Assembly: GCF_000802235.1 (NCBI RefSeq) | Contig: NZ_JTDL01000146.1 | Coordinates: forward strand, 1 to 47,228 | DNA length: 47,228 nt | Reading direction: 5' to 3' | DNA from: Sinomonas humi | GTDB taxonomy: Bacteria > Actinomycetota > Actinomycetes > Actinomycetales > Micrococcaceae | In this document: positions 1 to 47,228 of the stretch, piece after piece | How positions within the stretch are numbered: the stretch's first letter is position 1 | How the letters are laid out: every line of letters begins with the position of its first letter | The notes under the pieces: generated by a model | Databases searched by the model: none | The model's input: only the letters and a program-made list of their open reading frames with translations | Told to the model about the DNA's origin: nothing | Translations under genes and position numbers: made by a program

Positions 1-2
1 CC

Positions 3-731
3 ACCCCCCCACCCCCCGCCAACCCCCGCCCCGGCGATGCCGGCGGCGGTTGCGGTCCCGCCGATGCCGCGGGCGCCGGCGTCGGGGCGGCGGGGTCCTC
101 GGCGTCCGTTGCGGCGGCGGAGGAACGGACCCTGTCCCAGCTGCGCGCCGACGCGCTCGTGCACCGGCTCCTGGGCGTCCCGGACGAGGCCTTCCCCGGC
201 CCCTTCCGACCCCACATCACCCTCACCATCCCCGTCCGCACCCTCTTGGCCGCCCAGAGCAGCCAGGCCGGCGGCCCGGCCCGCGACGAGGAGACGGGCT
301 GCGACGCTCTCGGCTGCGACCTCGCCGAAGGGGACAGGCCCGAGGGTCCCCAAGAGCCCGAGCGCCCCCAAGAGCCTGCGGGCCCGGAGGGGCTTGTGGG
401 ATGGGTGGGGCCGGTGGGGTCGGGGTCCGTGGGGTCGGGGTCCGCGGAGCTGGAGGGCTACGGTCCGATCGACGCGGCCACGGCCCGCCGGCTCGCGGCC
501 CTGGCCCCGAACTGGGACCGGCTCTTCACCGACTGGGACACCGGGGCCGCCCTGGGGGTCGGGCGCACGGCCTACCGCCCGCCCAAGGCACTGCGCCGCT
601 ACCTCGCCCACCGCGACGGCGGATGCAGGTTCCCCGGCTGCACCCGCCCCGCCCACGCCTGCGAACCCGACCACACCACCGAATGGCAGGACGGCGGCAC
701 CACCGACCCCTACAACCTCGCCATTCCTTAA
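3..731 (+). pseudogene. 5' part of a DUF222/HNH endonuclease gene, interrupted
   Basis: The frame is open from the window edge, so the true start lies outside. It encodes the end of a DUF222 (13E12 repeat family) domain (ERTLSQLRADALVHRL, then PHITLTIPVRTLL), a low-complexity linker near 340-450 with a 15-bp unit repeated at 415-444, and an HNH start: GCRFPGCTRPAH followed by EPDHTTEWQDGGTTDPYNLA. Family members continue after the Asn with LLC, a histidine and a short helix. Here the frame instead runs to IP and a stop at 729-731. The missing part lies in frame at 4796-5512 beyond a mobile element. The truncated protein lacks the last HNH histidine and should be an inactive nuclease unless the element excises. 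Family members are presumed DNA nucleases; the substrate is unknown. Confidence 0.85.
714..722 (+). other. attL core, left end of the integrative element
   Basis: AACCTCGCC at the point where HNH homology stops. It is repeated exactly at 4796-4804 where the homology resumes. The three codons read Asn-Leu-Ala in the HNH gene at both ends. The 9-bp identity is the likely crossover region of the serine recombinase; the full att site would be some 40-50 bp and its outer limits cannot be read here. Confidence 0.8.
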
Positions 732-778
732 TACATCCTCAGTGTGATGGGACCAGTCATGAAGTGTACGGTTCAGTC

Positions 779-1876
779 ATGTCGATTGATCAATTCAGCA
801 TTGAGAGTCAGTGCTTCATCAGCTATACCCGAGCGGACAATGACCAGTTCCATCAGGTGGTGGATCGGCTCAAGTCGGATTTGGAAGGGCGGTTCGCGGC
901 GGCCACCGGCCGGAGTCTGAAGATATTCCTAGACCGGGAGTCAATTGGGTGGGGCGAAGACTGGCGCGCAAAGATTCGCGGAAGCATCGAATCCGCGACA
1001 TTTTTCATCCCAATCGTCACGATGCGATATTTCCTCAGCGAACCGTGTCGAGAGGAGCTGCTTGCTTTCTATGAAAACGCCAAGCAGCTGGGAGTCACCG
1101 AACTGATCCTTCCGGCGATCCTCACGGGTGCCTCGAAGATCTCGGCAGAGGACCCCCGAGAAGAAGTGCAAATCATCGAAAAGCTAAATTTTCGAAATAT
1201 CGAAAATGAGTGGCTTGAAGGATATGATTCGCCCGCCTGGAAAAAGATGATTCACCGGATGGTTGCAGATCTTGAGAGTGCGATGGTTCGCTCTGAGGCC
1301 GCCATGGCTGAGCGGGAGCAGTCGGCTGCGAACCGCTTGGAGTCGGAAGAAGCAGGCGAGCTCCCCGAAGAGGAGCCTGACCTTTTCGTACTCAATGAAA
1401 CCTTTGAACGGATAACCAAGCTGACGACCGAGTCAGGCGCGGCTTTGAACGACTTCGCCGCCGCAAGCAGCCGAGCGTTGGAGGGAGATATGGCCGCTCT
1501 GTCTCCAGCCCAACAGCAAGCGCGCATGGTCAAGGCAGCGGGGGAGATCAAGGGCTACGCAAGCAAGCTTTCGGACGTGGCCACCCGCTTCGAGAAGGAA
1601 ACCGTGGGCGCTGATGCACAACTGCGGGCCTTCGTTCAAGAAGCAAGAACTATCAATCATGATTTAGTCCGGGAAGCGCTTGGAAATTTGCTAGATCCCT
1701 TGAAATCCATAGATGACATGAGTGAAACCCTCGACACGATCGACTCAATCGTCGGGGTTCTTCAGTTCGCGTCTTTGGCGAATATCAGCCTTCGCAAGGC
1801 TGTGCAGCCGGGGATCAAGGGAGTCAAGTCGCTCCGTAATGCACTCCAAACAGCACAAAGCTGGAAGAAGCTCTAG
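779..1876 (+). CDS. TIR-domain protein, likely NADase-type defence effector
   Basis: 365 aa from ATG 779; no strong ribosome site is seen and GTG 764 is a possible alternative. The N-terminal ~150 residues form a bacterial TIR domain: FISYTRAD (residues 13-20), LDRESIGWGEDW (51-62), FFIPIVT (75-81), then SEPCREEL with Glu93 at the place of the catalytic glutamate of NAD-cleaving TIRs. The C-terminal ~200 residues are predicted helical, with no recognised domain and no clear membrane span. TIR proteins in mobile elements commonly act in abortive anti-phage defence by NAD depletion or by making a cyclic ADP-ribose signal. That role is inferred here. No partner gene (ThsA-like, Argonaute, STING) lies beside it, so it may sense and act alone. 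The codons are more AT-rich than those of its neighbours, which fits transfer. Confidence 0.8.
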   Translation: MSIDQFSIESQCFISYTRADNDQFHQVVDRLKSDLEGRFAAATGRSLKIFLDRESIGWGEDWRAKIRGSIESATFFIPIVTMRYFLSEPCREELLAFYENAKQLGVTELILPAILTGASKISAEDPREEVQIIEKLNFRNIENEWLEGYDSPAWKKMIHRMVADLESAMVRSEAAMAEREQSAANRLESEEAGELPEEEPDLFVLNETFERITKLTTESGAALNDFAAASSRALEGDMAALSPAQQQARMVKAAGEIKGYASKLSDVATRFEKETVGADAQLRAFVQEARTINHDLVREALGNLLDPLKSIDDMSETLDTIDSIVGVLQFASLANISLRKAVQPGIKGVKSLRNALQTAQSWKKL

Positions 1877-1878
1877 CC

Positions 1879-1907
1879 GGACGTGGGCGCCGAAGGCGCC
1901 CACGTCC
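1879..1907 (+). terminator. strong hairpin after the TIR gene
   Basis: A perfect 13-bp stem (GGACGTGGGCGCC pairing with GGCGCCCACGTCC) with a GAA loop begins three bases after the TIR stop codon. No T-tract follows (CTTCACTT), so it is a terminator-like or mRNA-stabilising hairpin rather than a textbook intrinsic terminator. Confidence 0.7.
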
Positions 1908-2427
1908 CTTCACTTGAAGTAGCAACATAACTCGGGGGACTGAATGGACCGGGGGGACGGTAGACGCCAGCGGTCGGGGAGGGTCGCCGTGGATGGCGGA
2001 GGCCTCGTTTCGAGGCGGCCTGCCGCCGGGCCCGGCCAGAAGCGGGAGCGGACGGTTGGACTTGACCTTCTCCCGATGCTTCCCGCCGTCCAAGGCCAAA
2101 CAGAGGTGACCACGACGGGCGGTGACGGTCGATCCGGGGTAATGACAGCGGTGTAGTTCGTGTGCCATCATGGGGGTGCGTCCAGCGAGGCGCTGGGGTG
2201 AACCCGCCCAGGACCCCAAAAACAGACAACTAATGCGAGTGGCTCTCCTGGGGAGCAGAGCAGCGTGGTAGGCCCGCGTCCAGGAATGCTCATTGGGTTA
2301 GACGACACGAAGGGCCCATCCGGAGCGAGACCGGATGCTTAGGCCGCGTGTTCCCAGATAGTCCTTTCTTCCGGTGAGTCCGGGGCCTAAGCGATTCCAT
2401 GTCGAGTCGTCTCCCCGAGGTTCTGCG
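1908..2427. other. non-coding stretch upstream of rep, possible replication origin
   Basis: About 520 bp between the TIR hairpin and the Rep start. Open frames on both strands here look like random GC-rich translations and none is recognisable. A short GCCTCG-TTT-CGAGGC hairpin sits at 2002-2016. Rolling-circle plasmids keep a double-strand origin near rep, so an origin is possible, but no conserved nick site was recognised. Confidence 0.3.
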
Positions 2428-3207
2428 ATGCCTTCCGCGCCACTTCTGTCGCCGTCGCTTTCCGCTCTCGCCCGCCCGGACGCGGGCTGGTCGTTCATCC
2501 TCTACCCAGATGCCGCCGAGGGCTCGGGGCGTTTTCGCTCCTCCGATCAGCCCAAGCGGGTGCGGGTTCCGAAGGGCTCCGCCGCAGACCCAGCTCGTGC
2601 CGCAGCGGAGGGCGGGCGCCGCGCGAAGTCCAAGCTTCGCCGCTACTGCGCCGCCAACCGGCTCAACCGTCTCGGGACCCTCACCTACGCCGGGGACGGG
2701 TGCCGCGATCCTAAGGCCCTGCGGGGGCATCTTGGCGAGTTCTTCCGGACGCTGAGAGGGCATCTCGGCGGGGACCCCTTCCCCTATGCGTGGGTGCCGG
2801 AGTGGCACAAGAGCCACGGCCTGCACGCGCACTTCGCCATCGGCCGGTACGTGAAGAAGTCGGCGATCGAGAAGGCGTGGGGCCGGGGCTTCGTGCACAT
2901 CAAGCTTCTCGGGGACCTGCCGGTCGGGTCGGGAAAGCTCTCCGAAGCGCGGCGCGCGGCCGGCTACCTGTCCAAGTACGTCGCCAAGACCTTCACCGAC
3001 CCCCAGTTCCGAGACCTCGGGAGGCACCGCTACGACGTCGCCCAAGGCTTCCAGCCCGCGTCCCTGCATCTGAGTGGGACCTCAGCTGCTGAGGTGCTCG
3101 GGCAGGCCTCCCAGTTCCTGGGCTCGCGCCCAGAGAGGCGCTGGTCCTCCTCGGACGCACAGGACTGGGCCGGGGCTCCGACGATCTGGGCCCAGTGGGG
3201 TGCCTGA
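2428..3207 (+). CDS. Rolling-circle-type (HUH) replication initiator
   Basis: 259 aa from ATG 2428, preceded by GAGG with 7-bp spacing; GTG 2374 would add 18 residues. The three hallmarks of HUH Rep proteins appear in order: motif I GTLTYAGD (residues 83-90), motif II GLHAHFAIG with two metal-binding histidines (His133, His135), and motif III AAGYLSKYVAK with Tyr180 or Tyr184 as the nicking tyrosine. The tail DWAGAPTIWAQW resembles the ends of actinobacterial plasmid Rep proteins. It would nick the element's origin and start rolling-circle replication of the excised circle. The gene is co-oriented with the TIR gene and ends at a UGA after which the same frame stays protein-like (see the next feature). 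Confidence 0.8.
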   Translation: MPSAPLLSPSLSALARPDAGWSFILYPDAAEGSGRFRSSDQPKRVRVPKGSAADPARAAAEGGRRAKSKLRRYCAANRLNRLGTLTYAGDGCRDPKALRGHLGEFFRTLRGHLGGDPFPYAWVPEWHKSHGLHAHFAIGRYVKKSAIEKAWGRGFVHIKLLGDLPVGSGKLSEARRAAGYLSKYVAKTFTDPQFRDLGRHRYDVAQGFQPASLHLSGTSAAEVLGQASQFLGSRPERRWSSSDAQDWAGAPTIWAQWGA

Positions 3208-3234
3208 TGGTCTCCGGAGGAGCTGGCGGCGTGG

Positions 3235-3447
3235 GTGGCCGAGTCCTGCCGTGAACAGGGGGTCCCGGTACGGGTGACCGACCCCGGAGTCCTCTCCCGT
3301 GTCGGCACGCTGCTGGGCACGGCGGCGGAGCGGACGGACGCGGCAGCGGCCGGAGCACCGCGCCGGGCTCACAGCCGCCACGTGGGAACGAGCCGGGACG
3401 GGTCCAGAGACCGCGCTCCCCGCGTCCCCGGACCCACGGTCGCATAG
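3235..3447 (+). CDS. Small ORF downstream of rep, possibly frameshifted
   Basis: 70 aa from GTG 3235. The start is weak: the nearest GGAGG is 14 bp away. The protein-like sequence actually begins directly after the Rep UGA in the same frame (WSPEELAAWVAES, then CREQGVPVRVTDPGVLSRV). An ATG overlaps that UGA (TGATG, 3205-3209) but lies in another frame and stops after 15 codons. A one-base indel just after this ATG would therefore explain the layout. The segment looks like small helical proteins often found between rep and recombinase genes of actinobacterial elements, but I cannot name it. The last ~26 codons overlap the recombinase gene antiparallel and are probably not original sequence. 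Confidence 0.45.
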   Translation: MAESCREQGVPVRVTDPGVLSRVGTLLGTAAERTDAAAAGAPRRAHSRHVGTSRDGSRDRAPRVPGPTVA

Positions 3448-4778
3448 TCCAGGACGGCCTTGACGATGGCTGCCTGCCGCTCGAGGTTCAGCCCGTCCCA
3501 CCGTTCCCGAAGCTCCCGTCCCGCACCCACGAGGCCCTCGAGCTGGCTGGTCCCACTGAGGTGCGCAAGCTGCTGCTCGGCTCGCCGGATGCGCGCCTCG
3601 ACGGGTTCTCTCGCGGTCTTCCACTCGGCGGTGCTGATCGCACGCGAGCTGGCCATCAGGGCGAATTCCTGCAAGAGGTCCTTGTCTGCCTCAAGCGCTG
3701 CCCACAGCTCGGCCTGCCGCTCGTCGGCGGCGCGGCGTCCGGCGAGGGCGTCGGCGAGCTCGGGGGTGTCGAGCCGGTGCAGAACGGCGGCGCTGATCCA
3801 CTCCTCCACCGGTCCCGCCACGATTGTGAGGCGTCCGCAGCCGCCATGGTCCGGGCCCGAGTGGCACACGTAGCGGCGAGTGTCCACCCGCAGCGACGAG
3901 AACAGCCGATTCCCGCACTTGCCGCAACGCAGCAGACCCGAGAGGAGATAGCGCCGCGGGGACCGGGTGCCCGAGACCCTCTTGGCCTCCATCCTGTTCA
4001 GCACCTGCTGGCGCTGCTCGGGAGTGACGATCGCCTCCCACACCGCGTCTCCCACGATCTCGCCCTTGTGCTCCCGGAGCCCGGCGATGCGCCCGGAGCG
4101 CAGGACCTGCCTGAGCGTCGTGGTCATCCACGGCCCGCCCGCGACCGTGGTGATGCCTTCCTCGTTCAGCCATGTGCACAATGACCGCGCGGACTCACCG
4201 GCCAGGAACCGGGCCACGAGCGTCCGGATGACCTCCGCCTCCTCCGCGCGGACGGCCACCTTGTCCTCCTCGAACCCGAACGGGCGAAGCGGGCCACCGT
4301 GGGGCTTGCCCTGCTCGGCCAGCTGGAGCGCCTTGCGCCGGATGCGCGCCGACTTGCGGGCGGATTCCTTCGCAGCGAACGCGGCCAGCAGCCGGGCCAT
4401 GAACAGCCCGTCGTCGTTGCCCATGTCGATATCAGCGGTCACGGTCGCCACCTGCGAGACCCCGGCCCTTTCGCACAGCTGGACGAACTGCTCCAGCTCC
4501 ATCGGCATCCGGGTGAGCCGGTCGAGGTTGTAGATCAACACCCCGTCCCGGTGCCCCGAGGCGAGGTCCGCCAGCATGCGCTGGTACTCGGGCCGGGCCT
4601 TGCCCTTGAAGGCGCTCAGATCGTTGTCCACATACTCCTCGCCCACCGTCCAGCCACGCTCGGCAGCAAGCTTGCGGCAGTCCTCCAGCTGTCGCCGGAC
4701 CCCGAGGCCCTCCCCGGTCTGGTCCGAGGAGATGCGAGCGTAGATGGCTGCGGAACGTGGTGGCGGTATGGGGGTCAT
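3369..4778 (-). CDS. Large serine recombinase (integrase)
   Basis: 469 aa. The N-terminal resolvase domain holds the catalytic serine in YARISSDQTGEG (Ser17), VLIYNLDRLTR, and the E-helix region AFAAKESARKSARIRRK. A recombinase domain follows (GGPLRPFGFE near residue 162, then LNEEGITT). A zinc ribbon has LLRCGKCGNRL and YVCHSGPDHGGCG, and a charged coiled-coil segment lies before the end DPSRLVPTWRL. The length is typical of phage and plasmid serine integrases. The gene reads away from the right junction, starting 18 bp inside it, the usual place for an integrase next to its attP. It should catalyse insertion into the HNH gene; excision usually needs a directionality factor, and no gene for one is recognised unless the small ORF at 3235 is it. 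Confidence 0.95.
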   Translation of the reverse strand: MTPIPPPRSAAIYARISSDQTGEGLGVRRQLEDCRKLAAERGWTVGEEYVDNDLSAFKGKARPEYQRMLADLASGHRDGVLIYNLDRLTRMPMELEQFVQLCERAGVSQVATVTADIDMGNDDGLFMARLLAAFAAKESARKSARIRRKALQLAEQGKPHGGPLRPFGFEEDKVAVRAEEAEVIRTLVARFLAGESARSLCTWLNEEGITTVAGGPWMTTTLRQVLRSGRIAGLREHKGEIVGDAVWEAIVTPEQRQQVLNRMEAKRVSGTRSPRRYLLSGLLRCGKCGNRLFSSLRVDTRRYVCHSGPDHGGCGRLTIVAGPVEEWISAAVLHRLDTPELADALAGRRAADERQAELWAALEADKDLLQEFALMASSRAISTAEWKTAREPVEARIRRAEQQLAHLSGTSQLEGLVGAGRELRERWDGLNLERQAAIVKAVLDYATVGPGTRGARSLDPSRLVPTWRL

Positions 4779-4795
4779 ACTAACGACGTGTCGGT

Positions 4796-4804
4796 AACCT
4801 CGCC
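4796..4804 (+). other. attR core, right end of the integrative element
   Basis: Second copy of AACCTCGCC. Downstream the HNH reading frame resumes (LLCRKHHALKSIDAWTY). The core is 18 bp from the recombinase start codon, so half of attP lies in that gap. Confidence 0.8.
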
Positions 4805-5200
4805 CTCCTGTGCCGAAAACACCACGCCCTCAAATCCATCGACGCCTGGACCTACCACCACCAACCAGACGGCCACCTCCCACCAGACGGCCACCACCCA
4901 CCAGAAGGTCCCTACGAACCCGAGGGCACCCTCCGCTGGCGCTCCCCGCTCGGGCGGACCCATGTGAGCGAACCCGGCCGGGGCGCGATTGCCGGCCGAG
5001 TCGAAGCGCCAAGGGTCGGAGCGCTGCGGGATTTCGCACCCGACGGGACTGGACCCGACCACTTCGCGCGCAGTGGGCGCGGTGGGACAGAACGTGGGGA
5101 TCTGGTGCCCGGTGAGACAGGAGCCGGCGACGTGGTGTGCGCTGAGTCAGGACGCCGCGAACCCGGGCGTGGCGAGGCGCTGCCGGAAGACTCAGCGGGG

Positions 5201-5440
5201 AGTGCCAGCCCGCAGAGTGCCAGCCCGCAGAGTGCCAGCCCGCTGAGTGCCAGCCCGCTGAGTGCCAGCCCGCTGAGTGCCAGCCCGCTGAGTGCCAGCC
5301 CGCTGAGTGCCAGCCCGCTGAGTGCCAGCCCGCTGAGTGCCAGCCCGCTGAGTGCCAGCCCGCTGAGTGCCAGCCCGCTGAGTGCCAGCCGGCAGATTAC
5401 CAGCCCGCTGAGTGCCAGCCGGCAGAGTGCCAGCCCGCAG
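5201..5440 (+). repeat. Sixteen tandem 15-bp repeats
   Basis: The unit AGTGCCAGCCCGCTG is present in sixteen consecutive copies without spacers: two CGCAG-ending units, ten identical CGCTG units, then four diverged units (GGCAG, ATTAC-CGCTG, GGCAG, CGCAG). In the HNH frame they read SASPQ, SASPL x10, SASRQ, ITSPL, SASRQ, SASPQ. Identity is highest in the middle, as expected for recent slippage or unequal crossover. All frames stay open because the unit is a multiple of three. Confidence 0.95.
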
Positions 5441-5668
5441 AGCGGCCCTCCGGCGGCCCCGCCGCCCGAAAGCGTGAAGCCCCAGCATGGCGACGAACCC
5501 CCGCCGTTCTGACCCGACCGTTGCTGCACCGCACGCTCCACCGCGCGTTTTCAGCTTCCATGCTCGCGTTTCAAATGCTGCTGAGCGCCAATCCACGGCG
5601 TCGCCCATTTCAGGTCATTTGCTGCCCAGGGCGCCGCCGCCAAGGCGCCGCCGCCAGTGTGCCCCAGC

Positions 5669-6343
5669 CTAGAGCGCCGTCCGGATCGTCTTTTCGAATC
5701 CCGTCACGTGCTCAAGGGCGAGCTTTCCCGCCTTCTCGGCGTCGCCGTCGGCAATCGCTCGCAACAGGTCGGCGTGCTCGCTCACATGGCCGGCGACTGA
5801 AGGGACGCGGTCCAGCACGAGGCACCAGATGCGGGTTGCGAGGTTGTCGTAGCGGATCAGCACGTCTTCGAGATGCGCGTTCCCGGCAGCGCGGTAGATG
5901 AGTCTGTGCACGGAGAGGTCGAGCCGCATGAGCTTGGTCTGGTCCAGCTGGGTTTGGCTGACGTTGCTGATCTCGTCGGCCTTTGCCCGAATTTCCGCGC
6001 GTAGCGCAGCGCCTGCATTCTCGGCTGCCCGGCGCGCGGCGAGCGGTTCGAGGAGCTCGCGGATCTCCGAGATGGCAGCGAGTTCAGTGATGTCGACGAT
6101 GGTCGCGAACGTGCCCCGCCGAGGGTATGACACCACGAGGTGATCCGTCTCGAGCCGTTTGAGTGCTTCGCGGACGGGTGTGCGCCCCACGCCGAGCTCG
6201 GCGGCGAGCTGCCCATCGTTGATGGGCTCCCCGGGCCGGATGTCGAGCATGATGAGGCGGTCTTTGAGGAGCTGGTAGGCGTGCTCGGCGAGCGAGAGGT
6301 TTCCTCCATGCTCCCCGGTTATCAGTGTTCCCTGCGCCGTCAT
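5669..6343 (-). CDS. GntR-family (FadR/FCD) transcriptional regulator
   Basis: 224 aa from the ATG ending at 6343, chosen because an AAGGGA site lies 9 bp upstream and family homology begins soon after; the frame is open up to 6472. The N-terminal winged helix shows LAEHAYQLLKDRLI, RPGEPINDGQLAAELGVGRT and PVREALKRLE. The C-terminal FCD ligand domain has EIRELLEPLAARRAAE, DLSVHRLIYRAAGN and HADLLRAIADGD; its histidines and aspartate usually bind a metal and a small carboxylate. It is divergent from glyA by 128 bp, so it probably represses or activates the sarcosine/serine operon in response to an intermediate. The ligand is unknown. Confidence 0.9.
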   Translation of the reverse strand: MTAQGTLITGEHGGNLSLAEHAYQLLKDRLIMLDIRPGEPINDGQLAAELGVGRTPVREALKRLETDHLVVSYPRRGTFATIVDITELAAISEIRELLEPLAARRAAENAGAALRAEIRAKADEISNVSQTQLDQTKLMRLDLSVHRLIYRAAGNAHLEDVLIRYDNLATRIWCLVLDRVPSVAGHVSEHADLLRAIADGDAEKAGKLALEHVTGFEKTIRTAL

Positions 6344-6374
6344 CCCCAGAGGTCCCTTCTTCCGCAGCTGATGG

Positions 6375-6403
6375 TTGACATGCCCTTCACCGTCAATCAT
6401 ACT
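6375..6403 (+). promoter_or_regulatory. Candidate sigma-70-type promoter of the glyA-sox operon
   Basis: A perfect -35 box TTGACA (6375-6380) is followed after 17 bp by CATACT (6398-6403), which matches the -10 consensus at four of six positions. It points to glyA, with a predicted start near 6410 and a leader of about 60 nt. Confidence 0.6.
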
Positions 6404-6416
6404 CGTGCTCAGGCTT

Positions 6417-6426
6417 TGATATATCA
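6417..6426. promoter_or_regulatory. Candidate GntR operator
   Basis: TGATATATCA is a perfect 10-bp palindrome in the otherwise GC-rich divergent region between the GntR gene and glyA, just downstream of the predicted glyA promoter. Its size, symmetry and place fit a GntR/FadR operator acting as a roadblock repressor site. Binding is inferred. Confidence 0.5.
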
Positions 6427-6471
6427 GTCTCATACTAGTTCTAAGTCTGAACGACCAGCAGAGAGGACACA

Positions 6472-7773
6472 ATGGTGAACGTCCTGACCACTCACCTCGC
6501 CGAGGCGGACCCCGAGGTCGCGGCCGCCATCGACGAGGAGCTCAAGCGCCAGCAGGGCACACTCGAGATGATCGCGTCGGAGAACTTCGCTCCGACGGCC
6601 GTCATGGAAGCCCAAGGCTCCGTCCTGACCAACAAGTACGCCGAGGGCTACCCCGGCAAGCGCTACTACGGCGGCTGCGAGAACGTCGACGTGATCGAAC
6701 AGCTCGCGATCGACCGCGTGAAGGCCCTCTTCGGCGCTGAGTTCGCCAACGTCCAGCCCCACTCCGGCGCACAGGCCAACGCCGCCGCAATGTTCGCTCT
6801 GCTCGACCCAGGCGACACCATCCTCGGCCTCTCGCTCGCCCACGGGGGGCACCTCACGCACGGTATGAAGATCAACTTCTCCGGCAAGCTCTACAAGGTA
6901 GTGCCTTACGAGGTGAGCCCGAAGGACTTCCTCATCGACATGGCCGAGGTCGAGCGCCTTGCCCTCGAGCACAAGCCGAAGCTCATCGTGGCCGGCTGGT
7001 CCGCGTACTCGCGCCAGCTCGACTTCGCGGAATTCCGGCGCATCGCAGACCTCGTCGGCGCCTACCTGATGGTGGACATGGCGCACTTCGCTGGACTAGT
7101 CGCCGCGGGGCTCCACCCGAACCCGGTCCCGCACGCGGACATCGTGACGACGACGACGCACAAGACCTTGGGCGGGCCGCGCGGCGGGGTGATCCTCACC
7201 AATCGGGCCGACATCGCGAAGAAGGTCAACTCCGCGGTCTTCCCCGGACAGCAAGGGGGCCCGCTGGAGCATGTGATCGCGGCGAAGGCCGTCGCGTTCA
7301 AGTTCGCGGCAGAGCCAGCCTTCCGCGACCGTCAGGAGCGCACACTCCAAGGAGCACGCATCATCGCCGAACGCCTCCTTGAGGACGACGTCGCAGCCTC
7401 CGGCGTCTCGGTCGTCAACGGCGGCACAGATGTGCACTTGGTCCTTGTCGACCTCCGAAACTCCGACCTCGACGGCCAACAGGGCGAGGACCGCCTTCAT
7501 AAGATCGGGATCACAGTCAACCGCAACGCCGTCCCGTTCGATCCTCGGCCGCCGATGGTCTCCTCAGGGCTGCGCGTCGGAACACCGGCTCTCGCAACCC
7601 GTGGCTTCGGTGAGACCGAGTTCCGCGAGGTCGCAGACATCATCGCCACCGCCCTGAAGGCAGACTTCGACGACGAGGTGGCCGCGGGTCTGCGCACCCG
7701 GGTCGCAGTCCTTGCCGACAAGCATCCCCTTTACCCGAACCTGACCCAGGACGACTCGAACGGAGCCAAGTGA
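6472..7773 (+). CDS. glyA: Serine hydroxymethyltransferase
   Basis: 433 aa, full length. It interconverts serine plus THF with glycine plus 5,10-methylene-THF in the cytoplasm, using PLP. Visible signatures are [10 protein letters not shown] near residue 34, [36 protein letters not shown], and the PLP-lysine block [14 protein letters not shown]. It is the first gene of the sarcosine operon, and soxB starts on its stop codon (TGATG). In this setting it condenses the glycine and methylene-THF released by sarcosine oxidase into serine for SdaA. A second housekeeping glyA elsewhere in the genome is likely but not visible here. Confidence 0.97.
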
Positions 7774-8990
7774 TGGCGGATCTCCTGCCGGAACACCCGG
7801 ACTTCCTCTGGCGCAATCCCGACCCGAAGCCGTCCTACGACGCCGTCATCGTCGGCGGCGGCGGCCACGGGCTCGCCACGGCGTACTACCTCGCCAAGAA
7901 CCACGGGATGACCAACATCGCCGTGCTCGAGCGCGGCTGGCTCGCGGGCGGGAACATGGCCCGCAACACGACGATCATCCGCTCGAACTACCTCTGGGAC
8001 GAGTCGGCAGCGATCTACGAGCACTCCCTCAAGCTCTGGGAGGAGCTTCCCGAGGAGCTCGAGTACGACTTCCTGTTCAGCCAGCGCGGTGTGCTCAACC
8101 TCGCGCACACGCTTCAGGACGTGCGCGAGTCGGTCCGCCGCGTGAGCGCGAACAAGCTCAACGGGGTCGACGCCGAGTGGCTCGACGTCGACCAGGTCAA
8201 GGAAGTCTGCCCGATCCTGAACACGAGCGACAAGATCCGCTACCCCGTCCTCGGCGGCACGTTCCAGCCCCGAGCGGGCATTGCCAAGCACGATCACGTG
8301 GCGTGGGCCTTCGCCCGCAAGGCCGACGAGCTCGGCGTGGACCTCATCCAGAACTGCGAGGTCACGGGCTTCGTCAAGGACGGCAACCGCGTGGTCGGCG
8401 TCCAGACGAACCGCGGCACGATCAACACCGGAAAGGTCGCCCTCTGCGCTGCGGGCCACTCGAGCGTCCTGGCCAAGATGGCTGGCTTCGACCTTCCGAT
8501 CCAGTCCCACCCGCTCCAGGCGCTCGTCTCGGAGCTCCACGAGATCGTGCACCCGACGGTCGTGATGTCGAACCACGTCCACGTGTATGTTTCTCAGGCT
8601 CACAAGGGCGAGCTCGTCATGGGCGCTGGCATCGACTCGTACAACGGCTACGGCCAGCGGGGTGCGTTCCATGTCATCGAGGAGCAGATGGCCGCCGCGG
8701 TCGAGCTCTTCCCGATCTTCGCCAGGGCGCACCTGCTCCGGACATGGGGCGGCATCGTCGACGTCACGCTCGACGCGTCCCCCATCGTGAGCAAGTCCCC
8801 AATCGAGAACCTCTACGTGAACTGCGGCTGGGGCACCGGCGGCTTCAAGGGCACCCCGGGCGCGGGCTGGACGATGGCGCACACGGTCGCAACAGGCGAG
8901 CCGCACCCGCTCAACGCCCCGTTCTCCCTCGAGCGCTTCGTCACGGGCGCCCTCATCGACGAGCACGGCGCGGCCGCCGTCGCCCACTGA
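7773..8990 (+). CDS. soxB: Sarcosine oxidase subunit beta
   Basis: 405 aa from ATG 7773, overlapping the glyA stop by one base; GTG 7770 directly before is possible. This is the subunit of heterotetrameric sarcosine oxidase that oxidises sarcosine to glycine. A FAD-binding motif [12 protein letters not shown] lies near residues 25-36 and [10 protein letters not shown] follows. His173 in [10 protein letters not shown] is at the position that carries covalent FMN in the corynebacterial enzyme. The C-terminal [14 protein letters not shown] is typical of the DAO fold. Its length equals that of described beta subunits. The subunit order beta-delta-alpha-gamma is canonical. Confidence 0.96.
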
Positions 8991-9030
8991 GCCCCCAGAC
9001 GCCCAGCTAGACCTACAGAAGGAGCCAGCG

Positions 9031-9321
9031 ATGCTGCTCATCAGCTGCCCGAATTGCGGGCCCCGCGACGAGACCGAGTTCCACTACGGCGGTCAGGCCC
9101 ACGTCGCCTACCCGGAGGACCCCAACGCCCTCACCGACGAGGAATGGGGCCGCTACCTCTTCTATCGCGAGAACCCCAAGGGCCTCTTTGCAGAGCGCTG
9201 GGTCCACTCCAGCGGTTGCCGGAAGTGGTTCAACGCCGTTCGCGATACCGCTACGTACCGCATCGCCGCGGTCTACCGCATGGGCGAGACCCAGCCGAGT
9301 GTTACAGGAGGAGCCAAATGA
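9031..9321 (+). CDS. soxD: Sarcosine oxidase subunit delta
   Basis: 96 aa from ATG 9031 with a clear AGAAGGAG site upstream. It is the small zinc-binding subunit that packs between alpha and beta of the oxidase. The zinc ligands known from solved structures are all present at the same numbers: Cys6 and Cys9 in ISCPNCG, and His59 and Cys63 in HSSGC. The stop overlaps the soxA start by four bases (ATGA), pointing to coupled translation. Confidence 0.95.
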
Positions 9322-12236
9322 GCCGCCAACCGTTCCGCCTCCGCCAGGGCGGCCGTGTCGACCGCTCGACCGAGCTCGAGTTCACCGTCGACGGCCGCGC
9401 CTACACGGGGCACCCGGGGGACACGCTCGCGTCGGCGCTGCTGGCCGCCGGCGTCATCGAGACCGCGCCGTCGCTCTACTTGAACCGGCCCCGCGGCATC
9501 GTCGCCGCAGGCGTCGAGGAGCCCAATGCGCTCGTGAAGCTCCGTCGGCCCGGCCAGTCGACCACGGAGTCGATGCTTCCGGCGACGACGGTTGAGCTCG
9601 TCGAAGGCCTCGAGGCCGAGTACCTCTCGGGTCTCGGCCAGCTCGACCCCGAAGAGGACACGTCCGTCTACGACAAGAAGTACGTCCACACCGACGTCCT
9701 CGTCGTCGGCGCAGGCCCCGCCGGGCTCGCCGCGGCCCGCGAAGCCGCTGCCACGGGTGCGCGCGTCATCCTTATCGACGATCAGCCCGAGCTCGGTGGA
9801 TCGCTCCTCGCGGAGCAGGAGGCGACGGTAGCCGGAGCACCGGCCCTCGAGTGGGTCGCCACAGTGCGTGCAGAGCTCGACGCCGCCCCGGAGGCCACGG
9901 TCCTGACTCGCACCAACGCGTTCGGCAGCTACGACTCCAACTACGTCATCGCGCTCGAGAACCGCACCGATCACCTTGGCGCGCAGGCTGGGGGCCCCGA
10001 GTTCGACGGCGTCTCGCGGCAGCGGCTGTGGCACATCCGTGCGCAGCAGGTCGTCCTCGCGACGGGAGCCCACGAGCGTCCGATCGTCTTTCGCAACAAC
10101 GACCGCCCGGGCGTCATGCTTGCCTCCGCGGTCCGCACCTACCTGAACCGCTACGGCGTGGCGGCAGGCTCGCGCGTCGTCGTCTCGACGACGAACGACA
10201 GCGTGTACCCGCTCGTCGCCGAGCTCACCCGGGCGGGCCTCCAGGTGGCCGCCGTCGCGGACGCCCGCCCCGAGCTCTCCTCCGCCGCCGAGGCAGCGAA
10301 GTCGGCCGGCGTCGTCGTGCTCTCCGGCGCGACCGTCGTAGACACTGCCGGCAGCCCGCGCGTCGCCTCCGCACGGATTCGCCGGATTGACGACGACGGG
10401 ACCCCCACCGGGCCTACCCAGGAGATCGCCTGCGATCTCGTCGCGGTCTCGGGCGGGTGGAGCCCCGTGGTCCACCTGCACAGCCAGCGTCAGGGCAAGA
10501 TCCGCTGGGACGACGACCTCGCGGCGTTCGTGCCGTCGGGGGCCGTCGAGGGCCAGCAGATTATCGGTGCGGCCCGCGGCAGCTTCGCGCTCGAGGACTG
10601 CCTCGTCGAGGGCACGAACGCGGGCGCCGTCGCGGGGTTCAACGCGGGCTTTGTCAACGAGGGCGGCGCGCACGCGATCGCCGTCGCCGGCACCGCCTTG
10701 CACGTGACCGGCAAGACTCGCCCGCTCTGGGTGGTCCGGGGCGAGGACGGCAGTCTCGATGGGCTCGACGAGCACTTCGTGGACCTCCAGCGCGACCAGA
10801 CCGTCAAGGACATCCTCCGCGCGACCGGTGCTGGGATGCGCAGCGTCGAGCACGTCAAGCGGTACACGTCGATCAGCACCGCGAACGACCAGGGCAAGAC
10901 CTCGGGCGTCAACGCCATCGGCGTCATCGCGGCAGCGCTCAACAACGGGGCAACCCCCGGCGAGATCGGCACGACGACGTACCGGGCCCCGTACGCGCCG
11001 GTGGCCTTCGCGGCCCTCGCCGGCCGCGAGCGTGGTGAGCTCTTCGACCCGGCTCGCCTCACGTCGATCCACCCGTGGCACGTCGAGCACGGCGCAGAGT
11101 TCGAGATCGTGGGCCAGTGGCTGAGGCCTTGGTACTACCCGCAGCCCGGCGAGGCGATGGACGACGCCGTGCTCCGCGAGTGCGCGGCGGTCCGCACCTC
11201 GGTGGGCATGATGGACGCGACGACCCTCGGCAAGATCGAGGTCTGGGGCAAGGATGCGGGCGAGTTCCTCAACCGGATCTACACAAACGCGTTCAAGAAG
11301 CTCGCGCCAGGCTCGGCACGCTACGGCGTCATGTGCACCCCGGACGGGATGATCTTCGACGACGGCGTCACCCTCCGCGTCGAGGAGAACCGCTACTTCA
11401 TGACGACGACGACGGGCGGCGCCGCGCGCGTCCTCGACTGGCTCGAGGAGTGGCACCAGACCGAGTGGCCCGGGCTCGACGTGAACTTCACGTCCGTCAC
11501 CGAGCAGTGGACGACGGTCGCCGTTGTCGGCCCGAAGTCCCGCGCGGTCATCGCCAAGATCGCGCCGGAGCTCGATGTCGACAACGAGGCGTTCCCGTTC
11601 ATGACGTTCCGCGAGACGACCCTCGCCTCGGGCATCCCGGCCCGCGTCTGCCGCATCTCCTTCTCCGGCGAGCTGGCCTTCGAGGTCAACGTCTCCGGCT
11701 GGTACGGCCAGCAGGTCTGGGAGGACATCTTCGCGGCCGGTGAGGAGTTCGGCATCACCCCCTACGGCACCGAGACGATGCACGTGCTCCGCGCCGAGAA
11801 GGGCTACCCGATCGTCGGCCAGGACACCGACGGGACGGTGACCCCGCAGGACGCCGGCATGGAGTGGATCGTCTCGAAGGCGAAGGACTTCATCGGCAAG
11901 CGCTCCTACTCCCGTGCGGACAGCGCGCGCACCGACCGCAAGCACCTCGTCTCGCTCCTGCCCGTGGACCCGGCGTTCCGGCTCCCCGAGGGGACCCAGC
12001 TCGTCGAGTCGGGGATCAGCGTGAACCCGGCCTACGGCCCCGTGCCGATGCTCGGCCACGTGACGTCGAGCTACCACTCGGCAGCGCTCGGGCGCTCCTT
12101 CGCGCTCGCCCTCATCAAGAACGGCCGGAACCGAATCGGCCAGACCCTCGTCGCCCCCGTGGGCAACCAGCTCGTCGACGTCGTCGTCGCCGACACCGTC
12201 CTCTACGACCCGGAAGGGAAGCGCCGTGATGGCTGA
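9318..12236 (+). CDS. soxA: Sarcosine oxidase subunit alpha
   Basis: 972 aa from ATG 9318 (GGAGGAG eight bases upstream), matching the usual 960-970 aa. The N-terminal ferredoxin-like part has [17 protein letters not shown] dinucleotide-binding domain begins with [18 protein letters not shown] near residue 122. The C-terminal ~370 residues are an aminomethyltransferase (GcvT)-like folate domain starting around [20 protein letters not shown], which passes the oxidised methyl of sarcosine to THF to give methylene-THF. The frame is open far upstream of 9318, but that part belongs to soxD in another frame. Confidence 0.96.
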
Positions 12237-12888
12237 GCACACCCTCATCGCCCCTATCACTGAGCAGCGCGCCACTGAGCTGCGCCGCAGCCCCGCCGAG
12301 CACCTTGCCGCCCAGTTCGCGGCGGCCGAGGTGACCGGCCCGCACAGCCTCGCGCTGCGCGAGGTGCCGTTCCGCACGATGGTCGGCCTCCGGGTCGTCC
12401 CGGGCACGGACGCCGCCCGCCGGGTCGAGGAGCTCCTCGGCACGCCTCTGCCTGGCAGGTGCGGGGGCGTCGCCATCTGTTTAGGCAATTCCGTCGCAGC
12501 CGGCTCTTCTGTCCTGTGGCTCGGGCCGGACGAGTTCCTCGTCGTCTCCCCTTTGGGCAGCACGGTCGGCCCTGCTGAGGCGACCGCCCGCTTGGTCGAG
12601 GCGCTCGGCACCGACCCGGGCTCCGCCGTCGACCTCTCCGCAAACCGCACGACGTTCGAGCTTGCGGGGAAGGCGGCCCGCGACGTGCTCGAGAAGGGCT
12701 GCGCGCTCGATCTCCACCCGCGTGCGTTCGCCGTCGGCTCCGCGTACGTCACGCAGCTCGGGCCGGTGCCCGTCCTGCTCTGGAAGACGGGGAGCGAGAC
12801 GTGGGAGATCTTCCCGCGCGCCTCGTTCGCCGACTACCTCGGCCGCTGGCTCCTTGACGCGATGCGTGAATTCCATGGCGCCCGCTGA
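12229..12888 (+). CDS. soxG: Sarcosine oxidase subunit gamma
   Basis: 219 aa from ATG 12229, overlapping the soxA stop by 8 bp; GTG 12226 is also in frame. The gamma subunit resembles the C-terminal GcvT-like half of alpha and completes the folate site. Supporting segments are [43 protein letters not shown] and [20 protein letters not shown]. The length is within the 200-220 aa usual for gamma. purU starts 14 bp before its stop. Confidence 0.94.
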
Positions 12889-13714
12889 GTACGTCCTCAC
12901 CCTCGACTGCCCGGAGAGGCCCGGGATCGTGTACGCGGTCTCGGGCTTCCTGGCCCAGCACGGCTGCAACATCCTCGACATCAAGCAGTACGGCGACCGG
13001 CGCGGCGGGCACTTCTACATGCGCGTGCACTTCGAGGCGCCCGGTCGGCTCGAGTCGGAGTTCGGCCCGATCGCCCACGAGTTCAGGATGACGTGGCAGC
13101 TGCGGCCGGCGGGGGAGAAGACCCGGGTGCTGCTCATGGTGTCGAAGTTCGGGCACTGCCTCAACGACCTGCTCTTCCGGGCGCGGATCGGCGAGCTGCC
13201 TGTCGAGATCGTCGCGGTCGTGTCCAACCACGAGGACCACCGCGGCCTGGTCGAGTGGCACGGCATCCCGTACCACCACATCCCTGTCACCGCCGAGTCC
13301 AAGCCCGAGGCGGAGGCAAAGCTCCTGGCCCTCGTCGACAGCTACGGGGTGGAGCTCGTGGTGCTTGCGCGCTACATGCAGGTGCTCAGCGACGCGCTTG
13401 CGACCCGCATGACCGGCCGTGTGATCAACATCCACCACTCGTTCCTGCCCTCGTTCAAGGGCGCGAAGCCGTACCACCAGGCGTGGGAGCGCGGGGTCAA
13501 GACGGTGGGCGCGACCGCGCACTACGTCAACGCCGAGCTCGACGAGGGGCCGATCATCGCCCAGCAGGTCATCGAGGTCGACCACACGCACTCGCCCGAG
13601 GACCTCGTTGCCGTCGGACGAGACGCCGAGTGCAAGGCGCTCAGCAATGCGGTGCGCTGGCACTGCGAGGGGCGGGTCATCCTGAACGGCAACCGCACCG
13701 TGGTGCTCCGCTGA
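12875..13714 (+). CDS. purU: Formyltetrahydrofolate deformylase
   Basis: 279 aa from ATG 12875 inside the end of soxG. It hydrolyses 10-formyl-THF to THF and formate, freeing THF for the methyl groups entering from sarcosine. The N-terminal ACT domain ([20 protein letters not shown]) binds regulatory amino acids in E. coli PurU. The formyltransferase-fold domain starts near residue 85 with [18 protein letters not shown]. Catalytic elements are visible: [17 protein letters not shown] (Asn, His) and [12 protein letters not shown] (Asp). purU in sox operons is a known arrangement in Arthrobacter and Corynebacterium. Confidence 0.96.
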
Positions 13715-13730
13715 GGGAAGGAGGCCGGTT

Positions 13731-15107
13731 ATGGCACTGAGCGCACTCGACATGTTCTCCGTGGGCATCGGCCCGTCGTCGTCGCACACGGTCGGGCCCA
13801 TGCGGGCGGCGGTCCTGTTCACGGATGGCCTGCGCGCTGCGGGGGTGCTGGGCGCCGTCGAACGCGTCCAGGCCGAGCTGTTCGGCTCGCTGGGTGCGAC
13901 CGGGCACGGGCACGGCTCGGACAAAGCCGTGATCCTAGGCCTTCAGGGCGAGCGGCCCGAGACCGTCGACACGGACACCGCCGACGCCCGTGTGGCCCAG
14001 GCCGGGGCCGAGGGGAAGCTGCTGCTCGCGGGGGAGCGGTACATCGCGTTCACCCGAAGCGAGGACGTCGTGATGCACCGGAGGCGTTCGCTCCCAGCTC
14101 ACCCCAATGGGATGGTCTTCAGGGCGTACGACGGCGCGGGGCAGCTTCTGCGGGAAGGCACCTTCTACTCGGTGGGCGGCGGGTTCGTCGTCGACGAGTC
14201 TGCGGTCGGCGCGGACCGGATCGTCCAGGACTCGACGCCGCTGCCGTACCCGTTCACGACGGGGGCGGAGCTGCTCGCCCACTGCGGCCGCGAGGGCAAG
14301 CGTGTCAGCGACATCATGCTCGCCAACGAGCTGTCCTGGCGTACTGAGGAGGAACTCCGCGCCGAGCTCCTGCATATCTGGGCGGTGATGCAGGAATGCG
14401 TGCGCAACGGCTGCACGCGAACCGAGAAGCTCCTCCCCGGGGGGCTCAAGGTCCCGCGGCGTGCGCCCAAGCTGCTCGCCGACCTTGAGGCGGCGAACGA
14501 TCAGACCGACCCCATCCGAGCGATGGACTGGGTCAACCTGTTCGCGCTCGCGGTCAACGAGGAGAACGCATCGGGCGGTCGGATCGTCACCGCGCCGACG
14601 AACGGGGCGGCGGGGATCGTTCCCGCCGTCCTGCACTACTACATGACGTTCGTTCCCGGAGCGGACGACGACGGCGTCGTGCGCTTCCTGCTCACGGCGG
14701 CGGCCGTGGGGATCCTGTTCAAGGAGAACGCCTCGATCTCGGGCGCCGAGGTCGGGTGTCAGGGCGAGGTGGGCTCGGCGTGTGCGATGGCGGCCGGCGG
14801 CCTCTGCGAGGTCCTGGGCGGGACGCCTGAGCAGGTCGAGAACGCTGCCGAGATCGGCATCGAGCACAATCTCGGGCTGACGTGCGATCCGGTGGGCGGC
14901 CTCGTGCAGATTCCGTGCATCGAGCGGAACGCCGTCGCGAGCAACAAGGCCATCAACGCCGCGCGGATCGCGCTGCGCGGGGATGGCAGCCACAAGGTCT
15001 CCCTCGACAAGGCCATCAAGACCATGCGCGAGACCGGGGCGGACATGAAGATCAAGTACAAGGAGACATCACGCGGCGGGCTCGCCGTGAACGTCATCGA
15101 GTGCTGA
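13731..15107 (+). CDS. sdaA: L-serine ammonia-lyase (iron-sulfur type)
   Basis: 458 aa, single-chain type, from ATG 13731 behind GGGAAGGAGG. It converts L-serine to pyruvate and ammonia. The N-terminal beta domain has [17 protein letters not shown]. The alpha domain holds the cluster cysteines in [14 protein letters not shown] and [14 protein letters not shown]. It closes the path sarcosine, glycine, serine, pyruvate begun by the upstream genes, with a 16-bp gap after purU. Confidence 0.96.
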
Positions 15108-15120
15108 GGGGGAGTTCTGC

Positions 15121-15345
15121 ATGCGGCAGACAACCGTGGTCAAGACGCGGACCGGCCGCGGCCGGCGTGACGACTGGTCGCAGCTGGTCGGTCGTACTGT
15201 CGAGGTGTGGTTCCAGGGCGAGCAGGTCGCAACGGGTGTTGTAGACCTTGCCGCCTCGGACGACACCGTGCTCTGGCTCGCAGCCCAAGGGATCCAGCGC
15301 CGGAAGCTCTACGACAAGCTCGCGGGGTACGAGGTGTGGGCGTAG
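15121..15345 (+). CDS. Small conserved-looking hypothetical protein
   Basis: 74 aa from ATG 15121 with GAGGGGGAG upstream, 13 bp after the sdaA stop, so probably the last gene of the operon. The N-terminus is basic (RTGRGRRDDW). The middle reads GRTVEVWFQGEQVATGVVD, suggesting a small beta-barrel (SH3-like or LSm-like) fold, and the end reads RRKLYDKLAGYEVWA. No family recognised and no catalytic residue obvious. Confidence 0.65.
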   Translation: MRQTTVVKTRTGRGRRDDWSQLVGRTVEVWFQGEQVATGVVDLAASDDTVLWLAAQGIQRRKLYDKLAGYEVWA

Positions 15346-15484
15346 GAGCGGCGACACCCCGGAGAAGGCCGCTGCCCCTTTCCTTGCGTTTGTCCAGCTT
15401 CGCTGAGGGTATTGATTTCGCACGACGCCTGACTACCGCGTGTGGCCGTCCGGCCGTCCCTTGTGGCGATGAAAGCGGGTAAAG

Positions 15485-16405
15485 GTGGCAGAACACGTGC
15501 GGGGCGCTCATTCTCTGGGTGCCAGCTCGCTCGGCGGGAGATACAGGCTTCTTGAGAAGATCGGAGCGGGCTCGATGGCAGTCGTCCATCGAGCCTTCGA
15601 CGAGTTCCTGGAGCGCGAGGTCGCAGTCAAGCTCATCCACTCGACCGCTGCGGACGAGGCGGAGCTGCGACGCAGCGACGTCGAGGTCGAGCTCCTCGCA
15701 CGGCTCAGCCACCCGGGGCTCGTGACGCTGCTCGATGCCGGGGCTGAGTGGACGGCAGAGGGTGTGCCGCGCATCTTCCTCGTCATGGAGCTCGTCTCGG
15801 GCCCCGACCTGCGGTCGCGGCTCAAGGAGGGCCCCCTCCCGGCGACCCGAGCGGCCGAGATCGGCCACGATCTCGCGGAGGCGCTCGGCTACATCCACGA
15901 CAAGGGAGTGGTGCACCGGGACGTCAAGCCCGCGAACATCCTCCTGCTGGACGACGCCGTCAAGGGCACGCGTGCGCACGCGAAGCTCACGGATTTCGGC
16001 ATCGCGCGGATGACGGAATCGGTCCTCACGCTCGAAGACGCCGTCTCCGGCACACCCGCCTACTTGAGCCCCGAGCAGGTGCGCGGAGACGTGGCCAGCC
16101 CCGCGAGCGACATCTATTCGCTCGGGCTCGTCCTCCTGCAGTGCCTCACCGGCGAGCTCGCCTTCCCCGGCGCCCCGCTCGAGAGCGCAATGCGCCGGCT
16201 CACGCAAGGACCGCCGATTCCCGACGTGGTAGACCCGCTCTGGCGCGAGCTCGTCGTCGGGATGACTGCCTTGGACCCAGCCCAAAGGCTCACTGCCGTC
16301 GAGGCTGCCGCCTCGCTCTACCGGCTTGCCGCGCTGGGCACCGTCGGCGCACTCGCGCCGTTGGGCCAGCCCCTGAACCTGGCTGCTCAGCCAGCCGCGA
16401 GCTGA
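15485..16405 (+). CDS. Ser/Thr protein kinase, cytosolic
   Basis: 306 aa from GTG 15485; the ribosome site is weak. A complete eukaryotic-like kinase domain fills most of the protein: glycine loop GAGSMAVVHRA, VAVKLI lysine, HRDVKPANILLL catalytic loop, TDFGIARM metal-binding loop, GTPAYLSPEQV activation segment, SDIYSLGLVLL. Only about 20 residues follow the domain. There is no transmembrane helix, PASTA or other sensor module, unlike PknB. The target is unknown. Its 3' end overlaps the convergent HAD gene by 19 bp. Confidence 0.92.
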   Translation: MAEHVRGAHSLGASSLGGRYRLLEKIGAGSMAVVHRAFDEFLEREVAVKLIHSTAADEAELRRSDVEVELLARLSHPGLVTLLDAGAEWTAEGVPRIFLVMELVSGPDLRSRLKEGPLPATRAAEIGHDLAEALGYIHDKGVVHRDVKPANILLLDDAVKGTRAHAKLTDFGIARMTESVLTLEDAVSGTPAYLSPEQVRGDVASPASDIYSLGLVLLQCLTGELAFPGAPLESAMRRLTQGPPIPDVVDPLWRELVVGMTALDPAQRLTAVEAAASLYRLAALGTVGALAPLGQPLNLAAQPAAS

Positions 16406-17067
16406 CCGAGCAGGCTCGTCGCGAAGGCCTCGAGGAGCTTGTCCGGGCCGGTGTAGACCTCGGCTGCCCCGGCTTCCTTCAACTCGGCCTCGCTGGTTCC
16501 TCCGCACGTGACGGCGATCGTGGGGATGTCCAGCTTCGAGGCTGCGTACACGTCCCAGACGGAGTCGCCGACGTACACGACATCCTCCGCGCGGAGGTCT
16601 CCTGCTTCCAGGGCCGCGACGAGGATGTCCGGCGCGGGCTTGCTCTCCTCGGCGTCCGAGGAGCTGGTCGCTGCAGTGATCGCGTCGTCGGCGTCGAGCG
16701 CCCTCCGCAGCACACGGAGTTCGCGCTCGCGAGCCGAAGAGGCCAGCACGACGGCGAGTCCCGCCTCGGCGCACTTCCGCACGAGGCCGCGGGCGCCGTC
16801 GAACGCTACCAGCGAAGGCCAATAGGTGCCGAAGACGGCGCCGTGGGTCGCCTTGAGCTCGGCATCCTCGCTCTCGTCGCGGTCCTCGCCCAGCAGATGG
16901 GCAATGAGCTTGTCGCCGCCCATCCCCACGGCGCGGTGGATCGCGGACATCGGGACCTTGTGCTCGAACTGCCGGAAGGCCTCCCACCACGCGAGAGCGT
17001 GGAAATAGCTCGAGTCGATGAGCGTTCCGTCGACATCGAAGAGCACTCCGCGCGTTTGTGCGTCCAT
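16387..17067 (-). CDS. HAD-superfamily phosphatase, phosphoglycolate phosphatase-like
   Basis: 226 aa from the ATG ending at 17067 (MDAQTRGVLFDVDGT). All four HAD motifs are visible: DVDGTLIDS with nucleophile Asp; VVLASSARE; the lysine in ESKPAPDI; and VYVGDSVWDVYAA with the metal-binding acids. A helical cap lies between motifs I and II, as in subfamily I enzymes. The substrate cannot be told from sequence; small sugar phosphates or phosphoglycolate are common in this group. The frame is open upstream to 17454, but that part is antisense to the next gene. Confidence 0.9.
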   Translation of the reverse strand: MDAQTRGVLFDVDGTLIDSSYFHALAWWEAFRQFEHKVPMSAIHRAVGMGGDKLIAHLLGEDRDESEDAELKATHGAVFGTYWPSLVAFDGARGLVRKCAEAGLAVVLASSARERELRVLRRALDADDAITAATSSSDAEESKPAPDILVAALEAGDLRAEDVVYVGDSVWDVYAASKLDIPTIAVTCGGTSEAELKEAGAAEVYTGPDKLLEAFATSLLGQLAAG

Positions 17068-17140
17068 CCGTTCCGCCTTCCGTCCTCGGGGTAATGCTCC
17101 AGTGCCCGAACCCCAGCAACTCAAACGCAAGGAGGATGCC

Positions 17141-17530
17141 ATGGCAGACAAGAACCAGGACGGCGGCGTGCGCAAAGGGAGTGAAAGCTCGGATTCGCTC
17201 AAGTATTCGCAGGAGATCAAGTCTCCCGACGACAAGCCCGAGCGCGAGGGGCGGAGCCTCGTCACCACGAACCACGACGTCATCCGGCAGTGGGCAGAGG
17301 AACGCGACGGCACCCCAGCCACCGTGGAGGGGACCGAGCACGGTGACCACCTTGGCGTCCTGCGGATCGACTTCGGCGCCAAGAACGACAAGCTCCGGCA
17401 CATCGACTGGGACGAATGGTTCGCGACATTCGACGAGCGCAAGCTGAACTTCATCTATCAGGAGCAGCGCAGCGACGGCACCCAGTCGAACTTCTTCCAA
17501 CTGGAGAATCCGAACCGGGAAGACGCCTAG
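17141..17530 (+). CDS. Hypothetical protein, acidic and hydrophilic
   Basis: 129 aa from ATG 17141 with a strong AAGGAGG site. The first ~45 residues are polar and probably disordered. The rest is well structured: TNHDVIRQWAEERDGTPATV, HGDHLGVLRIDF, LRHIDWDEWFATFDERKL, NFIYQEQRSDGTQSNFF. It looks like a small actinobacterial family sometimes loosely labelled glucan-branching-enzyme-related, but I see no catalytic features supporting that. Divergent from the HAD gene by 73 bp; the last 4 bp overlap the convergent HNH gene. Confidence 0.75.
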   Translation: MADKNQDGGVRKGSESSDSLKYSQEIKSPDDKPEREGRSLVTTNHDVIRQWAEERDGTPATVEGTEHGDHLGVLRIDFGAKNDKLRHIDWDEWFATFDERKLNFIYQEQRSDGTQSNFFQLENPNREDA

Positions 17531-19059
17531 CCAACGCGGCGTTTCTGCGAACCCGGGAGCCTCCTGGGCGGGGAGTAGTACTCGTGGCCGGTGGGGGTGA
17601 CGGTGAGGATGTCGCCTCTGGTCCCCACGGGCCGAGTTTGATCTGGGGGATCCGTTCCGACGACGGCCCGTTCCCAGCCGGTGGATTCCTTGACATGGTT
17701 GCAGGCCTCGCACAGGCCCTGCCCGTTCTCCGCGCTCGTCTCCCCGCCGGAGGCCGCGGGGACTATGTGGTCGATGTGCCGGATCGGCGCCTCGCAGTAT
17801 GGGGTGCGGCAGACCTGGTCGCGGATCTCGATGAACTGGGCCATTGCCCTCGGGAAGCGGCGCAGCTTGCTGTCCATGGCGGCGAGCTCGCCGGTGCTCG
17901 GATCGAGGTACAGGCGACGCAGCCACACCCCCGCCAGGGAGGCGGCGCCAGCAGGTAGGACCCTGGTGCTGCTTGCCGCGGTGCTGCCGGCGGGCATGCT
18001 TGTCGGCGCTGTTGCGGCGTGGGTCACCATGGTCCGGGCCTGGGCGGCTGGGATTGTGCCGTAGCCCTGCAGCAGCGCGGGCTCGCGGGCCCCTCGGAAG
18101 AGGGAGGATTCCGTCATGACCAGACCCACGCGCAGGGGCACGGCATCGGCGTGGGCCTGACCGGTTACCCGCTCTACCAGAGTGTCGGCGGCCACCTGCC
18201 CACTGGTCCGCGGGTCTCCCGTGGCCTTGGCCGCCCGGCCTGCTGCACGCAGTGCCTCTGCGGCCGCCGCGGCTTGGGCGACGGGAAGGATTGCGGTGAG
18301 CTGTGCCATCGCGTCGGGCAGTCGCCTGACCGTGACGCGGCGCCCCTCCTCGGCCTTGCGTACGCGAGCTGTGGCCGCGGCGTCGTCGATCGCGTCGACC
18401 GCGGCGCGCACCGCGTCCTGGACGCCCCGGTCGCCGAGGCCTTCAAGGCGCTGCGGATGCCCGCAAAGGTCCTCATCCACGGCCGCCCGAGCGGAGGGGG
18501 AGAGGACTTCGACACCTTCGGCCACGAAGATCGCCCGTTCCTCGGTCAGCTGGCCCCCCGCAAGAGCTCGCAGCGTGCACGGGAGTTCGGCCACGAGCCG
18601 CTTCGAGGCCGAAAGCAACTTGGCCCCACGGGCCGGGGAAACCTTCCGGGCCAAGGCGATCTGGGCTGAAGCCGAGCGTTCCCTGGAGCGGGCGGAGTCG
18701 CGGCCAGTCTTGGACTCGAGGGCGGCGGCGCGCGGGTCCATCCCTGCCTCGCACAAAGCGGCGAACGTCGCTTGAATGCGTGCTTGCTCCGCCGCCGCGG
18801 CTGCCTTGAGCCGCTCGAGCGCGTCCAGGCGGTCGATCAGCTCTGGGCCACCGAGGTCCCTTGGCCCTGAGGAGAGTGCCAGACGCGCGACGAAGGAGGC
18901 GACCTCCTCCGTCGACGGCCCCGGGGCCCGGCTCAGCAGCCCCTCGAAGGCCTCTCGCCAGCCACCCTCCGAAGGGCGGCACTCCTCGGCAGCGCGCGTC
19001 GGCACCTTCTCGAGCGAGTCGTTCGCCCGGCGCTCGAATCGGTCCCCCATCCCCACCAT
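17527..19059 (-). CDS. DUF222/HNH endonuclease-like protein (13E12 family), SOS-box controlled
   Basis: 510 aa, apparently intact. The N-terminal part has LIDRLDALERLKAAAAAEQARI. The DUF222 region includes ARSRERSASAQIALARKVSP, TLRALAGGQLTEERAIFVAE and AAAAAEALRAAGRAA. The HNH module near residues 425-475 has QVCRTPYCEAPIRHIDHIVP, ASGGETSAENGQGLCEACNH. It is a paralogue of the gene broken by the element at 3-5512, but its sequence at the equivalent point is not AACCTCGCC. In mycobacteria several 13E12 genes belong to the LexA regulon. A perfect SOS box lies directly upstream here too. Role in DNA damage is inferred. ATG 19050 is an alternative start. Confidence 0.92.
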   Translation of the reverse strand: MVGMGDRFERRANDSLEKVPTRAAEECRPSEGGWREAFEGLLSRAPGPSTEEVASFVARLALSSGPRDLGGPELIDRLDALERLKAAAAAEQARIQATFAALCEAGMDPRAAALESKTGRDSARSRERSASAQIALARKVSPARGAKLLSASKRLVAELPCTLRALAGGQLTEERAIFVAEGVEVLSPSARAAVDEDLCGHPQRLEGLGDRGVQDAVRAAVDAIDDAAATARVRKAEEGRRVTVRRLPDAMAQLTAILPVAQAAAAAEALRAAGRAAKATGDPRTSGQVAADTLVERVTGQAHADAVPLRVGLVMTESSLFRGAREPALLQGYGTIPAAQARTMVTHAATAPTSMPAGSTAASSTRVLPAGAASLAGVWLRRLYLDPSTGELAAMDSKLRRFPRAMAQFIEIRDQVCRTPYCEAPIRHIDHIVPAASGGETSAENGQGLCEACNHVKESTGWERAVVGTDPPDQTRPVGTRGDILTVTPTGHEYYSPPRRLPGSQKRRVG

Positions 19060-19065
19060 GGAGAC

Positions 19066-19094
19066 ATTCTATCGAACATATGTTCGAAAAACAA
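19066..19094 (-). promoter_or_regulatory. Promoter with a LexA (SOS) box in its spacer
   Basis: TCGAACATATGTTCGA (19072-19087) is a perfect 16-bp palindrome that matches the actinobacterial/Bacillus LexA operator. On the minus strand it lies between a -35-like TTGTTT (19094-19089) and a -10-like TAGAAT (19071-19066) with a 17-bp spacer, so LexA would occupy the promoter. The predicted start falls at or next to ATG 19059, suggesting a leaderless mRNA. Confidence 0.85.
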
Positions 19095-19137
19095 ACAACC
19101 AAACAAATATCCGAAAGGCGGACTAACTGACGCTAGC

Positions 19138-20949
19138 TCAAGCCTGAGCAGACGTGGCGACGAGCACGACCTCCGGCCGGCCCGCATCGGAAGGCGCCAT
19201 TCCCGAGAAGGCTGCGCTGAGGCTCGGTTCAAGGTGCTTCACGACCGTTCCTCGCGCCGAATCACGAAGCACGATGGCGCGCGCGCCCACATCCGCGGCG
19301 TGCCGGGCCAGGACGTCGGCAGCTGCGGCGCGATCGCCGACGCTGTGCAGGATCAGGCCGCGGGCTGTGAGGCCATCCAGACCCCCATCTCCGAGCCTGG
19401 CGAGGTGAGCTGCGACGGCGGCCCGTGCCTCGTCTTCGCTTTCCGGGCTGATTGCGAGCTCTTCGAGCACTTCGGTCTCCCGGACGTGCACAATCTCGAG
19501 CGGCGCACGCTCGGAGCGGGCGAGGGCTGCAGCGCGGTCGACGACGGCGGTCGCGGCGGCGTTTGCGCTGACGGCGGCGACGACGGGCCGGGAGATCGGG
19601 GCGCCGGACGTCGGTGTGCCTGGCGTCGCTGTGCCGGACGTCGGTGTGCCAAGGGCGAGCGGCTCGAGCGTGGGCGTCGAGAGCCCGGGTTGTGCAGCCC
19701 CGGGTTGTGCGCCCCCGGGCTCGACCGACTCAGGCTCCACGGACTCAGGCTCCACGGCTTCCGGCGCCGCCTCGCGCTCGGCGGCGGCGACGAGGCGGTG
19801 GCCCGCCGCGAGTACGGGGATCGCGAGGAGGAACGCGAGGGCCCCCACCAGGAACGCGACACTCTGGTTCGAGGCCTCTGCGATCTTGCCGGCGGCAAAC
19901 GGGGCGAGGCCGCCGCCGATGAACCGGACGAAGCCGTACGCCGAGGAGGCCACTGGGCGGTCGACGGGGGCCACGAGCATGACTGCCTGGGTCGTGAGCG
20001 TGTTGTTGATGCCGATGAAGGCGCCGCTCACGATGACGGCGACGATCACGACGCTCGGCGTCGCCACGCCGAACGCGATGACGGCCATGACGATGCCGAG
20101 GCCGAGCATGTTCACGTAGAGCACGGGCGCTGTGCCGAAGCGCCGCTGGAGCCGGGGCGCGAACACGACCGCGAACAGCGCCACGAGGACGCCCCAACCG
20201 GTGAAGACGAGGCCGAGCTGGTGCGGGTCGAGCTTCATCGGGTACGGCGCGTAGCCGAGCATTGTGAAGAAGCCCCAGTTGTAGAGCAGCGCCATGATCC
20301 CCATGATCAGGAGCCCGCGGTGGCGCAGCGCGAGCAGCGGGGCGGCGAGAGAGGTCTTCTTCGCGGGTTTGGGCTGCTTCGGCACGAAGATCAGGGTGGC
20401 AACGAGCGCGAGGCCCATGAGCACGGCGACGCCGTAGAAGGGCCCGCGCCAGCTGATGCTGCCGAGCTCGCCGCCGAGCAGGGGCCCGACGGCGATGCCG
20501 ATGCCGAGCGCTGTCTCGTAGAGGATGATGGCGCCCGAGAAGCCGCCCTTTGCCGAAGACACGATGACCGCGAGGCTCGTCGCGATGAACAGCGCGTTGC
20601 CCAGGCCCCACCCTGCCCGGAATCCGACGATCCCGCCGATCGAGCCCGACGTGCCCGCGAGTGCCGCGAAGACGACGATGAGGAAGAGCCCCACGATGAG
20701 GGTCAGCTTGGAGCCGATGCGGCTCGAGACCCAGCCGACGACGAGCATCGCGACGGCGGTCACCACGAGGTAGCTCGTGAACAGGAGGGAAACGTCGCTC
20801 GGCGTGGCGTGGAGGCTCGAGGCGAGCGCCGGCAGGATCGGGTCGACAAGACCGATGCCCATGAAGGAGATGACGCAGGCGAAGGCGACCGCCCACACCG
20901 CGCCGGGCTGTTTGAACGGATTGGTCTTCGTGCCGTGAGGGGCGCTCAT
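19138..20949 (-). CDS. MFS transporter fused to a C-terminal universal stress protein domain
   Basis: 603 aa. Residues ~15-390 form a 12-helix MFS exporter of the DHA type: FMGIGLVDPILPALA, VGWVSSRIGSKLTLIVGLFL, RAGWGLGNALFIA, FIGINNTLTTQAVML. A Pro/Glu/Thr-rich linker of ~60 residues encoded by 15-bp repeats follows. The last ~150 residues look like a UspA domain: PVVAAVSANAAATAVVDRAA, PLEIVHVRETEV, ARHAADVGARAIVLRDSARG, GRPEVVLVATS. The ATP-binding GX2GX9G(S/T) loop is not clear. It starts inside the stop of the upstream MarR gene (4-bp overlap), so the two form one unit; MarR probably controls export of a drug or aromatic compound. The fusion suggests the pump is sensed or gated by nucleotide or stress state. 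Confidence 0.88.
   Translation of the reverse strand: MSAPHGTKTNPFKQPGAVWAVAFACVISFMGIGLVDPILPALASSLHATPSDVSLLFTSYLVVTAVAMLVVGWVSSRIGSKLTLIVGLFLIVVFAALAGTSGSIGGIVGFRAGWGLGNALFIATSLAVIVSSAKGGFSGAIILYETALGIGIAVGPLLGGELGSISWRGPFYGVAVLMGLALVATLIFVPKQPKPAKKTSLAAPLLALRHRGLLIMGIMALLYNWGFFTMLGYAPYPMKLDPHQLGLVFTGWGVLVALFAVVFAPRLQRRFGTAPVLYVNMLGLGIVMAVIAFGVATPSVVIVAVIVSGAFIGINNTLTTQAVMLVAPVDRPVASSAYGFVRFIGGGLAPFAAGKIAEASNQSVAFLVGALAFLLAIPVLAAGHRLVAAAEREAAPEAVEPESVEPESVEPGGAQPGAAQPGLSTPTLEPLALGTPTSGTATPGTPTSGAPISRPVVAAVSANAAATAVVDRAAALARSERAPLEIVHVRETEVLEELAISPESEDEARAAVAAHLARLGDGGLDGLTARGLILHSVGDRAAAADVLARHAADVGARAIVLRDSARGTVVKHLEPSLSAAFSGMAPSDAGRPEVVLVATSAQA
19606..19756. repeat. Three different 15-bp tandem repeat blocks in the MFS-Usp linker
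   Basis: Three unrelated blocks share a 15-bp period: GGACGTCGGTGTGCC-type x3 (19606-19650), CCCGGGTTGTGCAGC-type x3 (19684-19728), and GACTCAGGCTCCACG x2 exact (19727-19756). They encode the flexible linker between the transporter and the stress domain. Confidence 0.85.
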
Positions 20950-21434
20950 CGCTTTGCCGTTCCTCTCTGTGAGTTCTGCGGCGGTGCCGCTTCTTGTGCT
21001 GCTGCCGACACCAGGCGTTCGAGGGCCGGAAGAGCGGCCTCGATCGCGGCGCGATCAGTGGGTTCTAGGGTTTCGAGGAGTTCCCGGAGGTGGGCGTCGC
21101 GCCGCTTCCGACGCTGCGAGAACACCTCGCGGCCCCGGGGGGTGCTGGCCACCAGGACGCTCCGCCGGTCGTCGTCGGGCGTCTCTCGCGCAACGAGCCC
21201 ATCGCTCTCCAGGCGCCCGACCAGCTGGGTCATGGCCGGCTGGGAGACCCCTTCGGCCCTGGCGAGCTCCGTGATCCGCAGGGGACCCTCGGCCTCAAGC
21301 CGAGCGAGAGCCGAGGCCGCCGACGGCGAGATGCCGCCCACGGCAGCGACGCTCCGCAGGCGGCGGGTGAGCTGTTCGATGACCCGGGAGAAGCGCTCGA
21401 CCGGGTCCCGGTGGGTCGCCTCTGGGAAATTCAT
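20946..21434 (-). CDS. MarR-family transcriptional regulator
   Basis: 162 aa. Winged-helix core: LEAEGPLRITELARAEGV, SQPAMTQLVGRLESDGLV, RETPDDDRRSVLVASTPRG (wing with the usual DxR), followed by a dimerisation helix LRELLETLEPTDRAAIEAAL. Its stop overlaps the MFS-Usp start by 4 bp. The start codon lies inside an inverted repeat, fitting autoregulation. No classical SD is seen upstream, so initiation may be leaderless. The effector is unknown; MarR proteins of this type often sense phenolic compounds. Confidence 0.9.
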   Translation of the reverse strand: MNFPEATHRDPVERFSRVIEQLTRRLRSVAAVGGISPSAASALARLEAEGPLRITELARAEGVSQPAMTQLVGRLESDGLVARETPDDDRRSVLVASTPRGREVFSQRRKRRDAHLRELLETLEPTDRAAIEAALPALERLVSAAAQEAAPPQNSQRGTAKR

Positions 21435-21463
21435 AAGCCCATTATTACATAATTTGCTTATGA
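21431..21463. promoter_or_regulatory. Candidate MarR operator overlapping the marR start
   Basis: TCATAAGC (21431-21438) and GCTTATGA (21456-21463) form an inverted repeat around an AT-rich centre that is itself a palindrome, ATTAT-TAC-ATAAT (21441-21453). A TAATAAT -10-like element on the minus strand lies inside it, and the marR ATG forms part of the left arm. Such AT-rich symmetry stands out in this GC-rich DNA. Confidence 0.6.
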
Positions 21464-21488
21464 TCTCCGCAAACCTGGCTGCGCTTGT

Positions 21489-22811
21489 CTAGCCAGCCGC
21501 CCTGGTATCGGCTCCGGCAGTGACGAATTCCCTGCCGCGCGTCTCCGGACCGAAGGCGATCAGCACGGCGATGAAGATCGCGATGATCCCGGCCACGAGG
21601 GCCATCGCCAACGCATAGTTCCCACCGGTCGACTGGGCGATGAGGGCCTGGATCGTCGCGTTCGCTGCCGCGATCACGTTGCCGACCTGGTAGACGAAGC
21701 CCGGCAGGACCGCACGGGTGCCTTCGGGCACGAGCTCGTTGAGGTAAGCCGGGATGACGCCCCAGGCGCCCTGGACCATGAACTGGATGAGGAACGCGCC
21801 GATGCCAAGGGCCACCGAACCGGTCGAGAACGCCCACAGCGGGATGCACGGAAGGGCGAGGAGCGCGAAGACGATGATGGTCCGCTTCCGGCCGAAGCGC
21901 TCGGAGAGCGAACCGGCGATGAGGCCGCCGATGATCGCCGCGATGTTGTAGAAGATCGCGATGAGGCTCACCGTTCCGGCACTGAAATGCCGCTGGACGG
22001 TGAGGAACGTCGGGTAGAGGTCCTGGGTTCCGTGGCTGAAGAAGTTGAACCCGGCCATGAGGAACACTGCGAAGATCAGGATCGGCCAGTTCGCGGCCAC
22101 GGCCGGCCAGAACGCCGCCTTGCGCTCGCCGTCTGCAGCCACGCCGTTGCCAGCCACGCCGTTGCCAGCCACGCCTCGACGTGCCCCGCGCGTTGCCGTC
22201 CAGACCGGGGATTCGTCGACCCGGAAGAAGATGTACACGGCGAGCAGGATCGGAACCACGCCGATCGCGAACATGCCGCGCCACCCGACGGAGTTGATGA
22301 GCAGGCCGTAGACGATCGACGCGATGAGGTAGCCGAGCGGGTAGCCCGCTTGGAAGATCCCGGAGACCAAGCCGCGCGAGCGCGTGGGGATCGATTCCAT
22401 CGTCAGGGCCGAGGCGACACCCCAAATGCCGCCCATCGCTATCCCGTAGAGCACCCGCAGGGTGAAGAACGTCTCGAAGTTGGGGGAGAGGGCCGACCCC
22501 AGCTCTATGAGCGAGAACACGACGATATTGATCACGAGGATCGGCTTGCGGCCGAACCGTTCCGCGAGGGGCCCGAACACGAGAGCGCCGACCGGGCGGA
22601 GGACGAGGGTGAAGGTGATCGCGAGCGTCGCCGTGACGATCGTGATGTGGAAGTCCTTCGCGAGGGACGAGAGGGCGAAGACGAGGACGAAGTAGTCGAA
22701 AGCGTCGAGCGTCCAGCTGCCCGCCCCGGCGAAGAGTGCCTTGCGTTGGGTGGGAGTCCACGGCTCCCGAGGCTGCCGTTCTCTTGGCTGGTTCGCATCG
22801 CTGCGTGACAT
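21489..22811 (-). CDS. MFS permease, sialate/lactate (SHS) type
   Basis: 440 aa with 12 predicted membrane helices. Features include a N-terminal WTLDAFDYFVLVFALSSLAK, the loop 2-3 signature GPLAERFGRKPILVI repeated in the second half as GSLSERFGRKRTIIVF, and RVLYGIAMGGIWGVASALTM. The arrangement is like proton symporters for sialic acid, lactate or other carboxylates (SHS family). The central loop carries GVAGNGVAGNGVA from a 15-bp repeat. It ends 54 bp upstream of the co-oriented MarR gene, so it may share regulation or read through. The substrate is unknown. Confidence 0.88.
   Translation of the reverse strand: MSRSDANQPRERQPREPWTPTQRKALFAGAGSWTLDAFDYFVLVFALSSLAKDFHITIVTATLAITFTLVLRPVGALVFGPLAERFGRKPILVINIVVFSLIELGSALSPNFETFFTLRVLYGIAMGGIWGVASALTMESIPTRSRGLVSGIFQAGYPLGYLIASIVYGLLINSVGWRGMFAIGVVPILLAVYIFFRVDESPVWTATRGARRGVAGNGVAGNGVAADGERKAAFWPAVAANWPILIFAVFLMAGFNFFSHGTQDLYPTFLTVQRHFSAGTVSLIAIFYNIAAIIGGLIAGSLSERFGRKRTIIVFALLALPCIPLWAFSTGSVALGIGAFLIQFMVQGAWGVIPAYLNELVPEGTRAVLPGFVYQVGNVIAAANATIQALIAQSTGGNYALAMALVAGIIAIFIAVLIAFGPETRGREFVTAGADTRAAG
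22137..22175. repeat. 15-bp tandem repeat in the permease central loop
   Basis: AGCCACGCCGTTGCC occurs twice exactly plus nine bases of a third copy. It encodes the GVAGN repeats of the cytoplasmic loop between helices 6 and 7, a site that tolerates length change. Confidence 0.8.
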
Positions 22812-22913
22812 TGGCCTCCCCTTCTTCCGCCTGCTCCTTTTCGGCCCTTTCCCAGCTTCCTGGGTTTCAAGCGAACTTGCGTCTCCCCTGCCTCGGGATG
22901 CGACGCTAGGAAA

Positions 22914-24038
22914 ATGGCGGTCACAAACCGGTCACGCACTTTCCCATCCCGCGCAGCCCTCGGCAGGGCCCGCACGGCCGCGCTCTCAGGGCTGCGAACC
23001 GCCATGGCGCGGAGCCGGCTCGAGCTCGCAGGCAAGACCGCGCTAGCCGCCGGACTCGCGTGGGCGGTCGCGCCGCTCATGCCTGCGCCCGCCGCGCATT
23101 ACCCCTACTACGCCCCGCTCGGCGCGCTGGTCACGATGTACCCGACGGTCGCCGACTCCGCAAGGAAGGGCCTCCAGAGCCTTCTCGGGCTCGGGCTGGG
23201 GATCGGCGTCGCCTTCGCCGTCGCGTCGTTCAGCGGTGCGAACGCTGCCGCGGTGGCCGCCGTGGTCGGCCTCGGCGTCCTGGTAGGCGGGATGCCCCGC
23301 ATGGGGGCCGCGAGCGACTGGGTGCCCATGGCAGGGCTGTTCGTCCTGGTCATTGGGGGGCAGCGAGCGGACGCCTTCTCGCTCGGGTACGTGCTCCAGA
23401 TGGCGGTTGGAATCGCGATTGGCTTCGCCGTCAATTGGCTCATCCTGCCGCCGCTGCACTTCAAGGCCATCGGTTCCGCCTTCGCGCGGCAACGCCGGGC
23501 TCTCGCTCGGCAGCTCGAGGACATGGCCGAGGCCATGGAAGAATCCTGGCCGCCCGACCACAGCGACTGGGCCGAGCGGGACGAGCAGCTCGCGCGCACG
23601 GCGAGCGAGGTCCGGCAAGCTGTGCACCGCGCTGAGGTGAGCGCACGGGCGAACCCGCGGCGCCGTCGTCATCCGCGGGATCTCGGGGAGGACCTCAAGG
23701 ACCTCCGTGCCATCGAGCGCCTCACGTTCCAAGTCCAGGACATCACGGACGTCCTCTCTAGCGCCATCTGGGAGGAGCGGGCCGGGACCGCGGTCCCTCC
23801 CGAGCTGACCGGCGAGCTCAGCGTGGCTCTCCGGGCTTCCGCCGCCGTGATGCGCGCCTGGGGAGAGGACGACGTCGAAGCTCCCCTTGACGAGGCCGAG
23901 CAAGCCCTCGATGTGCTCACGAGAGGCTTCGCCGACGTCATTTCACGAGGTGTTTCCGTCAACGCCACCGCCTCAGTCGCGATGAGCCTGCGGCGCGCCG
24001 TCCAGATCGTCAGGAGGCGCTCGTCAGCCAGGGCGTGA
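22914..24038 (+). CDS. FUSC / aromatic-acid-exporter-like membrane protein
   Basis: 374 aa from ATG 22914. Residues ~35-185 hold about six hydrophobic segments with the FUSC-family feel: LAGKTALAAGLAWAVAPLMP, YYAPLGALVTMYPTVADSAR, LGLGIGVAFAVASFSG, MAVGIAIGFAVNWLILPPL. The rest is a long cytoplasmic helical region with charged heptads (QLEDMAEAMEESW, DLKDLRAIERLTFQVQDI). Related proteins (AaeB, YccS, ArAE) are thought to move aromatic acids or small organics; the substrate here is unknown. It is divergent from the SHS permease by 102 bp. Its stop codon lies inside a 15-bp repeat block. Confidence 0.82.
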   Translation: MAVTNRSRTFPSRAALGRARTAALSGLRTAMARSRLELAGKTALAAGLAWAVAPLMPAPAAHYPYYAPLGALVTMYPTVADSARKGLQSLLGLGLGIGVAFAVASFSGANAAAVAAVVGLGVLVGGMPRMGAASDWVPMAGLFVLVIGGQRADAFSLGYVLQMAVGIAIGFAVNWLILPPLHFKAIGSAFARQRRALARQLEDMAEAMEESWPPDHSDWAERDEQLARTASEVRQAVHRAEVSARANPRRRRHPRDLGEDLKDLRAIERLTFQVQDITDVLSSAIWEERAGTAVPPELTGELSVALRASAAVMRAWGEDDVEAPLDEAEQALDVLTRGFADVISRGVSVNATASVAMSLRRAVQIVRRRSSARA

Positions 24039-24090
24039 GCGGCCAGACCGTGAGCGGCCAGGGCGTGAGGGGCTAGGGCGTGAGGGGACG
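24031..24090. repeat. Four 15-bp repeats spanning two convergent gene ends
   Basis: GGGCGTGAGCGGCCA, GACCGTGAGCGGCCA, GGGCGTGAGGGGCTA, GGGCGTGAGGGGACG. The block contains the stop codon of the plus-strand FUSC gene and that of the minus-strand gene at 24073, so repeat growth has set both C-termini. Confidence 0.85.
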
Positions 24091-24429
24091 GTGCGAGGTG
24101 CGCGGGGGAGAGGACCGGGGCCTGGGCCCGGCCCGCGGCGCCCGGGATCGCCGTCGCTCCCCGGCCGCGACCAGATCCGAGAGGCTGATCTCGATCCCGA
24201 GCCAGGGATTTCCCCGGTTCGGGATCACGAGCTCCGCGAGCGGGACGTCTCGGCGTTGAGTCCGGCCGGTGCCGCAGACCCACAGCACCTTCGCCCGCGT
24301 TTCACCCACGGCGACGAGGTAGCCATGGACCTCGGCCTTGCCCTTCCGGACGATGACCTTGCGGCTCCCTGCCATTGCAAGGACCAGTTCCTCGCGGCTG
24401 GGACCGCTCTCAACAGTAGGCTCCACCAC
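24073..24429 (-). CDS. Hypothetical protein with a small beta-rich domain
   Basis: 118 aa from a GTG ending at 24429, chosen because AGGGGG lies about 6 bp upstream; the frame is open to 24594. The structured part reads SREELVLAMAGSRKVIVRKG, EVHGYLVAVGETRAKVLWVC, RRDVPLAELVIPNRGNPWLG, IEISLSDLVAAG. The tail is Arg/Pro/Ser-rich low complexity near the repeat block. No family recognised. Confidence 0.55.
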   Translation of the reverse strand: MVEPTVESGPSREELVLAMAGSRKVIVRKGKAEVHGYLVAVGETRAKVLWVCGTGRTQRRDVPLAELVIPNRGNPWLGIEISLSDLVAAGERRRSRAPRAGPRPRSSPPRTSHRPLTP

Positions 24430-24557
24430 AGCACCCCCTGAGCAGAGGTTCCTACACAGGTACAGGATGGACCGTCGGGGGATTCGGCGCCAGAGGCTTT
24501 CAATGCCATTTCGCGGGCCAGCCGTTCGGCACTCGGCCCGGTTCCGGGCATAGACGA

Positions 24558-24592
24558 GCCGGAGGATTCCCCGGCTCAGGGAGTCCTCCGGC
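24558..24592. terminator. Hairpin between two minus-strand genes
   Basis: A 9-bp stem GCCGGAGGA (24558-24566) pairs with TCCTCCGGC (24584-24592) around a 17-base loop; AAGCTTTT follows on the plus strand. It lies 35 bp beyond the stop of the minus-strand gene at 24627 and could end its transcription. No U-run follows in that direction, so this is a moderate call. Confidence 0.45.
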
Positions 24593-24626
24593 AAGCTTTT
24601 GGATCAGGAAAGCCTGGCGGCTGGGA

Positions 24627-24848
24627 TCAGAGGAGCTTCTTCTCCTCAAGCCGCAGGGCGATGCCGATCGCAAAGAATGTGGGCGCCCAGTGGCCCACGA
24701 AGATGCCCCAGCGATCGGATTGGGCGCGGTCGTGCCGGGGGTTGATCCGGCTGAAGGTCCAGGAAAGGACCGAGAGCCCGATGGACCCGAACCCCGCCAT
24801 GTAGGCGTATTCGCTCTTCATTCCCATGTCATGCAGTTTCTCCAACAT
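24627..24848 (-). CDS. Small membrane-associated hypothetical protein
   Basis: 73 aa. It has two hydrophobic stretches (YMAGFGSIGLSVLSWTF and WAPTFFAIGIALRL) separated by a charged loop NPRHDRAQSDRWGIF, and ends EEKKLL, so a two-helix hairpin membrane protein is likely. ATG choices at residues 1 and 9. Function unknown. Confidence 0.6.
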   Translation of the reverse strand: MLEKLHDMGMKSEYAYMAGFGSIGLSVLSWTFSRINPRHDRAQSDRWGIFVGHWAPTFFAIGIALRLEEKKLL

Positions 24849-24906
24849 GAGACCTCAATCCCCACTGTCGGCGGTTTGAATCCAGTAGTCACTCATGAGG
24901 GACCAG

Positions 24907-25185
24907 TCATGCGATTGACCAATCAGGGCCGAGGATTTCCTCGAGCACGCTGCGGCGCTGCTCGCATAGGGTTCCACTCCGGGCGTGCCCCTTCTGGAGC
25001 TCGAGCCACCGGCCCATAAGCGCTTCCTCTGAGTCGGGGCAAAATGCCTCCGGCGCACGGCCTTTTGCAGAAAGGAAGTTCCTGAGCCCCTCGACGCTAG
25101 CCAAGAAGGCGTCGTCATTGGCCTGCGGCGCGTCAGAGATGTCCGTGATCTGGCGCGAAAGCACCCGTCTCATGAATTCGTCCAT
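24907..25185 (-). CDS. Orphan helicase-associated-like domain protein
   Basis: 92 aa from the ATG ending at 25185, with GGGGGA just upstream; GTG 25197 is an alternative. The second half fits the helicase-associated (HA) repeat pattern: FLSAKGRAPEAF, EEALMGRWLELQKGHAR, then SGTLCEQRRSVLEEILGPDW. Such repeats usually occur in tandem in mobile-element helicases; here one stands alone without a helicase. A DNA-binding role is inferred. The gene is separate from the divergent CorA gene. Confidence 0.55.
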   Translation of the reverse strand: MDEFMRRVLSRQITDISDAPQANDDAFLASVEGLRNFLSAKGRAPEAFCPDSEEALMGRWLELQKGHARSGTLCEQRRSVLEEILGPDWSIA

Positions 25186-25302
25186 GGATCCCCCCACTGG
25201 TTGTACGTGCCGTTGTACATGTCCGATCCCGCGGATTATTCACGGTCAAGCTGGGAGCCAGCTGTCAGATTTCACCCTTGGAACGGCCGATAGGATTGCC
25301 GG

Positions 25303-26271
25303 ATGGTTCGTACCCGGCTGTACCGCGACGGCAAGCTCGAGCGCGAAGACCTGGCGCTCGGCGAGATCGAAGGGCTGCTTTCCAAGGACGGAGCCGCCGT
25401 ATGGATCGACTACGAATCGCCCAGCGAAGAGGATCTCGGTGCGATGGAGACGATCCTGGGCCTCCATCGGCTCGCGGTCGAGGACGCCGTCCACGATCAC
25501 CAGCGGCCCAAGCTCGATCGGTATCCGAGCCATCTCTTCCTTGCGGCCTACGAGGCGGCTCTCGCCCCGGAAGGAAGCGATCTGACCGTCACCGAGGTCA
25601 AGGCGTTCATCACGCGCCGTGCCCTCGTCACCGTCCACGGTGCGGACTTCGCCGTCGAACGGCTCACCGAGAAGTGGGACCAGGAGAACGACCTCGCGGG
25701 GCACGGCGTCGCCTTCCTGCTCTGGGGGCTCATGGACCTCCTCGTGGACGGGCACTTCGACGTGGTCCAGGACCTCGACGAGCGCATCGAGGGCCTCGAG
25801 GATGCCCTCTTCGACGATCATTCGTCCGATCACGATCTGCAGCGGCGCTCGTTCGAACTCCGCAAGAGCCTCGTCCGCCTCCGCCGGGTGGTGCTTCCTA
25901 TGCGTGAGGTGCTCAACACCGTGCTGAGGCGGGACCTCGATATCGCGGACCCGTCAATGCAGCCGTTCTTCCAAGACGTCTACGACCATGTCCTGAGGGC
26001 CTCGGACTGGACCGAGTCGCTGCGCGACCTCGTCGGCAGCATCCTCGAGACCCATATCAGCATCCAAGGCAACCGCATGAACCTCGTGATGAAGAAGCTC
26101 ACTAGCTGGGCTGCGATCATCGCGGTGCCCACGGCAGTCACGGGCTTCTTCGGGCAGAACGTCCCGTTCCTCGGGTTCCAGAGCACCTTGGGGCTGGTCC
26201 TGTCGCTCAGCCTCATCACGGCCGGTGCCCTGGGGCTGTACTGGCTCTTCCGGCGCAAGGAATGGCTCTGA
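25303..26271 (+). CDS. CorA-family divalent cation transporter with a GQN signature
   Basis: 322 aa from ATG 25303, normal CorA length. A large N-terminal cytoplasmic domain (WIDYESPSEEDLGAMETILG, EDAVHDHQRPKLDRYPSHLF) leads through a long stalk helix (SFELRKSLVRLRRVVLPMRE) to two C-terminal membrane helices near residues 263-283 and 296-316. The pore signature GMN is replaced by GQN in FFGQNVPF. CorA relatives with changed GxN motifs include transporters for other metals, so Mg2+ transport is likely but not certain. The C-terminal RRKEWL is typical. Confidence 0.92.
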   Translation: MVRTRLYRDGKLEREDLALGEIEGLLSKDGAAVWIDYESPSEEDLGAMETILGLHRLAVEDAVHDHQRPKLDRYPSHLFLAAYEAALAPEGSDLTVTEVKAFITRRALVTVHGADFAVERLTEKWDQENDLAGHGVAFLLWGLMDLLVDGHFDVVQDLDERIEGLEDALFDDHSSDHDLQRRSFELRKSLVRLRRVVLPMREVLNTVLRRDLDIADPSMQPFFQDVYDHVLRASDWTESLRDLVGSILETHISIQGNRMNLVMKKLTSWAAIIAVPTAVTGFFGQNVPFLGFQSTLGLVLSLSLITAGALGLYWLFRRKEWL

Positions 26272-26348
26272 CTCCGTCGGGATGTTCAGTTTCCTTACTA
26301 TCGGGTAACATAGCTGGCTGTGGGTGATGGGGCTCACACTTCTCTTCG

Positions 26349-26528
26349 ATGATCGGGGCATCAATGGACGTGAGCACGATTCGTGAACTGGCACTGCAGA
26401 TCAGCGGCATCGACATGATCGTCGCGCTCTCGCCTTCCTCGGGTACTCCCGCCGAGACCTCCTCAGGGGCGGAGGCCCCAGCCGACGACGACGGCGAGAT
26501 CCCTTCGGCGCAGTCCGCAGCCCTCTAG
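26349..26528 (+). CDS. Very small ORF of unknown function
   Basis: 59 aa from ATG 26349, or 54 aa from ATG 26364 which has GGGG nearby. It reads MDVSTIRELALQISGIDMIV and then an acidic, Ala/Ser-rich tail. An AT-rich, promoter-like stretch (TTACTATCGGGTAACAT, 26294-26310) precedes it. It overlaps the convergent deaminase gene by 4 bp. The hydrophobic-amphipathic N-terminus and typical codon use make it plausible, but no homology is recognised. Confidence 0.4.
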   Translation: MIGASMDVSTIRELALQISGIDMIVALSPSSGTPAETSSGAEAPADDDGEIPSAQSAAL

Positions 26529-27538
26529 GGGCGTGAGGCCCACTCGTCGATGAGCGCGTGAAGCTCGGCTTTGCGCTCGCTGCCAGCGAAGGATGCATCG
26601 ACCGAATTGCGGGCGAGCCGTTCGAGGGCACTCTCTTCGAGAGACGGGAACGCTGCCGTGAGGCCGGCCATGTTGTCCGCCAAGTAGCCGCCGAAGTAGG
26701 CGGGGTCGTCGGAGTTGACGGTGACCATGATCCCTTGATCGAGCAGATCCAGAATGGGGTGCTCGGCGAGGCTCGAGATCACGGCGAGCTTGACGTTCGA
26801 GAATGGGCAGAGCGTGAGTGGGATGCGTTCGCGCCGAAGGCGTTCGATGAGTTCGGGATCCTCGATTGAGCGGATGCCGTGGTCGATCCTTTCGGCGCCG
26901 AGGAGGTCCAACGCCTCCCAGACGTAGGCGGCCGGTCCTTCCTCCCCGGCGTGGGCGACCACGCGCAGGCCGAGTTCCTTCGCTCGGGCGAAGACGGGGG
27001 TGAAGAGTTCGGGCGGGTAGCCTACCTCCGCCGAGTCCAATCCCACCGCGAGGAGGTCACCTGCCCGGTGGGCAAGCGACTCGAGGGTCTCTAGCGCTTC
27101 CGGCACGGGCCTGTCCCGGAGGAACGAGAGGATGAGCCCGCCGCTGATCCCCTTGCGCGCTCCGGTGTGGAGTGCGTCGAGCAGGCCGTCGAGCACATCC
27201 TCCGCGGCGAGGCCTCGGGCGGTGTGAGCTTGGGCGTCGAAGAAGATCTCCGCATGCCGGACGCCCTGTTCGTAGGCCCGTTCGAGATAGCGCTCGCCGA
27301 GGGTTCGGAAGTCGTCCCGAGTCTGCAGGACCGCCATGCACTCGTAGTACAGGTCGAGGAACGATTGGAGGCTCGTGAACTGATAGGCCTCGCGGAGATC
27401 CTCGACTGACTGGAAGGGCAGGCCCACGTTATTGCGTGCGGCGAGCTCGAAAACCATTTCGGGTTCGAGCGTTCCCTCGATATGCAGATGCAGTTCCGCC
27501 GTGGGGAGTGCCGCGACGCGCGCGGTCGACGTTGCCAT
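26525..27538 (-). CDS. Adenine deaminase-like member of the adenosine deaminase family
   Basis: 337 aa from the ATG ending at 27538, with GGAAGGAAGGG upstream; the frame is open to 27589. The metal-binding HLHIEGTLEPEMVF carries Glu-Gly-Thr-Leu-Glu-Pro-Glu instead of the DGALRP-type sequence of adenosine deaminases, as in bacterial adenine deaminases. Other landmarks are VGLDSAEVGYPPE, VAHAGEEGPAAYVWEALDLL, ERIDHGIRS, LCPFSNVKL and VTVNSDDPAYFGGY (zinc His, catalytic Glu, Asp-Asp pair). It should turn adenine into hypoxanthine for salvage. Adenosine as substrate cannot be excluded. Confidence 0.9.
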   Translation of the reverse strand: MATSTARVAALPTAELHLHIEGTLEPEMVFELAARNNVGLPFQSVEDLREAYQFTSLQSFLDLYYECMAVLQTRDDFRTLGERYLERAYEQGVRHAEIFFDAQAHTARGLAAEDVLDGLLDALHTGARKGISGGLILSFLRDRPVPEALETLESLAHRAGDLLAVGLDSAEVGYPPELFTPVFARAKELGLRVVAHAGEEGPAAYVWEALDLLGAERIDHGIRSIEDPELIERLRRERIPLTLCPFSNVKLAVISSLAEHPILDLLDQGIMVTVNSDDPAYFGGYLADNMAGLTAAFPSLEESALERLARNSVDASFAGSERKAELHALIDEWASRP

Positions 27539-27657
27539 ACCCTTCCTTCCTGTGCGTGTTTGGTTGGAGAAACCGAGGGTACCAACCATTCAGGCGCCGC
27601 CGAATTGGGAGATCAGGCGGCGTTGGTGATGGTGTTTCATGGGTGGATGCCAGGGGA

Positions 27658-27689
27658 GAGATGGCGGGCCGAATTCGGCCCGCCATCTC
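27658..27689. repeat. 32-bp perfect palindrome
   Basis: GAGATGGCGGGCCGAA (27658-27673) is followed directly by its exact reverse complement, ending at 27689, centred on an EcoRI-like GAATTC. It lies in the divergent region between the deaminase and the formate/nitrite-type transporter and runs into the direct repeats that follow. Confidence 0.9.
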
Positions 27690-27750
27690 AATGTCCCGGG
27701 CCATCTCAATTTCCCCGCCATCTCAATGTCCCGGCCATCTCAATGTCACT
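27682..27750. repeat. Four 17-bp direct repeats upstream of the FNT gene
   Basis: GCCATCTCAATGTCCCG-type units at 27682, 27700, 27717 and 27734 (period 17-18 bp). The right arm of the 32-bp palindrome is the start of the first unit, so one inverted and four direct copies of GCCATCTC are present. The block ends 20 bp before ATG 27771 and probably lies in the 5' leader of that gene. Confidence 0.85.
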
Positions 27751-27770
27751 GACGCTCGAAAAGGACAGCC

Positions 27771-28583
27771 ATGAGCGACGAAGACCGGCGGCGCGAGCTC
27801 GGCAGCAATGACGCTCCGGTCGAGGCGGAAATCGAGGAGTCCTTCGACCGCATCGTGGTCGAGGGGGCGCAGCGACTGCACCGCACCTGGCCTTCGGTCC
27901 TCATCACCGGATTCTTCGGCGGCGTCGAAGTCGGACTCGGCGTCATGGCCTACCTCGCAGTCCTGCACACGACCGGGAACAAGCTCCTTGCCGGACTTGC
28001 GTTCGGCATCGGGTTCATCGCCCTCCTGCTGGCGAAGAGCGAACTCTTCACGGAGGGGTTTCTGGTGCCTATCGCCGCCGTCGTGGCCCGCGAGGCGCGA
28101 GTTGGGCAGCTCGTCAAACTGTGGACAGGAACGCTTGCCGCCAACCTCGTGGGCGGCTGGTGCTTCATGTGGCTGGTCATGCGAGCGTTTCCCGAATGGG
28201 CTCCAACCGTCACCGAATCGGCTCGGCATTTCGCAGAGGCGCCCCCAAATCTCCAGTCCCTCTGCCTGGCGGCCCTGGGTGGCAGCACGATCACCTTGAT
28301 GACCCGTATGCAGCAGGGGACGGAGTCCGTGCCGGCCAAGATCGTCGCGGCCGTCGCAGGAGGCTTCCTGCTCTCGGGACTACCGCTGTTCCACTCGGTC
28401 CTCGATTCCCTGCTGATCTTCGGGGCCCTCCACGTGGGCGCCCCCTTCGGTTACGGACAGTGGTTCGGCTGGTTCGTCTACACGGCGGTCTTCAACGTCC
28501 TCGGCGGCTTGCTGCTCGTGACTGCGCTTCGGCTGCTCCGCAGCAAGGAGCTGCTGAGCGAGCGGCGCAGCGGCTCCTCCTGA
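27771..28583 (+). CDS. Formate/nitrite transporter family protein (YfdC-like)
   Basis: 270 aa from ATG 27771 with AAGGACAG upstream. A charged N-terminal ~40 residues precedes six membrane helices: SVLITGFFGGVEVGLGVMAY, LLAGLAFGIGFIALLLAKSE, LFTEGFLVPIAAVVARE, WTGTLAANLVGGW, and a last pair ending VFNVLGGLLLVTALRLL. The motif LFTEGFLVP matches the FNT signature around the lumen, and the protein is closer to the YfdC branch, whose substrate is uncertain. In this genome a formate exit route would fit PurU-derived formate, but that link is speculative. Confidence 0.85.
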   Translation: MSDEDRRRELGSNDAPVEAEIEESFDRIVVEGAQRLHRTWPSVLITGFFGGVEVGLGVMAYLAVLHTTGNKLLAGLAFGIGFIALLLAKSELFTEGFLVPIAAVVAREARVGQLVKLWTGTLAANLVGGWCFMWLVMRAFPEWAPTVTESARHFAEAPPNLQSLCLAALGGSTITLMTRMQQGTESVPAKIVAAVAGGFLLSGLPLFHSVLDSLLIFGALHVGAPFGYGQWFGWFVYTAVFNVLGGLLLVTALRLLRSKELLSERRSGSS

Positions 28584-28591
28584 AGGCGCCG

Positions 28592-28669
28592 TCTCAGACC
28601 ACGCCCTCTCAGACCACGACGCCCTCCCAGACCACGCCCTCCCAGACCACGTCCTCTCAGACCACGCCC
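28592..28669. repeat. Five 15-bp repeats between convergent genes
   Basis: Five TCTCAGACCACGCCC-type units in tandem, one with a 3-bp insertion (28607-28624). The stop codon of the minus-strand gene (28657-28659) lies in the last unit. The block fills the whole space between the two convergent genes. Confidence 0.85.
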
Positions 28670-31089
28670 CGGTGCTGGAGGACCCTGAAGGCGACAATGC
28701 CGGGTACTACTGGCAGCCAGTAGGTCAGCAGCCGCGAGCTGAGGACGGCGGCGACGGCGTTGGAGGGTGCCACACCGATCGCCGTCAGCCCCGCGATCAT
28801 CGCGGCCTCGACCGCGCCCAGCCCGCCCGGAGTAGGAGCGAGCTGGCCGAGCGTGGAACCGACCACGAACACGGCAAGCACCGGCACCACGGGGAAGGTC
28901 GGGGTGAAGGCCGCGAGGGTTGTCGCAAGGGCCGCTGCCAGGAGCAGCAGGTATCCCACACAGCCCAAGGTAAGCTGCGCCGCCCGGAGCGGACTGCGCA
29001 GCAAGGGTGTGAGTTCCTGCCTGATCTCGTGAACCCAGGCGATGCCCGGACGCACAATCCTGCGTCTTCCGAACGGTGAAGCCAGGAAGAGGACGATCGC
29101 CAGCAGCAGGGCCGCCGCGCCGGCTGCTACCGGCCAGCTCAGGACCAACCCGACTTGGCCCACGGGAACAGCCCCGCCTATGACAACGAGCCCGAGCACC
29201 GTGCCGACGGCACTGACCAGCCCGGTGACAAGCCTGTTGATGCCTATCGCAGCCACGATCTGCGGCCCGCGGAATCCAATCCGTTCGAGATAGACCCAAT
29301 TGATCCGGTAGAAGCCGATCCCCGCGGCAGTCGTCCGGCCCGTGAAGGCCGCGGCCGCTTGGACCGCGATGGTCTTCCTGATCGGGAGCCTCGGAACGCA
29401 TGAACCGAGGAGCGAGACAGCGGAGGCCAGAATTGCGAGGAAACCGATGACGACGGTCGCAGCCAGCCACCGGCTGTCTCCCCGTTCCAGCAGCACGAGC
29501 ACCTGGTCGATGTTGGAGAACTCGGGCAGCAGGAGGTATACGGCCAGGCCGCCCACCAACAGCACGATGATCGTGGACGGTCGGACCGGCAGCCGGAGTG
29601 ATGGCACCGGCGCCTCGATCTGCTCCGCCAGTCCTTCCCGGAGCCTGGCCAACACACCTGCCCCTGGGGGAAGCTGGCGGCGCAGCCGGCGGTGCAGCAC
29701 CATTCGCTGAAGGTAGGGGAGCACCTGCAAAAGCGCCGCTCGGGGGAAGGCGCGGAGAATGCTCGCGACGGCGCGGTCCGGGCCGACGACGGCGGCCAGC
29801 GAGACCAGCATCTCCGCCGCATCCTGCCGGTAGCCTCCCGCAGGGCCGCCGACGCGGCTGAACGTGAAGCTCGAGATGCGAGGCCGCCCCGCATCGTCAA
29901 CGATGATGTTCTGCGCGCGCAGGTCGTGGTGGGCGATGGGGACGCTTTCCAGGGCTTTGACATTCGCCCAGATGGCATCGAGCAGGGATTCGCTGATGTC
30001 GTTCGCGGAGAGGCTGGAGAGGGGATGGCCGCCGATGGCTCGGGAGATCAGGAACGGGGGCCCGTGTTCGATTTCTCCCGCCAGGACCACCGGTACGGTC
30101 CCGACGCCGGCCCGCTCGGCGAGCAGGGTGATGTAGGCCTCGTGTTCCACTTCGTGCAGCGGGGTTGAGAGTCCTGCTCCGTGTTCGACGTCTACCGACG
30201 CGAACGCGTTGCTGAGCTTGTGCAGGGGGCCGGCGCGACGGTGGAGTCTGCGCACGGTCTTCATCCGGAACAGCGTTCCGTCCTCAGCGGTGATCTCGTA
30301 CTCCTGCGGGCTCAAGAGGCCGCGGTGTACGGGGACGATGCGGGCTCCGCTAAGGCCGGCCCGCTCCACCGCCTGCTGGAGCGCCGATTCTGAGGCCCGC
30401 CGCCCGGGGGCGCCCATCACGATGTGGAAGAGCTTCCCCATGCCCCAGCCGAGCACGACGCCCGCAAACACCCCGACGGGCAGATTCTGTCCCAGGAAGA
30501 CATCGGCCGCGGCCACAAGGACCACGAGGATCCAACTCGTATTCCGCGCGACCCGGGTCAGGTAGGGGGTCGAGACCGAGGCGAGGGCTGCGATGACGGC
30601 ACTGCGTGAATCGGGGAATGCAAAGGCGCCGGCACCGGAGGCGTGGAGGAGCCCGGACTCGACCCCGGGCGGCACCAGCCGTGCCGGAACGGTCCAACTG
30701 ACGACGACGGCGAGCAGCCAGGCGGCGGCGGCCGCGAAGGCCAGCGATATCCCGAGGCGGATCCGTCCGATGTAGAGGGCAAGTCCGACGGCGGCCACAA
30801 TCCCGGGCCAAGAGCCCAGCCAGGTCAGGCCCTCCCAGATGGGAGCCGACCAGCTCGGCAGGCGCTGCAGCTGCGATGCGATGGCCGCTTCTACCGGGTT
30901 GGTGCCGGGGGCGACGGCGACGAGCCGGCAGGCGAGCACCACGCCGGCAGCCACCGCCATCCTGACGACGTCGGAAGGGTGCCGGCCGATCGAGAGCCTC
31001 AGGCGGGCGTAGCGGCTCATGCGCTTGGGGCCGGAAGCATCGTGCCCGGTGTCCGGGCCGCCGTCCTGGCCGGTCCGCTTCGCCGCCAT
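28657..31089 (-). CDS. Three-part membrane protein: PAP2-like, kinase-like, LPG_synthase_TM flippase-like
   Basis: 810 aa from the ATG ending at 31089; the frame is open to 31125, where ATG could add 12 residues. Part 1 (~60-210) is a PAP2-like membrane domain, but the usual PSGH is PDSR (FPDSRSAVIAAL) and the catalytic His and Asp are replaced in LGQNLPVGVFAGVVLG. Part 2 (~240-480) is kinase-like with HHDLRAQNIIVDDAG (catalytic Asp and Asn present), while the DFG position reads SSF. Part 3 (~490-800) has repeated hydrophobic helices of the UPF0104/MprF-flippase type: FTGRTTAAGIGFYRINWVYL, LGQLAPTPGGLGAVEAAMIA. It probably moves or modifies a lipid, and is divergent from a glycolipid-type gene. 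The two degenerate domains suggest binding or regulatory roles. Confidence 0.85.
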   Translation of the reverse strand: MAAKRTGQDGGPDTGHDASGPKRMSRYARLRLSIGRHPSDVVRMAVAAGVVLACRLVAVAPGTNPVEAAIASQLQRLPSWSAPIWEGLTWLGSWPGIVAAVGLALYIGRIRLGISLAFAAAAAWLLAVVVSWTVPARLVPPGVESGLLHASGAGAFAFPDSRSAVIAALASVSTPYLTRVARNTSWILVVLVAAADVFLGQNLPVGVFAGVVLGWGMGKLFHIVMGAPGRRASESALQQAVERAGLSGARIVPVHRGLLSPQEYEITAEDGTLFRMKTVRRLHRRAGPLHKLSNAFASVDVEHGAGLSTPLHEVEHEAYITLLAERAGVGTVPVVLAGEIEHGPPFLISRAIGGHPLSSLSANDISESLLDAIWANVKALESVPIAHHDLRAQNIIVDDAGRPRISSFTFSRVGGPAGGYRQDAAEMLVSLAAVVGPDRAVASILRAFPRAALLQVLPYLQRMVLHRRLRRQLPPGAGVLARLREGLAEQIEAPVPSLRLPVRPSTIIVLLVGGLAVYLLLPEFSNIDQVLVLLERGDSRWLAATVVIGFLAILASAVSLLGSCVPRLPIRKTIAVQAAAAFTGRTTAAGIGFYRINWVYLERIGFRGPQIVAAIGINRLVTGLVSAVGTVLGLVVIGGAVPVGQVGLVLSWPVAAGAAALLLAIVLFLASPFGRRRIVRPGIAWVHEIRQELTPLLRSPLRAAQLTLGCVGYLLLLAAALATTLAAFTPTFPVVPVLAVFVVGSTLGQLAPTPGGLGAVEAAMIAGLTAIGVAPSNAVAAVLSSRLLTYWLPVVPGIVAFRVLQHRGVV

Positions 31090-31205
31090 GCTTTGGATAC
31101 TGCCCCCGTCTCGTGAGCACGTCAACGCTCCAGCGACCAGTCAACGCCACCGTGAGCATGGATACCCCTTGCGGATGGGCTGGTGTTGGTGGGCATCATT
31201 GGTCC

Positions 31206-33773
31206 ATGCCGAATCCGACGGGATTCCTCAATGAGGGGCGAGTCAGCGCCGAGGATGGTGCTGTCCGGCGGGTGCTGACGATCTCCGCCAACATGGGCGG
31301 CGGCCACAATGCGACGGCGGCCGGGCTGGAGGAGGCCGTCCGGGGACTGTGGCCGGGCAGCGAGATCCGCCGTCTCGACACCCTCGACGATCTCTTGGGG
31401 CCGCCGGTCGGTTCGCTCTTCCGGCGGATCTACGTCACGAGCGTCGAGAAGGCGCCGACCCTGTACGAGTTCTTCTATTCGGCGCTCTGGCGGCACCGTT
31501 GGTTCGCGCGCGCCTCCAAGGGGTTTACCGGCGTCTGGTGCGGCTCGCGACTGGCACCGCACATCGACGGGTTTGATCCCGACCTGATTCTCTCCACCTA
31601 TCCTCTGGGCAGCTCCGGTTTGGCCTGGCTTCGCCGCCACCGCGGCCTGAGTGTGCCGTCCGCCGCCTGGATCTCGGACTTCGCCCCGCATCCGTTCTGG
31701 GTCTACCGCGACCTCGACGTCAACTTCGTGATGCACGAAGTGGCCGAGCCGCACGCGCGTTCCGCGGATCCCGGTTCGGAGGTCCAGGTCTGCGCCCCTC
31801 CCGTGATTTCCGCGTTCAGCCCGGGGGACAAGCACGACGCGCGGCGGCGCCTGGGTCTGGGAAGCGACGCCTTCGTTGTGCTGGTCACCGCGGGCGCCTA
31901 CGCGTTCGGAGACGTTGTGGCCACGGTGCGTGCCCTGCTGGCTGCCGCGCCCGAGGTGCAGGTGGTCGCGGCGTGCGGTCGCAACGCCGTGACTCTCGCC
32001 AGACTGGAAGGACTTGGGATTCCGAGGGAACGCCTCGTGGCGCTGGGGTGGACCTCGGAGATGGAGGACTACGTCCGCTCGGCGGATCTCGTCCTGACCA
32101 ACGCCGGGGGCGCCTCCGCTCTCGAGGCCCTCGCGTGCGACCGCCCGCTGCTGATGTGCCGCCCGATCGCCGCTCATGGAGCAGCCAACGCCCAGCTCAT
32201 GGTGGTCAGCGGCTTGGCCGATATCTGCGCGGACGAGGAACGCCTCGTCGACTACATCCGGACCGGTGTTGCGGATCGCGAGACTTTTGAGACTCTCGAG
32301 CGCAATGCGTCAAAGCACCGGCAAGAGAGGGATCTGCACTCGGCGCTGACTGGCTTGGTCGAGCCCCGAGCCACGCCGCCCGCAGTGGACAGGCCGTGGC
32401 CGCTCCGCCCCGCCGACGCATTCTTCGCCCATGTTGAAACCACCGGTGTGAGGCAGGAGATTGGGGCTGTCCTAGCGCTGGATCCCCTGGAGCCGGGCCG
32501 CGCCCTGGACGTCGAGACCCTGCGGAGCGACCTGGGCCCGCGCGCCCGAGGGCTGGCGCCACTGCGTCGCCGTCTGGTGCGTGGACGGAGGGCTGGCTGG
32601 CTGCTCGAGGAGTCACTGGACATCAGCAGGCATGTGTCCGAGTGCGTGCTCGCCCCGGGAGCTGGGGACGCCGAGGTCGACGACACCGTCGATCGCTTCT
32701 GGTCGGTGCCCCTGCCGGAGGACCGCCCGGGCTGGCAGATGCTGCTGGTGCGCGGTCAACCGGGTGGCAAGGCGGTGTTGGCGGTGAAGATGCACCATGC
32801 GCTGGGGGACGGCGTCTCCGCACTGGGGCTGCTCGACCGGCTGCTCGCAGCGGACGGCGGGGATCCACTGCCTGAGCGTGGGGAGGCGGCGAAGCCGTTG
32901 GCCGCGCGGCGCTCGGCAGGCCGCTCCCCGACTGGGCAGGGCGGTGACCGGCTTTCTTCCCTGGGCAAGGCGGCGGGCAAGGCCGCTCTGGGGCTGTGGA
33001 GCCTCGCTAGCCGCGGCACGGCGCCCCGGCATCCGCTCAACCGGGACGCTGTTTCCAAATCCGAGCGTCAGTTCGTTCCCGTTGCCCTGCCGAGGGACAC
33101 CCTCCGGGCGGCGGCGCGTTCCCTCCACGCTCAGCCACACGAAGTGGCTCTGTCGGTCATTGCGGACGCGCTGAGCCGGCTGCTGGCGGACCGAGCGCTC
33201 CTGCTGGGGGACACTCCCTTGCGGGTGATGGTGCCGATGGCGATGCGCGCGCCCCGACTCGACCGCATTTTCGGCAACTGGACGGGGAGCCTCGCACTGG
33301 ATCTGCCCATGGGTCCCATGGAGCCGAGCCGACGGGTGGCCGCGGTCCGGAACGGGCTGCGCCGCCAGATCGAGAGAGGCGAGCCGGCCGCGGCTCAACT
33401 GGTCATGCAGATCGCCGGCAAGCTGCCTGCGGCGGTGCACGGCGGTTTCGCCCGTCTGGTCTACAACCGGCGGTTCTTCAACTCGATCGTCACCTATATG
33501 CCGGGCGCCCGCGGCCCGCGCTGGTGCGGCGGGGCTCGAGTCACAGCGATGTATCCGGTCCTGCCTCTGACCGAGGGAGTCCCCATCACGGTGGGCGCCG
33601 TGCTTGCCGCTGACACTGTCGGCGTCGGCGTACTCTCCGACCCTGCCCTCGGGCTGGACAGGGGGCTCGTGCAGGAAGCGCTGAGGGCGGCGCTCGAAGA
33701 TGCCCTGAACGACGCGGGCTCAACCCACGACGACGTCGGCACCCAAAGTGCCGCGAGTTCGGCGGCGGGCTAA
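31206..33773 (+). CDS. Fusion of MGDG-synthase-like glycosyltransferase (GT28) and WS/DGAT acyltransferase
   Basis: 855 aa from ATG 31206; ATG 31158 and earlier codons are in frame, and the ribosome site is weak. The N-terminal ~385 residues are a MurG/MGDG-synthase-type glycosyltransferase: VLTISANMGGGHNATAAGLE at the start, the acceptor-side PDLILSTYPLGSSGLAWL, and the donor-site VLTNAGGASALEALACDRP with HGAANAQLMV. The C-terminal ~440 residues are a wax ester synthase/diacylglycerol acyltransferase: active-site motif KMHHALGDGVSAL (HHxxxDG, near residue 529), VMVPMAMRAP, IFGNWTGSLALDLP and SIVTYMPGARGP. Together they could glycosylate a lipid and acylate it or its precursor. The gene starts divergently from the flippase-like gene and is followed without a gap by a DMT transporter. 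Confidence 0.9.
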   Translation: MPNPTGFLNEGRVSAEDGAVRRVLTISANMGGGHNATAAGLEEAVRGLWPGSEIRRLDTLDDLLGPPVGSLFRRIYVTSVEKAPTLYEFFYSALWRHRWFARASKGFTGVWCGSRLAPHIDGFDPDLILSTYPLGSSGLAWLRRHRGLSVPSAAWISDFAPHPFWVYRDLDVNFVMHEVAEPHARSADPGSEVQVCAPPVISAFSPGDKHDARRRLGLGSDAFVVLVTAGAYAFGDVVATVRALLAAAPEVQVVAACGRNAVTLARLEGLGIPRERLVALGWTSEMEDYVRSADLVLTNAGGASALEALACDRPLLMCRPIAAHGAANAQLMVVSGLADICADEERLVDYIRTGVADRETFETLERNASKHRQERDLHSALTGLVEPRATPPAVDRPWPLRPADAFFAHVETTGVRQEIGAVLALDPLEPGRALDVETLRSDLGPRARGLAPLRRRLVRGRRAGWLLEESLDISRHVSECVLAPGAGDAEVDDTVDRFWSVPLPEDRPGWQMLLVRGQPGGKAVLAVKMHHALGDGVSALGLLDRLLAADGGDPLPERGEAAKPLAARRSAGRSPTGQGGDRLSSLGKAAGKAALGLWSLASRGTAPRHPLNRDAVSKSERQFVPVALPRDTLRAAARSLHAQPHEVALSVIADALSRLLADRALLLGDTPLRVMVPMAMRAPRLDRIFGNWTGSLALDLPMGPMEPSRRVAAVRNGLRRQIERGEPAAAQLVMQIAGKLPAAVHGGFARLVYNRRFFNSIVTYMPGARGPRWCGGARVTAMYPVLPLTEGVPITVGAVLAADTVGVGVLSDPALGLDRGLVQEALRAALEDALNDAGSTHDDVGTQSAASSAAG

Positions 33774-34676
33774 GTGGAGACAGCACAGATCTGGGCGGTG
33801 CTTCCGGCCGTCGGCGCGGCAGCTTCCTTCGGCTCGGCCGGGCTGCTGCAGCACCGTGTGAGCCGGCAGGCTCCGCCTTCCGGCCCGCTGCGGCCGCGCC
33901 TGCTCTGGGACCTGATCCGGATTTCGGCCTTTCGCTGGGGTGTGCTGCTCGGCGCACTCGGGTTTGCCCTGCAGGCCACGGCATTGTCCTTCGGTCCGCT
34001 GAGCCTCGTCCAGCCCATCCTCGCCACAGGCGTGCTCTTCTATCTGGGAATTGCCGCCGCCGTCATGCACCAGGCGCCTGACTGGCGGTTGGTGGGCGCG
34101 GCGCTGCTGACCACGGTGGGAATCAGCGGCTTCCTTGTCGCGGCAAAGCCCGTCCAGAGCGGCGGGCATCTGCACGGGCTCATCTGGCCTCTCGGCGCGG
34201 CCTTCGCTGCCGCCGTCGTCCTGTGCCTCGTCATCGCTACCAGACTGGCCCACCGATTCAGGGCACTGCCCTTGGCGGTCGCAGCTGCGATCTGCTACGG
34301 CGTGACAGCGAGCCTGGTGCGCAGCCTCGTCTCTTCGGTGGACCTGGCAACCCTGTTTGGCCAGTGGCAGCTCTACGCGGTGATCGTCCTCGGCCCTGCT
34401 GGCTTCCTGCTGAACCAGAATGCCTTCCAGGAAGGCCGCGTAGGGTCGGTTGCGGTGGCAGTCATCACGGTGGGCGATCCGGTCGTATCGATCATCGCCG
34501 GCGCCGTATGGCTCGGAGAACCCCTCGCCGGCGGCCCGGGGCCGACGACTGCGCAGGTGATCTCGCTGCTTGTGATGACAGCCGGAATTGTGCTGCTCGC
34601 GCACAGGGCGCAGGCAGTCGGCGAACGCATCCGGGGTGAGCAGGGAGAAGAGTCGGACATGCCGGAGGTGCAGTGA
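33774..34676 (+). CDS. DMT-superfamily (EamA-like) membrane transporter
   Basis: 300 aa from GTG 33774, immediately after the stop of the fusion gene, so translation is coupled. About nine to ten hydrophobic segments: VLPAVGAAASFGSAGLL, LLGALGFALQATALSFGPLS, ILATGVLFYLGIAAAVM, PLGAAFAAAVVLCLVIATRL, LLVMTAGIVLLAHRAQAVG. It resembles DMT proteins of unknown cargo found in actinobacteria. Position between a glycolipid-type enzyme and an SDR suggests it moves a precursor or product. Confidence 0.82.
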   Translation: METAQIWAVLPAVGAAASFGSAGLLQHRVSRQAPPSGPLRPRLLWDLIRISAFRWGVLLGALGFALQATALSFGPLSLVQPILATGVLFYLGIAAAVMHQAPDWRLVGAALLTTVGISGFLVAAKPVQSGGHLHGLIWPLGAAFAAAVVLCLVIATRLAHRFRALPLAVAAAICYGVTASLVRSLVSSVDLATLFGQWQLYAVIVLGPAGFLLNQNAFQEGRVGSVAVAVITVGDPVVSIIAGAVWLGEPLAGGPGPTTAQVISLLVMTAGIVLLAHRAQAVGERIRGEQGEESDMPEVQ

Positions 34677-34689
34677 AGCGGCCCGAACG

Positions 34690-35508
34690 ATGCGCCTAGG
34701 CGGAAGCAGAGCGCTCGTGACCGGGGCGTCGTCGGGCATCGGCAGGGCTATCGCCCTCGCCCTGAGTGCAGCCGGATGCGAGACCCTGCTCACGGGCCGG
34801 GATGGCGAGCGGCTTGCCGAGGTGGCCGCGGAGACCGGCGGGAGAACGGTTCTCGCCGACCTCAGCGAGCGGAACGGACTCTCGCGCGTCATCGAGGCTG
34901 CGACCTCCTTCCCGGTGCCGGACCTGTTGATCCACGCTGCCGGGATCGGCCGCTTCGCGAGGGTAGCGGAGCGAGCAGACGCCGCGCTTGACGCCGACGC
35001 CGCGGACGACGGCGCGGACGACGGCGGCGCGGGCGACAACAGCGCTATTGACGACGACGGCGCGCTACTCGCGATCAACTATCTCGCGCCCGTCCGGCTG
35101 ACGCGGGCGTTGCTGCCGGCAATGCTGAGCCGAGGCTCCGGGCGGCTTGTCTTCGTCGGCTCGATCGCGGGCCTGCTCGGCGTAGCGGGGGAGTCGGAGT
35201 ACGCCGCGTCCAAGGCAGCCCTGGGCACCTTCGCTGCCAGCTTGCAGGCAGAGCTCAGCGGCACCGGAGTCGGGGTGACGACGCTCATTCCCGGAGTGGT
35301 GGATACCCCGTTCTTCGAGCGCCGCGGCGTCGCCTACGGGCGGCGCTTCCCCCGGCCGGTGCCAGCCGACCGGGTGGCGACGGCGCTGCTGGGGGCCTTG
35401 GAGCGGGAACACGCGCAGGTCGTCGTCCCCGGCTGGCTGCGCGTGCCGATCGCACTGCAGGCCTGCAGCCCCCAGGTCTATGCGCGCTTGGCTGGACGCT
35501 GGGGCTGA
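34690..35508 (+). CDS. Short-chain dehydrogenase/reductase with an acidic insert
   Basis: 272 aa from ATG 34690. Classical SDR: TGASSGIGRAIA for cofactor binding, LIHAAGIGRF (NAG-like), catalytic Ser in VGSIAG, and Tyr/Lys in YAASKAALG; substrate loop PGVVDTPFF. The charge near TGRDGERL suggests NADP(H). An insert of about 20 residues rich in Asp, Gly and Ala (near residues 97-117), encoded by 12-bp repeats (35002-35025), sits before the conserved INYLAPVRLTRALLPAML. It probably reduces a lipid ketone or oxidises an alcohol in the same pathway as the upstream fusion gene. Confidence 0.9.
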   Translation: MRLGGSRALVTGASSGIGRAIALALSAAGCETLLTGRDGERLAEVAAETGGRTVLADLSERNGLSRVIEAATSFPVPDLLIHAAGIGRFARVAERADAALDADAADDGADDGGAGDNSAIDDDGALLAINYLAPVRLTRALLPAMLSRGSGRLVFVGSIAGLLGVAGESEYAASKAALGTFAASLQAELSGTGVGVTTLIPGVVDTPFFERRGVAYGRRFPRPVPADRVATALLGALEREHAQVVVPGWLRVPIALQACSPQVYARLAGRWG

Positions 35509-35522
35509 AGGCCCATCGCTGG

Positions 35523-35578
35523 CTGCGGGTCGTTAACTGCCGGTCGTTAGCTGCCCGTCGTCACCCGCCCGTCGTCGT
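35523..35578. repeat. Four 14-bp repeats between convergent genes
   Basis: CTGCGGGTCGTTAA-type units at 35523, 35537, 35551 and 35565. The period is 14 bp, not a multiple of three, and the block is non-coding up to the hpnH stop at 35578. Confidence 0.75.
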
Positions 35579-36585
35579 CATCCCCGCATGGCGCGCAGGG
35601 ACTCCCGGAGCGAGCCCATCGTGGCCATTACCGCCGTAGGTTCGTAGCCGCAGTGCGCCATGCAGTTGGCGCACCGGGGATCGCGCCCGCGGCCGTACTT
35701 GTCCCAATCCGTCTCTTCGACCAGTTCCTTGTAGGTTGCGGCGTAGCCATCCGACATCAGGTAGCAGGGCTTCTGCCAGCCGAACAGCGAATAGCTGGGG
35801 ATGCCCCAGGCCGTGCACTGGAAGTCCTGCTTTCCTTCCAGGAAATCGAGGAAGAGCGGCGTGTGATTCAACCGCCAGCGCTTGCGGTTGCCGTTCGCGA
35901 AGGCCTTGGAGAACAGGGTCCGAGTTTCCTCCACGACCGGGAAATGCTCCTGATCCGGTGCCTTCTCATAGGCGTAGGCGGGGGAGATCATCATCTGGTC
36001 CACTTTGAGGTCATCGTTGAGGAAATTCATCACATCGATGATCGTCTGGGGCGTGTCCGTATTGAAGATGGTCGTGTTGGTCGTGACCCTGAATCCCCGG
36101 TCCTGCAGCCATCGGATCGACTCGACGGCCTCATCGAAGACCCCGTCTTGGCACACCGACTTGTCATGCCGCTCGCGGAGCCCATCCAAGTGAATGGTGA
36201 ACGCGAAATACGGCGAGGGCTTGAAATCGAATTTGTGCCACCACTTGCGCACGAGCAGCGCGTTGGTGCAGAGGTAGACGAACTTCTTCTGCGCGACGAG
36301 CTCGTTCACGATGCGGTCGATCTCGGGGTGCATGAGGGGTTCACCCCCGGCGATGGACACCATTGGTGCCCCACATTCCTGGATCGCGCTCACCGCCTGC
36401 TCGACGGGCATTCGTCGGCGCAACTGGTCCGCCGGGTGCTGGATCTTTCCGCAGCCGGCGCAGCCCAGATTGCAGGCGAACAACGGCTCGAGCTCCACCA
36501 GCAGTGGGAACTTCTTATTGCCTTTGATCTTCTGCGCGGCCAGATAGCCGGCCATCCGCAGATTCTGGCGCAAGGGCACGCTCAT
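35578..36585 (-). CDS. hpnH: Adenosyl-hopene transferase, radical SAM
   Basis: 335 aa from the ATG ending at 36585 with a strong GAAGGAGGTG site. A radical SAM protein that joins the 5'-deoxyadenosyl radical to hopene (diploptene), forming adenosylhopane, the first step of the C35 side chain. The cluster cysteines are in FACNLGCAGCGK (Cys38, Cys42, Cys45). VSIAGGEPLMHPE and FTIHLDGLRERHD follow, and the C-terminal PRCANCMAHCGYEP holds more cysteines. The length is standard. It starts 71 bp inside the upstream hpnG-ispH gene on the same strand. Confidence 0.95.
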   Translation of the reverse strand: MSVPLRQNLRMAGYLAAQKIKGNKKFPLLVELEPLFACNLGCAGCGKIQHPADQLRRRMPVEQAVSAIQECGAPMVSIAGGEPLMHPEIDRIVNELVAQKKFVYLCTNALLVRKWWHKFDFKPSPYFAFTIHLDGLRERHDKSVCQDGVFDEAVESIRWLQDRGFRVTTNTTIFNTDTPQTIIDVMNFLNDDLKVDQMMISPAYAYEKAPDQEHFPVVEETRTLFSKAFANGNRKRWRLNHTPLFLDFLEGKQDFQCTAWGIPSYSLFGWQKPCYLMSDGYAATYKELVEETDWDKYGRGRDPRCANCMAHCGYEPTAVMATMGSLRESLRAMRG

Positions 36586-38080
36586 GGTGGCGCACCTCCT
36601 TCGGTAATGTGAATTGGACGTGTTCTTCTGTGATTCCGTTCTCCAGGACGTCAACAGCGCCAAGGCCGCGTAATCCGGCAATGACTCCATCCACCAATTC
36701 CTGGGGCGCGGAAGCTCCCGCCGTGAGTGCAACCACTCCGACCTCGTTGAGCCATTCAAGGTCTATGTCGGCCACATCGTCGATGAGATGTGCCGTGGTG
36801 CCAACCCGCTCTGCCTTTTCCACGAGCCGTTGGGAATTCGACGAGTTGGTGGAGCCGACCACGAGGGCAAGCCCAGCGTCCCTGGCGACCTCTGCCAAGG
36901 CCAGCTGGCGGTTGGTGGTTGCATAGCAGATGTCATCTGAAGCGGGTTCCCTCAGGTTGGGGAACCGAGCCTGCAGAATGTCGACCAGCTCGGCCACCTC
37001 GTCGGCGGCAAGCGTGGTCTGCATGATGTACGAGACCCTGTCGGGATCCGCGACCGCGACGGTGCGAGCATCATTCGGGGTTTCGACGAGCAGCGTGTTC
37101 GCGGGGCGCTCACCCATGGTTCCCTCGGCCTCTTCATGGCCGGCATGGCCGAGGAAGATCACGGTGTCTCCCGCGTCCGCGAACCTCCGCACCTCCGTGT
37201 GCACCTTCTGAACCAAGGGGCAGGTGGCATCGATGACGTCCAGGTTGCGGCGTTCAGCCTCCGCGCGCACAGCAGGTGAGACCCCGTGGGCCGAGAAGAC
37301 GACCGTGGCGCCCGAGGGGACCTCGTCGAGCTCGTTGACGAAGACGGCGCCGCGGGACGCGAGGTCCTGCACGACGTGCTTGTTGTGCACAATCTGTTTG
37401 CGCACGTAGATCGGGGCACCGCGCTGCTCGAGGGCCAGTTCGACGACGTCGATTGCGCGGACGACGCCCGCGCAGAAGGAACGCGGACCGGCCAGGAGGA
37501 CCTGACGGGGACCGACTGCCCTGCCCCAGATCTGGAGTGCGGCTCCGACCCGGGGGAGGACGCGAAGGGCGGTGGCCATCCGGCCGACGGTGGCAGGCCG
37601 CAGCAGAGGGGTGCCCGCGGGGTCCGCGATGACTCGCACCGCTGCGACCGAGGCGTCCGGGGCAGCCGCGAGCACCTGGGCGGATTCCATGTCGACGCAG
37701 ATTGCCCCCGTCGCAGCCAGTTCTTCGCGCTCGGGGGAGACCACCACGTGGTCCACACTGACGATGGGCCCGGTGACGACCTGCAGTCCTTGGCGGCGGA
37801 GCGTGGCCGCGAGCAGCGGCGCGCTTGGGCACTCGATGGTTCGGTCAGCGCCGCGGACCTCGGTCGCGACGACGACGTCCCCGGGCACGAGGTCCGGGCG
37901 CAGGCCTCCGCCGATGCCGGCGACGGCAACCGCAGAGGCACGATGGATCTCCCGGTCGGCCAGGGCCCATGAGGCTGCCTTCCCGCCGATGCCCGTTTGC
38001 ACGACGTCCCCGCTCCGCACCGTTCGCCTGAGCGCGGCGGCTTCGAGCCGGCTCGGCGCACACAGCATCATCTCTGTCAT
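36515..38080 (-). CDS. hpnG-ispH: Fused HpnG-type phosphorylase and IspH reductase
   Basis: 521 aa from the ATG ending at 38080 with GAGGAGG upstream. Residues ~1-187 are a hopanoid-associated nucleoside phosphorylase (HpnG): VAVAGIGGGLRPDLVPGDVV, VDHVVVSPE, ICVDMESAQVLAAA. Residues ~190-505 are a complete IspH (HMBPP reductase, last MEP step): AGPRSFCAGVVRAIDV, HGVSP, DATCPLVQKVH, LGHAGHEEAEGTMGE, DICYATTNRQ, STNSSNSQRL, ending VQFTLPKEV. The three cluster cysteines and the EEAEGT acid are present. One chain thus carries an early step (IPP/DMAPP) and a late step (adenosylhopane to phosphoribosylhopane) of the same product. About 20 extra residues follow the IspH end and overlap hpnH. Confidence 0.92.
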   Translation of the reverse strand: MTEMMLCAPSRLEAAALRRTVRSGDVVQTGIGGKAASWALADREIHRASAVAVAGIGGGLRPDLVPGDVVVATEVRGADRTIECPSAPLLAATLRRQGLQVVTGPIVSVDHVVVSPEREELAATGAICVDMESAQVLAAAPDASVAAVRVIADPAGTPLLRPATVGRMATALRVLPRVGAALQIWGRAVGPRQVLLAGPRSFCAGVVRAIDVVELALEQRGAPIYVRKQIVHNKHVVQDLASRGAVFVNELDEVPSGATVVFSAHGVSPAVRAEAERRNLDVIDATCPLVQKVHTEVRRFADAGDTVIFLGHAGHEEAEGTMGERPANTLLVETPNDARTVAVADPDRVSYIMQTTLAADEVAELVDILQARFPNLREPASDDICYATTNRQLALAEVARDAGLALVVGSTNSSNSQRLVEKAERVGTTAHLIDDVADIDLEWLNEVGVVALTAGASAPQELVDGVIAGLRGLGAVDVLENGITEEHVQFTLPKEVRHHERALAPESADGRLSGRAEDQRQ

Positions 38081-40038
38081 CGTGCAGACCTCCTCAGGCA
38101 ACGGCCCAAAGCACTGACCGGAAAGACCAATCGGTACAGGTGGTAGTTGATGTAGAAGTCCCCGGGGAAGCCGGTTCCGGTGAACTGCGGCTCGTCCCAG
38201 CCGCCGTCCGGGCGCTGATGGCCCACGAGCCAGTCCACCCCGCGGCGAGCCGCGTCGCCGTCTGCCTCGTCTGCAGCATGCAGGGCCAGCAGCGCCCACG
38301 CCGTCTGCGACGCCGTCGACTCCCCGCGCCCGGCCCAGCCCGCGTCCTCGTAGGAGCGGAGATCCTCGCCCCAGCCGCCGTCGTCGTTCTGCTGCGCGCA
38401 GAGCCACTGCACCGCCCTGCGGACCGGGCCCCTGTCCCGCGGAAGGCCGGCCAACGTCAGGGCCGGGACCACAGCCCCTGTGCCATAGACATAATTGGCG
38501 CCCCAACGGCCGAACCAAGAGCCATCGGCTTCCTGATGATCGAGCAGCCAGCGCACCCCGCGCTCGAGCGCCGGGCCTTCCTCGCCGCGCCGCGCCAGCA
38601 TTTCGACGACGTGCGCTGTGACGTCCGCGCTCGGAGGGTCGATAACCGCCCCGAAGTCGCAGAAGGGCAGCTGATAGGCCAACTCCCGGGTGTTGTCGGC
38701 GTCGAAGGCCGCCCATCCGCCGTCCCGGCTCTGCATCCCAAGGATCCAGTCCCGGCCCCGCGAGGCGGCGCTTCCGCGCTCCGGTGTGGGCTGGGTGCAG
38801 TCGAGGCCCATGATGACCTCGGCCGCGTCGTCGATGTCCGGGTAGCCGTCATTGTCGAATTCGAAGGCCCACCCGCCTGGGGGAACATCGGGACGGCGGA
38901 GGGACCAGTCTCCGCGGACCCGGATCTCCTCCGCGCAGATCCAGTCGGCGGCTCGCTCGAGAGAAGGGTGTCCCGGCGGAAGGCCGGCATCGGCCAGTGC
39001 GGTGAGCGCCAAGGCGGTGTCCCAGACGGGGGACTGGCAGGCCTCAATTCTGCGCACCATGCCGGCCTCGGTCTCTTCCGTGATGGTGAACCGCTCCCAG
39101 CCGGCCAGTCCCTTCGCCAGAACCGGATGGTCCAGCGCGTACCCGAAGGCGTGCAGCGCCATGAGGGAGTAGACCCACGGCGGCTGGATTCCACCCCACG
39201 AACCGTCCGCCTCCTGGCGTTCGACGATCCACTCGACGGTGCGGCGCAGCGCCGTCGCCCGCATTCCGCGCCCGGGGAAGTTCTCGTGGCGTTGCCGCGT
39301 CGTTTCGTAGCGGTGCAGCACCGTGTCGAGCAGGCCGAAGGCGCGCGCCGCGGGGGAGGCAGCCGGTCCTGCAGGCTCGGGGGCCCGCTCGCGAGCAGGG
39401 TCGGCGCGCAACTCATCGAGGCCGAAGCCCAGCTCGGCCCGTGGGCGCAAGGCAGCCAGAACGGTCAGCGGGGCGATCGTCTGGCGGGCCCAGCACGCAA
39501 AGTCATACAGGTTCAGCGGGAATTGCGGCGGCAGGAAGATCAGCTCCGGCGGCAGCGCTGGCACCTCATCCCAGCTCCACACCCCGAAGAGGGCCAGCCA
39601 GATGCGGGTGAAGACCCGCGTCTGCTCGAGTCCGCCATGCTCGAGGACGACGGCGCGGGCCCGCCGCATGTGCGGCTCCTCCGGCGCGTCTCCCGCGAGT
39701 CGCAGCGCGACGTAGGCTTCCGCCGTCGTCGATGGATCGGGCGGCCCGCCGTAGAAGTTGGCCCACGAGCCGTCGGCGCGCTGCTGGCTGCGGATCCACC
39801 GGGCAGACTGCGCCGTCTGCTCCGCTGTCCGCACACCGAGGAACTGCCGCATCAGCAGGTCTTCGGCGTCCATCGTCACATTCGTTTCGAGCTCGCCCTG
39901 CCACCAGCCGCCATCGTGCTGGAGGCCCAGGAGGTGTTGGACTGCGGCGTCGAGGCAGGCCTGAGCGGCTGCGGAGTCTGCCAGTTCGGGTGCCTGGCGC
40001 AAAGTACTAGCAGACACGTTTCCATCGATCGTCGTCAT
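38077..40038 (-). CDS. shc: Squalene-hopene cyclase
   Basis: 653 aa, typical size. It cyclises squalene to hopene and hopanol at the membrane. The protonating DxDD motif is DIDDAAEV near residue 401. QW-type repeats are frequent: QRADGSWANF, QEADGSWGG, QSRDGGWAAF, QEADGSWFGRWG, QNDDGGWGED, QRPDGGWDE. Other landmarks are GGWWQGELETNVTMDAEDLL at the N-terminus and GTGFPGDFYINYHLYRL at the end. Its stop overlaps the hpnG-ispH start by 4 bp. Also called hpnF. Confidence 0.97.
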   Translation of the reverse strand: MTTIDGNVSASTLRQAPELADSAAAQACLDAAVQHLLGLQHDGGWWQGELETNVTMDAEDLLMRQFLGVRTAEQTAQSARWIRSQQRADGSWANFYGGPPDPSTTAEAYVALRLAGDAPEEPHMRRARAVVLEHGGLEQTRVFTRIWLALFGVWSWDEVPALPPELIFLPPQFPLNLYDFACWARQTIAPLTVLAALRPRAELGFGLDELRADPARERAPEPAGPAASPAARAFGLLDTVLHRYETTRQRHENFPGRGMRATALRRTVEWIVERQEADGSWGGIQPPWVYSLMALHAFGYALDHPVLAKGLAGWERFTITEETEAGMVRRIEACQSPVWDTALALTALADAGLPPGHPSLERAADWICAEEIRVRGDWSLRRPDVPPGGWAFEFDNDGYPDIDDAAEVIMGLDCTQPTPERGSAASRGRDWILGMQSRDGGWAAFDADNTRELAYQLPFCDFGAVIDPPSADVTAHVVEMLARRGEEGPALERGVRWLLDHQEADGSWFGRWGANYVYGTGAVVPALTLAGLPRDRGPVRRAVQWLCAQQNDDGGWGEDLRSYEDAGWAGRGESTASQTAWALLALHAADEADGDAARRGVDWLVGHQRPDGGWDEPQFTGTGFPGDFYINYHLYRLVFPVSALGRCLRRSAR

Positions 40039-40073
40039 CGGTTCGGCTGCCCCTCTCCCATGCCCGGCTATCC

Positions 40074-41084
40074 TCAGCGGTCCCGGTGGCTGAGCTGCCG
40101 GGCCAGCGTGGTGAAGTCTTCCGCAATCGGCCCCGGGAGGAGCAGGGAGTCGATCCTCGCCAAGGCCGCCTCAAGCTCCTCGTCGGCGCGCTGCTCCGTC
40201 CAGTCCTTCCCGCCGGCCTCCGAGACCAGCTCTGCCGCCTCGTGCAACTGCGCCTCGTTCAGCTCGTCAGGCTGCGCATAGAGCACGGCCAGACGGTCTC
40301 CGGCGGGAGTGCCAGAAGCCAGCGCGTACACCACCGGCACCGACTTCTTCCGGGACCGGAGGTCGGACAGGACGGGCTTTCCTGTCCGTTCGGGGTTGCC
40401 CCAGATTCCCAGGATGTCGTCGGCCAGCTGGAATGCCAGGCCCAAATGCTCGCCGAACTCGGCCAAGCCCAAGGCCAGTTCCGCGGGCGCGTCGGCGAGG
40501 ACGGCGCCGAGCGACGCCGAGCAGGCCATGAGCGCGCCAGTCTTGTCGGCAGCCATCTTGAGGCATTCGGCGAGACTGACCTGATCCTGGGTCTCGAAGG
40601 CGAGATCTGCGGCCTGCCCGGCTATGAGGCGGCGGGTGCTCGCCGTGAGGCACCGAACGGCCCAGTCCTTGGTCGCCGAGGGCGCCTCGGCCAGCACCTC
40701 GCTTGCAAGCGAGCAGAGCGCGTCTCCGGCAAGGATCGCCGCTGGGACGCCGAACTGGGCCCAGGCCGTCGTCCGGTGCCGGCGCTCGGTGTCGTGGTCC
40801 ATCACGTCGTCGTGCAGGAGGGAGAAATTGTGGATCAGCTCGCACGCGACAGCGGCCGGGATGCCAATTTCGTCGCCCGCGCCCGCGGCCCAGGCCGAGA
40901 GCAGCGCGAGGGCGGGCCGGATTCCCTTTCCCGTACCCGAGATCGGGCTCGCATCGCTGTCCCAGAAGCCCAGGTGGTAGCCGCAGACGTGCCGTGTCGC
41001 GGGATCCAGACGGTCCAGTGCGGAGCGGAGCGGTGCGTCGATCCGCCGCTGCCCTTCGGCGAGGATGCTCACGGTCGCGGTCAT
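40074..41084 (-). CDS. Polyprenyl (farnesyl/geranylgeranyl) diphosphate synthase
   Basis: 336 aa from the ATG ending at 41084; the frame is open to 41201. Trans-prenyl synthase with the first Asp-rich motif LLHDDVMDHD (DDxxD) and the second FQLADDILGIWG (DDxxG); GKGIRPALALLSAWAAG binds the pyrophosphate and KTGALMACSASLG is typical. In this operon it should supply farnesyl diphosphate for HpnC/HpnD. Chain length cannot be read with certainty. It starts within the end of hpnE (4-bp overlap) and lies 35 bp before shc. Confidence 0.92.
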   Translation of the reverse strand: MTATVSILAEGQRRIDAPLRSALDRLDPATRHVCGYHLGFWDSDASPISGTGKGIRPALALLSAWAAGAGDEIGIPAAVACELIHNFSLLHDDVMDHDTERRHRTTAWAQFGVPAAILAGDALCSLASEVLAEAPSATKDWAVRCLTASTRRLIAGQAADLAFETQDQVSLAECLKMAADKTGALMACSASLGAVLADAPAELALGLAEFGEHLGLAFQLADDILGIWGNPERTGKPVLSDLRSRKKSVPVVYALASGTPAGDRLAVLYAQPDELNEAQLHEAAELVSEAGGKDWTEQRADEELEAALARIDSLLLPGPIAEDFTTLARQLSHRDR

Positions 41085-42436
41085 GCAATCACTTCCCTTG
41101 TCTGTGCTTGGGGCTTGAACGAGGTAGCGAGCGTTTCGACGGCGGCCAGTCCGCTGCGGACGGCGCCCTCCATCGTGTCCGGCCAGCCGGTTGCGGTCCA
41201 TGCGCCGGCCAGCGCGAGAGAAGGCCAGCGCGTGGCGGCCGGCGGTCGAAGGGCGCCGGTTCCGGCTCCTTGGCGGAACGTGGCCCTCGGTTCACGGGTC
41301 ACGAAAGAGTCGACCACGGAGGCATTGCGTGCGGCCGGGAAGACCGCAGCCAGCGCGGAGAGATGGCGGGTGCGAATCTCCTCCGTGGGCGTCCCGATGA
41401 GCTCCTGGGCGGCGGAAAGCGAGGAAACGAGGTACTGCCCATGAGCGGCGCCCGCGGCTTCGGTCCGGTCGAATACCCACCAGCTGCCGGAGCCCAGCAC
41501 AGCGGCGAAGGGGAGGGCGGTCACCGGGCGGTCGTAGAGGACGTGGACATTGACGATGGCGGCGTCCCCCAGCTCATTCCAGCGCTGATCCGGCACCGCC
41601 GCAGCCGGGGCCAGACGCGCCGCGGCGGCGTGTGGGACGGCCAGCACCACGGCGTCCGCGTCGACTTCCCCTGTGTCGGTCCGTACGGTGAGGCCGGGGC
41701 CGGACTCGCTGATGCCGCGCACTCGCTCCCCGGTGTGCAGGCCGATGCCGAGCCGCGCGAACGTCTGCCGTGCGGGCGCGTCGTGCAGCCTGGACAGGGG
41801 GACCCGGGGCACCCCGATGTCCCCGGCCCGGACGTCGTCGAGGAGCCCGGTCCGGAACACTCGGGCCGCGAGCGCGAGCGAGGCCTGCTCAGGGACGATG
41901 TTCAAAGCGGCGATGCACAGGAGTCCCCAGAGCCGGTCGACGGCGGCAGGCGTCTGGCCGTGGCGGCGCAGCCAGGCGCCGAAGGTGATTGCGTCGCTCG
42001 CCGGATCATCGGGGTCGACGCCGCGGAGTGCGCTGGCGGCGAGCACAGCCCGGATCCGGTCTGCCGTGGGCAGAGCGCGGTAGCCGGCAAGCGCGGGAAG
42101 GAGATGGAGCGGGGCGGGTCCGTGGAGGCCGCGGCGCAGCCGGGTCGGGCGGTGATGGGGCGAGATCACCGGAACGTCGAGGCGGTCCTGGATGGCGATG
42201 TCGTCCGAGGCCCCCAGCCGGGCCAGGAGCTCTTGGTACCGGCTGTAACAGCGCAACAGCACGTGCTGTCCGGTATCCGCCGTCAGGCTATCCCTCTGGA
42301 AGGAGTAGGTGGCGCCGCCCAGCCGTGGGCGCGCCTCGAGCAGCGTGACCCGAGTGCCCCGCTGGGCCAATCCGATCGCTGCGGTTATACCGGCTAGGCC
42401 GCCTCCCACCACCAGTGCACTGTTCGGCCCGCTCAT
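41081..42436 (-). CDS. hpnE: Hydroxysqualene dehydroxylase
   Basis: 451 aa FAD enzyme that reduces hydroxysqualene to squalene, the third step of the HpnCDE route. The N-terminal FAD site is ALVVGGGLAGITAA, with EARPRLGGATYSF close behind; DTGQHVLLRCYSRY is typical of HpnE. The C-terminal AGAWTATGWPDTMEGAVRSG contacts the flavin. It resembles phytoene desaturases but the neighbourhood (hpnC, hpnD, shc) fixes the role. Four-base overlaps join it to hpnD and to the prenyl synthase. Confidence 0.94.
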   Translation of the reverse strand: MSGPNSALVVGGGLAGITAAIGLAQRGTRVTLLEARPRLGGATYSFQRDSLTADTGQHVLLRCYSRYQELLARLGASDDIAIQDRLDVPVISPHHRPTRLRRGLHGPAPLHLLPALAGYRALPTADRIRAVLAASALRGVDPDDPASDAITFGAWLRRHGQTPAAVDRLWGLLCIAALNIVPEQASLALAARVFRTGLLDDVRAGDIGVPRVPLSRLHDAPARQTFARLGIGLHTGERVRGISESGPGLTVRTDTGEVDADAVVLAVPHAAAARLAPAAAVPDQRWNELGDAAIVNVHVLYDRPVTALPFAAVLGSGSWWVFDRTEAAGAAHGQYLVSSLSAAQELIGTPTEEIRTRHLSALAAVFPAARNASVVDSFVTREPRATFRQGAGTGALRPPAATRWPSLALAGAWTATGWPDTMEGAVRSGLAAVETLATSFKPQAQTREVIA

Positions 42437-43305
42437 GCCCGCCCCCTCACTATGGCACGGAGCGCCACCCGCAGCTTTGACGACGTCGGCAACGAGAGTC
42501 GCTGCCCGCGCACGACTTCGGGGTCAACGGCTATTCGATCGAGCAGCTGTCGGTAGATCCCCGCCATCGCGGCGGTACAGGCAGCGCTTCGGTGATCCAG
42601 GAGCGGGAGCAGCGTCAGGCCATCTGCGTACCAGGCTTTGGCCCGTGCCGCCTCGAACCGGACCAGAGCCGCAAACCTTTCCGGTGGGTCCGCGAGGTTG
42701 CCCTCGCTGTCGAGCTCGAGGGTGCAGCCGAAACGATCGAGGTCCTCGCGGGGCAGGTACACCCGTCCCACCTGACGGTCCTCGCGGAGGTCTCGCAGTA
42801 TGTTCGTGAGCTGGAGCGCGACGCCGAGGGCATCAGCGAGCGGCCGGGCTCGTTCGGGCTCGGCGGGGCCATAGACGCCCAAGGAGAGCCGACCTATGGA
42901 CCCCGCCACGCAACGGCAGTAATGCACCAGTTGCTCGAAGCTCTCGTACTGCCGGCCCTCAACGTCCGCACGGCAACCCTCGATGAGTTCATCGAAGGCC
43001 TCCAAAGCGATCGGGAGCCGGGCAGCGGCGTCGGCCAAGGCCACCAGGACGGGGTCATCCTGTGCCGCTGACACACCGTCCCGGATCAGGTCCTGCAGGC
43101 TCTCGGACGTGGCAGAAAGGGCCAGGAGCTTTTGGTCGGTCGGCATCGTACCGTCCCCGATGTCGTCGATCCGCCGGGCGAGGGCGTAGATCGCGCACAT
43201 CGCCTGGCGTTTGACGGGGGGCAGCAGGCGGATCCCGTAGGAGAAGTTCCTCGCTTCCCGGCGGGTGATCTCGGCGCACGTGGCGTAGGCGGCTTCAACG
43301 CTCAT
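42433..43305 (-). CDS. hpnD: Presqualene diphosphate synthase
   Basis: 290 aa from the ATG ending at 43305; the frame is open further up. Squalene/phytoene synthase fold that condenses two farnesyl diphosphates to presqualene diphosphate. The Asp-rich motifs are ALARRIDDIGDG and LTNILRDLREDRQVGRVYLP. NFSYGIRLLPPVKRQAMCAI is the substrate-side start. Its first bases overlap the end of hpnC (ATGA). The pairing of two paralogous synthases, hpnC and hpnD, followed by hpnE, is diagnostic. Confidence 0.95.
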   Translation of the reverse strand: MSVEAAYATCAEITRREARNFSYGIRLLPPVKRQAMCAIYALARRIDDIGDGTMPTDQKLLALSATSESLQDLIRDGVSAAQDDPVLVALADAAARLPIALEAFDELIEGCRADVEGRQYESFEQLVHYCRCVAGSIGRLSLGVYGPAEPERARPLADALGVALQLTNILRDLREDRQVGRVYLPREDLDRFGCTLELDSEGNLADPPERFAALVRFEAARAKAWYADGLTLLPLLDHRSAACTAAMAGIYRQLLDRIAVDPEVVRGQRLSLPTSSKLRVALRAIVRGRA

Positions 43306-44147
43306 CCGGGCCACCTGACGGTCGCCTCCAGCCAAGCCCTCGCGACGTCCCGCCCGGATGGCTTCTGGGTGAGCATTGGGTCGTGTCCGCTGCGCCGCAA
43401 CAGCGAGGCGGCCGCCCTCCCGCCTGCGATGTATCCGGAGACGGCCAGCCGCGGCCACCCTCTGAGCGTCGAGACCAGCGGTGCGCCGGCGTCGAGCCAC
43501 GCCAGCGCCCTGTCGGTCTCGAAGGCGATGAGGGATCGGAGCTCCTCGGTGGCCACCGGGGAGTCCAGAAGGGTTTCCGCGACCTTGAACCGCCGGAGGT
43601 CGCACTGCGGCACGTAGATCCGTCCGCGGCTGTAGTCCTCGCCCACGTCCTGCCAGTGTTCCAGCAGCTGGAGGGCAGTGCAGATCCTGTCCGAGAACGC
43701 GATGCGGTCCGGGGTCGCGCAGCCAAAGATGTGCAGGACGATTTCTCCGACCGGGTTGGCGGACAGCCGGCAGTATCCGAGAAGGTCATCGAACGTCTCG
43801 TAGCGGGCCACCCGCTGGTCGACGAGGTTGGCCTCGACGAGCCGGAGCCATACTTCGACCGGCGGCTCTGCCCGGGCGACGAGGCCGCCAAGGCCCGACA
43901 CGACCTCGTCCTGAGCGCGGCCGGTCTCGTACAGCAGGCGGATCTGGGCTCCCACCCGTTCCAGCTGAGCGGTCCTGTCACCGGGCGCCTCGTCCCCGAG
44001 GTCGTCAACGTAGCGGGCGAATCGGTAGGCCGCGATCAGATCGGCGCGGACGGGCTTGGGCAGCACAGCCAGCGCCACGGGGAAGTTCTCGCCCGCCATA
44101 GCGTCCGCCGTTCCTGCCCGCTCAGCGCTCGCCGTCGTCGACCGCAA
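43302..44147 (-). CDS. hpnC: Hydroxysqualene synthase
   Basis: 281 aa if started at the TTG ending at 44147, which has AAAGGAGGA five bases upstream. GTG 44174 (290 aa) lacks a good site, and ATG 44099 is also possible. It converts presqualene diphosphate to hydroxysqualene. Asp motifs are RYVDDLGDEAPGD and LEHWQDVGEDYSRGRIYVP; GENFPVALAVLPKPVRADLI is the typical HpnC start. In the conventional order it precedes hpnD, with a 4-bp overlap. The dxs stop lies about 30 bp before the chosen start. Confidence 0.93.
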   Translation of the reverse strand: MRSTTASAERAGTADAMAGENFPVALAVLPKPVRADLIAAYRFARYVDDLGDEAPGDRTAQLERVGAQIRLLYETGRAQDEVVSGLGGLVARAEPPVEVWLRLVEANLVDQRVARYETFDDLLGYCRLSANPVGEIVLHIFGCATPDRIAFSDRICTALQLLEHWQDVGEDYSRGRIYVPQCDLRRFKVAETLLDSPVATEELRSLIAFETDRALAWLDAGAPLVSTLRGWPRLAVSGYIAGGRAAASLLRRSGHDPMLTQKPSGRDVARAWLEATVRWPG

Positions 44148-44178
44148 CCGGTCCTCCTTTCGCCTTCTGCTCACGCCA

Positions 44179-46050
44179 TCACCGCGGCCCGCTCTTGGAA
44201 TGCAGCCGCGTCAGCACCGGCCGGTCGATCTGGGCGCGGATGGCGCCGGCGATCCCGGAGGCGTCCAGTCCGTAGCGGGCCAGCAGCTCAGTGCGGCTGC
44301 CGTGCGGGATATACGCGGTGGGCAGGCCGAGGTTCACCACGGTCGTGTCGGCGCCCGTGGCCGCGAGTGCCTGAGCGAGCTGGCTGCCGACTCCGCCTGT
44401 GCGCACCCCGTCCTCCACGGTGACGGTCACGGGGTAGCTCGCGGCGAGGCCGACCAGCGGCTCGGGGACCGGCAGCACCCAGCGCGGGTCCACGACCGTG
44501 CATTCGATGCCCTCCGCGGCGAGAGCCTCGGCCGCGCCCAATGCGGCCACGGACGTCGCGCCGACGGCGACCACGAGGACGCCGGCCCGGTCCGCGGTCC
44601 GCAGGATGTCGACGCCGTCGTGGTGGCCGATAGCCGGGATCGCGGGCCCGAGGTTGCTCTTGGGGAAGCGCAGAGCTGTCGGCCCTCGCTGGTCCGCGAC
44701 CGCTTCTCGGAGTTCTTCGGCCAAGGATTTCGCGTCCCGGGGGGCGGCGACCCTCATGCCCGGGATATTTCCGAGCATGGCCAAGTCCCAGATGCCGTGA
44801 TGGCTCGGACCGTCCGGCCCCGTGATGCCAGCGCGGTCGAGGCTCAGGGTGACCGGAAGCCGGTGAAGGCCCACGTCGAGCAGGAGCTGGTCGAAGGCGC
44901 GGCCAGCAAAGGTCGCGTAGAGGGCTACGACCGGATGGGCTCCGCCCATGGCCAGGCCGGCTGCTGAAGTGATCGCGTGCTGCTCCGCGATGCCCACGTC
45001 GAAACATCTTCCGGGGAAGCGATCCGCGAAGGGCTGCAGTCCGGTCGGCCCGAGCATCGCCGCACTGATCCCGACCAGCTCCGGATAGCGTGACCCAGCC
45101 TCGAGCATCGCTTCCGCGAAGGCGTCGGTCCAAGTCGTTGCCCCCGTCAGGGTCGTCTGTGAGCTCTGCGGCGGCCGCCCAGTCGCGACGTCGAGCACGC
45201 CGACGCTGTGAAGCCGATCGGCCTCGTCGTTCTCCGCCGGTGCGTAGCCTCTGCCCTTCTCGGTGAGGCAGTGCACCAGCACAGGGGACCGACGCCCCGC
45301 GGCGTGGGCCAAAGCGCTCTCCAAGGCGGTCAGGTCGTGCCCGGGCACGGGGCCGAGGTATTCGAATCCCAATTGAGTGAAGATGGATTCCGCGAAATCG
45401 GGCTCCCGAGTGCCTCCTTGCGCTCCGGCACGCCCCAGCATGTCGACGACGGCGGAATAGCCTGCGCGGTCGTGGAGCCGGTGCAGATGGCGGGGCAGGC
45501 CTCCCGCTGTGGGGGAGTACGAGCGTCCGTTGTCATTGAGCACGACGATCACCGGACGCTTCGAAACACCCAGATTGTTCAGCGCCTCCCAGGCAAGGCC
45601 TCCCGTTAGCGCGCCGTCACCGACGACCGCCACCACCGTGCGGTTGCTCCCGGAGAGCTCGAAGGCCTTGCTCAGGCCATCGGCATAGGAGAGGGCCGTC
45701 GAAGCGTGGGAATTCTCCACCAGATCGTGCTTGGATTCGCTCCTGTTCGGGTAACCAGACAGCCCACCGGCGGTGCGCAGCCTGCTGAAGCCGTTTCTCC
45801 GTCCGGTCAGGAGCTTGTGGACGTACGCCTGGTGTCCGGTGTCGAAGATGATGGGGGTGAAGGGTGACTGGAATACCCGGTGCAAGGCCATCGTGACCTC
45901 GACGACGCCGAGATTCGGGCCGAGGTGGCCCCCCGTTGCGCAGACAGATTCCACCAGGAACTGCCGGATCTCCCGGGCAAGCGCGGCGAGTTCGGCTGCC
46001 GTGCATGAGCGGAGTGCGGCGGGTCCGTCAAGCTCATCGAGCATGCTCAT
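44179..46050 (-). CDS. dxs: 1-deoxy-D-xylulose-5-phosphate synthase
   Basis: 623 aa from the ATG ending at 46050, chosen for the ACGGAGG site six bases upstream; nearby ATGs at 46053, 46044 and 46074 are in frame. Thiamine-diphosphate enzyme making DXP from pyruvate and glyceraldehyde-3-phosphate, the entry and usual control step of the MEP pathway. Landmarks: GGHLGPNLGVVEVT, DTGHQAYVHKLLTGR, HASTALSYADGLSKA, VVGDGALTGGLAWEALNN (ThDP), DVGIAEQHAITSAAGLA, DRAGITGPDGPSHHG. A housekeeping dxs probably exists elsewhere. As first gene of the hopanoid operon, this copy would raise flux into the pathway. Confidence 0.96.
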   Translation of the reverse strand: MSMLDELDGPAALRSCTAAELAALAREIRQFLVESVCATGGHLGPNLGVVEVTMALHRVFQSPFTPIIFDTGHQAYVHKLLTGRRNGFSRLRTAGGLSGYPNRSESKHDLVENSHASTALSYADGLSKAFELSGSNRTVVAVVGDGALTGGLAWEALNNLGVSKRPVIVVLNDNGRSYSPTAGGLPRHLHRLHDRAGYSAVVDMLGRAGAQGGTREPDFAESIFTQLGFEYLGPVPGHDLTALESALAHAAGRRSPVLVHCLTEKGRGYAPAENDEADRLHSVGVLDVATGRPPQSSQTTLTGATTWTDAFAEAMLEAGSRYPELVGISAAMLGPTGLQPFADRFPGRCFDVGIAEQHAITSAAGLAMGGAHPVVALYATFAGRAFDQLLLDVGLHRLPVTLSLDRAGITGPDGPSHHGIWDLAMLGNIPGMRVAAPRDAKSLAEELREAVADQRGPTALRFPKSNLGPAIPAIGHHDGVDILRTADRAGVLVVAVGATSVAALGAAEALAAEGIECTVVDPRWVLPVPEPLVGLAASYPVTVTVEDGVRTGGVGSQLAQALAATGADTTVVNLGLPTAYIPHGSRTELLARYGLDASGIAGAIRAQIDRPVLTRLHSKSGPR

Positions 46051-46121
46051 CATGAACCTCCGTTGGCCATGCAAGGGCGGCTTCTGCTTAGCCGCACAAT
46101 GTCCGGGCTTCCCAACGGGCC

Positions 46122-46135
46122 GTGAATATATCGCG
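46122..46135 (-). promoter_or_regulatory. Candidate -10 region of the hopanoid operon
   Basis: CGCGATATATTCAC on the minus strand contains TATATT, an AT island in the 108-bp gap between the MarR stop and dxs, about 75 bp upstream of the dxs start. No convincing -35 box is seen. It could also be part of a regulator site. Confidence 0.3.
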
Positions 46136-46158
46136 TTGCGAGGCTCCGTGTGGTGAGT

Positions 46159-46620
46159 CTAAGCCGAGGGCGAGCCCTCTGTGTAGAGTCCCGGCAGGCG
46201 TTGGAGGAAGTCAGCCGAAAGCTGCTGGAGAAAATCCTCGGAAATATGGAGCATGGACGCTGCCCGTTGGAGCTCATCAAGATGGGCCCGGCTGAGGCGT
46301 TCTAGCATGGCCCCCGCTTCCGGAGTCAGGCTGAGTCGCACCACTCGTGCGTCTCGGGGATCCCGGTGGCGTTCGAGCAGGTGGGTGGACTCTGCTCGCC
46401 GGACCAGGCCGACGGCGCTGTGGTGGCGGATCCGCAGGGCGGCGGCGACGTCGCGCACGCTCGCGCCGCCCTTGTACGTCCGCACCACCAGCAGCAGTTG
46501 GTGCTGTTGGGCGGTCAATCCGGCCTTGACAGCCTCCTGTTCGCTCCACACGATGAAGGCGCGCAAAGCGTTCCGAAACGTCAGTAGCAGGCTGTATTCG
46601 GCGTCGGTCAGATCCGACAT
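46159..46620 (-). CDS. MarR-family transcriptional regulator, upstream of dxs
   Basis: 153 aa from the ATG ending at 46620 (MSDLTDAEYSLLLTFRNALR). Winged helix: GLTAQQHQLLLVVRTYKGGA, SVRDVAAALRIRHHSAVGLV, RRAESTHLLERHRDPRDARV, with the DxR wing and a C-terminal dimer helix. It is the gene directly upstream of dxs on the same strand, with a ~108-bp gap that may hold the operon promoter, so control of hopanoid synthesis by this protein is plausible but unproven. Confidence 0.88.
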   Translation of the reverse strand: MSDLTDAEYSLLLTFRNALRAFIVWSEQEAVKAGLTAQQHQLLLVVRTYKGGASVRDVAAALRIRHHSAVGLVRRAESTHLLERHRDPRDARVVRLSLTPEAGAMLERLSRAHLDELQRAASMLHISEDFLQQLSADFLQRLPGLYTEGSPSA

Positions 46621-46669
46621 ACGCACATGATACGCGCCGGGCCGCTCATGCTCCTGGGCAGGCATCGGG

Positions 46670-47228
46670 CTAGCTCGCATGCCTGCGGGAGATGCGCACC
46701 ATGTCTTGGCGGGGGACGACTTTGACGCGTTCGCGCTGGACCACGGTGCCGTGTTCGGCGGACTCGGCGGTGAACTTCTCCCCGAGGGAGCGCTCGTGGG
46801 CGTCGAGCTCGTTCCAGCCCTCCCATGTGGTGTACTCGACGCCGCGCTCCTCGAGCAGGGCGATGATGGCGTGCTCGTCGGGCTCCTGCGCCGGGGGGAG
46901 CGAGTCCCGGTCCTCGAGCAGGCGCCCGATCGTCTCGGCCGCGTCGCCTTTGGTCTGGCCGATCAGGCCCACGGGGCCGCGCTTGATCCACCCCGTCGTG
47001 TACACCCCGGGGACGGGGTTGCCCTCCGCGTCCAGGACCCGGCCCCCGTCGTTGGGGATCACGCCCCGGTGCACGTCGTACTCGAGCTCGGCCAGCTCCG
47101 AGCCGTGGTAGCCGATCGCCCGGTACACGGCCTGGACCGGGTAGTCCTCGAACTCCCCCGTGCCCCGGACATTGCCCGTCCCGTCCAGCTCCATCCGCTC
47201 GAACCGGATCCCCGCGACCCTCCCCGGG
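46670..47228 (-). CDS. Ferredoxin/flavodoxin-NADP+ reductase, C-terminal part
   Basis: 186 codons visible; the gene continues beyond the window. The sequence VQAVYRAIGYHGSELAEL, IPNDGGRVLDAEGNPVPGVY, TTGWIKRGPVGLIGQTKGDA and AAETIGRLLEDRDSLPPAQE is typical of the FprA-type (adrenodoxin-reductase-like) enzymes of actinobacteria, where GWIKRGPxG binds NADP and FAD. It passes electrons between NADPH and ferredoxin. A ferredoxin source would suit IspH and HpnH, both iron-sulfur enzymes, but co-location is only suggestive. Confidence 0.9.
   Translation of the reverse strand, partial: PGRVAGIRFERMELDGTGNVRGTGEFEDYPVQAVYRAIGYHGSELAELEYDVHRGVIPNDGGRVLDAEGNPVPGVYTTGWIKRGPVGLIGQTKGDAAETIGRLLEDRDSLPPAQEPDEHAIIALLEERGVEYTTWEGWNELDAHERSLGEKFTAESAEHGTVVQRERVKVVPRQDMVRISRRHAS

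Follow-up and report, generated by a model that had tools for sequence, protein, structure and literature searches.

A rare glycosyltransferase-acyltransferase fusion beside the hopanoid genes of Sinomonas humi: a possible enzyme of hopanoid tailoring

Introduction

What product would be made by a single protein that joins a GT28 glycosyltransferase to a WS/DGAT acyltransferase, and to which pathway would it belong? The question is raised by a gene in a 47,228-nt stretch of DNA from Sinomonas humi, the whole of which is referred to here as the window. We analysed this gene, its surroundings and its relatives in other genomes, and tentatively suggest that it encodes a bifunctional enzyme for the tailoring of hopanoids, the sterol-like lipids of bacteria.

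The fusion gene is real, rare and conserved

The gene occupies positions 31206-33773 on the forward strand as a single intact frame of 855 residues, with no internal stop in the translation. A longer open frame is possible from GTG 31113; however, ATG 31206 is the preferred start because it matches the start (MPNPSGFF...) of the 86%-identical orthologue from a genome of the same genus (G009). GTG 31113 was ruled out, as that orthologue begins at the equivalent of the ATG. All four Pfam models scored above their cut-offs, in the order MGDG_synth (PF06925; residues 34-200, 41.5 bits, cut-off 25), Glyco_tran_28_C (PF04101; residues 225-374, 38.1 bits, cut-off 22), WS_DGAT_cat (PF03007; residues 400-592, 84.4 bits, cut-off 23.6) and WS_DGAT_C (PF06974; residues 690-831, 46.5 bits, cut-off 20.7). 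The features of the gene are as follows.

31206..33773, + strand: fusion gene GT28 glycosyltransferase-WS/DGAT acyltransferase, 855 aa (open frame; Pfam; orthologues in three other genomes)
31266..32330, + strand: GT28 (MGDG synthase/YpfP type) half, residues about 21-375 (PF06925, PF04101; solved relatives 9wde, 4wyi)
31293..31325, + strand: N-terminal glycine-rich loop MGGGHNATAAG, residues 30-40 (in the four fusions, with small changes)
32100..32132, + strand: donor site NAGGASALEAL with Glu307, residues 299-309 (alignment)
32331..32402, + strand: inter-domain linker, residues 376-399 (alignment with the Arthrobacter terrae orthologue L031)
32403..33704, + strand: WS/DGAT acyltransferase half, residues 400-833 (PF03007, PF06974; solved relatives 6chj, 7nxg)
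32793..32813, + strand: HHxxxDG motif (HHALGDG), residues 530-536 (kept in all four fusions)
33138..33143, + strand: His645-Glu646, replacing the ND motif of the family (HE, HE, HE and YE in the four fusions)

A sequence-only reading of the window had described the gene as a fusion of a GT28 (MGDG-synthase type) with a WS/DGAT, and the four Pfam models, the orthologues and the main catalytic motifs indicate that this fusion is genuine. Each motif named there was found in the protein, MGGGHNATAAG at residues 30-40, NAGGASALEAL at 299-309 and MHHALGDG at 529-536.

In its own genome the fusion was the sole match at E <= 0.001. Full-length orthologues were detected in three other genomes: in G009, among 58 genomes of relatives (S. 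humi included); in Arthrobacter terrae, where a scan of genome contigs found it (L031, 65% identical) and a search of 395 family genomes found it again (G147, 69%); and in G623, a member of another order from a class draw of 394 genomes, where the identity was 58% across residues 18-838. Since these copies are full-length and free of internal stops, chance or an assembly error is an unlikely origin of the fusion, and a frameshift or assembly artefact was excluded. Two sets of genomes around G623 (17 and 166) and 168 genomes of the phylum yielded no more full-length copies (thresholds 1e-30 to 1e-45). A tblastn search of plasmids with the fusion protein returned 27 records, none of which covered 80% of the protein at one place. 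Between the window protein and L031 the identity was 76% in the glycosyltransferase half, 64% in the acyltransferase half and 54% in the linker. The dN/dS values estimated against G009 were about 0.08 and 0.18 for the glycosyltransferase and acyltransferase halves, respectively, and both halves are under purifying selection.

An AlphaFold2 model built from a two-row alignment (the window protein and L031) had a mean pLDDT of 34.6 and was discarded. No Rfam family reached the gathering score anywhere in the window.

The glycosyltransferase half keeps its catalytic motifs

Among solved structures, the glycosyltransferase half matched a processive diacylglycerol beta-glucosyltransferase (PDB 9wde; residues 80-368, 5e-23) and chloroplast MGDG synthase 1 (PDB 4wyi; residues 21-347, 1.4e-17). 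The glycine loop and the donor-site Glu of these enzymes are kept in the window protein but, unlike them, it carries an acyltransferase half and has a link to hopanoid genes. The GGGH of the loop was present in all four fusions, and the donor-site Glu (Glu307) was shared by the four fusions and the standalone GT28s of the alignment. The stretch after this site, AHGAAN, is nearer to the GHG of most aligned actinobacterial GT28s than to their Gln-bearing relatives. The diglucosyl diacylglycerol synthase model (YpfP equivalog, NF010135) gave 109.9 bits, far under its cut-off of 500, and there was no HpnI model among the 10 NCBIfam families that matched the window protein up to E=1; we presume that NCBIfam holds such a model. 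Contrary to expectation, the glycosyltransferase half did not group with the standalone GT28s linked to hopanoid genes, and thus it may have been recruited separately from them.

The acyltransferase half is divergent

The acyltransferase half has both Pfam domains and the HHxxxDG motif of the bacterial WS/DGATs of known structure (PDB 6chj and 7nxg), and the available text of PMC5407786 describes this motif as taking part in catalysis. It differs from them in being part of a fusion rather than standalone, in two motifs and in its score against TIGR02946 (222.6 bits, under the cut-off of 309.95). The PLW motif was replaced by PGW or PAW in all four fusions. At the ND position, where the fusions have HE or YE, 20 of the 21 other aligned WS/DGATs have ND and one has TD. 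In the part of PMC4520822 that was accessible, PLW and ND are given as characteristic WS/DGAT motifs involved in the folding of the active site. Because both were replaced while HHxxxDG was kept, this half is divergent, most simply with a different acceptor. The loss of PLW and ND also makes simple wax ester or triacylglycerol synthesis less likely for it, and an enzyme of triacylglycerol or wax storage was set aside as the main reading on these losses together with the hopanoid context. The wax-type product that had been considered in the sequence-only reading is thereby weakened. On alignment HHxxxDG, the donor-site Glu and the glycine loop were kept, whereas PLW and ND were replaced in each of the four fusions.

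The nearest kin of this half in the sampled set were five proteins in which a WS/DGAT follows an N-terminal PAP2 partner instead of a GT28 (PAP2-WS/DGATs; L099, L108, L126, L127 and L128). The acyltransferase half grouped with them (support 99/97) and apart from the ordinary WS/DGATs sampled, a grouping to be taken with caution given its long branches. They have TD or SD where the fusions have HE or YE, and two of the five also score under the TIGR02946 cut-off.

The fusion adjoins hopanoid genes

The genes around the fusion are as follows.

28657..31125, - strand: divergent membrane protein with an LPG_synthase_TM (flippase-like) domain (PAP2 and kinase-like stretches under cut-off)
33774..34676, + strand: DMT-family transporter, candidate (glyco)lipid transporter (NF038012; present in all four fusion loci)
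34690..35508, + strand: short-chain dehydrogenase/reductase (SDR), probable start 34690, candidate ribosylhopane reductase (PF00106; adjoins HpnH in all four fusion loci)
35578..36759, - strand: HpnH, adenosyl-hopene transferase (TIGR03470, 518.2 bits, cut-off 225.05)
36515..38716, - strand: HpnG-like phosphorylase and IspH in one frame (PF01048, PF02401)
38077..40038, - strand: squalene-hopene cyclase (TIGR01507, 702.6 bits, cut-off 431.1)
40074..41201, - strand: polyprenyl diphosphate synthase (PF00348)
41081..42436, - strand: HpnE (TIGR03467, 408.3 bits, cut-off 283.05)
42433..43605, - strand: HpnD (TIGR03465, 280.7 bits, cut-off 278.6)
43302..44174, - strand: HpnC-like (TIGR03464, 245.7 bits, just under the cut-off of 250.45)
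44179..46074, - strand: 1-deoxy-D-xylulose-5-phosphate synthase, DXS (TIGR00204, 551.5 bits, cut-off 465.95)

The window thus holds a hopanoid cluster, with the hopene cyclase, HpnH, HpnD and HpnE above cut-off in one place and HpnC just under. The HpnG model TIGR03468 gave 78.8 bits, under its cut-off of 187.1; the HpnG-IspH frame overlaps the cyclase gene with roughly its first 200 residues, which probably remain untranslated. The DMT gene begins on the base right after the stop of the fusion, and the SDR gene starts 13 bases past the stop of the DMT gene. The end of the HpnH gene lies 69 bp beyond the SDR gene, and the SDR gene and the minus-strand hopanoid row are convergent.

The order fusion-DMT-SDR was found beside hopanoid genes in all four fusion loci, including that of the other order at 58% identity. 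This synteny reaches DXS in G623; of the shorter stretches, that of L031 breaks off within HpnE and that of G009 (L049) starts within HpnC. The flippase-like gene occurs in three of the four loci and is missing in G623, where the upstream neighbour is PriA. The pointer to an acylated glycolipid in the sequence-only reading is upheld, but its statement that no known pathway could be matched had overlooked the hopanoid operon beside the fusion.

The association was also seen across genomes. In the family draws, the fusion was present in 3 of 395 genomes and the hopene cyclase in 3 of 390, and these were the same three genomes, two of which share a genus, so that few independent events are represented. 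In the class draw the cyclase was detected in 77 of 325 genomes, of which two, S. humi and G623, have the fusion; judging by genome numbering, all 77 were probably in the fusion search. In the sampled genomes, the fusion goes with hopanoid genes, whereas hopanoid genes occur mostly without the fusion.

Parts of the fusion occur separately in other actinobacterial loci

We scanned 20 other cyclase loci by tblastn (E <= 1e-4); they were chosen from the 77 cyclase genomes, mostly as best-scoring, with six from one family (f35) and several cut by contig ends. A standalone GT28 lay within about 7 kb in six of them (five from f35 and one from f31), a DMT gene in seven and a WS/DGAT in two, while 12 had neither GT28 nor WS/DGAT. 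A relative of NodB-type polysaccharide deacetylases adjoined the GT28 in all six (Pfam-confirmed for L101). GT28, deacetylase and DMT occurred together in 6 of the 20 loci, and a PAP2-WS/DGAT in 2.

GT28 genes are not confined to such places. A genome-wide scan of 16 cyclase genomes found GT28 in 14, mostly as one copy, and adjoining the cyclase in six of the 16. Among the 58 relatives GT28 was represented by the two fusions and by G041 and G035; the cyclase status was seen for part of these genomes, and the contrast with 14 of 16 is confounded by relatedness. In G630, G041, G562 and G1007 the GT28 lies apart from hopanoid genes, and three of these four have a deacetylase close to it. Moreover, 12 of 18 standalone GT28 loci showed no hopanoid gene in the stretch examined (17-19 kb for six and 3-4 kb for six), so that the GT28 set probably works on other lipids as well. 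A deacetylase relative was nearby in six of these 12.

Both WS/DGATs beside hopanoid clusters (L099 and L108) were fusions with a PAP2_3 domain according to Pfam. Three more PAP2-WS/DGATs (L126, L127 and L128) were recognised by similarity among 55 genomes that were hand-chosen rather than random (32 cyclase-bearing, 20 without a cyclase match and 3 of undefined status), with a search threshold that missed the known G147 fusion. These three sit on contigs other than that of the cyclase and are followed in two cases by a DMT gene. PAP2-WS/DGATs were thus beside hopanoid genes in two of five cases, though this had been expected throughout; all five genomes have a cyclase. Of the two genomes whose PAP2-WS/DGAT lies beside hopanoid genes, one (G460) shows no GT28 genome-wide at E <= 0.001, so its acyltransferase must have an acceptor other than a GT28-made glycoside.

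Discussion

The fusion, its conservation, its kept catalytic motifs and its link to hopanoid genes are observations. The explanation that we favour, at a probability just short of even, is that the protein is a bifunctional hopanoid-tailoring enzyme that makes an acylated glycosyl-hopanoid; both activities, the donors, the acceptor, the order of steps and the transport are what we infer. HpnH and HpnG would yield ribosylhopane, which the neighbouring SDR, or another reductase, would convert to bacteriohopanetetrol (BHT). The GT28 half would then transfer a sugar from UDP-glucose, UDP-galactose or UDP-GlcNAc to the terminal hydroxyl of BHT, and the WS/DGAT half an acyl group from acyl-CoA to a hydroxyl of the BHT-linked sugar or of the side chain. 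Transport of the acyl-glycosyl-hopanoid across the membrane would fall to the DMT protein.

This explanation draws on the occurrence of the fusion and the cyclase in the same three family genomes, on the synteny in all four loci, and on HHxxxDG and the donor-site Glu being kept in the four fusions. It is also favoured by the grouping of the acyltransferase half with the PAP2-WS/DGATs, two of five of which lie beside hopanoid genes, and by the GT28-deacetylase pairs of six cyclase loci, which resemble the HpnI/HpnK pair. However, it is weakened by the names of the solved glycosyltransferase relatives, which are diacylglycerol glycosyltransferases, by GT28s located away from hopanoid genes and by the failure of the hopanoid-linked GT28s to group with the glycosyltransferase half. 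The loss of PLW and ND, the acyltransferase of G460 without a GT28, the 12 of 20 cyclase loci without either part and the rarity of the fusion also count against it.

The same solved relatives, a processive diacylglycerol glucosyltransferase and an MGDG synthase, would suit a glyceroglycolipid enzyme, in which one half glycosylates diacylglycerol, the other acylates the product to acyl-glycosyl-diacylglycerol, and the hopanoid genes adjoin since both systems remodel the membrane. Two loci (L052 and L054) combine GT28, DMT and deacetylase with no hopanoid gene within the 17-18 kb examined, and for Paenarthrobacter lasiusi the accessible part of PMC11719660 reports an MGDG synthase gene as well as MGDG, DGDG and esters of these lipids. 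We nevertheless consider this explanation rather unlikely, given that within the family the same three genomes have the fusion and the hopene cyclase, and given the synteny across orders. Less probable still, in our judgement, are two activities with no shared product, where the acyltransferase half esterifies hydroxyls of BHT or ribosylhopane, the other half glycosylates another molecule and the fusion merely holds both. Fused enzymes usually join consecutive steps, as is generally known, and no separate products were seen; on the other side stand the WS/DGATs of the same lineage beside hopanoid clusters without a GT28 there (L099 and L108), one of them in a genome, G460, that has no GT28 match at all. 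Hopanoid side chains may also be acylated, with N-acyl aminopolyols described in the available part of PMC8537080. In a further alternative, the protein would be a glycosyltransferase whose WS/DGAT fold has no catalytic part and serves just to bind an acyl chain or the acceptor lipid. This would account for the loss of PLW and ND and for the low TIGR02946 score, but is highly improbable, since the HHxxxDG motif described as catalytic (PMC5407786, as available) is kept in all four fusions and purifying selection acts on this half. Moreover, none of the five PAP2-WS/DGATs has ND either, and two of them fall below the same cut-off, so that the score alone says little.

If the protein is indeed a hopanoid-tailoring enzyme, it would have a known parallel in the HpnI/HpnK system. 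In the accessible text of PMC12583986, HpnI transfers GlcNAc to BHT, HpnK is a deacetylase and HpnJ a radical SAM enzyme. Both systems would place a sugar on BHT and then act on that sugar with a second enzyme, and the genes of both lie with hopanoid genes. The second step in the window system would, however, be an acylation, and neither HpnI nor HpnK was among the ten families listed. The predicted product, BHT that bears a sugar as well as an acyl chain, is of the same kind as the N-acylglucosaminyl-bacteriohopanetetrol known from Alicyclobacillus (PMC8537080, in the part available), although there the acyl chain is amide-linked and the organism belongs to another phylum. A broader proposal, which we regard as possible but open to considerable doubt, is that actinobacteria have a modular hopanoid-headgroup cassette distinct from HpnI/J/K, which combines GT28 with either a NodB-type deacetylase or a WS/DGAT of a separate lineage, together with DMT. 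The window protein would represent its most compact form, glycosylating BHT and then acylating the product, with a WS/DGAT-type enzyme dedicated to hopanoids.

The system combines two enzyme families that are already known, adjoins a known pathway and has a predicted product of a known kind; acylated as well as glycosylated hopanoids have themselves been described (PMC8537080, as far as accessible). The accessible portions of the open-licence papers searched contained nothing on a GT28-WS/DGAT architecture, and none tied WS/DGAT or GT28 to acylated or glycosylated hopanoids. If the proposal is true, it gives a gene handle on actinobacterial acyl-glycosyl-hopanoids, whose enzymology becomes directly testable, and a marker by which these lipids could be predicted from genomes. 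It would also extend the WS/DGAT enzymes to a new class of acceptors and supply a bifunctional catalyst. Finally, the enzyme of the BHT-forming step is said not to be established in the available part of PMC12583986, and the neighbouring SDR is a testable candidate for it.

A second fusion and an SDR gene in the hopanoid cluster

The HpnG-like phosphorylase and IspH of the window are encoded in one stop-free reading frame:

window 36515-38716, HpnG-like phosphorylase and IspH, one stop-free frame

A single stop-free frame of this kind was also present in the other three loci carrying the GT28-WS/DGAT fusion. Moreover, among the 20 other actinobacterial cyclase loci, 15 had matches to both proteins, and in 13 of these they shared one frame. 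The HpnG-like phosphorylase-IspH protein is a second, recurrent fusion within the hopanoid cluster.

Beside HpnH lies a short-chain dehydrogenase/reductase (SDR) gene:

window 34690-35508, SDR

An SDR relative was located within 200 bp of HpnH in all four fusion loci and in 8/20 of the other cyclase loci. We regard the SDR of the window as a candidate ribosylhopane-to-bacteriohopanetetrol reductase, with the caveat that SDRs are common proteins.

Neighbouring glycosyltransferase and membrane protein genes

In six loci (L096, L097, L100, L101, L103 and L107) the hopanoid genes are adjoined by a GT28 protein, a NodB-type deacetylase relative and a DMT-family transporter, a set that resembles HpnI plus HpnK and looks like their actinobacterial counterpart. 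Another locus, L110, encodes an extended protein:

L110:535-2466, GT28 protein, 643 aa

Its C-terminal extension had no Pfam match up to E = 0.01; judged by eye, it resembles a degenerate polysaccharide deacetylase.

Two cyclase loci have another WS/DGAT fusion beside the hopanoid cluster:

L108:11873-14974, PAP2_3-WS/DGAT fusion protein
L099:118-3441, PAP2_3-WS/DGAT fusion protein

Further genes of interest in the window are:

28657-31125, LPG_synthase_TM-domain membrane protein, oriented divergently to the GT28-WS/DGAT fusion
40074-41201, polyprenyl synthase

The former contains PAP2 and kinase-like stretches, both below cut-off, and the top-scoring model of the latter was the family 2 encapsulin cargo NF041169 (402.9 bits, under the cut-off of 450). 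A formate/nitrite-transporter family protein (window 27771-28583) also adjoins the fusion cluster in the other Sinomonas locus (G009) and in Arthrobacter terrae (L031).
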